From contig CM049308.1 of the NCBI GenBank assembly GCA_026874595.1, positions 79,778,124 through 79,842,123 on the forward strand: a stretch of 64,000 nt of DNA, in the 5' to 3' direction. The notes beneath the pieces are model-generated. The model had not been told where the DNA came from, searched no databases, and saw only the letters and a list, made by a program, of their open reading frames with translations. The position numbers were made by a program, and so were the translations under genes. This DNA is from Sipunculus nudus. Its lineage: Eukaryota; Annelida; Sipuncula; Golfingiida; Sipunculidae. Positions 1-64,000 of the stretch are shown in pieces (position 1 is the first letter of the stretch; each line of letters opens with the position of its first letter).

Positions 1-600
1 AGATGTTCTTATTCTATCAAATTTACTGAATCTTTTATTTTGGTGAAAAAAAATTAAGCATGTAGTGAAAACGCCAATGTACAAAACTTATTAAGAGTGA
101 TTCAAGGAGTAATCTTGAAGATGCCATGTTGTGACATTATTTTTTTTTAATTCAGTTTAAACATTTGTGATGTAAAAATATACAATTTATGTGTATGCAT
201 AATATGACCCGGTATAAGCTTCACTCTTGATAAATAATGATTGCAACTTAGAATTCTGATATTTTACCTATTTTTCAGATTTTTTAATTACGAATTTATA
301 AAACTTGTAAATAAGAAAAATGAATCTGATAAAACTATTATTGGAAAAGTGGATATGCTAAAAAAATAGGCTTTCATATAAACTTTAATTCATTATTCCC
401 TTGAAAGTGAAGCAAAGGTATTAGTCCATTCTTTTCATTTGCCTGTCGATCTGTTAATTTTCATATGCATCACAGTATCTCAAACTTTTACTGTTTTGTA
501 CATGACAGTCTTTTCAGAGTATAAGTTAAGGAATCATATATTTAGACCTTTACTATAACTAAGTAGGAGGGCCCCTTTCCTCTTAGGTTCTCATATGCTT

Positions 601-607
601 ATATATA

Positions 608-666
<59 letters not shown>
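601..666. repeat. (AT)n microsatellite
   Basis: This is an almost uninterrupted AT dinucleotide run with one GC break near its left end. Confidence 0.95.
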
Positions 667-668
<2 letters not shown>

Positions 669-690
669 CATTTGCAAAAATGTCAAACTT

Positions 691-724
691 CAGCTGAGCG
701 CCGGGACCCATGGGTCCCTTGTTT
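691..724 (+). repeat. Isolated 3' end of repeat family A
   Basis: It carries CAGCTGAGCG followed by the perfect palindrome GGGACCCATGGGTCCC and then TTGTT. Other copies have TGACCCATGGGTCA at the same place. The outer pair has changed on both sides, so the palindrome is kept. This suggests a hairpin that matters for the element. Confidence 0.7.
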
Positions 725-1088
725 TAAGATAAGATAATTTACTGTTACGATAATTTTGCCAAACTGGATTTGGGGCAGTCTCAGCTATAACTTCTCCAAA
801 GACAGAAAATCTAGATCATTGTGTTTGTAATTTAGCTCTCCATTTTAGGATTACAGAATGCCGCCAAGGCAAGTTAAAAAAAGAAATTCAGCTTTAATTA
901 TATGTATATAGTTGCTTTGAATTAATATACTATGATGTATGACTGATGCATATGTTAAAGTAGATGTAAAATGTATATTTAATTAACATGCATGCTAAGT
1001 TAGATTCTCGAATCACAAATTATATTGCCAAACCAACCCTTGGAAGAACAGCGATGAATTTGTTGATATTCATAATGATACATGCGAA

Positions 1089-1974
1089 CTACTGAAAGTC
1101 ATCTGAGCTATAGCGATCACTCTTTGTCTGTCGTCCGTCTGTCCGTCTAGCTGTCCGTCTGTCCGTTAACAGGGCAGAAATCGTTACCACTGGACCTAAA
1201 ACATTCTTACAGAAAACCGATGGAAGTCCAAAAAAATTCTCCTTGGAAACCTGAAATAAGGTCACTTTGACCTATATTCTTCAAGCTATGTGACATCCCC
1301 CAGAATTATTAAAAATATGATAAAAAAGCTCAAAGAACGGAATATCTAATGTATTGATTGCAATTTTTTTCCATGCATATTGATAATTTAATCATGTTTA
1401 ATCATTTTCTGAAGACTGGTGGCGCCATCTGTATTTTTTTCTCATTTTTACGCATTCGGACCTTCAGATGAAGCAGTTCGTCCGTTAACAGGGCATAAAT
1501 CGTAAAGGTTAGACCTAGTAACTTCTACTTACATCCAAGGAGGTCCTAGGCAAATCTTCTTGGAAACTTGAAATTAGGTCATGATGGCCTATATTTTGTG
1601 TACTACAGGCTGAAAACATGATTTTAGCAGCCAGTCAGTCAGACAGGGCACAAATTGTATCCGCTAGGCCTAGAATCTTCTAGTGGTACACCCATGGAGG
1701 TCCACAAGAAATCTTCTGGGAAACCTAAAATTAGGTCACTGTGACGCCAAATTTCTTCTCCTGTACATTACGCATACAACCAGTCATTATTGGATTTAGC
1801 CTTTAAATTTATGTCTAAACCATCACTTAAGGTACAACCCTGTCAACGTTATTGTCACAAGGTCAAAGGTCAAGATCACATCTGAAGCCCAATTTAGCAT
1901 TCAGATGATAAAATTCCTTTTTGTAAATATCTTCCTATAGTCAGCGGAGCGTCATGACCCATGGATCACTTGTT
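1089..1974 (+). repeat. Repeat family A element (hairpin start, tandem body, palindrome end)
   Basis: It starts with a remnant of the hairpin half CATCTGAGCT, followed by a pyrimidine-rich TGTCCGTC-type run. The body has loosely repeated units ('ACAGGGCA..AAATCGT', 'GAAATTAGGTCA', 'TGGCGCCA'). It ends in GAGCGTCATGACCCATGGAT then CACTTGTT. No reading frame spans it. The layout resembles non-autonomous rolling-circle (HINE-like) elements, but that class is an inference. It ends 12 bases before the first recognisable exon of the NLR pseudogene. Confidence 0.65.
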
Positions 1975-3564
1975 ATTATTTACCAGGGTTTGCGGTTATC
2001 GGATGCTGCTGCTATTGTATCATGGATACTGAAGTCAGACAACGTCCTTGCAAGCTTCATCCAGTTAGTTTTATCTTCTGACCAGATGTATATACTAACG
2101 GATTCGAAAAGGGTTTGGATAAGATTATTTTGGCAATCCCTGTCAGCGGTTATATTTAAAAAAATATATCTGGCCTCTTGTCTTCTGTTTTATCAATTTA
2201 GTTGTTAAAGATAATATATGGTAAACATTTATGGGGTTGGTTCCGATGGCAGTTTTGGACGAGATGATTCTGAGGTAAGAAAGGAAAGTGATGTTTAATT
2301 TGGAATAAAGCATTTTTGTATTAAGTGTACACTTAAATGGTTATTATTTATAAGATAAATCACAAAACGTATAGTTGATGGACTTGACTGAAATTATATA
2401 ATGTCTAGATGAGCTTGTTTTATGAAGTTATTTAAAAGAATATATTAGTGATAAAATTAAATGATTTTCTGTATTGGGATTATGAATTAAGATATCAGAC
2501 GCTGGTAGGTTGTATTTGACAAACTTGTTTTCGTTTATATCTGTTACTTCTAAGGTACAATAAATATCTTGTATTTTGCTTTCAGAATAAGCCCCTCGAA
2601 CAGACTCAGCATTTAAACACTTTTGAGTAAGAAGGGGAATTATTTGATTCAGGTTGAGATTACCTCTATTAGCATCTGTTTCAATCGTTCTTCATTGGTA
2701 TTTGAAAAGACAGCAATTTGTCAATTATATAATTGTATATATATGTTTATAAGTATATGCATACACAATTACTTACAAAATATTTATCAATTTAAATCAA
2801 TTTTTTATATATTTTTGGGAAAAATAAGGATATTGTTGAAACATTATTTTTTACCAATAGTGTATGTTTACATCAATAAATTTTTTTACTTATTTCTGAA
2901 AAATGTGAATCTACCACATTTGGACACAGAATGGCTAAAAGACATGGACATTATGCTGGCTTCAAAACTGGACCAAAACGTCTTCATGTACGCAGACTTC
3001 CAGGAACCGGTAGAGCACTATGGGTGTGAAGACCCCCGACACTTATGTTGTTGGAAAGAAATGATTAGCAAGGTAAATATAAATGTACATAGGCTTCTAA
3101 TAAAAAAAGAGATTTCTTGAAAAGGATATTAACAATAAATGGCACTAGAAAGTACATCTTAATTTTATTTGTTATCTCTATTTTATATTATTATATCTAA
3201 TCCTGTTTCATAGAAATACAAATTGCTTAAAACAGTTAATTACTTATACTTGTTAATACTAAATCCGATTTTATTTGTAATGTTTGGGAGAGAACAAATT
3301 GGACTCCATAAATTTTGCAGTTGCCAAATAGAGTGAAACCTGTCTAAAGCGGACAGTCAAGGTACTCAATCATTTTTTCCTTAATAGTGAGGTGTCCTTA
3401 TTAGGCAGGTTGACCTTGGTTGATAACTGAGGAATTATAAATAAAGACAAAGAACAGCTGCAACAACGTGTTTATTGTATTATATTAGGTTTCATGTACA
3501 TGTACAACTGATCATGCACACATCAAGCATTAAATAGTCATATACAAAATGTGATTATTTTTAC

Positions 3565-3726
3565 TTATCTCGAGTAGTAAACAATATGAGGAGAAGGGTC
3601 TGTGAAATCATCCGTAAAAACAATGTTCATAAAATCTTCTGCAAGGGCGCGGACGCTCTTTTTCGCAGATTCACTTGGTCCAATAAGCTCGACTTTTTCA
3701 GATAGCGTTAGCGCCCGCCTGAAGTA
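3565..3726 (-). pseudogene. pogo-family transposase fragment
   Basis: On the minus strand an open stretch of 53 residues contains LTLSEKVELI, KKSVRALAEDF and a terminal DPSPHIVYYSR before a TAA. The first two motifs resemble the N-terminal helix-turn-helix of pogo/Tigger/CENP-B-type transposases (a KALTL.EKV....SVR.LA.. pattern). The catalytic DDE core is missing, so the two ends of the protein appear to be joined by an internal deletion. It agrees with the TA-flanked inverted repeats around it. Confidence 0.6.
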
Positions 3727-4507
3727 TGCGTGGTGTCACCTGGCGGCATTGTCTAAACTATCCTGTTCAGCTGCCTAAATGCGATAATCTCAAAAATAAT
3801 GACGACGTTGATAATGCGAAGATTGTAATGGCTACGAACTTGGGAACATTAATTCTTTATATTTGAATGTAGCTTTAGCCTTAAATTAACCTTTTTTTAT
3901 GGTTGTTTGGTTTGATTTGCTTTGATGTTCATGGCACCGAAGATAAAACGAGCTTGTGCACGTCGGCACGGTACGCGTAACTACGGAGCGAGCACATGGT
4001 TGACACTGAGCAGATCAGTTTGAGTATATTGAGCATAACTAATTAATTTATATCAAACAGCCTGCTACAACAAAGTGACTAGTTTACAGTAAGATATTGC
4101 GTGGTGAGATCAAGGAGGCACAGGTAATCGGAAGCCGTTTAATCATTATAATGACCCCGCGGTCGAGCAAATAATATGCAACCTTGCAACGTGTGAATGA
4201 TCAACCGTTAAAAAAGGCGACAGGATGTTTACCGCTTTACCCTAGCTGTGTTTATCCTAGAACACATCATACCGTGACTTGAACACCAACACGCATTAAG
4301 GTAACAACTGGGGATTGCTCAATCCTTTGTGTTCGTGTCCCGGGAACAACAGTAACGGTGGCCTTTGATGTATCCCGGGGCGAATGATCAGTGTCCATCG
4401 GAGATGGCGTATCGTGTCCGTATATGTCAGGTTCATTTACTCTTAGAATGTTAGTTTGAGTTAAAATCCGCTGTCCGTTGTCCGCAGTAGTGAGGTGTCC
4501 GCCTTTA

Positions 4508-4844
4508 AGGCCCCTTTTCCATGCGCGCGGAAACGCGCGCGTTTCCGCGCGCTGAAAAAATCGCGCAAGTGTAAATCAGGTATACCTTTTCCATGCAGGC
4601 GGAAACGCGAGCGTTTCCGCGCGCGTGTGAAATGTACATCGTGCGATGCGCGATTTTTCGCACCAGTGAAAATCATGTGTCCTTTTTCCATGCACGCGGA
4701 AACGCGCGCGGGTGAGCCTGCTTGTGGAGGTCAAGGACGCGAATGCAGTCTGATTGAGGGCGCCCCAGCATATGCCTCTATCATGCATGGCGACAAGTCA
4801 TAGGCCTACTTAACTGCTGTTCTGCTTGTCTACTTTAATGCATG

Positions 4845-4905
<61 letters not shown>

Positions 4906-5276
4906 ATATAAACATATATATGTGCGGCGAGGGTGTTAAATATCTTATTACCGACTGCGGTAGTTAATAATCTTCTCATATATAGCCTATATACGACCCC
5001 CGCCCTCCTGTCAATAGCACACTAACGTAATAAAAACTATACGTTCCTGCAAATATAATGAAAATTAATATGTATACATGCATAAACTGAACAGACACAT
5101 GCTTGACATGATGCCGGGAAGGCTGTGGGACGGTTAATACCTTGTGAAAACAGGTCACGCGAAGGGGGCATTCTGCGAAAACGCGCGCGTTTCCGCGCAA
5201 ATGGAAAAGCTCAATTCAGCGCGATTTTTTCAGCGCGCGTTTCGCGCGCGTTTCCGCGCGCATGGAAAAGGGGCCT
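4508..5276. mobile_element. GC-rich-ended MITE nested in the pogo-like element
   Basis: The 769-base element is flanked by TA on both sides (4506-4507 and 5277-5278). It starts AGGCCCCTTTTCCATGCGCG and ends with its near-exact inverse; the inverted repeats extend over about 55 bases. Subterminal copies of the CGCGCGTTTCCGCG motif recur near 4600, 4695 and 5180 in both orientations. No transposase is present. The ends are far richer in CG dinucleotides than the surrounding AT-rich DNA. Overlapping open frames on both strands at 4461-4803 are by-products of these palindromes. Confidence 0.78.
4850..4900. repeat. (TA)n microsatellite inside the MITE
   Basis: About 50 bases of pure TA dinucleotides. 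Confidence 0.95.
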
Positions 5277-7708
5277 TAGAGGTTCCGCTTATACATAACA
5301 AATAGGGAATTTTGATGGGATTTAACTATATAGTCCGTCATAGCCAGTTGTCCGCCATAGTGAGGTGTCCGTTAGCCCAGTTTTCACTGTAAATATATGA
5401 TTAACATTTGAGAAAGTGAACGGGAAATCAAAATACATCTTCTTGTATGGTCAAAGCGGCACAGGTAAAACATACCTGTTGACAAGTATCGCAGCTGAAT
5501 GGAGCAAAAACGTTACTTCTAAGATTAAACACAACGAATGGCTACTTTCAAATTTGTGGTACGGATTTAGCTAAAAAAAGTTGAAAAAGATGGAACTTTG
5601 GCTCAAGTGTTTCAGCGTCAGTATTATCTGACCGATGCCGAATCGCGATATATCTCCAAAGCTATACGTTACTGTCAAGGACAAACGCTATTTATCTTCG
5701 ATGATATTGACTGTTATGAATTATGAAAAATTATGAAAAGAGAATATATGACATTCACTTATTTGATGGTCACATCAAGAAAACAAGTCAGGTTTCTTGA
5801 ATTTTATCAGAATACATTTTCTGAACCTGAAACAATTATAAAAGTTAGAGGTTTATTGCCAGACGGAAAAGCTGTTTTCGTCAAGAGGCAAATCGAACCT
5901 AATGCAGGAAAACTACTCGACAAAATTCAAAACTTTGAAGTATTTGGATGATTTGTGTCGTTTCCCATCAGCACTACTTGCAATCTGTAGTTACTGGCAA
6001 AACATGAAGTTTTGCCAGACAGCTTGACAGATTTTTATTCAAAGCTGTTTTGTTATACTGAGCCACCCGAGTTAGCAGCATCTTCAAAGTACGAAGAAGA
6101 ACTACGCATTGCAAAGGAGAATACTTTCAAAGCTGTTGTGGAATACAGACTAGATGGACGTTTCCATTTCAAAATCTCGGGGTACAAGTTGCAGTATACT
6201 CTGTTTAAAATTCATGATGTCAGGGTCACATCATTTTGCTTTAGACACCAACTGGTAACGGAATTTTTCATATCAGACTTCCTGCTTTCAGAAGAACGTG
6301 CATTGTTGCAAGTAGTCAAGTCAAGGGATTCTTTTAAAGAGCTTTCATATGTCCAAATGTTCTTGAAGCATTCAATGAACCCCCCTGCAGCAAAACTATA
6401 TTCAGATATTGTACAAAATTCAGAAGATATTTCAAATCAACACTTAACAATTCTACATGTGAAGCATTGCATCATGAAACAGGTCGAGCCAATAGATTGG
6501 CCAATTACTCTGAAGGTTAGTGAAACGTTTACTTTCAATGATTGCATCCGTTATCTGCAGAACGATGCAATGGAAAGTTTAACAGAACTTTTACTGCACC
6601 TGCGTTCCACTGAGGAAGCTTCTATTCTGCAACACTTGAGAGCTCCAAATCACACCTGCCTCTCCGTTAACAAGACAATAGATGCAGGGGATACCCAGTC
6701 TTTTTCTGAACCATCTCTACTTCATGAGGTGATATCAGTCTTCACTCTCAAAACCTTTAGACTTCAAAATTTTTATTGCAATACCAAGGAGTCCGGAATT
6801 CTTCAGTTATAATGGGACTCAATATTACAGGTTCACTCGAGACACTTGATTTCTCTGGAACTGAATTTAGCACTCGAATATTTCAGGGACTGCTTAATGG
6901 CCTATCGAATCACCGCAGGATAGAGGTGTTGAAATTCAGAGGAAGAGAAACGGGGTCAACAGTACAGAACCCTGTGTAGAGGAATTGTTTCACTTTTGTG
7001 TAAAAAATGATGTAAAACTTCGAGTTCTGGATATCTCAAGAAACATATGCAGTCGAAATATCCTGTTTTACTTAGAGAGATGGCTTAAAGAGCAAACGGT
7101 TCTGGAAGAATTACGTCTTTGCAGCTTTAGTAAAAAAAAAGTACAGATGGTGTCAACATGAAACTCCTGAAATATCCCAAAAATCGGAAACTGGAGTTAG
7201 GAACATGGACACAGTTTCGATAACTTGCCATCGGTTCTTGATGGGCTCAGAGATGCATTTCCTCATTTTAAAGATTTGAATTTGAGTTTCTCCACATGCG
7301 AAGCACTACCGTATTGGACGTGGGAAAAACTCTTCGTGAATCTACCATCATTCACATATATAAAATCACTGAACGTGCGTGGTAATGTACTAGATGACAT
7401 GTTTGTTTACGAGCTAGGATGGAACCTTCCAAACATGCTGTCACTCTCGAGCCTTAACATGAGTAGCTGCAGGTTAATCAAACATGTGTATCTGGTGTTG
7501 TTAATTAAAAAAATTGCATGTGTGCCCTGCTTTTAGAGAAATGATCTTGTTTGAAAATGATTAAGGCGATGGCTTGTAAGAGCTAGTAACCCTCCGCTTT
7601 GAACTAAGAAGACAAAAAAAATTGGATTTGTCAGATAACTGGATGAGTGAAAACATCAAATCAGCAATACGTACATGCTTTTCAAGCAGATTTCCAGACC
7701 TCACCTGA

Positions 7709-8278
7709 AGACTATAGATATATGTAACTCAGGGTGAACAATTTTGATAGTTCTGAATTCCTTTAGCAATGAGAGATATATAAGACACTGACAACGCAAT
7801 GCTTAGATTCTCTGCAATTGGGTCAGACATTTCGTTTCAGCTCCGCGAAAGCTGGCAGTTAGGCTGGCAGTTATGCTGTTTAAAATTTTCCGCTATTTCA
7901 TATGCGATTGAAGTTATGAGAAATAAAAACCATTTCGATCAAAATCATCGATATAATACAGCAAACAATGATTATCTAACCGACCTGACGGACGATCTGT
8001 TCAATGAAAAGGTAACGGGAGACTTCCTGCATAGTCATGATATGTTGTACGCCAACCGACAATCCCATGCAACAAAGTACAGATTTATTTGGAGTTGGCA
8101 GAATTTAGGCAAGATATTTCGTTTCCGTGTGGCAGACCGGGAGACTGTTGAGGTGCTAACTGGATAATAATGTTGAATCATCAGTAATTATGTTTGATAG
8201 CAGAGTGCCTTTCAATGTCAAGTGAACGTATCCCCTAGGTGGGCTTTGTAATGTGAAGAAGCATGGAGCCAGTCACTG
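7709..8278. other. No recognisable gene
   Basis: A 122-codon plus-strand open frame (7799-8167) occupies most of the stretch. I recognise no domain in it, see no matching splice sites or repeat relatives in the window, and do not call it a gene. Confidence 0.4.
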
Positions 8279-8283
8279 GAAAT

Positions 8284-8358
8284 GAATGTTAGTCCGTTAG
8301 CTCATAACATCAGCACGTTAGCTTACAACGTTAGTCCGTTAGCTCACAACGTTGGTCG
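8284..8358 (+). repeat. Short tandem repeat of 18-24-base units
   Basis: Imperfect units of the type 'AACGTTAGTCCGTTAGCTCA' are repeated about three to four times. They read as a low-complexity peptide (NVSPLAHN) in one frame, which I regard as incidental. Confidence 0.7.
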
Positions 8359-8766
8359 TAAGCTCAAATTAAATCGGCTCTCTAAAATGACGTTTGTTGT
8401 CATTGTAATATGGGCAGTTAATTTAAATCTTTTTTTAACAAACGGTGGCGCATTTATTTACTTTAGGGGGTGGTCGGGTCAATTCGATCGCTGAGAGATC
8501 TAAAGGACCATATCCGTTCATGTCGTGTTAATGACTATAAGTGTCTAAATGCCATTATTAAACCTTTGATTGTGTCAATTAGTACTTATCAAAATCTAAT
8601 ATTTATCACATTTTTAGAAGATTTAATTAAATATTATAAATTTGCAATGTGTAGAGCATGGGATTATATTGTAATAAATGAAAAATACAAAATTCATCAA
8701 CAGTGTTCAGAGAAAAATTAAAGAATGAAACCACCCCAAAACATCAGTGAGGTATAACTTCCAGGA

Positions 8767-9765
8767 ATGGTGAATTATCTCGGTCGATTCACACCAAACT
8801 TGTCTCTGCTAACAGCACTCCTCAGAGAGCTGACCAGGAAAGATGTAGATTTTACATGGGTACCTGAACATAAAAAAAGCCTTCGATATACTGAAAGAAG
8901 CCCTTGGTTTCACACAAGTGCTGGCATACTTCTACTTAAAGAAGCCACTTGCGTTACAAACTGAGGCCAGCAAGAAAGTGTAGGGGCGGCATTATTACAG
9001 GACGGACGGCCTGTGGCGTACGTAAGCAGAAGTCTTACAAAAAAATTACTGCAAAATTGAGAGGGATATGCTTGCTATTGTGTTTGGCCTAGAGAGATCA
9101 TCATTGTGAGTACGGCCGACATGTGTTGATAGAATCTGACCACAGACCTCTTGACAGCATTGCAAAATAAAACCTCACAAGCGCACCACCCAGACTAATG
9201 AGAATGCTACTGAGAATTCAGAGCTATGATTTTGAAGTAAAATATGTTCCAGGGCGAAAGATACCAGTCGCTGACGCACTGTCCAGACTGACAATGGGAG
9301 ACGTACCAACGGAATTGCAAGACATGGCCATAACTGTACATAAGGTAACGAATATAACTTGATTCTGACTTGGTTCACTGGCATAAAGAAAACTACCTGC
9401 TTCTAATAGATTATTACAGCTCATATCCCATCATAAGGAAACTAAACACAACAACAACAACTGCTGTAATTAATGCAATGAAAGCTGATTTCTCTGAATT
9501 TGGAATTCCAGAAAAAAAATATTCAGTGATAACGGACCGCAATACACATCCTTTGCTAAAATGTTTTATTTCTTGCATAAGACAAGCAGCCCACATTTCC
9601 CTGACGCAAACGGCAAAAGTGGAAGGTATGTAGCTGTCATTAAAACAACACTACAAAAAGCATTAGAAACAAAGGAAGATCCTGCAACGGCATTGCTATG
9701 TGTGAGAACTACACCAATAACTTCTGGACTGCCATCTCCGGCCATATTTGGGCAAAATTCAAGGT
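8767..9765 (+). mobile_element. Ty3/gypsy-type retrotransposon pol fragment, decayed
   Basis: Successive frames show VNYLGRFTPNLS (end of reverse transcriptase/tether), then an RNase H-like stretch with ERDMLAIVFGLER, SDHRPLDS and YVPGRKIPVADALSR, and then integrase core pieces (LLIDYYSSYPI, a degenerate VITDRN, KTTLQKALE). The order reverse transcriptase, RNase H, integrase is that of Ty3/gypsy pol. Several frameshifts and an in-frame stop break it, and no flanking LTRs were recognised. It is a dead copy, not a host gene. Confidence 0.8.
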
Positions 9766-10877
9766 AATGTTTATTATATTTATGCTAATAACTTAAAAAA
9801 TTGCAAAATTTGGATCTAATTTTAAATATACAATTAAATCTTGACTAAATAAAAATACATCCCTGAAAAAAGTCTCCAGCTTCAACAATTTTCATGTTAG
9901 GTGAGTAACTATATTTCCTGATTTTTTACAGAGTGCATTATGTTTGGCCCCGTAACTTCAAGAAATTACTCAATACTGACCTAATTTCTGGTATGTACGT
10001 AGGAAATATATAGAAGAATATATATAAATATATTAAATATAGATAAGTGGTTTTGATATTAGGCAGTCTTGAAGTGTAACAATGGCTTTTCAATGGAAAA
10101 TTAGCCCTATTGACCCAGTTTCCAGTATGGTAGGAGATATTTGGGACATCTAATTAAATGCCGAATTTTGAATTCGTACGTCCAATGGTTTCAAAACGTG
10201 CCAGTTTTACGGACAGCCGATGGACAAAGGACCATCGCTGTAGCTCAGTTGACTTTTAGTCAGATGAGCTAAAAATCATACAGCACGCAGTATTACACGC
10301 CAATCAGATCAGTACCAGTTGTGATCCTCACGGGTCTGTTTCAATGAGGTGACAAACGTTATATTTGTATGCCAAGACAGAAAATAAGACGGTTCATGCA
10401 CATACATTGGCTTTTTATATACATAAGAGGTCATTTCCCGTAAAAACAATGTCCTTCAAGTAATGTTTATTTTTTAGCTTTAATTACTATCTTAAGCGGG
10501 GGCAAACCTCCAGGTGGCGTAAAACTGACAGACATAGCGTTTAAGATCCATGCATTATGTTTGTGTATTCGTAGTGATAAACAAAACTTGGCACTATTGA
10601 AAATCATTTAATTTTGAGAAAAAACAAAGACTCAGAGCGCAATAGAATGGTGATATAATTAAAATTCATGTTAGGTGAACCATAATCATGACAATAAAAG
10701 AGAAACAGCCCCCACCCCGACATGCGCACACACATTACCCCACGTTCTTATTAAATATCAAAAGAAAATATATCAGCTGCTAAAGTAACCGCAAAGTAGC
10801 TGCTTAAGAACCATGCAAAAAAATCAATACAATTTTACAATCTCTTCTTTTTACTATGTATGTAAGAAGAGACATTT
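9766..10877. other. Noncoding interval with one reverse-oriented repeat fragment
   Basis: No exon is supported. Near 10190-10273 a minus-strand copy of the family A 5' end is visible: hairpin arms 'AGCTCA'/'TGAGCT' next to a TTTGTCC run. It has no matching 3' end nearby. Confidence 0.45.
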
Positions 10878-13800
10878 TTAGCTCAGCTGTCTGAAAGTCA
10901 TCTGAGCTATAGCGATCACTCTTTGTCCGTCGTCCGTCTGTCCGTCCGTTAACCAGGCACAAATCGTAACCACTGGACACAGAACCTTGTAACTTGGGAT
11001 TCTGAGAGGTCCATGAAAAATCTCATCAGAAACCAGAAATTAGGTCTCTGTTACCCATATCCTTTGAGCTATGGGGCCCCAAATTACCCCCCAGAAAAGT
11101 AAAAAATTTCATACAAAAACTTCAATATCTCATTAACTACTTGACTGATTGTCATGATTTTTGGCATACATATTAATCATGAGATGTTCCATCAGTTCCT
11201 GCAGACTTGTGGCACCACCTGTTTTTTTTCGATTTTTATGGATTTTTTTCTCTATTTTTGAGACTTTAAAAAATGTGAACATCTGTTAACAAGGCACAAA
11301 TCGTAAAGACTGGACCTAGAATCTTAATTCTTGACACACTAAGTGGTCCATGAAAAATCTCCTTGGAAACCAGAAATTAGGTCTTTGCAAAATCATATCC
11401 TTTGAGCTATGGGGCCCCAAAGTACACCCAAGAATAGTAAAATATTTCATACAAAAACTTCAATATCTCATTAACTACATCACTGATGGTCATGATTTTT
11501 GGCATACATATTGATCATGAGATGTTCCATCAGTTCCTACAGACTGGTGGCGCCACCTGTATTGTTCGATTTTTTACGATTTTTTCCTCATTTGTGAGAC
11601 CTTTAAGGATGCTGTCATCTGTTAACGTGGCACAAATCGTAACGACTGGACCTAAAATCTTCATTCTCGACACACTGAGAGACCTATGAAAAGTCTCCAT
11701 GGAAACCAGAAATTAGGTCTCTGTTACCCATATCCTTTGAGCTATGGGGCCCCAAAGTATCCCCCAGAATAGTAAAAAATTTCATACAAAAACTTCAATA
11801 TCTCATTAACTACATCACTGATGGTCTTGATTTTTGGCAGACGTATTGATCATGAGATGTTTCATCAGTTTCTGCAGACTGGTAGCGCCACCTGTATTTT
11901 TCAGTTTTTACGAATTGTTTTCTCTATTTTTTAGACCTTTAAAAATGTGAACAACTGTTAACAGGGCACAAATCATAAAGACTGGACCTAGAATCTTCAT
12001 TCTTGACACACTGAGAGGTCCATGTAAAGTCACCACGGAAACCTGAAATAAGGTTTCTGTTACCCATATCCTTTGAGCTGTGGGGGCTCCCAAAGTATCT
12101 GAACAACTAATGCAGAGATCACCATAATTGTTTGCATGGATATTGATCATGGAGTATTTCATCAGTTTCTGCAGACTGGTGGCGCCACATGTATTTGTTT
12201 GGGGTTTTTTAAAGATTTTTTTTTCTTTATTTTGAGACCTTTTAAGATATGAACATCTGTTAACAGGGCACAAATCATAAAAACTGGACCTAGAATCTTC
12301 ATTCTTGACACACAGGGAGACCCATGAAAAGTCTCCATGGAAACCTGAAATAACGTCTCTGTTACCCATATTCTTAAAGCTGTATGGCTCCAAAATACCC
12401 CCCAGAATAATGGAAAATTTGATACAAAAACTGCAGTATCTCAATAACTACAACACTGATGATCATGATTTTCGGCATACATATTAATCATGAGCTGTTC
12501 CATCAGTTTCTGCAGACTAGGTGCGCCACCTCTATTTTTTTTCAAATTTTTACGATTTTTTTTCTCTTATTTTTTAGACCTTTAAAGATGTGGTTATATG
12601 TCAACAGGGTACAAATCGCAACAACTGGACCTAGAATCCTCATTCTTGTCATGCAAGGAGGCCCATGAAAAGTGCCTGTGGAAACTTGAAATTAGGTCTC
12701 TGTTACCCATATCCTTCAAGCTATAGGACTACGAAGTATCCCTCAGAATAATGGACAATTTGATACAAAGCTGAAGTATTTGAACAACTAATGCGGAGAT
12801 CACCATGATTCTGTGCATGGATATTGACCATTAAGTGTTTTTATTAGTTTCTGCAGACTGGTGGAGCCACCTGTATTTTTGTATCCGCCAAAGCGAAGTT
12901 TTGCGGATATTATGTTATTGACCTCCTCCGCCGTCGCGTTCGTTTCCAGATAACCACTCTGAGACTAATGGACCGATTTTTCCGAAACTTACATCAATTT
13001 TCGGGTCACATGTGAACTGGTGCCTTACCAATTTGCGTTGACCTCTGACTTTTCCTCTCTGCCCAGCGTCCATTTGTGCGTCTGTTTCCACACATAAACC
13101 CTCATATCTCGGGAACCGTTTGACCGATCAGGAAATAAAATTTATACAAATGTAGCCCTTGGACAGTTTTATAACATACACAAAAAATGGTGGCGCCACC
13201 TGTAACCATGTTTGCACAGTGGCCATCTGTTCATCTGCCTTGGGTTAAAATCACTCATATCTCTGCAGTGAATTGACTAATTCACCTGAAATTCGGCATG
13301 CGTATACATCCTGGACAGTTTTCTTGATACTATGACAGGTGGCGCCACCTACATTATAGTTAACGCTGCACACATCCAAGCTCATATCTCAGGAACCATT
13401 TGACCGATTGGGCCCAAATTGTGCATGTGTTAAGATCTCACAAAGGTCTTTATCATACACAAAACTGGAGGGGCCGCCTGTCTGTTTGTCTGCCGTGGCC
13501 TAAAATCACTCATATCTCGGCAGTGGTTTGACATATCTGCCTAAAATTTTGCAGCTTTATACATCCTGGATAGCTTTCTTGATTTTATGACAAGTGGCGC
13601 CACCTACATTCTAGTTTACGCTGCAGGCATCTAAGCTCATATCTCGGGAACCGTTTGAACGATTGGGTCAAAATTTTGCATGTGTATTGATCTCACATAG
13701 GTCTTTATCATACACAAAATTGGAGGGGCCACCGGCAACCATTTTTGCACATTTTGCACAGCGTCTGTCTGGTTGTCTGCCGTGGCCTAAAATCACTCAT

Positions 13801-14792
13801 TTCTCTGTAGTGGTTTGACATAACTGCCTAAAATTTTGCAGGTTTATACATCCTGGACAGCTCTCTTGATTTTATGACAAGTGGCGCCACCTACATTCTA
13901 GTTTACGCTGCAGGCATCAAAGCTCATATCTCGGGAACCGTTTGAACGATTGGGTCAAAATTTTGCATGTGTATAGATCTCACATAGGTCTTTATCATAC
14001 ACAAAACTGGAGGGGCCACCTGCAACCATTTTTGCACATTTTGCACAGCGTCTGTCTGGTTCTCTGCCGTGGCCTAAAATCACTCATTTCTCTGTAGTGG
14101 TTTAACATAACTGCCTAAAATTTTGCAGGTTTATACATCCTGGACAGCTCTCTTGATTTTATGACAGGTGGCGCCACCTAAATTCTAGTTAACGCTGCAC
14201 ACATCCAAGCTCATATCTCAGGAACCATTTGACCGATTGGGCAAATATTGTGCGTTTAGATAGATCTCACATAGGTCTTTATCATACACAAAACTGGAGG
14301 GGCCACCTGCAACCATTTTTGCACAGCGTCTGTCTGTTTGTCTGCCGTGGGCTAAAATCACTCATATACATGTCGTGGTTTGACTTTTCTGCCTAAAATG
14401 TCGCATATGTATACAACTTGGACAGCTTTCTGGATCTGTGGTAGGTGGCACAACCTACATACACATTTAGGCTGCAGACATCCATGCTAATATGCAACAT
14501 ACCTCACTTTATTTCCCCGTGCCACTCAATCCATGCCTCACTTCGCCCGTTATACTCTGTTTTGGCGGATACACGTAGTCACTTGTCGGCTACCCGTATC
14601 CTAGTTTTTAAAGTTTACACACTTTTTCTCTATTTTTGAGATATATAAATACAGACTTAATCTTGGCCTGTTGGTTAATCTGTTTGATACTTCAGTTGAA
14701 TGAGTATATACTATCATTGTGATGATAAAATTTCCTTATGCGAATCTCTTCGCAGTCCGTTGAGCGTCATGACCCATAGGTCACTTGTTTAA
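10878..14792 (+). repeat. Large family A composite element with about 340-base tandem units
   Basis: It begins with a hairpin (AGCTCAGCTG...CATCTGAGCT) and a TCCGTC run at about 10920. Six tandem units follow to 12890, each with 'ACAGGGCACAAATCGTAA', 'AAATTAGGTCTCTGTTACCC', 'ATTGATCATGAG' and a GGTGGCGCCACCTG-type core. The cores fall near 11212, 11549, 11886, 12180, 12520 and 12860, so the period is roughly 340 bases. A second element (12893-14608) interrupts it. The original element resumes at about 14610 and ends with GAGCGTCATGACCCATAGGT then CACTTGTT. No protein is encoded; short open frames inside recur only because the units recur. Confidence 0.75.
12893..14608 (+). mobile_element. Family B element nested in family A, about 280-base tandem units
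   Basis: The start is a hairpin-like TATCCGCCAAAGCGAAGTTT then TGCGGATA, and the end is GGCGGATACACGTAGTCACT... TACCCGTATCCTAG. The interior has at least five units of about 254-286 bases ('CTCATATCTCGGGAACCGTT', 'GGTGGCGCCACCTACATT', 'TCCTGGACAGCT'). The reverse-oriented family A copy at 28320-28360 runs straight across the same host point without this insert, so it serves as an empty site. A shorter reverse copy of family B lies at 35139-35545. Confidence 0.68.
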
Positions 14793-14925
14793 GAAAAACC
14801 ATCAGGTGGACATAGTAAGAGTAACAAAAAATACCAGAAAACATATATGAAACACATCCTCCATAATTATGACTTCCTCAGACATCTTCAGATGAAGGAG
14901 TCACGAATTTGCACACATACAGACA

Positions 14926-14927
<2 letters not shown>

Positions 14928-14994
<67 letters not shown>

Positions 14995-14999
14995 ATATA

Positions 15000-15044
<45 letters not shown>
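14928..15044. repeat. (AT)n/(GT)n microsatellite
   Basis: Two TA runs flank a short GT run. Apparent open frames here encode only Tyr-Ile or Thr-His strings and are artefacts. Confidence 0.95.
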
Positions 15045-15045
<1 letters not shown>

Positions 15046-16440
15046 GTATTTGACGTAATGAGCGCCCCTACCGTAATGAGCACCCCCCCCCCGGACTTTT
15101 GAGAAATATCTTTGAGGAAACGGAAGGGACGAGACATTCTCACCTAAAAATATAGCAGTACTTACTGTCACCGTTATTTGCCACCCCGCTTGATGATTTC
15201 GATGGCATGAAATTATGTCAAGGTGTGCCGGGCGCATGATTGTTGGAAAATTTCCCGAAATTAGCGCCTAAAAGTTTCACCAGAATCCTACAAAAGTCAT
15301 ATCTTAGCTTAGAACAGCACCACATTGATAAGATGGAATCTTCCATACCGTATATTTATTATTAACACCGTCGCTTTCCGTCCTTAATATATCCAAACCA
15401 TCTATAACGTGAAAGGGAACTTCAGTGTTCTAGCACGGAATTATCAACGTTCTGGCCGTTTGCGTTAATTTTGAGGAAAATATACGTGGTCATGCCAGTT
15501 CGCTGACTTTTGCGAATTTTACGTCAAATTATAGCAGTCTTGACGGCTTTATTTGCGAGAATTGCGTTAATAGTAAATAGTACATGAGTTTGAAACCTGC
15601 AAGCCCCTTTCTAAGCCACATAAACCTTTGTTTGTTTTGACAAATAAAACCCATTTTAGCCTTTCAGCAAATAACAGCTGACGTCAGACTGCATAGTTTC
15701 TTAGAAATGTTAGGATATGAATTGTCTCTTGGTCCTTTCATATGACCGTGTCAACAGATTTCCTATAAGGTTAACTTCGGTTGTTACCGAGCGTCACAGT
15801 TGCATGAGCCGATGGAAATAATTGGCTAACACGCAAATCATAAGGTCAATGGCTGCTCCGTCTATGTTCGGCACCCACTGGATATAATCTTGGTGGGTTT
15901 ATACTTTCGAAATGACAAGTTCTAACTCAGTAAAAGTACGACGTGTCACCTCTTAAGTCAACAGGTCGTCAGTGGGTATCAGTTTAAACATCGTGCCCTC
16001 ACTAAAAAAATATGTCAGTGGGCAGTCTTTCTCGTCTGAAAATATTATCAGTGACATTGATCGCGCAGAGCGTGTCCCTTACTGTGAGTTCCATAGATTT
16101 GTGTCTCTGCACAAATCGTGCATGCAGACTTAATGTATATTAACTGTCAACAACAAAATGCTAGAAAAACGGGCCTCATTGTGTCAAGTTCGACGAGGGG
16201 GAATCATGCCTCTAGACATTTAGATTTCAGATTATCTATGGTTAATATTGAGAAGAATGTTTTTTAAAAGCTTTTAAAAAATGTAGATTTATGATTTTAG
16301 ATATTCCTCATGCCAGGCAATGTTTACAATTACAGGTATACAGCTTTCTGTGAGTATATAAAGCGGCTGTACATGGATTATAAATAATTGGTATCCATAC
16401 TCAACTTAATTCAAGATTTTGCCATCAGTCAAACTGTCTA
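15045..16440. other. Noncoding interval, probably old repeat
   Basis: It opens with a pair of imperfect direct repeats ('ACCGTATTTGACGTAATGAG' and 'TACCGTAATGAGCACC') before a C-run, a pattern I associate with transposon ends but cannot assign. The rest has no exon or family I recognise. Confidence 0.35.
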
Positions 16441-17574
16441 AAAAAGCATACTAAAATGACAATCTCAGAAACGGCCGGAGCTATCATCATCAAATTTTAT
16501 GCCAGTGTTTGTCACATGAGTCATATATGAAATTCAGGTATTGGTGGCGCCACCTGCATTGACTTTTTTTGTACGGGGGTCATTAGTCATCTGTATATTA
16601 ACCCGTAATTTCTCAGGAATAGCAGGAGCTACCATCCCCAGATTTTATGCAATAATCTGTCACATATCAAATGTTGTGGGATTCAGCTTATTTTTTTCGC
16701 TACCTGCATTTACTTAGATTTTTTATAGGAAAAAAAGCTGAAAAACCTATAAAAGTCTTCTTCTTGTAAACGGTCCAGCAAAATTACTATTTCAGATTTG
16801 GCAACAGACTTAAGGTCAGTCTGGATCTATTTATAGCTTTGGCAGACTGCCAACTGTGTCAGATTATGCAACAGGTCAAGAGTTCACTCAGTGTAGCCAG
16901 GTACAGGTAAAAAATTCACTCAGTCTAGCCTGCTGCAGGTCATGATTTCACTCAGTGCAGTAGCCTGAGCCAGCAAATTTGTCACAGTTCATTCGGGGCA
17001 ACTGCCTTTCTCACCTAAGCCTGGTCAGCCCCATGCATCAGACTCAAGGTAAGTTTGATGTATTGGCCTAATTTTTTTACCTGTCTATGTGTCTTTGATG
17101 GCTTTATCGTTTACAAGACAGGTGTCGCCACCTACATTGACTTTTGCACAGTATATGTGCCTGCTTATTTCTACAGAGGAATTTGATATATCAGCCTGAA
17201 ATTGGGCATATTCATACTTATCGAATAGCTTTGTCGTATACAAAACTTATTGTGCCACCTACAATAATTTTTGCACAGAGTGTGGCCCTGCTTATTTCTG
17301 AGGAGGGGTTTGATATATCAGTCTGAAATTGGGCATATGTATATATCTCTGATAGCTTCGTTGTATACAAGACTGGTGGTGCCAGCTACAGTCATTTTTT
17401 GTGTGTGCACCCATGCCAGAATTTCAGCAGTGATGTTGGTGTAATTGGTTCTTATTCAAAATGTTTAGTACTTGCATTGTTAATATACATGAGTAGTAAT
17501 GGTCCAGCATTGAAGCATTATACCTGGTGTATTTCCCAATGCACAGGTTCGCATTAGGCCTGTAGGCCTTGTTT
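16441..17574 (+). repeat. Repeat family C element
   Basis: It shares long blocks with 30120-32312, for example 'GGTGGCGCCACCTGCATTG', 'TTTCTCAGGAATAGCAG' and 'GAGTTCACTCAGTG'. It ends GCATTAGGCCTGTAGGCCTT then GTTT. That terminal inverted pair (AGGCCT..AGGCCT) followed by TTGTTT parallels the palindrome plus CTTGTT of family A. No coding sequence. Confidence 0.65.
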
Positions 17575-17994
17575 ATTTTGGGATATTTTAAAAATTAGAT
17601 TTTTTTCTCTTAAATATTACTCAGTATGAATTAGCTGATTTAATGTTTTATTGAACACTATGTCGTTCTTATCCTGCTGGAAATATATAATGCTGTACAC
17701 ATGAATTGCATGAATGTATTTATAATAAAATAGTTCAATTTATTTATATTTTATATTAAATAAAAGTGTTAGTATTAGTAAAAGAAGCAAAGTAATAGTA
17801 GTAGTTATCAATGCTGTAATAGTTTCAGTTATAGTAACAGATGGATTACTTTAAGTACTATTATATATGATATTAATATGTTATATATTATATATATCTT
17901 GCTAAAATATTCTATAATAAACAATTACTAATTTTCAAAAATGAGATTAAAGTTTATTAAGAAAAAAAAAATGAAATACCCAAAAGTACTCATG
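17575..17994. other. AT-rich interval without features
   Basis: No exon, RNA gene or named repeat is visible; it is dominated by A/T runs and short TAG/TAGT repeats. Confidence 0.5.
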
Positions 17995-18140
17995 AAGTAC
18001 TCATATGAGTACCGAGTACTTTCAAAGTACTCGAGTACAGGTACGAGTACTTTTGTGATTTTTAAAAAGTACTCGAGTACGAGTACTGAGTAATCAAAAA
18101 AGTACTCATGAGTACTATGAGTACGAGTACTTTTGGACCC
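17995..18140. repeat. Dense AGTACT/GAGTAC palindromic cluster
   Basis: About 145 bases are built almost wholly from overlapping 'AGTACTCGAGTAC', 'GTACTCATGAGTAC' and 'GAGTACTTTT' words in both senses. Similar clusters occur in subterminal regions of some animal DNA transposons (from general knowledge), but I see no matching opposite end. Confidence 0.6.

Positions 18141-18207
<67 letters not shown>
18141..18207. repeat. (CT)n(AT)n microsatellite
   Basis: A CT run passes directly into an AT run that abuts the LTR at 18208. Confidence 0.95.
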
Positions 18208-18211
<4 letters not shown>

Positions 18212-18805
18212 GCCGTGGGAGTGGTGTGTCTGTTTCGTTGTAGCACAAAACTACAACATATAAGTGTTATATACCGATTTATTTACGATTGTCCATCTTT
18301 CTGTACAGTTCATATTATTTTCTCCATATTTTGGCCTATTTAAATAAACGTTCACAGAATATGTCCACAGAAGTGTTCCGTTGTTAATATATAACACCTC
18401 ACAGGCTGCTTCTGGAAGATATTATGATAGCAATCTCTGTGATAATTTAAAAAAAAAAAAACATATATCGAACCGCCGCCTTCTTTGTCCCCATCCTCTA
18501 ACCTCTACCCTGACGTCATCGCGCGTGCGCGCGACATGACGTCACAGGCACGCGCAGCGTCACGCCATAATATAGACAAGATATATTTTAACAAGTTTGT
18601 GACGACGTGTCGATCGCCTGTACAGTATTTTAAATATTCGGCGACATAGTTATGAGAACGCTTATAATTAAACAATAACATTAAACATATTCACTATAAG
18701 TAAAGGGCGAAAGGCAATCAGAAAACTATCTATGTCAAGATGGATACAAGCATATTATATAGTGAGCAACCATATGATTGCCTTTCGAATCATAGCCCTG
18801 TTACA
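18208..18805 (-). mobile_element. 3' LTR of a Ty3/gypsy-type retrotransposon
   Basis: Read on the minus strand it starts TGTAACAGGGCTATGATTCG and ends CACTCCCACGGCTACA, the usual TG...CA borders, 598 bases apart. A purine-rich tract lies directly 5' of it on the minus strand (18806-18821), and integrase/RNase H remnants follow upstream at 19.1-21.1 kb. The order pol, polypurine tract, LTR fits. The matching 5' LTR is not in the window, so the element is 5'-truncated. Confidence 0.72.
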
Positions 18806-18821
18806 ATCTCCCCCCTCTTAG
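18806..18821 (-). other. Polypurine tract next to the 3' LTR
   Basis: The minus strand reads AAGAGGGGGGAGAT immediately before the LTR start. In LTR retrotransposons such a tract primes plus-strand DNA synthesis. Confidence 0.65.
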
Positions 18822-19144
18822 AAATGTCGACCTTGACATTAAGAAACTTCAACATGACGGTTATAATCAGAATATAATGCAACTTCTATGTCAGTAAATA
18901 TAAGGTGCATGTGCAATTCTCCGCAAACATTTAAAGCTACACAATGGATTAAATGTTGAGTCAAATGACTAAACTAGGGAAAAAAGGTTTTCATCACATA
19001 TTTACAGGGTTAACTCCCGATTTTTATTTCTTTTCGGCTACAATATATACATTTGAATATGATATTCACTAAAAACTTTGTAGATAAGTTGCACATAGAT
19101 AATAGTATCAATAACTGCATCTAGTGGAATCCAGTCTCCCGACG

Positions 19145-21105
19145 CTAACCTAGCTGGAGGACTGCGTGTACGTGTGGACCGTCTATGAGCAACATCGTAC
19201 TTTCTTCAGTATCGTCATCATCTGTACATTCTTGTGGTACGTATTCCGGCGGTAATCGATCAGCTATATCAATGTTATCACTTGACGATGCCCGAGGTTG
19301 CGTGTCGTACTGCTCATCTGACTGTGTTGATTCTGTCAGAGGTGATCGAAGCCTCTGATTTGTGGCCATGATGTACATTAGAAGTCTGTGACGTATATTT
19401 CCTTCAGTCAGCAAATAATGGTATTACTCTGCAAGGCTATTTGAATCAGATTCTGGCGGTATCTCTTCCAGATGTTGAATCTGGACATCAGGATCAATGA
19501 CGGGTTTTCGCAAAACTATTGACGTGACATCGCTCGGTTCGCCGTCTTCGTCTGTATCTGTATTGTCGGTGTCTAGTATTAGTGTTGCTGGTTTCCTTTT
19601 ATTTAGGTGGCCACTTGTAGCTTGTGTTTTTGGTGAGATTTCGAGTGGTAATGATCCAATCGGCAGTAGAAAATTTCGATGGAGGGTCCTGATTTGTACC
19701 TTGTAAACAGGTATATTTGTATTTCGTTGCTGAATGACTTTGTATGGCTCCTTTTCCCAGATATCATTCAGTTTTTTTTCCCAATATTTCCAAGCTTTCT
19801 GATTAAGACAAGGTCTCCTCTCTGAAGCACTGCTCCTCTGACTTTTCAGTTGTGCAGATCTCGTCTGGTTTTGTTCGTTTTTCGCGTGTTCTCTTGTGCC
19901 ATTCTATAAGCGTCCGATAATTTGGATTGTAGGGAAGACACATACTGACTGTGATTACTTGAAAGCTCTTCTTCACTGTCCAGTCCAAACAGTACATCAA
20001 CTGCCAGCCTTGGCTGTCGCCCATACATTAAGGAAAATAGTGAAAATTTTGTGGTTTCATTCCGGGTGCAGTTGTAGGCGTGCACCACTGCGGTTAAGTA
20101 ATCTTTCCAGTTATTCTTCTTTTCTTCAGCCAAGTTTGCTAGCATAGTGAGTAAATTACAGTTAAATCCTTCACATATTCCGTGTCCTTGGGGATGGTAG
20201 GGGTTCATTCTAGATTTTTGCATGCCTGTCAGTTCACATTGTTCTGATATCACTTGACTTTCAAAGTTTCTTCCTTGGTCTGAATGGAGACGATATGGTA
20301 GACCATAGTGGTTGAAGAATATATCCACCAAAGCTTTAGCAGTAGTCTTTGCAGACTGGTTTCGACAGGGTGTAGCTCGTGCATATTTTGTGAAATGATC
20401 GATTACAACGAGGATATTCTCTATTCCTCCCTTTGAGGGATGCGTTGTCATCACTTTTACGAATGGGGCTACTTGGTTGTCGGGAGTCTTTCTCCTTACA
20501 CAACTGGGACAGGATGATACATATTTTGCGATATCTCTCGTCATCCTTGGCCATAGAAATCGTTTTTGTATAAGGTCACAGTTCTATCTCTTCCAAACCC
20601 AAATGCCCTATCTCATCATGCATACTTTTAGCACCATATCTATGAGGCTCTGAGAGGGTAACAATTGTTCTTTGGATATTCCGGCAACCGTCCGTTTTCG
20701 GACTTCTGGACTTAGTGATTCGCCAGTTGCTAGCCGTCCTGACCTCACGTAATTAGCGACAGTTGATATGTGGGGATCCGTTTCCCGGGCCTCCCTGATC
20801 TGTTCTGTGGTTAACACGGTCAGTGAATCTGAAAGAATACTTTCGTCTGGAATACTTTTGGGATCTCAGACCAGACTGTTGACATATCCAGTCATTGACT
20901 GATTACACAATGCATCAATTGTGTTTTTGGTGATTATTTCAGTATCTGCAGGGTCTCGACGTTTCAAGTGAGATAGAGCATCTGCATCTTTGTTCTCTCT
21001 TCCGGATCGATACACTATATAAAACTGGAAATCTGACAGTTCCGCAACCCATCTATGTTCTGTGGCGTCCCGTCGAGCAGATGTTATTACATATTTCATG
21101 TTCAA
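19145..21105 (-). mobile_element. Ty3/gypsy-type pol remnant (RNase H tail, integrase, C-terminal tail)
   Basis: On the minus strand, 21105-20866 carries the RNase H end (VAELSDFQFYIVYRSG then DADALSH). 20817-20608 looks like the linker to the integrase zinc finger. 20544-19846 is a long integrase core: CPSCVRRK, VVIDHFTKYARA, a DQG-containing stretch LHSDQGRNFE and NPYHPQGHGICEGFN, giving a recognisable D,D,E triad. 19414-19145 may be the acidic C-terminal tail. Frameshifts separate the pieces. Reverse transcriptase, protease and gag are absent, so it cannot move on its own. It belongs with the LTR at 18208-18805. Confidence 0.8.
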
Positions 21106-21610
21106 TTTGGTGTAAATCTAAGCTTACATAATCCCAAATTGAGTGTTTTATAGGTTTTAATGGCACATTTTATCACTTGCACTTGTTCCATGTGACCATA
21201 CAGCCATCTGTCGAGCATGATCCGTTATGTCACAGGGACAATGAAGTCACGCCACGTGCCGTTTCCCTGAAAAGCGTCTATTACCAACATACATCATGGG
21301 AGACGACGTCACGCCACGTGCCATTTCTCTGAAAGGTGTCCGTAAACCAAGGTACACCATAGAGGGGAAGGGGGGGCCTGGTTGTTTTTCGTTATGTTTA
21401 TAGTTAAGTACAGCAATACCACGATGTCCGAGGCGTTTTTCAAAATATTCAGTTAAAAAGTTCCCATGAATAACCAAGGGTTAATTAAAATTCCATATCA
21501 CTATCTTCCCCGCAGGGTTTGCGTCCCCATATCGGATGTTTTTTAATTGATAATGTTTTCATTATGCTTTCAGCAGTACATGAACAAATTGCTGAAAGAG
21601 AATCTGTATA
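21106..21610. other. Interval with a local tandem duplication
   Basis: Two imperfect copies of a roughly 62-base unit lie next to each other at about 21240-21302 and 21303-21365; both contain 'GTCACGCCACGTGCC' followed by 'TCTGAAA' or 'CCTGAAA'. No gene is apparent. Confidence 0.55.
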
Positions 21611-22535
21611 CAGTAGAACACCTGTATTACGGTCACCATCGGGACTGGATGAAAGTGGCCTTAATACAGGAGTGGCCGTTAAACAAGACACCAGTATAGG
21701 GGATTTAAAATGTAACACAAAACCAAGTTCAAATCTTTATTACAATCAATAAAATAAACGTATATACAGAGTATTAGTATATTCACTGTTATCAATAAAA
21801 ATAAAATATTTACAATCATGTCAACCCTATTTATAACAATTACCAACAATATATAAAAATACAGTGTTTGTTATTAAATTACAGATTGTATATCCATAAT
21901 ATTTGCACAATTTTAATGTTTATTTTGCATTCATAATTATTCAAGGATGAGTAAATTGTGCGATGTTTGCCGCACTGGTTCCGTTTGATGTACGTGTTCA
22001 CAAGGACATTAAAGAAAGTTTAAAGATCCATAGTTTGCCTAACGTTTTTCTGTCGACATAATCATCGGGGCCCGCTGGTTGTCATTCGTTAATTATATGA
22101 CAAACACCCTGATTAAGTTCCGGCTTGCACGACTGATTCCCAAACATACACGCAGGTGGGAACACATGCCCTACTATTGTACATACTAATGGGGCTGAGT
22201 GGGGTAGTACGACGCTGGCTACGTGTCAAACAACTCAGTCACGGTAGAGTGGCTCTCATTAACAGACAGGGATATGTGAGAGCGGTCACTTGTTTAATAA
22301 TAGTGTGTCGATTTGTTGAGCCCATGTCACAGAGTCACTGCTCCTGACCGTAATTGAGGCGTTTCACGGCCTGCGGGACCGAGAGACCTGGCCGTAATAC
22401 GGAATAGAGGAGAGACCGTAATTGACAACAAAATTATAATGAAATATAATGGTCGAAAATTCGGGACCGGAAAATCTGACCGTTATAGACGTATTGACCG
22501 TTATTGAGGCATGGCCGTTAGCAGGCGTTCTACTG
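21611..22535. mobile_element. pogo/Tigger-like non-autonomous element
   Basis: The left end is CAGTAGAACACCTGTATTAC and the right end reverse complemented is CAGTAGAACGCCTGCTAACG, with TA on each side. Inside both ends 'GGTCACC/GGCCATG' and 'ACCGTTATTGAGG' motifs repeat. No transposase frame remains in its 925 bases. Confidence 0.72.
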
Positions 22536-22805
22536 TATATGTTCAATGCATGCGTTATATGTTTACAACAAATAAGATTAAATCACTTTTGATTACATAC
22601 ATGATACATGTATGTACATGCTTTGGAAAATAAGAACATAATTTAAAAGTTTATTGAGAGTTCTGTTATCTTTCCCAAATGATCAGTAGTTTGACATTTC
22701 TCTCTGTGTTATTTATTACCGTTTCTGCTTGACCAGTCTGATAACTAGTGTTGATCTGTACAGGCCTATGTATTGTACTGATATATTTAATGTTTGTATT
22801 TGTAG

Positions 22806-24534
<1,729 letters not shown>

Positions 24535-26650
24535 TTAACAGATCAAACATTGTCCACATTCAACTCGCTATGATGTACAACTTGTTACACTTTCATTTAA
24601 TTAATGCTCAGAATTGAACATCTGACATTTTCATTTAGGATTTCTTTACAAAATGAAGTTACTATTTTAGAATTTTTTTTTTTAATTTCTGTAAAGTAGG
24701 TCTCTTATAAAAGGCATAGCTTAGAGTTGGGTCAGGCAATATGTGAGGGAAAAGTGACTCTTATGTGGCCATTTTTTATCATTGATAAGGCTTGATTAAA
24801 ATAATACACATTAAAAGACCACCTATTTAAATTTTAACGGCCCATTATCATGGAAATGCTCAGTAATATATAAATTAACAAGATAAACATGTAAGTTCAA
24901 GTTTGATAGCTTAGAGAATTGCCTTCAGAAACTGATGTGTAAAACTTGCTATTGTCAGTCTTGGTATTGCAGGCAAACCCTGTCATAGGTTCAAACTGGA
25001 GAACCCCACACTTTTTATCCATGTAGAATTAAAAAGTCAGTTTATATGACAATGTGATTGAATCAGGTTCTTTGACCAAACCTATCTTGCAAATACTTTT
25101 GAGTACAACAATTAAATAACTGAGAAAACAGTATTTTAAACTACAACATGCAGACTGAGGTTGGGTCTAGGTCACCTTATAACAGATTTTGAGAAAATAT
25201 TTGTACCATAAATATAATTAATTCCATCTATTAAAGCATTATTATTTCACGAAGAGGGGTCATTCTTTATCAGTAGGAAAGTAAGCACTTCATAAACATT
25301 AGCAAAGGGAAACACTGAACTCAGTACTATAGACAGGAACAGACTACAGACACAGTGCAATGTGTTGAGTATTAAAGGAAGTGTATTCATTTTTTTCAAG
25401 GAATTACAGGGTAATTTTATAAGACAAGTGTATGATATCACACAGATTATGAATTTTCACAAAATTACTATCAATAATATAAATAATGCTAGGTTTATGC
25501 ACTTGCATGCTTTCAAACTTTGTATTCATTTGCATCTGTGACAAGATTACACACATCAAGATTACTGACATGTCATTTTGTATTTCAAAATAACTTGACA
25601 TGTCACACTAGAGTACAATATACATGCATAACTAGACAGAGGTGATCTGTTGGGTCAAAGACCGGGAGGGATATATGATCAGAATAAAATAAAATAACCC
25701 ACCTGTTTAGAACAGAAAAATGTCCCCGTATCTACCGCCAGATGTTCCTCCAGTATAATTTAGTGGAGGAGAGGGAGTTGGAGCTCAGAAAGTAGACTTG
25801 AAAGAAAGTAACTTGCACCATGCTGCTTCCCACCTGTGCTCTTGGCAGGAATTTAATTGAGATGAAGGTTATGGTTCATATTACTACTAATTCTGTAAAT
25901 TAGCATATTTGAGGATCAGTGATAAAAATTGTCCCTCGTCGTGCATTGTTTTTGCTGGCAAGGGGACACATATCGAAGAGTATTAGTCTCAAAGAAGGTA
26001 TAAGTAAAATTCAACACAAATTTAATGTGAACATGAGCCTATGCTAAGATGATCCAGACAAATTTGATTTACTCTTCAGACAAAGTTTCCCCTGCTTTTT
26101 TCCCATTCGCCTACAGCCCATCCATCAGAAGGAGTGAAGCATACTTTCAATGTGAAGGATATTGTGTCAATTAAATTAGTGGAAACGTATGTTCGGAATT
26201 CTTGAAAAAGGATATCATCTCTCATAACATATTTTTATCTAACATGTATATGTATGTTTACTCATATTTTTATCCCCTAGTATATTTGTGTTTATGTAAT
26301 TTGTGGTGTTATTTAGTTTGACCACATGTATTTACACCACCATAATCCCTTAAATATAGGTAAATATTGGGCTATTGAACAAGTGATTGTACAACAATAT
26401 CAAGATGTTGATATATTTTTTATAAATATTTTTTTCTGGAATGACGATGTTTATTGTAACAGAGCTGTTGGAGAAGTAAAGGTACATATGTTTTTCGTGT
26501 TTTGATAACAAAATACACGTGTTACACATTTTCTTTTCAGTTTTCTCGATTACTGTCCCTCGAGTCAAATTAATTCAGCTACAGTGCCGCTTTCAATACC
26601 AAAATGCTGTTTTTGCTTACTGTCATTTAGAAAGCTGACTCCCATATTTT
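24535..26650. other. AT-rich interval downstream of the neudesin-like gene
   Basis: No further exon is supported. It probably includes the 3' untranslated region of the preceding gene. Open frames of 60-110 codons here are AT-rich and match no family I know. Confidence 0.4.
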
Positions 26651-27460
26651 TATGCCCCCGCCACAAAGTGGCCGGGGCATATAGTTTTACCCATGTCCGT
26701 CCTTCCGTCCTTCCGAAATCAAACAGTTGTACGGATTTTTTTCTCAATGCCTGCAGATATTGGCCTGATTGTTTGTGTATTGGCAGATAATGACCAGTTA
26801 CAGATCGAGTTCGCGTTTCGTCCAGGTTGACCTACTTTTGACCGTTTACGGCTCCTAAACTTAGAAAATTTCATGAAAAATAGCAATTTTCATGACAAAT
26901 ACACATGTACGGACTTTTTTTCGCAATGCCTGCAGATATTGGCCTGATTTTTGGTGTGTGGGCAGATAATGACCAGTTACAGATCGAGTTCATGTTTTGT
27001 CCCAGTTGACCTACTTTTGACCGTTTGACGGTGCCCTAACATAGAAAATTTCATGAAAAATATAAATTTTCATGACAAGTGCACATGTACGTACACTTTT
27101 TTGTAATGCCTGCAGAAACGGGCCTGATTTTTATGTGAAGGCATATAATGACCAGTTACAGATCGAGTTCTTGTTTTGTCCCAGTTGACCTACTTTTGAC
27201 CATTTGACTGCTCCTGAACATAGTTTCATGAAAAATATAAATTTTCATAACAAATGCATATGTACGGACTTTTTTTTCCGCAATGCCTGCAGATACCACC
27301 ATGCTTTTTATGTGTGGCCAGATAATGACCAGTTACAGATAGAGTTCGCGTTTCGTCCCGGTTGACCTACTTTTGATTGTTTTACGGCTACTAAACATAG
27401 AAAAGTTCATGAAAAATATAAATTTTCATGACAAATGAATATGTACAGCCGTTTTTAGCC
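26651..27460 (+). repeat. Repeat family D, about 190-base tandem units with 5' hairpin
   Basis: It starts with a strong hairpin (TGCCCCCGCCACAAAGTGGC then CGGGGCA), then 'TCCGTCCTTCCGTCC'. Four units follow, each with 'GCCTGCAGATA', 'ATAATGACCAGTTACAGATC', 'CAGTTGACCTACTTTTGACC' and 'ATTTCATGAAAAATA'. A further related unit occurs near 27745-27890. No protein. Confidence 0.7.
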
Positions 27461-27464
27461 CTCA

Positions 27465-27900
27465 GCTCATATGCTGATGGGCTATTGTTGTCACCCAAGC
27501 TGTCCGTCTGTCCGTCTGTCTGTCCGTCCGTCAGAGTTTTATTTTATCAGTGAAGATGTATATAAAAAAAATCTTGGTCAAGTGCCAAGATGGGTGACCT
27601 TCAAATATTTTTCTTTGTTTTAGAGCTGATTATACAAAAACACACAGAAGCTTAAATCTCAGGAACCATTCTGTGGATTTTTATGAAACATGGTACATAC
27701 CTCTCCAATTTAAACTGATTATCAGTCTTGCTAATATTCTAGTTTCGCAATGCAATGCTTACAGATACTGGCCTAATGTATGGTCTTTGGGCGCATAATG
27801 ACCATTTACAGAACGAGTTCGCGTTTCGTCCCAGTTGACCTATTTTTGACCATATGACAGATCCTGAACATAGAATATTTCATGAAAGACAGAAATTGCA
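27465..27900 (+). repeat. Second element start plus a family D-like unit
   Basis: A small hairpin (CAGCTCATATGCTGATGGGCT) is followed by a TGTCCGTCTGTCCGTC run, then unique sequence, then a unit resembling family D. It looks like one short-hairpin element inserted next to or within another. Confidence 0.5.
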
Positions 27901-28164
27901 TCTTTAAAAACAATTTAAAAACTTATCTATTTCAACAAGCTTTTAGTCATTAATATGTATATGCTTTTTGTCAGTAAACTGCAATATATAAATACATAGG
28001 GTAGTGTGAGAAAAAAAAATGAAACGTCAAGAGGTACATCGAATAGGTTTTCGAGAATCTAGAAACCTGTTACTGAAGATCCAGGGAGGTAAATAAAAGA
28101 ATCTCACAGGACACTGAAATAAAGTCACCGTGACCTATATCCTCCGAGCAATGGTACCCCCAGA

Positions 28165-29645
28165 ATAATAAAACAAGTGACCCATGGGTCATGACGCTCA
28201 GCTGACTGGGAAAAGATTCGCAAAAGGAAATTTTTTTCATCTGAATGGTAGTATACCCTTTCAACTGAAGCATCAATCAGATTGACCAACAGGCCAAGAT
28301 TGTGTCTGTATTTATAATTATATCTCAAAAATAGAGAAAAATGCAGGTGGCTCCACCAGTCTGCAGAAACTAATAAAAACACTTAATGGTCAATAACCAT
28401 GCAAGAATCATAGTGATCTCTGCATTAGTTGTTCAGATACTTCAGCTTTTATATCAAATTTTCCATTATTCCAAGGGATACTTCGGAGTCCTATAGCTTG
28501 AAGGATATGGGTAACGGAGACCTAATTTCAGGTTTCCACAGACACTTTTCATGGGCCTCCTTGCATGACAAGAAGGAAGATTCTAGGTCAATTTGTTACA
28601 ATTTGTGCCACATTAACAGATGACAGCATCCTTAATGGTCTCAAAATTGAGAAAAAAATTCGAAAAAAATTGAATAAAATATAGGTGGCACCACCAGTCT
28701 GCAGAAACTGATGAAACACTCCATAATCAATATCCATGCAAAGAATCATTGTGATTTCTGCATTAGTTCTTCAGATACTTCAGCTTTTGTATCAAATTGT
28801 CCGTTATTCTGAGAGATACATTGGAGTCCTATAGCTTGAAGGATATTGGAAACAGAGACCTAATTTCAGGTTTCCACACACACTTTTCGTGGGCCGCCTT
28901 GCATTTCAAGAATGAAGATTCTAGGTCCAGTTGTTACGATTTGTACCCTGTTGACAGATAACCACATCTTTAAAGGTCTCAAAAAAAGAGAAACATTCGT
29001 AAAAAAACCCGAACAAATACAGGTGGTGCCATCAGTCTGCAGAAACTGATGAAACACTCCATGATCAATATCCATGCAAACAATTATGGTGATCTCTGCA
29101 TTAGTTGTTCAGATACTTCAGCTTTTGTATCAAATTTTCCACTATTCTGAGCTGTACTTTGGAGTGCCATAGCTCAAAGGATATGGGTAACAGAGACCTA
29201 ATTTCAGGTTTCCATGGAGAATTTTCATGGGTCTCCCTGTGTGTTAAGAATGAAGATTTTAGGTCCAGTCTTTACGATTTGTGCCACGTTAACAGATGTT
29301 CACATTTTTAAAGGCCTCAAAAATAGAGAAAAAATTCGTTAAAAAATCGAAAAAATACAGGTGGCGCCACCAGTCTGCAGGAACTGATGGAACATCTCAT
29401 GATCAATATGTATGCCAAAAATCATGACCATCAGTGATGTAGTTAATGAGATATTGAAGTTTTTATATAATTTTTTTTACTTTTTTACTTTTGGGGGTAA
29501 TTTTTGGCCCCATGGCTCAAAGGATATTGGTAACAGAGACGTAATTTCTGGTTTCCAAGGAGATTTTTCATGGACCTCTCAGAATGTCAAGTTACAAGAT
29601 TCTAGGTTCAGCGGTTACACGGACAGACAGACGAACAGCTGAGTT
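28165..29645 (-). repeat. Family A element in reverse orientation
   Basis: It begins on the plus strand with AACAAGTGACCCATGGGTCA, the inverse of the family A end. It runs through about four units ('CAGTCTGCAGAAACTGATGA', 'CAGAGACCTAATTTCAGGTT') and finishes near 29620-29645 with the inverse of the TGTCCGTC run and an AGCTGAGTT hairpin remnant. It preserves the host site that is interrupted by family B at 12893. Confidence 0.72.
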
Positions 29646-29739
29646 AAAAAATGATACAAAACCCTTTTAGATTGCCCTGAATGTTGCCTTGAATATTGAC
29701 CATGACTAGGGCTGTCATTTCCAAAAAACTGATGGCGCT

Positions 29740-32312
29740 ACCTGTATTTTTAGCGAACCTGTGAGTTTATGTGATGGTGTGGCGTCATCCGTCGTCCGGC
29801 GTCTGTCATCCGGCGTCAGTCGGCCGTCGTCGTCTGTACGATTACCTATACACTCTTGAAAACGGCAAGAGTTAGAATCACGAAATTTTATGCAAAAAAT
29901 TAGTCATCTTAAAAACTCTATCGGATTTTGCTTAGTTTTTGGCTTACTGCATTTTCTTGGATTTTATAGGGAAAAAGCTAAAAAAGCTCTAAAAATCTTC
30001 TTCTCCGAAACTGTTCAGCCAAATTTTCCAATATTTTACATTAATGATTCCTAGAACAATCTCTCTCAAATTTGTTCGAATTGTTTAAGTTCGGTGATTT
30101 TTGGCCGAGTTACAGGAAGTTGAACTTCATACTAAAATTACAATCACCGAAACGGCCGGAGTTATCATCACAAAATTTACGCCAGTGTTGGTCACATGAG
30201 TCATATATGAAATTCAGGTATTGGTGGCGCCACCTGCATTGGCCTTTTTTTGTAAGGGGTCATTGGTCATCTGTACATTAACCCATAATTTCTCAGGAAT
30301 AGCAGAAGCTACCATACCCAGATTTTAATGCACTAATCTGTCACATATCAAATGTTGTGGGATTCAGCTTATTTTTTTTGCTATCTGCATTTACTTAGAT
30401 TTTATTGGGGGAAAATCTGGAAAAAAACTTTAAAAGTCTTCTTCTTGTAAACGGTCCAGCCAAATTGTTCAATATTTTACAGAAATGATTGCAGAGGCAA
30501 GCCCTCTCTAGATTGTTCAAATGGTTTGCATTTGATGAATTTTAGCGGAGTTACACGGATTTGAACTTAGTCATTTGGCCAAGTAAGCATACTAACATAG
30601 TAATCTCAGAAATGACAGAAGCTAGCATTACCCAGTATTGTGCAAATGTTGGTCACATGACTCATATTTGAAGTTGCAGATTTTTTATGCCACCTACATT
30701 GACCTGTTTTTATGGGCAAAAAACCTTATAATTTAAGCCTCTTTCAGCTTAAAATGTTTCCGATGAAACTGTCAAGTTGAATCGTTCAATTTTTCAAAAG
30801 AATTATCCTAGGATATGGTTCTTTGAATCAAATGAGAATAGATTGAGTTTTTTGATTTTTGGATGAGTCGTGAAAAGCTTAAGTTGGTCTTATAGCCATT
30901 ATTATTATTTCAAACTGAGGACAGTTTTTTTTAATCAAAATATTGTTTTGATTATAAATTCTGTAACATTGCACAGAAATTATTCTTAGGTGGCCTTTGT
31001 TCAAGTTTACTTGAATGATTTTTGACATAATTATTGGACCTTTAACAATGAAGGGACTGCATCTTTTATTATTCTTGATATTTTGATAAAAAAAAAGTTT
31101 ATGAATAAGTCAGCTTGAAAAAAAAGCATTTTAGCCAAAGTCTTTCAGTATGTGTAAACAGATTTACCAACAGGACAAGATTGTGTCTGTATCTTTAAAT
31201 AGGTAAGGAAACTGCGAACTGTTTCAGTTTTGGCAACAGATCAAGAGTTCATTCAGTGCAGCCAGATATAGGTCAAGAGTTCAATCAGTGCAGCAAAGCA
31301 CAAGGCATGTGATCACCTCATGGGTGACATGTGTGCACCTCATTGGCACCATGTGATCACCTCATAGGTAGCATGTGATCACCTCATAAGTATGATGTGA
31401 TCCCCTCATGTGTGTCATGCACCTCAGGGCTTCATGTGGAGCCAATCAGTTTGCTTATGCAATGGTGTGAATACTATTTCTGATTTGGCAATAGGCCAAA
31501 GGTCATTCTTGGTCTATTTATAGATCTATTTATAGTCTGCTTTGGCAGACTGCCAACTGTATCAGATTATGCAACAGGTCAAGAGTTCACTCAGTGCAGC
31601 CAGGTATAGGTCAGGAGTTCACTCAGTGCAGTAGCTGCATTCTATTTATAGCATTGGCAGACTGCCCACTGAATCAGATTTGGCACCAAAGTTCAGCTTG
31701 GATCTAGTTATAGCTTTGGCAGACTGCCAACTGTGTCAGATTATGCATCAGGTCAAGAGTTCACTCGGTGCAGCCAGGTACAGGTCAAAAGTTCACTCAG
31801 TCTAGTCAGGTGCAGGTCATGAGTTAACTCAGTGCTAGCAATTTGTCACAGTTCACTTGAGGCAACTGCCTTTCTTACCTATGCCTAATCAGCCCTATGC
31901 ATCAGACTCAAGGTAAGTTTGATGTATTGGCCTGATATTTTGACCTGTCTATATGTCTTTGATGGCTTTCTTGTTCACAAGACAGGTGTCGCCACCTACA
32001 ATGACTTTTGCATAGTGCCTGCTTATTTCTACAGAGGAATTTGATATATCAGCCTGAAATTGAGCATATTTATACATATCGAATAGCTTTGTCATATACA
32101 TATATGTCAAGACTGGTGGTGCCAGATACAATCATTTTTGTGTTGTGTGCACCCATGCCAGAATTTCAGCAGTGATGTTTGTGCAATGTTTTCTAATTCA
32201 AAATGTTTAATACTTGCATAGTTCATATACATTCAAAGTAATGGTCCAGCATTGAAGCATTATACCATGTAAATTTCCCAATGCACAGATTTGCATTAGG
32301 CCTGTAGGCCTT
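29740..32312 (+). repeat. Family C element, longer copy
   Basis: It opens with a 'CCGTCGTCCGGCGTC' run near 29790, carries the same blocks as 16441-17574, and ends GCATTAGGCCTGTAGGCCTT then GTTT. In the middle (31300-31430) a short tandem repeat 'ATGTGATCACCTCAT' occurs four to five times. No protein. Confidence 0.65.
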
Positions 32313-33520
32313 GTTTCTTATTTTTTTACGATTTATTTTTTTTAGACCGTCATAAGGCAGCAATTATGTCAGTTCCTCAGCTGAGCTTTTTTTCTTATCT
32401 TATGTCCTGAATCCTGGTGTGTTTATTGATTATGACCGGTTTCGTCAGTTCCTGATGACTGGTTGCGCCATCTGTATTTTTTTCAATATTATGCATTATT
32501 CCTTTTTTTAGACTGCCAAATTATATTGACACTATCAGATTTATAACTGTAGTTTCACCTAGTGTTCTGAAACCTTGTGTGCTAATTAGAGACCCTCTTG
32601 AAAAAGCGGATGCCCTATAGTATTCACCTTTCTGTCCGTCTGTTCGACTTTCTGTATGTTTGTCAAATAATAACTCCAGTTTGGATTAACATCATTTTCA
32701 AAGGTGAAGATCACAGGGCCCACTTTTTCAGAAAGATTGTGGATGCATTTTAAGCTTTAACTTTCCTCCCTGAACCTTCCATCAAGCACATATAACTGAC
32801 CTGCCAATAGCGGAAGAACCTGATTTATTTCGGGGTCAGAGGTCAAGGGCCATTTATCCACACATATGATTGTTGATGATAACTTCAGTTTGGATTGAGA
32901 TATTTGTTTCAAACTTGACTAAATATGGCCCACCACTAGAGTAAGGACCATTATAATTTTTGGGTCATGAGGCTTAAGGTCAAGGTCACAGGACCCACTT
33001 CTTTAAAAGGTTATCGATGCATTTTAAGCCAAACATTTCATCCCGAACCTTCCATTTTAAATATATATCTGACCTGCCGATGGTGGAAGAACCTTATGGG
33101 TTTTGGGGTCACAAGGTCAAAGGCTAAGGCCACAGGAGTGATATGTCGATATACCTTTTCTCAGAAATATTGGTTTCAAACTTGACTTATATATGGCTCA
33201 CCACTAAAGTAAGAACTCGATTGATTTTGGGGCCATGAGATCAAAGGTCAAGGTCACAGGACATTCTCCTTTTAAAAAAAGATACAACCCGCTCCAAACC
33301 TCTCATCTCAAACCTTCTCCACATGTGGTTCATATTCAAACAGGGAAAGATTCTGTTTGATGTTTGGTTCACAAGCTCAAAGGTCAATGTCACAGGGCCC
33401 ATCCATAACTCTAGTTTTGTGTAGACAGATTGGCTTCAAACTTGATCTCAGGACCAACATTTTGAAAAAAGCTCAAAAACCATTCAGCTGAGCGTCGAGA
33501 CCCATAGGTCCCTAGCTATT
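32313..33520 (+). repeat. Mixed repeat ending in a family A-type terminus
   Basis: It contains a family A-like core ('GACTGGTTGCGCCATCTGTA') near 32456, then repeated blocks of 'GGTCAAGGTCACAGGRCCCA' and 'GACCTGCC.ATGGTGGAAGAACC', and ends near 33516 with CAGCTGAGCGTCGAGACCCA then TAGGTCCCTAG. The central part of the terminal palindrome is partly lost. Confidence 0.5.
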
Positions 33521-33529
33521 AAGCCTCCC

Positions 33530-34380
33530 CTGTTGGGAAGCTTATTGATTCCCTACGGTTTTGTTTTCTTCTTCTTCCGGACACTCCTTTGTGACCACAA
33601 TATTTCAAGATTTGCTGGGCCAATCAGGCTGTCACTTCATATTTTTACTTACCAGTTCAGAGGTAACACCTGATTAGATTTTGAGATATGTCTAAACAGT
33701 GTAATTGTGCTAATTAGCTTAACGACCAGTTATCTTTGCGCTTGCGCTCAAACCATAACTGTAAATCTGATTTGTACAAAACTTTGTCGATACCTTGAGA
33801 GTACTCCTCTGACAAGTTGATTAACTTTTGGGGTTAATCTGTGCACATTAAGTAGGTCATTTGCATTATTATGTAAATCAGCCATGTGTAAATTTGTGAA
33901 TTATATCATATTCTTAAGTCTATCCATTACATGTTTGAACATGTAACTCTTTTTCACTGGGGACATGATTCTAAGGAAAACTAATGAACTCGATTGCATA
34001 TTTATTCCTAATTTGCATGTTTATGCCTGTTTTGCATATTAATTACCTTCCCACATGTACTTCCTTTCGACATTGATAAATCAAGTTCTGTTGGGATAAT
34101 CAGGCTGTCACTTCATATGTGTACTTAACAAGTATGAGGCAAATCCCGATTAGAATTTGAGAGTCGTCGCAACAGTTCAATTATGCTAATTAGCTTAACG
34201 AGCAGTTTTCTTTGCGCTTGCACTCAAAACATAACTGTAAATGTGATTTGTACAAAACTTTGTCGATACCTTTAGAGTACTCTTCTGAGAAGTTGATAAA
34301 CTTTTGAGGTCAACCTGTGCATATTAAGTAGGTCATTTGCATAATTCCATTTGCATATTTATGTTTAGCATGGTCTGTCA
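33530..34380 (+). repeat. Large imperfect direct duplication
   Basis: Two copies of a block of about 300 bases start near 33605 and 34080 ('CAGGCTGTCACTTCATAT', 'GCTAATTAGCTTAACGA', 'TTTGTACAAAACTTTGTCGA'). They are separated by a short unrelated spacer. No gene. Confidence 0.6.
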
Positions 34381-35138
34381 TGTCGTTTTCAAATCTTCCT
34401 AGAACAAGGAGCCTCTACTTTTTAGCTGGTGGCAGGGGAGGCCAGCATTTGCTTGCAAATTCAACTATAACTATATTTATTATTATTATTATTATCACTT
34501 TAATTTTCCTCTTAATTTGTACTTTTGTACCATGCCAGCTATGCCATACAGGGGTTATACAATACTCTATTTATGTTTGCCTTTTCACTTTTTATTGTCT
34601 AAACAGTTTCAGATGGATTTCATTCACATTTAATGATGGGTAGGGAATACTGTTAACAATGTGAAACCCAAAGTGAAATATGTTTAGACCTTTAATGATT
34701 AATGATAATCAAAATCAACGGGCAGACTAAATATTTGAACGATACATGAAGCGATTACTGAGAAGCCTGATATTGAATTGAAGGCGGCGCAAAAAAGGTG
34801 GGGAAACCTATCCAAAACTATTAAGCATACATTTGAGTGCACCGCAACTGAAAGAGATATCATTTATAGGAATTAAACGCGCCAGCTGTAATTAGATATC
34901 GCGGTTCGGAATATTTTTTTGTCTTTTGCCTACTCCCTGGTAGCAAGCCCTGCTCTTGGAAGTACAAAGGTTATCGGACCCAAAAGAGTGCTATTTTTTT
35001 TTATCTCCGACCATTTTCCAGTTCTCTGCTACAATTTCAAAATATTTTGACTAAGTGTAAATATAAGATTACAATATAATTATAAATTTTTCCCAAGAGT
35101 CACAGTAGGTTTTTCTAAATACCCGTTAAAAGATCCAG
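34381..35138. other. No recognisable gene
   Basis: Unique-looking AT-rich sequence. An 87-codon frame at 34380-34643 is hydrophobic but has no supporting splice or family signal. Confidence 0.45.
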
Positions 35139-35545
35139 AGAAAACTAGAATACGGGTAGCCGACAAGCGACTATGTGTATCCGCCGAAATCAGAGTGGGA
35201 CGGGGGAAGTGAGGCATGGATTGAGCTGTAAGGGGAAATAGAGTGAGATGTGAAGCATATTAGCATGGATGTCGGCCACATAAACATGATTGTAGGTGGA
35301 GCCACCTATTATTTGAAAGAGAGAGCTATCCAAGATGTATGCATAATACATATGCAGGGTTTCAGGTGAATAAGTCAAACCACTGCTGAGAAATGAGTGA
35401 TTTTTACCCTAGGCAGGTGAACAGGCAGATGAACAGACACCATGCAAAAATGGTTGAAAGTTGGGCCATCTAATTTGTATAAGCGGCGGAACCCTGTCAA
35501 AAACATAGTATCCGCAAAACTTTGTTTTGCCGGATACAATAAAGA
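35139..35545 (-). mobile_element. Family B element, short reverse copy
   Basis: The left end is the inverse of the family B 3' end (CTAGAATACGGGTAGCCGAC then AAG) and the right end the inverse of its hairpin start (TATCCGCAAAACTTTGTTTT then GCCGGATA). Only one internal unit remains. Confidence 0.65.
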
Positions 35546-35609
35546 ATAACTCTTTTATAGCGCATAGGAATGGCACAAGTATAGGAAATATGGAATATGA
35601 AGGTGTCAG

Positions 35610-35610
35610 G

Positions 35611-35652
<42 letters not shown>
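35610..35652. repeat. (TA)n microsatellite
   Basis: About 40 bases of TA dinucleotides. Confidence 0.95.
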
Positions 35653-35655
<3 letters not shown>

Positions 35656-36074
35656 TAACCAGTAGAAATACATGTATACTTGACTCGTTACCGAGCTTGG
35701 CAGTGTGACTATTCATAGGGTGAAATCTGGTCATAAAAATGTCAAATTTCCCCCGACTGAGATCAATCTTGGCCTTAAATATTAAGCACGTATTCGATTA
35801 CATGGACTCTTAATCAATTAACTAATGAACCTACTTAGTAAATCAACTGCTCTCCGCTCGCCTTTCAAAAACTAATAACATACATCGAGAAAGTTGTCTC
35901 ATCTTTTCGCAGCCGAGTGGTGGCCCTAATATACACTGCAACAAAAGATAAGCTTTTATATATGTCACAATTGTTCATGTTAAAATTATACACAGGCAAT
36001 ATGGAAACATTTTAACATGTATTTACAAAGGAAGTGATGTAAAGACAACTGAATCCGGAATTATTGTTAAATAT

Positions 36075-36080
36075 TTTATT
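36075..36080 (-). promoter_or_regulatory. Candidate polyadenylation signal of the CARD-NACHT-LRR gene
   Basis: The minus strand reads AATAAA here, about 480 bases after the stop codon. AATAAA is frequent in AT-rich DNA, so this is only a candidate. Confidence 0.3.
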
Positions 36081-36556
36081 TAACTTTATAATTATTGAGG
36101 ACATGATGAAGTCACTATTGACGAGGGACAGTTGTATAAAATAAGAGGATTTTAACAGTTTTTTTGTGAGATGGATATACATGTAATATTTACACTAGTT
36201 ACCCATTCTGTTAGAATTACCAAGTTCCCTTGCCTAACAAAGGTCTTTGCTTGTGGTTCTACCAAGCAAACTATATAGAAGAACGGTACAACGTGATACG
36301 TACAGAAAGCTAAATTTGTGAAAATAACTGTCATTTTACAGGACGATCATGAGTGCAATTGGTCGACCCCTTGTTTCTGTTTCAGGATCTAAGTTCATTG
36401 TCTTAGCACTTAGCTAGCTCATATTAAACTAAAGAGACTAAAGGCCTTGGCGGCAGGCGATAACTGAGACCAAAAAGCGCCACTTTGCAACATCGGGTAA
36501 AACACAATGGCAATGCAGATCAAGTCCTGGCCATATTCACATTTTCATATCTAGGC

Positions 36557-38884
36557 CTATATTTTAAAATTGAGATTAGGGAATCTTTCAAAAAAACACC
36601 GGCGTAATAATGCTTTTGTTCCGTACTTCATTGGATTTTCTGATAAATCCAAATGTGTCAGATTACGGAGTTCAAATCTGAGGTTTGCTGATTCTAACAG
36701 GCCATCGTCATAAAAGTTTCCAGCCAAATTAATTTTTTTAAACACTGGGCACATATGAAATGCTTTCATCAACAAAACCAAATATATATTGTTCTGCAAG
36801 TTGCAGTTTCTCATATTAAGGCTTACGAGTGACCGTATGCCTGGAAGGGTCGATTGTAACTCGTACACAAACATGTCATCAAGCACATTGTTGCGTAAGT
36901 TGAGCGATTTCAGACATTTGAGTGCTGGAAGACCCACACATAGCTTTCTCCACGTCTCAAACTGCACAATATAACAGGTACAGAAACTCAAATCTAGGCT
37001 TTCCAACAGAGAAGGTTCTTTTATCAGTGTTTCAAAAGTCTGTGACAGACTAAAAGCTGCAAATGTCCATGTTCCAAATTGTACACTCCGAATCTGTTTG
37101 GGATAATTCTGCAGATTCATAATGATCCCATCTCTTTCTTTGAAGCCGCACAAATGCAATTCCTCCAAATCGGTTTGCACAGCAAGCCAGTTTTCCAAAT
37201 GATAAATAATATTTCGACTGTAAATGTTTCGTGAGATATCTAATACTTTCAGTTTTACTTCATTCTTCATAGTAAAGTGCAGTAATTCCTCTATAGAAGA
37301 TTCTGTGACTGTTGATCCAGTTGCTCTTCCTTCAAATTTCAACGTCTTGATGCGACGGTGATTATAGATTCCTTTAAGCAGTGTCTGCATTGTAAGAGTG
37401 CTGAACTCGGTTCCTGAGAAATCAAGTGTCTCAAGTGAACCTGTAATACTGAGTCCCATGATGACTGGAAGAATTCCAGAACCCTCGGAAGTGCAACTGA
37501 AGTTTTTCATGCTGAATGCCCTCAGAGGAAAGGGTAATGTCAGTCCCGAAGAAGGGAGAGATGAGACAGAAAACGCCTGTCTGGCCCCTGTCTCCCTTGT
37601 CTTTACGAATGACAAGCACCGAAGATTAGGAGCCCGTAGGTGATGCAATATGACAGCTTCTTCGATGGAATACAATTGAAGGGAAAGTTCTGTTAAACCT
37701 TCCATGGAATCACTCTTCAAATAACGAATGCATTCGTCAAGTGAAACATCATCATGAACCTTTAAGATGACTGGCCAACTAACGCACTGGATCTTACCCA
37801 GGCCCCTTCTACACTGTTTCATATGAGTAAGTGTTAGATGTAGATTTAACATATCTTCTGAGCTTTGCAAAACATCTGCTGCTGGATGTCGAGAGTGATT
37901 TAAAAATGTCTGGACATAGGAAAGCTCTTTGAAAGAATCCCTTGACTTGCCCATTTGCAAAAATGCACCTTGTTCTGAACACAGGAAGTCGGCTATGAAA
38001 AATTCCATCACTGGCTGGTGTGTAAAGCAAAATGAGTTGGTTACACTGCAGTCAAACTTTTTAAAAATAGGATACTGCAAGTTATGCATGGAGAGCTCAA
38101 AATGGAAATTTCCATCGATTCTGTTCTCAACAGAAGCTTTGAAAGTGCTCTCCCCAATTATGCGTAGGTCTTTTTTATACTGAGCAAAACGTACATGTGG
38201 CAAGGACACATTCTGATTGCTGTTAAGTAAAATTGTTTTATATAAATTAGTCAAAGTGTCCGGAAATGTCCCATTCTCTTTCCAGTAACGACAAACTAAG
38301 AGACCTCCAGCGGGAAAACGACACAAATCTTCCAAGTAATTTAAGTTTTTAAATTTATTGAGAAGTTCTTGAGCAGGACGCCCGATTTCTTGTCTTATGA
38401 AAAATGCAATACCATCGGTCGACAGACCTCTTAATTCTATGATTGTTTCAGGTTGACTAGATTGCTTCTTGTCTGGATCATGAAACGCCTTTGGTTTTCT
38501 AGATGTAACCAGCAAATTTGTGAACGACAGGAATTCTCTTTTGATTATATTTTTTATTTCAGGAGGGGTATCTTCTCCACAACGATCAATATCATCCAAG
38601 ATAAATAATGTTTGTTCCTGGTTATAGAGAATCGCCTTCCAAATATCAGCAGATTCTGTGTGTGAAAGATTAAAATGACTCTGAATCAGTTGTGTTAATG
38701 TTTGACCTGCTTCAACGTGTCTGAGGTAAATCGGTATGACAAATTTGAAATAAGCCATTTCATTGGCTTCAAGCATGCATACAAGGCTTTTGCTCCATTC
38801 TGTAACTATACTCGTTGTCAAAAATGTTTTTCCTGTGCCGTTTTGACCATATAGGTATACAAACTTGGACTGCCCCTTCACCAT
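36557..38884 (-). CDS. NACHT-LRR exon (775 codons) of the CARD-NLR
   Basis: This single large exon starts right after the acceptor TTTTTTACAG in phase 0, so the NACHT domain begins at an exon edge. The same intron position is kept in the pseudogene (5413) and in the lectin-NACHT gene (63261). After P-loop and Walker B it carries the winged-helix-type region (SFCFTHQPVMEFFIADFL). Repeated LxxLxLxx units follow, such as LETLDFSGTEFS, LKVLDISRN, LESLDLSFC, LKSLNLRNN and LTHLDLSEN. No introns interrupt the LRRs, unlike many vertebrate NLRs. Confidence 0.9.
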   Translation of the reverse strand: MVKGQSKFVYLYGQNGTGKTFLTTSIVTEWSKSLVCMLEANEMAYFKFVIPIYLRHVEAGQTLTQLIQSHFNLSHTESADIWKAILYNQEQTLFILDDIDRCGEDTPPEIKNIIKREFLSFTNLLVTSRKPKAFHDPDKKQSSQPETIIELRGLSTDGIAFFIRQEIGRPAQELLNKFKNLNYLEDLCRFPAGGLLVCRYWKENGTFPDTLTNLYKTILLNSNQNVSLPHVRFAQYKKDLRIIGESTFKASVENRIDGNFHFELSMHNLQYPIFKKFDCSVTNSFCFTHQPVMEFFIADFLCSEQGAFLQMGKSRDSFKELSYVQTFLNHSRHPAADVLQSSEDMLNLHLTLTHMKQCRRGLGKIQCVSWPVILKVHDDVSLDECIRYLKSDSMEGLTELSLQLYSIEEAVILHHLRAPNLRCLSFVKTRETGARQAFSVSSLPSSGLTLPFPLRAFSMKNFSCTSEGSGILPVIMGLSITGSLETLDFSGTEFSTLTMQTLLKGIYNHRRIKTLKFEGRATGSTVTESSIEELLHFTMKNEVKLKVLDISRNIYSRNIIYHLENWLAVQTDLEELHLCGFKERDGIIMNLQNYPKQIRSVQFGTWTFAAFSLSQTFETLIKEPSLLESLDLSFCTCYIVQFETWRKLCVGLPALKCLKSLNLRNNVLDDMFVYELQSTLPGIRSLVSLNMRNCNLQNNIYLVLLMKAFHMCPVFKKINLAGNFYDDGLLESANLRFELRNLTHLDLSENPMKYGTKALLRRCFFERFPNLNFKI

Positions 38885-40140
38885 CTGTAAAAAATTATTA
38901 ATAATACACAGCTGTGTTCAAGATCAGCCTAAGTGGGTGAATAACAAACCGGATATAACAGCTTTTCTTGTTTTGCTCCAAGTTTGAATTGATTTGTGAA
39001 GCAGTGGAACAGACTTCCCTCAGAATTAAATTACCCAGGGTACCATTTTATTTTCAATAACTCGTGTAATGAAATAATGGTGCAACGGCTAAGTATAATA
39101 CCTTATTAATGATTTCTTTCCAACTGCACAAGTGTCGAGGCTCATCACACCCGTCATGTTCTATCAAGTCATGAAAATCGCCGTACTTTGGCACCTTTGT
39201 TCCAATTCTTGAAGCTAGTCTTCTTTGCAAATCTTTCAACCATTCTTGATCCAAATGTGGCAACTGAATAACTGAAAGTACGAAAAATATATAATAAATA
39301 CTGATAATAATAATTATTATTATTAATGGTATAGCCGTGTCAGTCTGTAGATGTGTTAGTCTGTCATACACTGTGTGTTAATAAACAGTTAATCTATCGA
39401 AAAAGCGTCACTCTTTCTCTCTATACCCTCACTATATATATATATATTGGAGATATATGTAAATTTGTAAAGCTTGTAGTTCTTATACTTTATTTTGAAA
39501 TGTAAAACAGCAAGAAAAGAAGCTGTATTTAGAGAACCTTAATCTACCTGGCTCAAAAATTCCTTCTTCGGAGTCGGAGATGTTACTCTTAATCGTTCGA
39601 GTCTTCTCTGGACACATATCCTGAATAATGGAAAGAGAGAAATTTTATCAAGCTTTCTCAGTGTCAGGATCAACAGAAATGCGAAGATGTGACCTGTTGT
39701 TTAATCATATGACACTAAGATAGGTGTATAAGTTTCATAAAAGTATATATCTGTACTAACCTGATCCTTCTTCAGATCCGTCAGTGTGTACATCTGTTCA
39801 GAAGATAAAATTAAACCGACGAACCTGGCAAGGGCTATTTTTGAATTCATCAGTGTCCTAAGTATGTTCGCAGTATCTTCATCTCCTAACCGCAGGTCCT
39901 ATCAAAAAACAAAAAAACATTTGAAATCTTAATCCATTAAAACAAAAAATGGACTTTTAATAAATGTTCTTTCATTCGGCGTCCTATAGGGCTGCGAGAG
40001 ACGATAAAATGTTTAATATCAAATATTAGAATTAATAACAATAACTCAGAAACTGCCTGATATATGCTTTGAGAAAAATGTTGGACGGGTGAAACTTTCG
40101 TGTGTGTCGGTATATATATACATATACATATATATAGACA

Positions 40141-40177
<37 letters not shown>

Positions 40178-43100
40178 TGATTTATCACTATTAAACATTG
40201 CTAATGTTATGAAAGGAAAATTTTGAATAATCAAAGGATGATATAGGGGAAAATGTAACCTGTTTGTCGGATATTTTCTTCCCGTCGATGCTGAAGATTT
40301 GTGCGATTTGTTCACAGAGAGGTTCAGTCAGTACTATATCATCAGCACGGCGTTGTATTAATGTACTTGTTAGACGGGAGACATCAGTACCATGTAAACC
40401 TGTTCTTGTCCAAATATTTATGATCACTGAAAAAAGAAATGACACATTACTGACTTGGTTTACTTACTGATCCTTTGCCTGTCACATTTATTTTAGATTT
40501 CGGACAATTTCGAGTACTCATTAGATTTCCATTGTTGGTAACAATATCGTTCAACAACGGATATGTTCAACAAAATCTTCGTGGAGCTAACTTGTTCCAA
40601 GGGGGTCTATACATTCATATAGATTTATAACAAATAACAAACCCGATTCTATGAAAGTTTTCAGTCGTAATGGAAAAGAGATTTCATATAGGTATAGGCA
40701 ACTTACGGGATCGTTCGAGAAAAGAACGCAAATAATAGCCGCCAGAAAAGTCGATGGCATCAAGAAAAAGGTAAAAATCACTAGCAGGTCTGTGCATCAT
40801 ATGTTTATGCAACCACTCTGCGCAGTGAGCTGCCGGAAGACACTTCTGCAAAAAATGTATAATATTAAGAATATATAATGAGAAAATGAGTATATATGAG
40901 GATAAAAGTTAAATGCAATGTTGTTATTGTAAAGATGGAGAAAATAAGTTACTGAAGTGTTTTATAAAGAATACCTGAAATGTTCTCCTTTCTATGCATA
41001 CATTACATGATTCAAACAGTTTGCACTACAAGTATACACGATGAGGACAATGCTGTGTTGCTATTTCATATTATATACACTGCCGTTGACTGTTTCAAAT
41101 AATATTTTTTTAAACTTTAAAATTTAAAAGATTTAAATAACCTGGCATTGATATTACTGACTAGATATTCATGTTGTCGGTTTGTGATCACGTTTCTTGA
41201 AAACAAAAAGTCAAACAGGCCAGCTCCATAAATATTCTGTATCCCACAGCAAATACGATGTTTGTTGCTCTCCCAAAGATCCTGATAAATATCACGTGAC
41301 AAGAAAATTACATCTTGTTCAGGGGTATCTGAAAAAAAAAATAGCATAACAATGTGAAATAATTAATAATATAACATTCTCAAAATTTTGATAATTTGGA
41401 TGAATGTGTGTGAAAGATAGAGAAAGGGGAATTAAAAAATAAACTACGTTACCGTCACGAATGTACTCTTCCAGATGCTTCTGATTTGTCATGGATAATA
41501 TGTAATAAAATTTTGGCAAGTTTTTGACAGGATCTTCAAAAAGAATTCTATCAAGTAACCATTCTACTTGTAGGTGTATCGGATTAGTTTTCTGAAATAT
41601 ATAGATACACGCAATTTTACTCTGTTATATTTAACTTGTCCATATCTAGTTTTCAATTGATTTAATGGAACGTACAGTTTTATATCTACTATACACATGT
41701 AATTTTTTATCATTATAATCCAGTTTCACTTATGCTGGCTAACTATAACAGCACACCTCCATGAAATTACACTATGCAGATGTTGAGTATTCTCTACGCA
41801 GAAGATATGAAGGTATATATATATATATATAAGAGTGTGTCACGTTTCTTCATAGTTTAAGCCATTAAGCCCGTCTAATGTTCTGAAATATTCCCGAGAG
41901 TTGCTCAAAATATAAACGTAAAAGTTTTCTGTGGCAGGAGGTTTTCTGTTACATTTTACAAAATTTAGGGTATTCAGAAATCACAAAATGCTTCAAACAA
42001 ACACGATTTACAATATATAAATGTAAGAAGACACATCAAACGCATAAAGCGAAATGTGGCGGATGTAGAGTTTTACATATTTTTTCTCCTTTGTGTTTGA
42101 TGTACAATCTATGTATATCATGTTACTTTATTACGTTATTATTTTAATAAAACGGAACATTACAATTAGTCAGTACACAGAGCCGCATTATTGAAATAAA
42201 GCTTTCGTCCAACGTCATTGAAAAGATTTAATTCAGATGTGTTTCATTAAAAGCACCTGTATATTAACTTCATGCTTTGTCACAATTTCGAGGTCCAGCA
42301 AGTAGTCCCACATATATGTGTGCTCTACATCCATATGGCGAATCAAAAAGTCCCGTTTAGAATGAAAATTCGGGACAATCTGAGCTATTTCTTCAAGAGG
42401 CATAAAAGTCAGAGGTGGCATATGCATCTCTAAAAAAATATTACACAAAAATATTAGAATATTACGAATAAAATTGAACTTCCTGCCAGGAAGAACATCT
42501 TGAACATCAAGCTTGAGTAATATTTAAAATTAGAAGTGTTATCAAACGGAAATTGCTGAAGTAAAGCAAATAAAATAATTTAAACATACCAAACAGCTGT
42601 CAAGAATTGGACGGACTGTGTGTATATACAAGGTACGATAAACGATACGATACAATTTCTTAAGCAACCGTAAAAATCTAAGGGTCGAAAATTATAGCCA
42701 AGGCTTACCTGTTGGGTGCATGAGCTGAACGATGTGACTCTGAGAAGTACGCTCTAATGCTGTCCAGACGTCCAAGATTTCCTTATTGTGACGATCTTCC
42801 ATTTGATCTAATAACCATCCCACCTGTTCGTAATTTGGTTTAGTTTTCTGAAGAGATACAAGCAAACAAAGTGACAACTGTTAAAACATAAATCATAAAG
42901 ATTTTCATGATTAAACGTTCTTATTTCATGGGAAAGGTGTGTGAGACCAAACCTTTATGTCACTTAATTGTGCAACAGTCCAAGTTCCTACAAAAAAAAT
43001 CTCAAAATACGTATATTTTCTCTTTAATCAGCATTGTTCCCTGCTATAATTCTTCAACATCAATTTCATAACTCTTAAACCGGCCCCATAAAGTGACAAC

Positions 43101-43436
43101 TATTAATACATAAATAATAAAGAGTTTCATAATTAAAGGGGGGGGGGTGGTTAGTGAGACCAAACCTTATGTCACTCAATTGTACAACAATCAAAAATTA
43201 ATAGAAACAAAAACAGCCCAATAAAAAGGATCATTTGTACATTTTAAAAGAATCTTAAAAGAATCAATTATAAACCAGTGTTTATTTGTTTAAAATCTTA
43301 ACAAAACATATGTGGGTGCAAAATTTGAAATCGCTTGCTCTAACGGTTACAAAAATATCGCACTAATGGAAGGGGCAGATACATTCTAAATGGTATAGCT
43401 CCGTTGGTGTCAACTGGACTAAAAAGATTATTTGTA

Positions 43437-43488
<52 letters not shown>

Positions 43489-43648
43489 GCATACCTGCAG
43501 CTGACACTGGTCCAATGTGACAATGTTGTTGGACACCAGATATCCCCAGAATAAGCTTGAGTTACATTCCATATTCATCATGAGTATCACTCGTTTATTC
43601 TTAAGAGAGGCATAATCACCTGTTTGCCGAAATGCAATCGGAATCATC
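36557..43648 (-). CDS. CARD(x4)-NACHT-LRR NLR-like cytosolic sensor, 11 exons, about 1261 aa
   Basis: Exons on the minus strand: 43648-43495, 42847-42709, 42429-42257, 41591-41453, 41328-41162, 40845-40707, 40426-40260, 39898-39761, 39620-39548, 39271-39102 and 38884-36557 (stop TAG). All introns are GT-AG, and the phases join to an uninterrupted 1262-codon frame from ATG 43647. Residues 1-405 form four two-exon death-fold modules of CARD type. Then come an acidic linker (406-429), a pre-NACHT segment (430-486), NACHT (P-loop GQNGTGKT near 499-506, Walker B LFILDDID near 579-586, VTSR near 612) and a leucine-rich C terminus from about residue 930. NLRs of this layout use NACHT for ATP-driven oligomerisation and CARDs to recruit signalling partners (family knowledge). 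The first listed exon has its own acceptor, so an upstream, probably untranslated, exon is likely. A decayed paralogue lies at 1987-7708. Confidence 0.88.
39761..43648 (-). CDS. CARD-like module cassette of the NLR gene (four exon pairs)
   Basis: Each module is one longer exon (154, 173, 167, 167 bases) followed by one of 139, 139, 139 or 138 bases. Phase is 0 inside each pair and 1 between pairs; the last pair ends in phase 0. First exons end alike (LDQCQLQ, KHEVNIQ, NRQHEYL, GKKISDKQ). Three of the second exons resemble the CARD pattern 'W-L...P...F...L..T.Q..L...L' (WLLDQMEDRHNKEIL...ALERTSQSHIVQLM is the clearest). For the third module the in-frame donor is GTCAGT at 41161; the later GT at 41141 would break the frame. 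The regular lengths indicate tandem duplication of an exon pair, followed by strong divergence. Confidence 0.8.
43439..43486. repeat. (AG)n microsatellite next to an NLR exon
   Basis: A GA run of about 46 bases lies 9 bases beyond the donor of the first CARD exon; on the coding strand it is a CT tract just inside intron 1. Confidence 0.95.
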
Positions 43649-43649
43649 C

Positions 43650-46600
43650 TAAAATTAAGAAATAAAAGAAAACACAGATCTAATTTCCAATCCCTGATCT
43701 GTTGTTTCATCAATTTACCTTACCATAGCTTTTGTCCTGTATAAAAGAAATACCTGTGACAAATATGCTTGGAGTTAGGCTAAATAATCTGGCAGTTCTT
43801 TCATTTTAATACCGTTAATTCGAAATGATAAATGAAAACTAAAGCGTTACCGTTGATATGATTATACCTGTTATCCTTGTTTAACAGCACTCAGTAAAAA
43901 TACAAGGAAATTCAAATATTTGAAAGGTCGTTTGTGTTCCCGAACTTCAAATAAAGTACAGTAAACTGGGGAAACTTAGAGGGGCGACAGCGAATCTGCA
44001 CTATATGAATGAAAACATTTGGTTAACTAATTGCCACCGCATTCAGGGTACAGAACCCCGCTGGCCAAGAGGGTAGGGTTCTGTTACACAGACACACGGT
44101 GGCACTTCCGCAAGCCCCAGTGGGCAACACAGAGGATATCGGAGTGCTCCACACAGAGGATTCATGTATGATTGTCAAAGTTCATTTGCCCCTACAGATC
44201 TTGTCCCTGGATGGAATGATAAAAAGAAGCAAGGGTAGCTTGTGTATCAGCCGATTTTTTGGTCCCGTCATTACATCTACATAATTTCAGGTCGATAGAA
44301 AATGAATTTGCCAAGAATTTTTGCAGCCGACTTTTCCTGCCAGATTTTTTTAAAAATCCGACCGTACCGATCGACCGGAAAAATCGGAAGGTCGGCTTTT
44401 TAGTCTACGATTTCCGGACGCCTTTCCACAAAGTAGACACATTAACATGGGTTCACATCTACTGATTTTTATTTTATTATTTTTTTTTTCTTTTTTGCCT
44501 GCTGATTATAAATCTGCAAGTAAAGTTAAAGTTTTGCTGCACACATATCGAATATGCCTGCAGAAGAATTTCCCAGGCCTTTTTGGTTTCGTCTGCAGGA
44601 TTACTATTGTCGACGAAAATGATAAATGAAGGAAAGGTGAGGGAAATATCTGGATTTTTCTGGCCGGATATCCTTGACATTGTCAAAAATATTTGTAGCC
44701 GATCTTTCAGGCCGAATTTAAAAAAAAAAAAGTCGGAGCGGTAAACCCTCGCATCTACCGATCCTATCAATTTTATGGTCGATTTGAAAAAGGTTATAAA
44801 AAAGTTATATAAAGGTTATAAAAAGGCAGGAAAAATTGGAAGCCGGCTTTGGCGCATCATTGAGATTGATTATAAGAGTCCAACAAGTACTAGCCTACGT
44901 AGTTAGTCACTCTGTGAGGCTTAAAAGCACTCTCCACAAAATATTTGTGTGCGAGTGAGGACACAGATTTTTAGATAAATCATATAATTAGCTTAAAATA
45001 AAAATACGTGGGTCTTTAGCTGGGTTTGTGAACCATTCATAATAAGTTAAAAAAAATTGCAGCTAGCAACAAGCCCTGCTTGGAGCCATAATTTTCTGTT
45101 TTAGTCACTAGATGACACTATTTTACCGACCTGGCAGTAAATCTTATGCTTGGATTTGATGAATGAGCCTGAAACCTAACAGCCAATTAGAAGAAGGACT
45201 TAGAAAACTGATTATACCTACGACCTTGACCCTAAAGCAACATGTCATGTCTGGTTAGAAACTTGCTAGCATCGCTTCCTAACGTTGGATGATATGTGAT
45301 AATATACCTTGTTAATATGTTTTATTTTTTTACTTGAGCAAGAAAACAGGTGAGGTGTCGTTGTTAAGGCTATGTCGCCAAAGGAGGGACATTGAAATAA
45401 AATCAGACATGCACTACTAGAATGCATGCAGCGCTCTCCGCGTCTAAACAAGTACATAAAAATACAGCTGGAATATATAAGCAAGTCATCCACTAGGTTA
45501 CTAGGAATTTAGAAATAAACAAGGGGCATTATCTCATCAGTGATCATTAAAAATCGTGTTGTAAAAGATTAATCTAGATGTATGTTTCCTGAGTTTTCTG
45601 TGAACCTGACAGCGACAACGAAACCACCATAAGCACAACAGAGCTGCAACAATGTGCACATATAACATATTATTTAAAAAAAACAAGTGCAAAAATATAA
45701 CTAATGATATGGATTTATACATATAAACTATATATATTCAACATTTGCCGGGGACTGAGATCTAAATCTCGAAATATCATGTGACAGACCGTGGTCTTAA
45801 TCAGGACCGAGAGGTTTTAACTCGCTTACCTGCCCCACTTAATACTGACAATAACAAACCAGCTTTTCAGGGTCCAAAGTCTAGTTTTGTATATGTAGCG
45901 CTCGATCTATCCAACCCACTTTTTACAATTACGACTGACACAGAAGATTATGTTACGCCGACCTCAAAATCAAACATCCTGGGCAACATCTTCCTTTAAA
46001 ATACTGATGTCGCCCGGGTACCAGGATGCAAATTCAACAATCTTCACCTTTGACCTCACGCTAGTATCTGCATAATTATTAACAAATGTTCCCCTTCCCA
46101 ACAGGGGAGATTGATCAGCAAATCAATCCACGGCACTGTATGTGTACACGAGCTGCCGCTGTGTATCTTTTTATACCTCCAAACGTTTGGATCTACTTGT
46201 TTTCACGGAGTTCAGACACTCCTGCCATTTGTTTGATCACAATCCTTAACTGCTCATGATTCATTTAAATTTAGCTCGCTGGATGGAAGTTGAGGAGAGC
46301 TTATACCGTACATCCAGCATCCTATGCGTCAGCGGTGGCGTCGGCGTCGTCTGTAGACAAGCCAGATTAAAGTTTTTTTTAACTCTTTAGCAACCATTTA
46401 CCCCATTGTTTTCATATTTCATATATGTATTGTATGGAAGGTTGGTTAGGAACCCCATATGATTTGGGGTCAGACGGTGAAAGTTCAAGGTCAAAATGCA
46501 CAGTTGTTCATGAAGAAGTCAGTTTATAGTTTTTTTTTTTTTTTGGTTTTTTTTTTAAGATTCATTGCTCCATTGCCAATGAAGATATTTCAATTTAACT

Positions 46601-47249
46601 TGGTACGCTGATGAACTGTGACAATGCCCAAACAAAGCAATGATACATTTTCCCATATTTGTGCTAGTAATAAGCACTTATCGAACAATATTTGTACGGG
46701 TCCAAAGGCAGGTCGAGTTGGGTTAACGCTTTATAGAAAATCATCTTATGATCAGATGATTAAGTGTTCAGAAGGTGAAAGATCAAGATCACTGTTGTTC
46801 ATGATGAAGTCAGGTCAAAATTGTTTTGTTATGTTCATTTTTCTTGCAAAAAAAGGTATTTCAAATAAACTTAGAAGCCTACACTGATGTTCTGTGACAT
46901 TATCCCAAGCCAACTCAGGTTAGATTTGTTGTTCAACTTCTCAAAAGTCAATAACTCCTCACCCTATTATATTTATATTTCATATAATCAGGGGTAATGT
47001 ATCATTAGAGAGTTGAGAAAATTCCCTTAATCTCAATAGATAAAATGAGAAAGTCATAGGACGAAGTTGTTCATGAAGAATTTGAGTTAAAGTTTATTTG
47101 CCGGGCTTATTGCTCTATTGTTGGTGAAGACATTTCAGTGAAAGTTGGTCTTCTGATTAATTGTAACCATGCCCAGATGCAATCTCTCATACACCCTCCT
47201 ATGACGGGACATAGTATGGTATACACATGTTAACTTTTAGTGTCGCTGT
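43650..47249. other. Intergenic region with unclassified repeats
   Basis: No exon is supported. It probably holds the promoter and 5' untranslated exon(s) of the CARD-NLR, which I cannot place. Near 44280-44850 there are repeated, partly inverted blocks ('CCGATTTTTT', 'AAAATCGGAAGGTCGG', 'AGCCGACTTTT'). Near 46310-46420 a CGGTGGCGTCGGCGTCG run starts another tandem-unit repeat with 'TCAAGGTCAAAATGCAC' blocks. Confidence 0.4.
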
Positions 47250-48412
47250 GATAACTTAATAGACAGTGTTTTGATAGATTTTCCCGAAAACCGCCTGACT
47301 GCTTAGGATTATCTCACCAAGGAGGCCCATGAAAAGTCTCAGACGCAGGGAGGCCCATGAAAAGTCTCTTTGGAAACCTGGAATTAGGTCTCTGTTACCA
47401 AAAACCTGTGAGCTGAAGGCCTTCCAAAAACCGCCCCCCCCCGAATAATAGAAACTTTGATACAAAAGCTCAAGTATCTGTAAAACTTATGCATCGATCA
47501 CCATGATTCTGGAGTGATCATGGAGTGTTTCCTCAGTTTCTGCAGACTGGTGGCACAACCTGTATTTTTTCGTTATTTTACTATATTATTTATCTTTTTT
47601 TGATACCTTAAATTATGCAGTCATTTGACAACAGGGCACAAATCGTAACGACTATCGAATGTTAACGAATCTTTTTTCTTGACATGCTGGTAGGTCCATG
47701 AAATTCTCCATGGAAACCTGAAATTAGGTCTCTGTCACCCATATTGTCCGAGCTCTGGGGCTCAGAAGTACCCCCAGAATAACTAAGAATTTGATATAAA
47801 AGCTCTGGTATCTGAACAACTAGTGCATTGATCGGCATTATTCTTTGCATGCATATGCATCATGGAGTGTTTCATCAGTTTCTGGTGACTGGTGGCGCGA
47901 CTTGTATTTTTTTTACGATTTTTTTTCTCTTGTTTTGAGACCTTAAAAGATGCGGTAGTCCCTTAACAGGACTCAAATTGTAACCATTGGTCCTAGAATC
48001 TTCAAACTTGACATCCAGGGAGATCTGTAAAAGTCTCCTTGGAAACGTCAATTAAGGTCTCTGTTACCCATATTTTCTGAGCCATGGGGCTTGTAAGCAC
48101 CCCTCAGAATAATTGAAAATTTGATACCAAAGTAGGGCACAAATCATAACCATGGGGCCCAGAACCTTCTTACTTGACATCCTGAGAGTTCCTAAAAAGT
48201 TCTCCCCAGAAACCTGAGTATTTTCAGAGTTTTGGGGTATGTTTGAGCATCCCAGAAATTGTTATCAAATTTGTTAAGCTTATGGGTCTTCATGAACTTA
48301 AGCTAATATGCATCAACAATGATGCCACCTATCTTAATATGTTGTCTGTGCAAGGACATATTATGAACATGTCAGTCGGCTGAGCGTCATGACCCACGGG
48401 TCACTTGTTTCA
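47250..48412 (+). repeat. Family A element, 5'-incomplete
   Basis: It contains about three units with 'GAAACCTGAAATTAGGTCTC' and 'GGTGGCGCGACTTGTATTT', and ends near 48378-48412 with GGCTGAGCGTCATGACCCAC then GGGTCACTTGTT. The start is ill-defined. Confidence 0.65.
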
Positions 48413-50084
48413 TCTTCAAGCCTGATACCGGTGAACTCTGTTGTCAGCATACCAACTGTTTTACACACGTATACATCTTGGTGGAAAGCAAGCACTATAG
48501 AGATTTATGCTGAGGCGAACACAAGTAAAAATTAGTTGAATTGGTAAGATAGGTTGAAGATAGGTCAGTACACGGGGGATTGGCAATAATTAGGTGATGG
48601 GTCTTTTCTCTTACCTCGGTTTGGTTTTGTGTCGTCACAAGACAGGCCACGTGATTCTCAGTCTATAAAGACGTCATGGCCCGCTAACCCCTCCTGCCAC
48701 ACCTTTTATGTTACTTTCTTTCTCTTAATGTCCTTTGCGGAAACTCCGTACCCCATCTTTAATGCTCACTTCTGCTTTGTTTGCAATCTTGCATTATAAT
48801 CACTTTGCTGTAGGTTGTAGGTCTTCTGGTCTGTTTCTCAGATGCTAATTCTCATCTCTAACAATCCAGTGTAGCATTATACATTAGTAAATATCACACA
48901 ACACATGCAGCGGACATAAATTTCCCGGGAACTTTCACGCATAAGTCCAGAAATTTCAAGTATATGGGTTGCAACAAAACGAGTTTATTTCCGAGCACAT
49001 TACAAATGGCTTTTGCCCACCGTTGACTGGTTCCAGTCTCACAATCAGTACTTCCAGAATACACAGTTCTCTGTCTTTCGCCTGCCTATAACTGGCTACA
49101 AATACAATTCTTCAACACACAAAGTATTCTTACGCCCTGCTTGGCTAAACAAAAAACTCGAGGACCAATAACCGTCATCTATCGGGCGATATTTAACAAA
49201 AGCCCGCCCGGTGCCAATCTACATCTCACGACACGTCGTCCGCAGACCGACTCTACTCTGACTAACCTCTCGACTGACTCACCCACCCCGGCCGTGGAGC
49301 CGGCTTCTATATATACCTGCCGCAGAGACCTTGGAAAAATTTCTAGTCAAGGAATGTTCTATAGACTACCCAACTTGGAAATTACCGGCTAAGCCTCTAA
49401 GAAACCTCTAGACCTCCGGAATGTTCAGTCAGATAAAACAAACCAAAATCTAGTTAGTTCCACACTTGATGTATTAATAAACCGATCAACACAACCAATG
49501 ATAAAGATAAACACATCATTATTAAACATCACTAACTACGTTTTCCTGACTATATCTTATTTTCCCATCTCAACTTACATAACCTGACCTGGTTAATACA
49601 TTTGTGTCAGTAAGGTTAATAAGGGATAGGTAACCTATTTGTTGTGCATTCTAAACATACTTGATTATAATTATGATATTGGTATGATCCACTTTTAACA
49701 TGAATTATTAATGAAAATGATGAAGGATATAAGGGTATCTTTAATATGATGTCCCTAATTTCAAATAGTTTTACTTTCCCGCTACTTTAAGCATACCCAA
49801 CATGGATGAGGAATTGAAATAAATAAATTATTTGTCTTAAGCATCTCTTCTTTATGTCTGCATGGGGCGGGAACATGAACAGGACAAAAGCTTAATTTGT
49901 TAATTAGTTTTTTTTTATAATCATGAAAGTTGATCATAAATTCATGTAAACCGGTACACTTAAAACGTTAAAATAAGGATAAGATGAAACACATTATTTG
50001 CATTCGTATTTTTAAATAGACATTACAAATATACGCGGATAGTGAAATATCTGGTCACGTCCATTTCATAAACTAAATGGTTTA
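48413..50084. other. Noncoding interval, possible solo LTR on the minus strand
   Basis: Read on the minus strand, a TATATATAG box lies near 49306-49315, with an AATAAA about 325 bases downstream (near 48986) inside GC-richer sequence, as in an LTR. Matching TG...CA borders and a target duplication could not be fixed, so the assignment is weak. The rest is AT-rich with nothing recognised. Confidence 0.3.
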
Positions 50085-51240
50085 TCATAGACTGCTTTCT
50101 TTAAAAAGTCCCGCGAGGGCTTCATCAGTCGGTTTCCCCTGAAATACAAAATGTGCATTTACTATACACCGCTTGAAGGTGATCTCTAAAATTATGGCTG
50201 TTGATTTCCGTATACAAGAAGTAGGATTATTTTTATATGAATCCGTGTTTATAAAGATTACTTCGTTATAGGTGCATGATCCGGATAAAATTACGGGGAT
50301 TATGTGTTCTCCTTTTTATTATTCAACATATGCAGAAATAAAGGTAAAAATTACTTTTCTCATCTGTTTGGGCCCAAATAAATCTGTGTTGTCATTCGTC
50401 TGACCCGACCTGCAAGGAAGACACGCACGGACCCATCGTAATAGACCGTTGTTATTGACTTCTTCAGGCCTCGTTATCTGCATGTGAAGGAATGGACGTG
50501 TAGATTTTTAGAATATAACGACATTATGCATATATTCATTCAATGTTTTTAAAATGTATTCTGATAACATTTCACCTATCAGTTGCCTACATATAATGTT
50601 TTAAATGGCTCAGTGCCTCATTTCAAATATATCCCGATATACGTAGAAGCGTAAAGCTACAAAGACGGGGTATACTTTTCTTATATAAATCTGATTTTTC
50701 TTAAATGAAGGACCAACTATGAACAAATATACGACCCTTTACTTGCAAATTTACATTGATAAAAAAACTTGTTGGTCCCGAAAAAGGGGCTAGAAGAATT
50801 AAAATATCCGAATTTTAACCTTACAAAACAGTTATATTAGCTAATAGCTGTCCTACAGGACCGTGCTTTCATTGATAAAAAGAGTGTTATAAAGTTTTGC
50901 CCGCCGCAAATAAATGGGAAGGGTGACACCCATTCTGGATCCGCTTCTATAAACATGCTGTACTGACCTTTTCCAACACTTTTATGATATATCGTCCACA
51001 CACACACAGGAAGGCTATCATTGCGAAGATTGCTGACATCCACACAGCAAGGTGAATGCTGATCGGCATCTTGAAATCTATTGCAGGAAAAGATGGGATT
51101 ATTTTCATTATTTTTTACAAACCATTATTTACCCTATATCGACAAGATTTACCCTATATCAAGCCATGCGCACTATACTAATATATTCTCATTATGTCAC
51201 AAATGACTACATATCATATGGCTACTAATTATAATGGGTA

Positions 51241-51293
<53 letters not shown>

Positions 51294-54200
51294 GTACATA
51301 AATACACAGTTAAGTCGGTACACTGCCGAAGTGTATCGAACCCATGACCTTCCGATTGCCGGTCGTTTGCTCTAGCCAATGTGCTACAACAGATCCCAGA
51401 CCCAACTGTGTATAAATATTATATATATATATATATGTATAAAACTGTAAAAAGTGCAGTTCGTTTATGTTCCAAAATAATTATTACATCCGTCAAATAA
51501 AAGCATATTTTGGGAATCACATTTATGTTGTAAACATGTGTCATAAATAACAATACATTTATGCGCAACTATTGAAACACAGTCTGAGACATAGCTAACA
51601 CTCCAACATTGTCACTTCATTCAAAGTAAAGTATTTAAAGTAAATACGTAGGCGGATCCAGAGGGGGGCACAAGGGGATGGTGCCCCTCTTTAGTGTTCG
51701 TAATTTAATAAAAAAATTGGCTTTTTTAGCAGTCTTGCATACTTCATACGGCCTTTCATATATATTTCAGCATGGATGTTACCAGAGTTTTTAAACTAAA
51801 AAATATACATACAATGTATAGCAAACATGTTACCAGAGTTACTCCTTATCTCAAGCTGACCTCCTTCCTAATCTATCACAGTAACCCCCCTATTTCTTTT
51901 AAAGGACCCCACAAATACAACTGACTGGAAACGTCCTTCGTCAATGGACGGTTAGACTTCAATCTGCATTATCCTATACCTTTCCAAATGGAAATGCTCT
52001 CTTCCCCATAGATATACTATTTATAACTATTGCGTTTACATAAATTTCTACATATTTAAATTTAATCACTCCCATGGCCTGATAAAATAAAACGAAAATA
52101 AGGTATACGTTATGGTCAGTTTACATGCATATACACATTATAATTTACTTCTAGAAATATTCTGGAAACATTGCCATTTTTTATATAATGTGGCTAGTTA
52201 TACATATTTCGACAAGGCAAAATTCCTACATTGAAAGGGCAAATTCTTTCATGGCTGCTTGTTTGGATAGTTCATGAATAAGCTGAATACATGAAGAGGT
52301 GAATGTACATGTTGGAAGAAATATTTGCGTGAACGAAAGTTTGCCAAGAAGAATACTTGCAGAGTTTCAGCATTGTCATACTACCAAATCTGTGGTAAAG
52401 CCGTGAAAAGCGCAGTTGACTTGGTAGAATGAAGATGAAATTCAGCAATTTAGCAGTTTGTTGGATCCGTACTAGGTTTGTACATATTTGCTTTAAGGAA
52501 TGAAAATGGTATAGATTTTATGAGACTTTGGTCGGATTTGGCTTCAAAATGGAGAGGATATTGAAAAGATGAATATCTGAGGGGCAGGGGTGAAACCCAT
52601 TAATGAAATTATTATATATTTAATCAATAAACGAAATGTTGTCAAACAGATGTTTCACTTTCATTTTCGTGTTGCTCTATTGATAATCTCCCTGTTCTAT
52701 ATTTTATACAACAGCAACTTTCCCTGCCTCTTTGCTTCAAGAATATAGAAGTGTTTAAATGTGTAAATTTTATTTGTACTATGAATGAAGATTTACTGAC
52801 TGTGATTTAAATTGTGTTTGGTGTTCATATTTGTCAAACATAGTCATCGTCATTGTTAGATAATTATGATATAAAAGGAACCTCATGTAGATTGAGGTAA
52901 TAATATGTTTAACAGTTTTACAATTAATTTTTATAATTTTAAAGTTTCAGGGATTCATATCTATCGCCATATTTATGAAAACAAAGCTGGGTTATATTTA
53001 TAGCATTTCTATTTGTAGGATCTCAATATCAATACGTGCCATATATGAAATTTTAACTGTGCTGTTAAGGAAGACATAGTGAGTTTCATCAAAGTAATTT
53101 TGAAATCATTAATTTAAGATTTAAATTATATTGAAGTTTTAAAACCCATTTATCGCTGATTTTCCCTTACAAATGCCACTAATTAAGGTCACATTTTTAT
53201 GGCTTTATTATATTTGTATGAAACATTCGACGCTCCTTTTTAATAGAGAGGTTGAGCGAATTACGTAAAATCATGTGCCCTTGTGGCAGTTGTGCCCCCT
53301 CTACAGCAAAATCCAGGATCCGCCACTCAAATATTTTCCCCTTCCTGCTTAATATTTAGCTGCTATAACTTTTAAATCATCTTATGAGAATGGTATTACG
53401 GAATGGACATAAAGACCAGCCCGAATAAAGGCAATGTAAACAATTATGACATTAAAGTTGAAATAGTAGGAAAGAAAAAATCTTTTCCCTTCAGATAATT
53501 GCAAATCTTTTCTCACCTGCACTTTTTACCACTTTAGGCTGTTCATCTAGAGTGTACTCTTGAATCGTGGTTTGTATAACAGTTGATGTCATACCTGGTG
53601 ATGTTTGCACTTCGAAGAAATACATTTATATGCCATGAAATGAAAGTTCTCTCTATGAGTTGCATGAAGAGTGAACGAACCCCCCCCCCCCCCCCAACCA
53701 CAAACAAACAAAAACAAATAAGAAAAAGATATTTAACCTGAATAAATTCGGGTTAAATATCAATGTATGACTGTGAACACTAGAGAAGTCATGGTCATTG
53801 CAATGTTTTAATGAAACTGCAGCAATCATGAAAGTCACGGTATGAAACAGAATCAATTTCAGTTTATATTTTGTAGTAAGCTTGTATACATAATTACTAT
53901 ATTGTCATGGCAGTAGGAATTTACACATGATAGACATTCAATATATCACGAGAATAATGTACACGTGAATAGCTACCTGGTACACAAAGAACTGGATGTT
54001 GTGCATCGCAAGAAACCGCCTTCCAATGAAAGCTGTTCGCGGTTCTTTTGATAATGGAGCAGTTACCTTCTTCACTCGGCTCGCCTCCAGCCCAGTACAC
54101 ACTTGTCATATTTGACGTAACTGAAAGTATATATACGTCTCGTTATGATTACATTCACAGAATCATCAATTAATCACATTAATTACATAAATATATATAT

Positions 54201-57200
54201 TCATAACTTGAGAAATGTTTTTCACACTTTGCTTTAACAATTTTCAGTATCTTAGCATCTTCTCTTTACCATTACTCACATACCCACAATGGCTTTTGCT
54301 CATGGTTTCCTTTTATGTTTTGTCAAATCAACACGTAATTGAATATATAGATTGACTATAATGTTGCTCTTGTCGACAAAAAATAATATTTTCAAGTATG
54401 AAGTTATGTTTTTAACATCTACTGGTAATGCAATTTAAAACAGCTTCAGTAAAAAAAATAACAATGAAAAACATATACCTGAATTTTTGTAAAACCATTC
54501 TTGTTTCCGGAGACCAACCCAGTAATGCTGGCAACTTTTTCTAAAATAATCTTCAAAATCATTTTTCTTAGGTTCTGACACATGTTTTGGGAACCAATCA
54601 TTTTTTAAAATGGCCATTTCATATCCTTGAGATCTACAGTGGGCTTTTCCTGCCTCCCACGAAAATGATGCACAGGCGCTGATAAAACATCTATCCTGAA
54701 TCTTATCGCATCGAGTATGATGAGGCTGGTTGCATACCGTGCAGTCTGGAGTATAAAGAATACACTTATCAACGCTAAGTGAAACCAAAGTTATAAGACA
54801 CAGGTTTTGTCCAAGAAATCCAGGAAAACCATTGCGACTTTATTTTGCATTTTAATAAAATATCTGAAATTCGCTAAAATATTTTAAAATCAAAGTATAA
54901 TCAACCAGTACAAGTGACCCATATGTCCATATAAAAAAAAACATGTTGAGCACATTCTCAGCTTTTTGAATGTGTACATGTCAAGGGTCCCTGACCAGTA
55001 GTTCGTAAAATAAATTCAGGAAAAACTGAAACAATGTTTCCCATGCTCAGGAGACAGTTCTGAGACCATATTACACCGAATCTGGAAAAATAATTCCAAA
55101 ATTATATTTGTTTAAGGCACACCCCTAAAATTATATTTTGCCGGGATTTTGTTAGGTGTTGAATAATGGCTATTGCAACTTCCTGTCAATCCTGTGCATC
55201 CTGAATTCAAGATGCTGCATGTATACAAAAAATATTAATATTCGGGAAATTCTTCTCCACCATGAGAATTTCCCGAAGTCCATGATACAGCTTCCACTGC
55301 CACTCCAACGCTTTTCATTTGGAAATCTCTATAGTTCGAGGTGAAACCCTTGTAAGAAACCCCTCAGTAACAATTATATGTTATATTTTGTAAAAGATGA
55401 ACAAACAAACATTTATGAAACAAGCGGATAAAAAATTGTCGAAGGAAAGTAATTCATGTTTTTATCTGCTTTTAAGCCGTTTACCTGGAACTTGGCAGAT
55501 AACACCCTTATTAGTGAACGAACATGGCGACACCTCCAGCTGGTCATCTCGAACATTTAGGTTAACACACCGGGATATGTCACCCCAGTCTTGTGCAAGA
55601 AAAATTTCAGCTGAAAGAATATAATATTTATCAGATAATATAAATATCATAAATATAGTTACGGGTAAAGTTAAGACATAATTTTGCACCGTTTGGACTG
55701 TGCAATATGTCTTTCACTAGAATTTGATTCCCCAAATATATTTATATTGTTCTTACTTTCTGGTTACAGGAGTATGAAACACTTTCAAGTACTTTCATTC
55801 TTTATTTGCCATATATATAACAATTAAATGTAATAACATAATTATATGTGGGTATATTGAAATTGCATTATTCTTGATCCTTTTCTATTTGCTTTTTTTA
55901 ACATTTGTGTATGTATATTGATACTATAATTAATTGGCAACATACATATTAACAAAATTATGACGCATGACTGTTTATGGCCAAACAGATAACCTAGTCA
56001 TGGTGTCCCTTAATTTCAAAGCTACCACTCATAAACATTATTTTACATGTGCAGTGTTTTTGAAAGTTGCATGCTACGCACTCACGTGGTTTAGTACAAT
56101 CGAGCCAAAGGTATTCAGGAAGAAATCTCCTTTGAAGGCCAAGCCATGCAGATTCTAATTTTAGGGTTTGCATCAGTTTAGTGACGTAAGTATAATCATA
56201 TTTGTTGTTAATTACGGGTACTCTGTGTCCGTTTAGGAGGCTGCACATATCCATAGCCTGGTACCACGATGCACACGGAAACGAACGGCTACGCCCATCT
56301 GCCTTTTCTGGATGAAATAATGTATTATTATTGTAAGTTAACCAAAGGAGTATTTTGGTAAGAAAATGAAATTTACATGTAAGTTTAAAGGCATCATATA
56401 ATTAAACCAGAAAGAAAAGGGAAAAAAGTATATTGCACTTTTAATAGAAAGAGATGTAATTAAAAGAATGATGTGATTTTACCAGTAGAGTAAATTTTAC
56501 AAGAAAGATGTACTTTACAAAAAATATTGTAATATTGTTGTGTTACCAAATATTTACACACGAAAAGAAACAATTTACAATATTTAATAGAAATGTTTCT
56601 AAGATGTAAATTTAAGGAAAAAGAAGAAATAACAAAGTCACTGGACACAAATCTGCCTGTTTTGGTGGAGGGTGGCTTAATAGGTAATGGTCAATGCCAT
56701 TTGTTTAGAAACTCTACGAGAACTATAGCGACGATTTACAAATAGTGATACGGTGGAACCTGTCTTAAAGGCCATTTGCCTAATACGACCATTTGTCTAT
56801 TAACAGCACCCTTGAGTGAGCCAAAGCATTCACATTGGTTAAAACTGAACTTTAAAAAAAAACCACCTGTGAATTGAGACCACTTTTAGCAAGTCCCATG
56901 GACATGCGGTGTTATTACAAAGGCTTCATTATAATTTCTACTGAACGTTGCAGAATTGCTCTACTCCTCAGCACAATGTCTAAACAGTACAGAGCTTTGT
57001 ATCACCAGATGATTTAAATTTGGTTCTTTCGTCCTCAGCTGTTGGATAATGCCACGGATTTGCCAAAAGTTGAAAACTCTCAAACTTTTGCGTACATACA
57101 AATGGGATAAAACATGTTTGTGATGGTCTAATCTTCTTGGGACACAGTACACTCTAAATCTCATTCATGAACCCGTCAAAAAGAAACGAAGTAAACGAAG

Positions 57201-57324
57201 TTCCGAGTGGACAGGTCTGTGTAGAGGAGAAAAATATGAATGAATACTCACTGAGGCAATGATGAGTATGGAAGACTCCCAAGATTACCAGTAGCCATGG
57301 TGATGTAAAATACATAATAATCAT
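50085..57324 (-). CDS. Two-domain C-type-lectin-like type I membrane receptor, 8 exons, 357 aa
   Basis: Minus-strand exons: 57324-57252 (signal peptide), 56307-56086 and 55610-55485 (lectin-like domain 1), 54745-54479 and 54120-53977 (domain 2), 53594-53517 (Thr/Ser/Val stalk), 51077-50968 (membrane segment) and 50138-50085 (tail, TGA). All junctions are GT-AG and keep frame (phase 1 throughout, 0 after the membrane exon). The signal peptide MIIMYFTSPWLLVILGVFHT is clear; ATG 57324 is the first in frame. Fold markers are WLGLQRR and YWVGLRK, with paired cysteines. The sugar-binding EPN is EPS here (GEPSEEGNC) and the WND-type motif is HWKAVSC, so classical calcium-dependent mannose binding is doubtful. 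The tail is about 20 residues with no obvious tyrosine signalling motif. It mirrors the lectin-NACHT gene head to head with it. Confidence 0.86.
50968..51077 (-). CDS. Transmembrane exon of the short-tailed lectin receptor
   Basis: In frame it encodes ISIHLAVWMSAIFAMIAFLC followed by VCGRYIIKVLEK: a hydrophobic span of about 22 residues and then basic residues, which places the C terminus in the cytosol. It starts in phase 1 and ends in phase 0 exactly like the plus-strand exon 61034-61116. Confidence 0.85.
51229..51412 (-). repeat. tRNA-derived SINE with (TA)n tail in a lectin-gene intron
   Basis: On the minus strand 'TGTAGCACATTGGCTAGAGC' resembles a pol III A box, and 'AAGGTCATGGGTTCGATAC' a B box about 40 bases on. 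A TA tail ends the copy at 51242-51290. It does not fold into an intact tRNA. It lies immediately downstream of the stalk/membrane-exon region, in the same sense as the host gene. Confidence 0.55.
51649..53327. mobile_element. hAT-like non-autonomous transposon in a lectin-gene intron
   Basis: It begins GGCGGATCCAGAGGGGGGCA and ends ...TGTGCCCCCTCTACAGCAAA ... GGATCCGCCACT, so the ends are inverted copies around GGCGGATCC and GGGGGCAC. Ends of the type AGTGGCGGATCC are common among hAT elements. The interior is AT-rich with no transposase frame. It accounts for most of the intron between the stalk and membrane exons. Confidence 0.62.
53480..54745 (-). CDS. Lectin-like domain 2 and stalk exons of the short-tailed receptor
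   Basis: Exons 54745-54479, 54120-53977 and 53594-53517 read DCTVCNQPHHTRCDK... CFISACASFSWEAGKAHC ... YWVGLRKQEWF, then SVYWAGGEPSEEGNC ... VLCVPG, then the stalk. The order (C-F, hydrophobic core, YWVGL, W-GGEP, C-C end) is that of a long-form C-type lectin-like fold with an extra N-terminal cysteine hairpin. The plus-strand homologue has DCADC, YWIGLRREEW and WGAGEPSDRGDC at the same places. Confidence 0.85.
56750..56945. mobile_element. Small MITE-like element in intron 1 of the lectin gene
   Basis: The left part 'GGTGGAACCTGTCTTAAAGG' resembles the pogo-type end at 3331, and the right end 'TTTCTACTG' could be its inverse. The inverted repeat is imperfect and the target duplication is unclear. 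Confidence 0.35.
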
Positions 57325-58127
57325 ATAAAAACTCACTTCCTCTTGCGAAAATTCTCAACCAAGCTACGGTGAGTATGAAATACACATTCTCCAAATACAC
57401 ATGAGACGAAACATATACAGGAATATACTATTCCAGGGTTGACTCAAAGTTTTAACAAATGTACCTGTTTTTATAAACGAACCTTCTAACCCTCTGTCAA
57501 TATTAGGCCTAGCTATGCTCACAGTTTTATGTTAATATTTAACCAAGCTCAATACAGCTATAAACAAACACGTCTTTTATACCACTGATTTATGCATGGT
57601 GACCTACTTTGAAGTATGTACAGGTCTGAACGTGTATAGCTAATCTGGGTCATACTCCACCGTATAACTGGAACTAAGATGTCGCTCTGAACAACTTCAA
57701 GAAAAATTTGTGTCTCAACTTGGATCCGAAGTTAGGTGGGTTTTTTTTCTCTTTCGACGGTCTCCGCTATACCGATTGAGCTATATGAAGGGTTTTTCCA
57801 ACGAGTCCATCCTGGCGTTTGATATGTATGTGTGCGCTTTAATTAATGATGATTCACCTGATGAAATCTATAAAAATGGAGATAAAAAGCACGCTTTAAT
57901 CTGTCGGGTTTTTTTTTGGGGGGGGGGGGTTAATTTCATACTGTCTACAACGATTAATTCTTAGCAGGACGACACTATTTCGCTTGTCGTATTTCCATGT
58001 AGAAAAGAATCTTAATTATCACGACTTAGCCTATTAGGCAAGCTAAAATATCTGTTAAATATCTAGAATAATACCTCAGAGATACAGGTAATTTTTCTTT
58101 GTTTTCAGAAAATAACTTCATGTAGCA
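57325..58127. promoter_or_regulatory. Shared divergent promoter interval of the two lectin-type receptor genes
   Basis: The initiator ATGs of the minus gene (57324) and plus gene (58128) are 803 bases apart and point away from each other. The plus gene has an untranslated 5' exon upstream of the acceptor at 58107 (TTTGTTTTCAG), so transcription must start inside this interval or beyond. A tRNA A-box-like stretch (minus strand, near 57760-57790) and a G-run (57918-57928) are the only landmarks. I could not assign transcription-factor sites. Confidence 0.5.
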
Positions 58128-59872
58128 ATGTCAAATATCGCCGAATTGTTGACATTGGGACTGTACTATCTGCAAATAACAGGTTGAGAATTTTAAATGC
58201 ATTTCCTCTTGAATTCTGAACTTTGCTGGTTTGTAATTATTTGTATTGAATATGAAAGGTAACCTCGGTGAGTGCGTCCTGATTTAAGCTGTGTGAATTA
58301 TTTTTAATATGATTATTGTTTTGAATTATTTATTATAAATATTATTATTACTATTAGTAGCGGTAGTAGTAGTAGTAGTTGTAGTAATAGTAGTAAATGT
58401 AGTAGTAGCATATAGTTTATAGTAGTTTATATTGAATACATGTTTTCACTGGGTTTTTATTTGAAAAGGTTAATAGAATGTCCAATCATTCTAGTGTTAT
58501 CAGGTACAGAAACCTGCCTGCTAAAACAGACATGGTCAAATGCCGCCAAGTGCTGCCAAAGACGAGGCGACAATTCTTCTCTTCCTGAAATATCCAACGT
58601 GCATACCCTCCAGAAGGTTATTAATGATATGAGTGTGGCAAATAACAGTCGAAGTTGGATAAATTTGCGAAGAGAGACACTCACCGCTTGGACATGGCTT
58701 CATGGATTAAACAGTAAGTCCATATGAATATAACGAATATGCTTTGCGTTTAATATAATTTTACCTCACGAAATATAACAGTAACCGCTTTCGTTTTACT
58801 GTTAGTCGATTCCAATAAATTCACCCTGAAAATCAGCATATATTTATTTGACGTACTCATATACTAAACTAACAATCGCACTGTTCATTCACTTTAAGAT
58901 TATGGAATCCTGTATCAAAAAACCTTATAAGCTTCGTTCTTGATACTATTTTCGAAAGTATATATTTCAGCCATAGCACGTCATTGACGTCATTAGAAAA
59001 GACCTAGATATTTAAAGAATGATCCTGTTTAAGGAAATGATAAATAATACAATATGCTACACAGGTCTACTTTCAGTAGGATATATAGTTCCCTAATGTG
59101 ATATCAAGCATTGTTTTTATTTAAAATATACGTTTTTACACATAAGTCATTACTCTTCAACGTGACAGGTAGCCTGTTAGATCGAAGCGAGGCTGGTTGC
59201 GCCGCAGTGCACAAGGTTGACAATGTGACAGCTAAAAATTGTTCCACATTATTTGGCCAAGTTTGTCAAGTAAGAGGTAAGATTAACTAATACTGCCTGC
59301 AGCTATTATATATTATTTTAATATATGATAATATCTGCAACAGCAACAATAATACATTCTGTATGAACTTCTGTTTTGAAGATTGTGCAGACTGTTCAAG
59401 CCTTGGTCATTTTTCGATGGCATGTCACGCCGTCGTTGACAACTGCTTCGTGTATTTCTGTGAGGACCTGAACTGGCAAGGGTCACGTAGACTCTGTCTG
59501 AACTATGGCTGGGACCTTGCTGCCACAAGTGATCATAACGTACTTGACATCATGCAGGTCAAATCACCGTGCCAGACGTATTGGATAGGACTAAGGAGGG
59601 AAGAATGGATTATGGGGAAATCAATCCCAGGTTTGTGTAAACCCTAAAACCCCTAACGGTAAATAACTAACTATATATCACATGCGTATTATCTGCTACT
59701 ACGTTAATGGAGCTGGTCTTGTGATGTGTGGCAAGGGTGGTTTACAATCACGTTTCAAAGGAGTAGTAATTTTGAAAAATGAATTTGATCAGGTACATGT
59801 AACACTAGGTAAAAAATATATACAGTAGTTAAAATATCATACTAATACAGGCTGTGTAAACACATACACACA

Positions 59873-59934
<62 letters not shown>

Positions 59935-62900
59935 TGTTATAGAATATTTACATAAGCGTGTTAAATGATATCAGCTCATTTACAAACATCATTACAACAC
60001 AAAAAACTTGGATGAAATATACTATCCAGGCCCTGGAAGCATTCAATCAGTGTCGTTGTGGGGTGCTGGGGAGCCTTCAGATAGAGGGGACTGTGCCGTC
60101 GTGTACCGAGACGAAGACGATATGAATTTGCAAGTAGAGGACTGTCAAAAGGAGCACGACTTCATTTGTATCAAGCAAGATCAAGGTTATGTCCGGTTCT
60201 GAAAATAAGAAGTATATTATAGTTCCATAGGACAATAGAGCCAAAGTATTCATTATAAAAGACCTACATTAATACAGTTTTAATCTTATATTGAAATTCA
60301 CTATCTCCGCATAATTATACAGCGGAATATTTTAGTTGTCATCTAAACATTCCTGAATTGGCAACTAAGTAGTGTTCATTTTTTTCATGGGAAGAATTGA
60401 CGTATAGGGTGAAATAAAGCGGCACTTAGATGTCTGCACGAGTATATATTAGAGATATGTATGATACTCTTTAGCTACAAGTTTTTGCTATTTTGTACAG
60501 AACCAGATGGCTCATATATATGCTGGTGATTCGGTTTAATCGATCAATTTATTGGATCGCATCATCATTTATAAAAAGAACAAAATCAAATATCTTCCTC
60601 AAGCATTCGTTTTGATTTACATTTTCAGTGTTTACGACCCCGAGTAATGTTAATGGCCGGCAATCAACTGTTAGTCCACAAGGACAAAGAGATGGTATGC
60701 TTAAATCTATTTACTTATAATATTGACATTATATGTGAAAAAGATGTATTACTGCAAAAATTTACACACAACACACACACCCGTTTTTGTTAAGTCACAT
60801 TTACCAATCGAAATTTCCTCTTTAGTGCATTGAATTTCAAACTAGGATATTTGAAAGGGCAAAGTAATGTAAACTGGACAAGCATGAAGAGAGAGCTATG
60901 TATTTAAATGTTCAGGGACTAGTTTTTTTTATCAACACCGGGACACGATGATAATCAGTCGATCTGAACAAATTAAAATATGACTTTTGTGTGTTCGCGT
61001 TTATTATTATGGATTGTTGAACTTTTTTTTCAGTTTACCTTGTGGCAATCCTTGCACCGATTGCTATTGTACTATTTATCGTCGCAGTAAGCATCATTGT
61101 ATTCAAAGTATACAAGGTTAGTTTACTTTATAAACACAAAAAATTTTATGTATATGTCCCCGCTATTAAATGATTTCCCGGAACGACTGTATATATACAT
61201 TAACACACAGCCTCCTTTATTATCACAATGCGTATAAAATTGCATAAAAATTCAGCCTGCTTTTGCTAACATAAACCGCCACCTAGATAACCACACGCAT
61301 CTACGAATAAAGGATAAAGATTCAGGTTGAGATTTTAGTTGATTATTTCCAAATTTCCTGTAAATCGGACTAAATGATGCAATACAAAATATGCAGCAGA
61401 GACAGACGACCGGATCCTGTTACTTTGCGAGTATAGCCCGAGACCATCTCAAAACCTTATACCTTGAACGTCACAGGGGTTTTGTTTATTATTTACGATA
61501 ATAAGGTTAATTGTTGACATTTACATCATTTGTCCCCTAAATGACGAATGATTAAGATGGGTGGCATTAAATATACTTTAGCGAACAGGGTTATGGTTCA
61601 AGCTGCTCTTAACATTAAATATTCTAAACCAAATATAAATCCTACTTTAATTTGCGGTTAAAAAAAGCATTATTCCGCTCTAAAGTCCATTTGCCACCAG
61701 ACTCTCTCCGCAGATAGAATGCCGCCTGATCGCTCTCCTCAGACTGTCGCATCCCCGTGCCCAAATCAAAGCCCTACAGTTTCTCGAAATCGCTCATGGG
61801 GGCTGCCGTTTTGTTTACACACAAAAAAAAACTTTTTTCACAGGTCACATGTCGAAACTATGGGTGTAATAGAAATAATAGAACATTTCAATGTACCACA
61901 TTTGCACATATTCATATATGGCCTTAAGATGATGCGAAATTGTAATGTCCTTTGAAGCGATTTTCTTGGTATTGGCACATTACAAGCGGCACTTTTCTAC
62001 CGCTAAAAAACTGAAAGAAAATATAGTATCCTATAACCACGGATAGTATATATAGTTAATCAGAACATTTTTAGTCGATGTTAGACTATTAACAAACGTT
62101 ACTAAGCCAGGGAATGGGCGTAAAGAAGCCAAGGAATGAGCGTTATCATAGTTCCGAGAGCTCATTCAGTTCTTGACCTTGGGTTAAAAATATATTTTTC
62201 ATTGAATGTTATCATAAAATAATAGGTTTCGAATACAACAAGGGCGTATATACTATATAAAGCCGTTAACTGTGACACGTTCCATCATATTCAAAGAACT
62301 GAATGCTGCCACAAAAAAAATTTTTGCATGTCTCCCTGCATTTTATAAAGAGGTGGTTGCCCGAATTATATTCCTATATCAGTTCTGTATATAAAAAGTC
62401 ATAATTTGCAGAAAAGGGTCATGATTCAACAAGAAGAGGATCAGCCAGAATCAATGCCATTAAAAAGAACAGACTCGGGTAAGATATACAGAGAAATATG
62501 AATTTACCTAATTTATAATCACGGTATAATGGTTATTACATGATGGCATACATGTAGCGTTACCTGTAATTACTAGATGGGTACGATTTGTACAATTTTC
62601 TATGACTGTTGAACAATTGCGAATGATCAGAACAATCATATTATTTAAATTTCTTGTAGGTAACTTGCCGGATTTTCAGCAGACGCTCGCCTCAAAGCTG
62701 CTAAGAATGAACAAGAAAATAGATATATGGTCTTTTGAAGAAGATAATATTTGGGTGGCGATAGATGACATATACACAGATGTACAGTGGACGAGACAAG
62801 GGGATTCTGTTAAGGCTGAAAAATACATAGGAATGTTTGACAAGGTGAGTGGGCTGATTTATACCCTGTGGACCACTATATGCTTTGTTACACTTTGAAT

Positions 62901-64000
62901 TAGAAAAAAAAACATCATGCAGAGTATTATTTAAATATTAAACATTAATTTAGCCTTGTTTCAATTCTCAGAAACTACATATTCTGATGCTCACAGTATA
63001 TGTTTGTGTCAAAAAGACGTTTTATGGGATTGTTTTATTTTGTTGTAACAGAAAACGACAAATCAAATAAGGTACTTAATTTGCAACACAACATTATATG
63101 TTATGAAGTTACATTGAACATTAATAGTTGTAAAAGAAAATTATTCTATTTTTTATCTAGTTTATCATCTTTTGTTTCGTTTTAAGCTCAGCTGACTGTA
63201 AGTCTTTTAACTTGACATCCATTTGGCTGAGCGTCATGACCCATGGGTCACTTGTTTCAGGATACAGACAACCTTCGTCCTGAAGGAATCATCGTGTTTG
63301 GAGACGCAGGGAGTGGGAAGACAACCCTCACGAAGAGGATCGCCGTGGACTGGAGCAGAGTAGTCATGGCACAAACGGAAGAGAATGCGATAGAAATACA
63401 CCCGCGGGTAAAGTCCTGCCTGAGCGAGTTCAAATATGTTATACCGCTTTCCTTGAGGGACATTAAAAAAGGTCAGTGCTTCAAGGATATTATGCGTACA
63501 CAGCTGTCAATTAACAGTAATACTGCAGATAACCTGTTTGCTGATTTGGAAACAGTTCCAGAAGACTGTGTTTTAATCTTAGATGGGTATGATGAATTTA
63601 TAGAGGAGAGATCATCGGATATTGTAAATATTGTTCAGGGGAAATTCCTTGCGGGGGTTAATATTATGGTAACTAGTAGGCCATTTGTTGTGAAATCGTC
63701 AAAACTAAAAGACCGGAAATGGGATGTGACAGTTCATCTACATGGTCTCTCTCCAAAGAGCAGAGACGAATACATTGACAGGTTTGCTAGATGTCAGTGT
63801 ATTGAACTAGACAGTGCCAAAGAATTGAAGGAAACTGTCAATAGTGTTGATGATCTTTCTGAAATGAGTCAATGTCCGGCAATTTTGCTGCTTATATGTT
63901 CGCTGTGGCACAAAAGCAAAAATGTGGGTCACACATATACCTCATTTTACAAAGGATTTGTAAAATACATGTGTCTTAGATACTGGAAAAAATATTTCCC
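58128..64000 (+). CDS. Lectin-transmembrane-NACHT receptor, partial (3' end outside the window)
   Basis: Exons: 58128-58182 (signal peptide MSNIAELLTLGLYYLQITG), 58504-58713 and 59169-59276 (lectin-like domain 1), 59382-59630 and 60030-60185 (domain 2), 60629-60694 (Ser/Thr stalk), 61034-61116 (membrane span), 62412-62478 (cytosolic linker), 62660-62844 (pre-NACHT) and 63261-64000+ (NACHT). Every junction is GT-AG and in phase (1,1,1,1,1,1,0,1,0), giving 393 residues before NACHT and about 640 to the window edge. NACHT has P-loop GDAGSGKTT (407-415), Walker B LILDGYDE (498-505) and TSRP (531-534). The ectodomain faces outward and the NTPase the cytosol. NLR-family NACHT proteins are normally soluble, so the fusion is unusual. 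Signalling by ligand-driven clustering of NACHT is an inference. EPS replaces EPN in domain 2. Confidence 0.83.
58504..60185 (+). CDS. Two C-type-lectin-like domains of the lectin-NACHT receptor
   Basis: Domain 1 (residues about 20-124) carries SRSWINLRRETLTAWTWLHG and ends CSTLFGQVCQVR. It is diverged and lacks a clear calcium site. Domain 2 (about 125-260) carries CHAVVDNCFVYFCEDLNWQG, YWIGLRREEW, SLWGAGEPSDRGDC and DCQKEHDFICIK. Each domain is split by one intron at the same place as in the minus-strand lectin gene. In domain 2 the EPN site reads EPS and the WND site reads QVED, so standard sugar binding is uncertain; protein or lipid ligands are possible. Confidence 0.85.
59876..59930. 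repeat. (AT)n microsatellite in an intron of the lectin-NACHT gene
   Basis: A TA run of about 52 bases lies between the two exons of lectin-like domain 2. Confidence 0.95.
61034..61116 (+). CDS. Transmembrane exon of the lectin-NACHT receptor
   Basis: It encodes VYLVAILAPIAIVLFIVAVS followed by IIVFKVYK: a strongly hydrophobic span of about 23 residues flanked by lysines on the C-terminal side. It enters in phase 1 and leaves in phase 0. The next supported exon (62412, KRVMIQQEEDQPESMPLKR) starts in phase 0 with more basic and acidic residues, as expected for a cytosolic juxtamembrane region. Confidence 0.88.
62412..62844 (+). CDS. Cytosolic linker and pre-NACHT exons of the lectin-NACHT receptor
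   Basis: 62412-62478 ends with one base (G) that completes GGT with the first two bases of 62660. 62660-62844 then reads NLPDFQQTLASKLLRMNKKI ... WVAIDDIYTDVQW ... and leaves in phase 0 at GTGAGT. The IDDIYTDVQ-type segment just before NACHT is typical of animal NACHT proteins, and the phase-0 intron before NACHT is shared with the CARD-NLR at 38885-39101. Confidence 0.83.
63186..63254 (+). repeat. Minimal family A copy at the NACHT splice acceptor
   Basis: Only the two ends of family A remain: AGCTCAGCTGACTGTAAGTC at the left, and GGCTGAGCGTCATGACCCAT then GGGTCACTTGTT at the right. The element ends directly before the 'TCAG' of the acceptor, so its terminal pyrimidines form part of the splice signal of the exon starting at 63261. 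Confidence 0.7.
63261..64000 (+). CDS. NACHT domain exon (runs off the window)
   Basis: Open from the acceptor CTTGTTTCAG to the last base. It shows IIVFGDAGSGKTTLTKRIAV, YVIPLSLRDI, VLILDGYDE, MVTSRPF and CPAILLLICSLW in the order of a NACHT NTPase (P-loop, effector strand, Walker B with DGYDE, sensor TSRP, helical part). All catalytic motifs are intact. The type differs from the CARD-NLR (GQNGTGKT, LFILDDID), so it is not a recent copy of that gene's NACHT. Whether LRRs or another module follow cannot be seen. Confidence 0.92.

Follow-up and report, generated by a model that had tools for sequence, protein, structure and literature searches.

Does the right-hand part of this locus of Sipunculus nudus hold one gene, in which C-type-lectin-like domains (CTLDs) are joined through a membrane span to a NACHT NTPase, or two adjacent genes, a surface receptor and an NLR? 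NLRs are usually described as cytosolic sensors, and an initial annotation of the DNA had proposed a single gene. We analysed the window (the whole stretch of 64,000 nucleotides, C3:79778124-79842123) and, for the paralog work, the genome of 1.43 Gb in 153 contigs. We consider it probable (about 0.73) that the gene in question, hereafter gene A, is one of a large family of type I membrane receptors with two CTLDs outside, one span, a basic-then-acidic linker and an intact NACHT-LRR inside.

Exon structure of gene A

Gene A lies on the forward strand. When its exons were rebuilt from the DNA, the reading frame came to 1203 amino acids, open and stop-free across ten exons, with junction phases of 1, 1, 1, 1, 1, 1, 0, 1 and 0. 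The ten exons that the initial annotation had joined in frame were all recovered exactly, their introns being GT-AG throughout (9/9), and the one-base carry-overs that it had described at the phase-1 junctions were present. Exon 1 (58128..58182) carries the proposed start and a putative signal peptide with a weak hydrophobic core. It is followed by two exons for CTLD1 (first half, 58504..58713; second half, 59169..59276), two for CTLD2 (first half, 59382..59630; second half, 60030..60185, with the motif WGAGEPSD), a stalk exon (exon 6, 60629..60694) and exon 7 (61034..61116), which encodes the membrane span and runs from phase 1 to phase 0. The two short exons on which the join between membrane and NACHT depends are indeed in phase: exon 8 (62412..62478, 67 bases, phase 0 to 1) encodes a basic/acidic linker and holds an ATG at 62421, and exon 9 (62660..62844, 185 bases, phase 1 to 0) encodes the pre-NACHT region. 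Exon 10 (63261..64000 and on) encodes the NACHT and then the LRR in a single open frame that extends 1.7 kb past the window end. Followed rightward, it stays open to a TAA at window-equivalent position 65693 (locus L009), and domain searches returned the Pfam families NACHT and Lectin_C and added the LRR region.

Domains and predicted topology of gene A

Pfam matched NACHT at 1.1e-16 and Lectin_C, in two stretches, at 1.5e-14, with CTLD1 giving 4e-8 when searched alone. LRR_14 (Pfam) was found at 2.1e-7 but with 30.4 bits, below the cut-off of 40; against PDB, the C-terminal LRR matched NLRC4 (chain 643-820, 1.1e-8) and the C-terminal part matched NLRP3 (4.7e-5). These vertebrate proteins, the nearest solved relatives by sequence, have the NACHT-LRR order in common with gene A; they are cytosolic, carry a CARD or PYD and have no ectodomain. 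Pfam searches at E up to 1 found no CARD, death or pyrin domain in gene A, nor an N-terminal CARD/PYD/death/BIR effector of the NLR type. The NACHT contains GDAGSGKTT, VLILDGYDE and HRTVQEF, which we take to be its functional motifs, Walker A and B included.

CTLD2 matched NKG2D (1.3e-7) as well as L-selectin and CLEC2D in PDB, so that NK-type CTLD receptors (NKG2D, CD94 and CLEC2D) are among its nearest solved relatives. Those are surface receptors, some encoded in genetically linked pairs, and they are type II proteins with one CTLD and no NACHT. The initial annotation had also spoken of a membrane lectin-NACHT protein; 'lectin' holds for the CTLD fold (Lectin_C) and fails for the sugar motifs, hence 'lectin-like': sugar-binding CTLDs carry EPN/QPD and WND, CTLD2 of gene A reads EPS at the EPN site, and CTLD1 has neither EPN/QPD nor WND. 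The EPS of CTLD2 suggests that its ligands are proteins or unusual glycans.

Along the annotated chain from signal peptide to NACHT, the CTLDs, span, linker and NACHT held, and the signal peptide turned out weaker than claimed: exon 1 has a poor hydrophobic core (best 10-residue mean 1.56), and a signal-peptide-exon scan that gene B (below) and several paralogs pass gave none for gene A, L026 and L030. Only one hydrophobic stretch of the protein has 19-residue means >1.6 (residues 278-312). With this span and the CTLDs in one frame, the predicted location is non-cytosolic, and we infer an orientation with the CTLDs outside and the NACHT inside.

Neighbouring genes

Head to head with gene A lies gene B, which is transcribed divergently on the reverse strand, the two start codons being 812 bases apart. 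Its product of 395 amino acids comprises a signal peptide (exon 1, 57252..57315), CTLD1 (exons 2 and 3, 56086..56307 and 55485..55610), CTLD2 (exons 4 and 5, 54479..54745 and 53977..54120), a stalk (exon 6, 53517..53594), a membrane span (exon 7, 50968..51077) and, after the membrane exon, 58 residues and a stop, shared between a cytoplasmic tail exon (exon 8, 50355..50477) and one with the tail end and stop codon (exon 9, 50085..50138). The ectodomains of A and B are 25% identical in the window. Behind gene B, on the same strand, lies gene C (approximately 36557..43650), a separate NLR of CARD-like repeat exons followed by a NACHT-LRR in one open frame (38917-36557), the CARD matches being below the Pfam curated cut-off; receptor and NLR parts thus occur apart at this locus. 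A fusion of gene B with gene C is unsupported, gene B having its own stop. The partner gene B, the size of the family, the ATG in exon 8 and the sea-cucumber Ig-TM-NACHT precedent all go beyond the initial annotation.

Paralogs of gene A across the genome

Because exon 8 holds an ATG and the two kinds of parts occur separately in genes B and C, we used paralogs to test one gene against two. The closest relative of the NACHT-LRR exon (C3p, 58% identity) lies on the contig of the window, some 112 kb further left, and has one TAA inside, while the others, elsewhere in the genome, show 24-43% identity. C3p was rejected as a clean test case, being decayed (stops in CTLD1 and in the NACHT-LRR) and having no convincing linker. 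Upstream sequence was taken for 14 of the 15 next-best NACHT-LRR paralog rows (C17:3299470 was left out), and CTLD exons preceded the paralogous NACHT on the same strand in 11 of the 14 stretches; no CTLD lay upstream in the stretches of L027, L028 and L029.

A genome search with a consensus CTLD2 exon gave 150 matches (the best 150 of 596 candidates), and one with a consensus pre-NACHT exon gave 132 (E up to 1; 150 were scored). For at least 46 of the 132 pre-NACHT matches, the 15 kb upstream include a CTLD2 in the same orientation, 1.2-9.4 kb away, and these loci span contigs C2, C3, C5, C6, C7, C12 and C17 (32/46 on C17). Among the matches listed, the CTLD2 of a CTLD2/pre-NACHT pair lay upstream on the same strand 48 times, downstream on the same strand 4 times, and on the opposite strand 6 times upstream and once downstream. 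A NACHT match within 8 kb downstream is among those listed for 25 of the 46 loci, the NACHT listing saying nothing either way about the other 21. Of 128 NACHT places, 40 are preceded on their own strand by a CTLD2 at most 12 kb away; the other arrangements account for 2, 5 and 0, again among the matches listed and with a few genes counted twice (the 128 places are 97 of 99 rows of one listing plus 31 of 69 paralog rows). Some paralog loci were chosen for compactness or clustering, and all counts for the family are to be read as minimum values.

In the search for exon chains, phases had to agree with one another and were otherwise free. This search covered 22 oriented loci including gene A, 20 of which were modelled (gene A and 19 paralogs); L033 and L042, with no CTLD2b anchor, remained unmodelled, and L023 and L031 were excluded (no exon 9 match; long gap). 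The membrane exon runs from phase 1 to 0 in 18 of the 20 modelled loci, and 17 of them, gene A included, also have a linker from phase 0 to 1 that joins a pre-NACHT exon in phase 1. Exceptions to the pattern of gene A are C3p, L034 and L036, the last two with other phases. Chains with a rival phase for the membrane exon score near the best ones at C3p (39.3 vs 40.3), L034 (43.1 vs 44.0) and L020 (44.5 vs 48.8), and the L021, L035 and L037 models seem imperfect; a stricter run gave 11 chains in 14 loci, 10 of them with the phases of gene A. When the membrane donor was fixed, all 18 loci showed a phase-1 acceptor at exon 9, L036 having no TM end by the pattern used in this linker analysis.

Linkers were found in 17 of these 18 loci, among them KRVMIQQEEDQPESMPLKRTDS (gene A), RRSTKKCKKEAFSEESIPLKSVPRTEELRLN (L020) and RKSRHEWRARQLEETSNAPLLDK (L037). 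For 11/17, no more than 5 of 100 shuffles reached the splice scores of the linker, and the remaining 6/17 did not exceed shuffled sequence at the 5% level. Three or more K/R among the first seven residues occur in 8/17 linkers (0.45 expected from shuffles), and such residues directly after the span are consistent with a stop-transfer signal. The motif PL, picked after the linkers had been viewed, is likewise present in 8/17 (0.34 expected). L040 and L041 are 91% alike and not independent, and when L040-L042 are aligned the proposed linker stretch stands little above background conservation. Eight of the 17 linkers lack Met, and three of these eight pass the shuffle test (L020, L037 and L040, the last doubtful), so that it is chiefly L020, L037 and the phase-1 acceptors that argue for a NACHT half lacking its own start. 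We regard the paralog data as good evidence that the CTLD-TM and NACHT parts belong to one gene, as had been proposed: the order CTLD-CTLD-TM-linker-NACHT, with a C-terminal LRR region, recurs on several contigs, the exon order being preserved and the phases for the most part unchanged.

Alternative readings of the locus

The ATG at 62421, in frame within a 67-base exon, makes a pair of adjacent genes a real rival: a CTLD-CTLD-TM receptor that ends after exon 7 and a cytosolic NLR that starts at this codon in exon 8. Such a split would also agree with an AATAAA about 190 bases after exon 7 (a hexamer common by chance in AT-rich DNA), with the example of gene B, which encodes CTLDs, a span and a short tail of its own, and with the Met present in 9/17 linkers. 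Against it stand the phase-0 donor of the membrane exon in 18/20 loci and the phase-1 acceptor of exon 9 in 18/18, together with the well-supported Met-less linkers of L020 and L037, the stop-transfer-like K/R with which many linkers start, and a distance of just 0.33-1.8 kb between the TM donor and the exon 9 acceptor across the 18 loci. On the paralog phases we rejected the two-gene arrangement as the main reading and retain it as a rival that is distinctly unlikely.

A single locus could also give two products, which would be compatible with gene A as a full-length receptor: alternative splicing or early polyadenylation would yield a short CTLD-TM receptor beside the full one. Read-through past the exon 7 donor does meet a stop after a short tail (ORF 61021-61173), and gene B represents the short form as a separate gene. 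Nothing positive was found for such products, however, and the tail exons of gene B match nothing else in a 149.6 kb stretch (E up to 0.5), so that tail exons of that kind do not lie in the introns of gene A; we hold two products to be possible but rather improbable. That the CTLD-NACHT fusion is a dead or mis-assembled hybrid might be suspected from the decayed copies nearby (the C3p pair and an inverted copy of gene C), but gene A is open over 1203 codons and ten exons and its layout recurs on seven contigs, which leaves very little room for this explanation.

Association of A-type and B-type genes

Seven of the 14 paralog stretches contain divergent B-type CTLD exons (C3p, L019, L022, L024, L025, L026 and L030), the copies at C3p and L026 carrying stops. 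The stretches of L020, L023 and L031 end too soon to judge, with L020 showing a CTLD match in the right orientation for a partner further out (C6:28220978), and that of L021 contains no B-type partner. A tree of CTLD2 sequences, 11 of A type and 7 of B type, places all those of B type in a single clade (support 0.98), and both of its halves separate {window, C3p, L019, L022} from {L024, L025, L030}. A Mantel test of A against B gave r 0.62 (45/5040 permutations) and, without the close C3p pair, r 0.40 (75/720). Among the matches listed for an A-tuned query, neighbours of the 46 loci were divergent in 6 cases and parallel in 2, too few to weigh. From these sequence comparisons the A/B pairing is likely to be old, and co-evolution of the two genes is suggested at most. 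Divergent head-to-head pairs are known from the plant NLR genes RPS4/RRS1, whose products are both cytosolic; genes A and B are likewise kept together, but there both members are NLRs, whereas gene B is a plain surface receptor.

Comparison with known membrane NACHT receptors

The closest precedent comes from the sea cucumber Apostichopus japonicus, in which AjNLRC4 is described as a membrane receptor with extracellular Ig and intracellular NACHT, reported to oligomerise and, through actin, to promote the uptake of Vibrio (PMC8699970). By its sequence, gene A would share with it the order of ectodomain, membrane span(s) and intracellular NACHT. AjNLRC4 has Ig, two predicted spans and no LRR, whereas gene A has CTLDs, one span and an LRR, and the accessible text on AjNLRC4 mentions no head-to-head partner such as gene B (PMC8699970). 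A second sea-cucumber protein, AjNLR-new, is also a membrane NACHT receptor, of opposite topology to that predicted for gene A, its NACHT being reported outside and its Ig inside (PMC13133943). Sea anemone NLRs with 3-5 N-terminal spans, against one in gene A (PMC5094078), and sponge NLRs with spans (PMC12909245) are similarly predicted at membranes, with no CTLD ectodomain described in the accessible parts of these reports.

Large NACHT repertoires occur in the pearl oyster (>200 genes, other molluscs typically having 5-20), where the NACHT partners given in the accessible text are HEPN, death, LRR, TPR and WD40, in contrast to the CTLD of gene A, and the word 'lectin' has 0 occurrences in the main text (PMC9646362); four NACHT proteins are reported for Aplysia (PMC9334734). 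No CTLD-TM-NACHT protein appears in the accessible text of PMC11797021, PMC8260672, PMC6321704, PMC8242945 and PMC8195603, and none was found in the passages of the open-access literature searched.

Proposed mechanism and significance

On our best reading, by analogy, the family would consist of surface immune receptors that work like AjNLRC4 (Ig-TM-NACHT), the differences being the LRRs and the lectin-like nature of the ectodomains. Once the CTLDs of gene A bind a ligand or cluster, they would bring NACHT domains together, and nucleotide exchange with ATP-driven opening of the NACHT-LRR could lead to an oligomer at the membrane. Since no effector domain was found in gene A, the signal probably leaves through a partner protein. 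One route would be for the NACHT of gene A to pair with that of a CARD-type NLR, for example the adjoining gene C, by analogy with NACHT-NACHT recruitment in NAIP/NLRC4; the other would be coupling to proteins of the cytoskeleton or of uptake, for which AjNLRC4 offers a reported example. Gene B probably supplies a second CTLD chain expressed with A, as a co-receptor, decoy or ligand. More tentatively, as an idea that we would not yet favour, A and B may form the two chains of one surface recognition system, held head to head through many duplications, with CTLDs that bind ligands or each other and with A carrying its own NLR engine, so that an encounter at the surface would lead to NACHT assembly and the receptor would need no separate adaptor for signalling.

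If the receptor layout is true, an NLR machine could be triggered directly from the cell surface, and at least 46 candidate loci in one genome, with NACHT-LRR behind a span and a recognition ectodomain, would represent another wiring of innate recognition, beside TLR-type adaptors and cytosolic NLRs. As the studied parallels found are two sea-cucumber membrane NACHT receptors, separate lineages may have arrived at similar solutions. The divergent partner gene B makes a two-chain receptor directly testable, and, should the two-chain reading hold, the dozens of diverse loci could be a surface repertoire for non-self recognition or allorecognition.

Gene C lies on the reverse strand of the window (approximately 36557-43650) and contains repeated exon pairs followed by an exon encoding a NACHT-LRR region. 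The exon pairs that precede this NACHT-LRR exon resemble tandem CARDs (Pfam CARD, 0.0079, 0.014 and 0.18; all under the cut-off). An inverted, decayed copy of the NACHT-LRR of gene C was found on the forward strand (window 5416-7560), with a piecewise identity of 45-55% and several internal stops. By eye, an ORF at window 2617-3120 (+) includes a stretch resembling the pre-NACHT exon of gene C, i.e. the exon ahead of its NACHT, and an open frame at window 19846-20583 (-) is similar to a retroelement integrase.

A paralog (58%) of gene A, the predicted receptor joining lectin-like domains to a NACHT-LRR region, is located left of the window (C3:79727014-79745030) and is accompanied by a divergent partner of the gene B type (a predicted lectin-like receptor with a short tail). 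Both members contain stops, forming a decayed A/B-type pair. The last ~90 residues of the gene A LRR region have a near copy on the same strand (L010:4276-4551, window-equivalent 72276), beside which the ORF list contained nothing of the rest of gene A.

Contig C17 carries very large NACHT and CTLD clusters and, among the matches listed, 32 of the 46 loci combining a CTLD with a pre-NACHT exon. The pre-NACHT exons of two C17 stretches (L040 and L043, at 3.63 and 4.02 Mb) agree at ~90% of positions across 215 bases, yet the remaining sequence compared shares short matches only, which suggests that ectodomain and NACHT halves have been recombined by shuffling or gene conversion.
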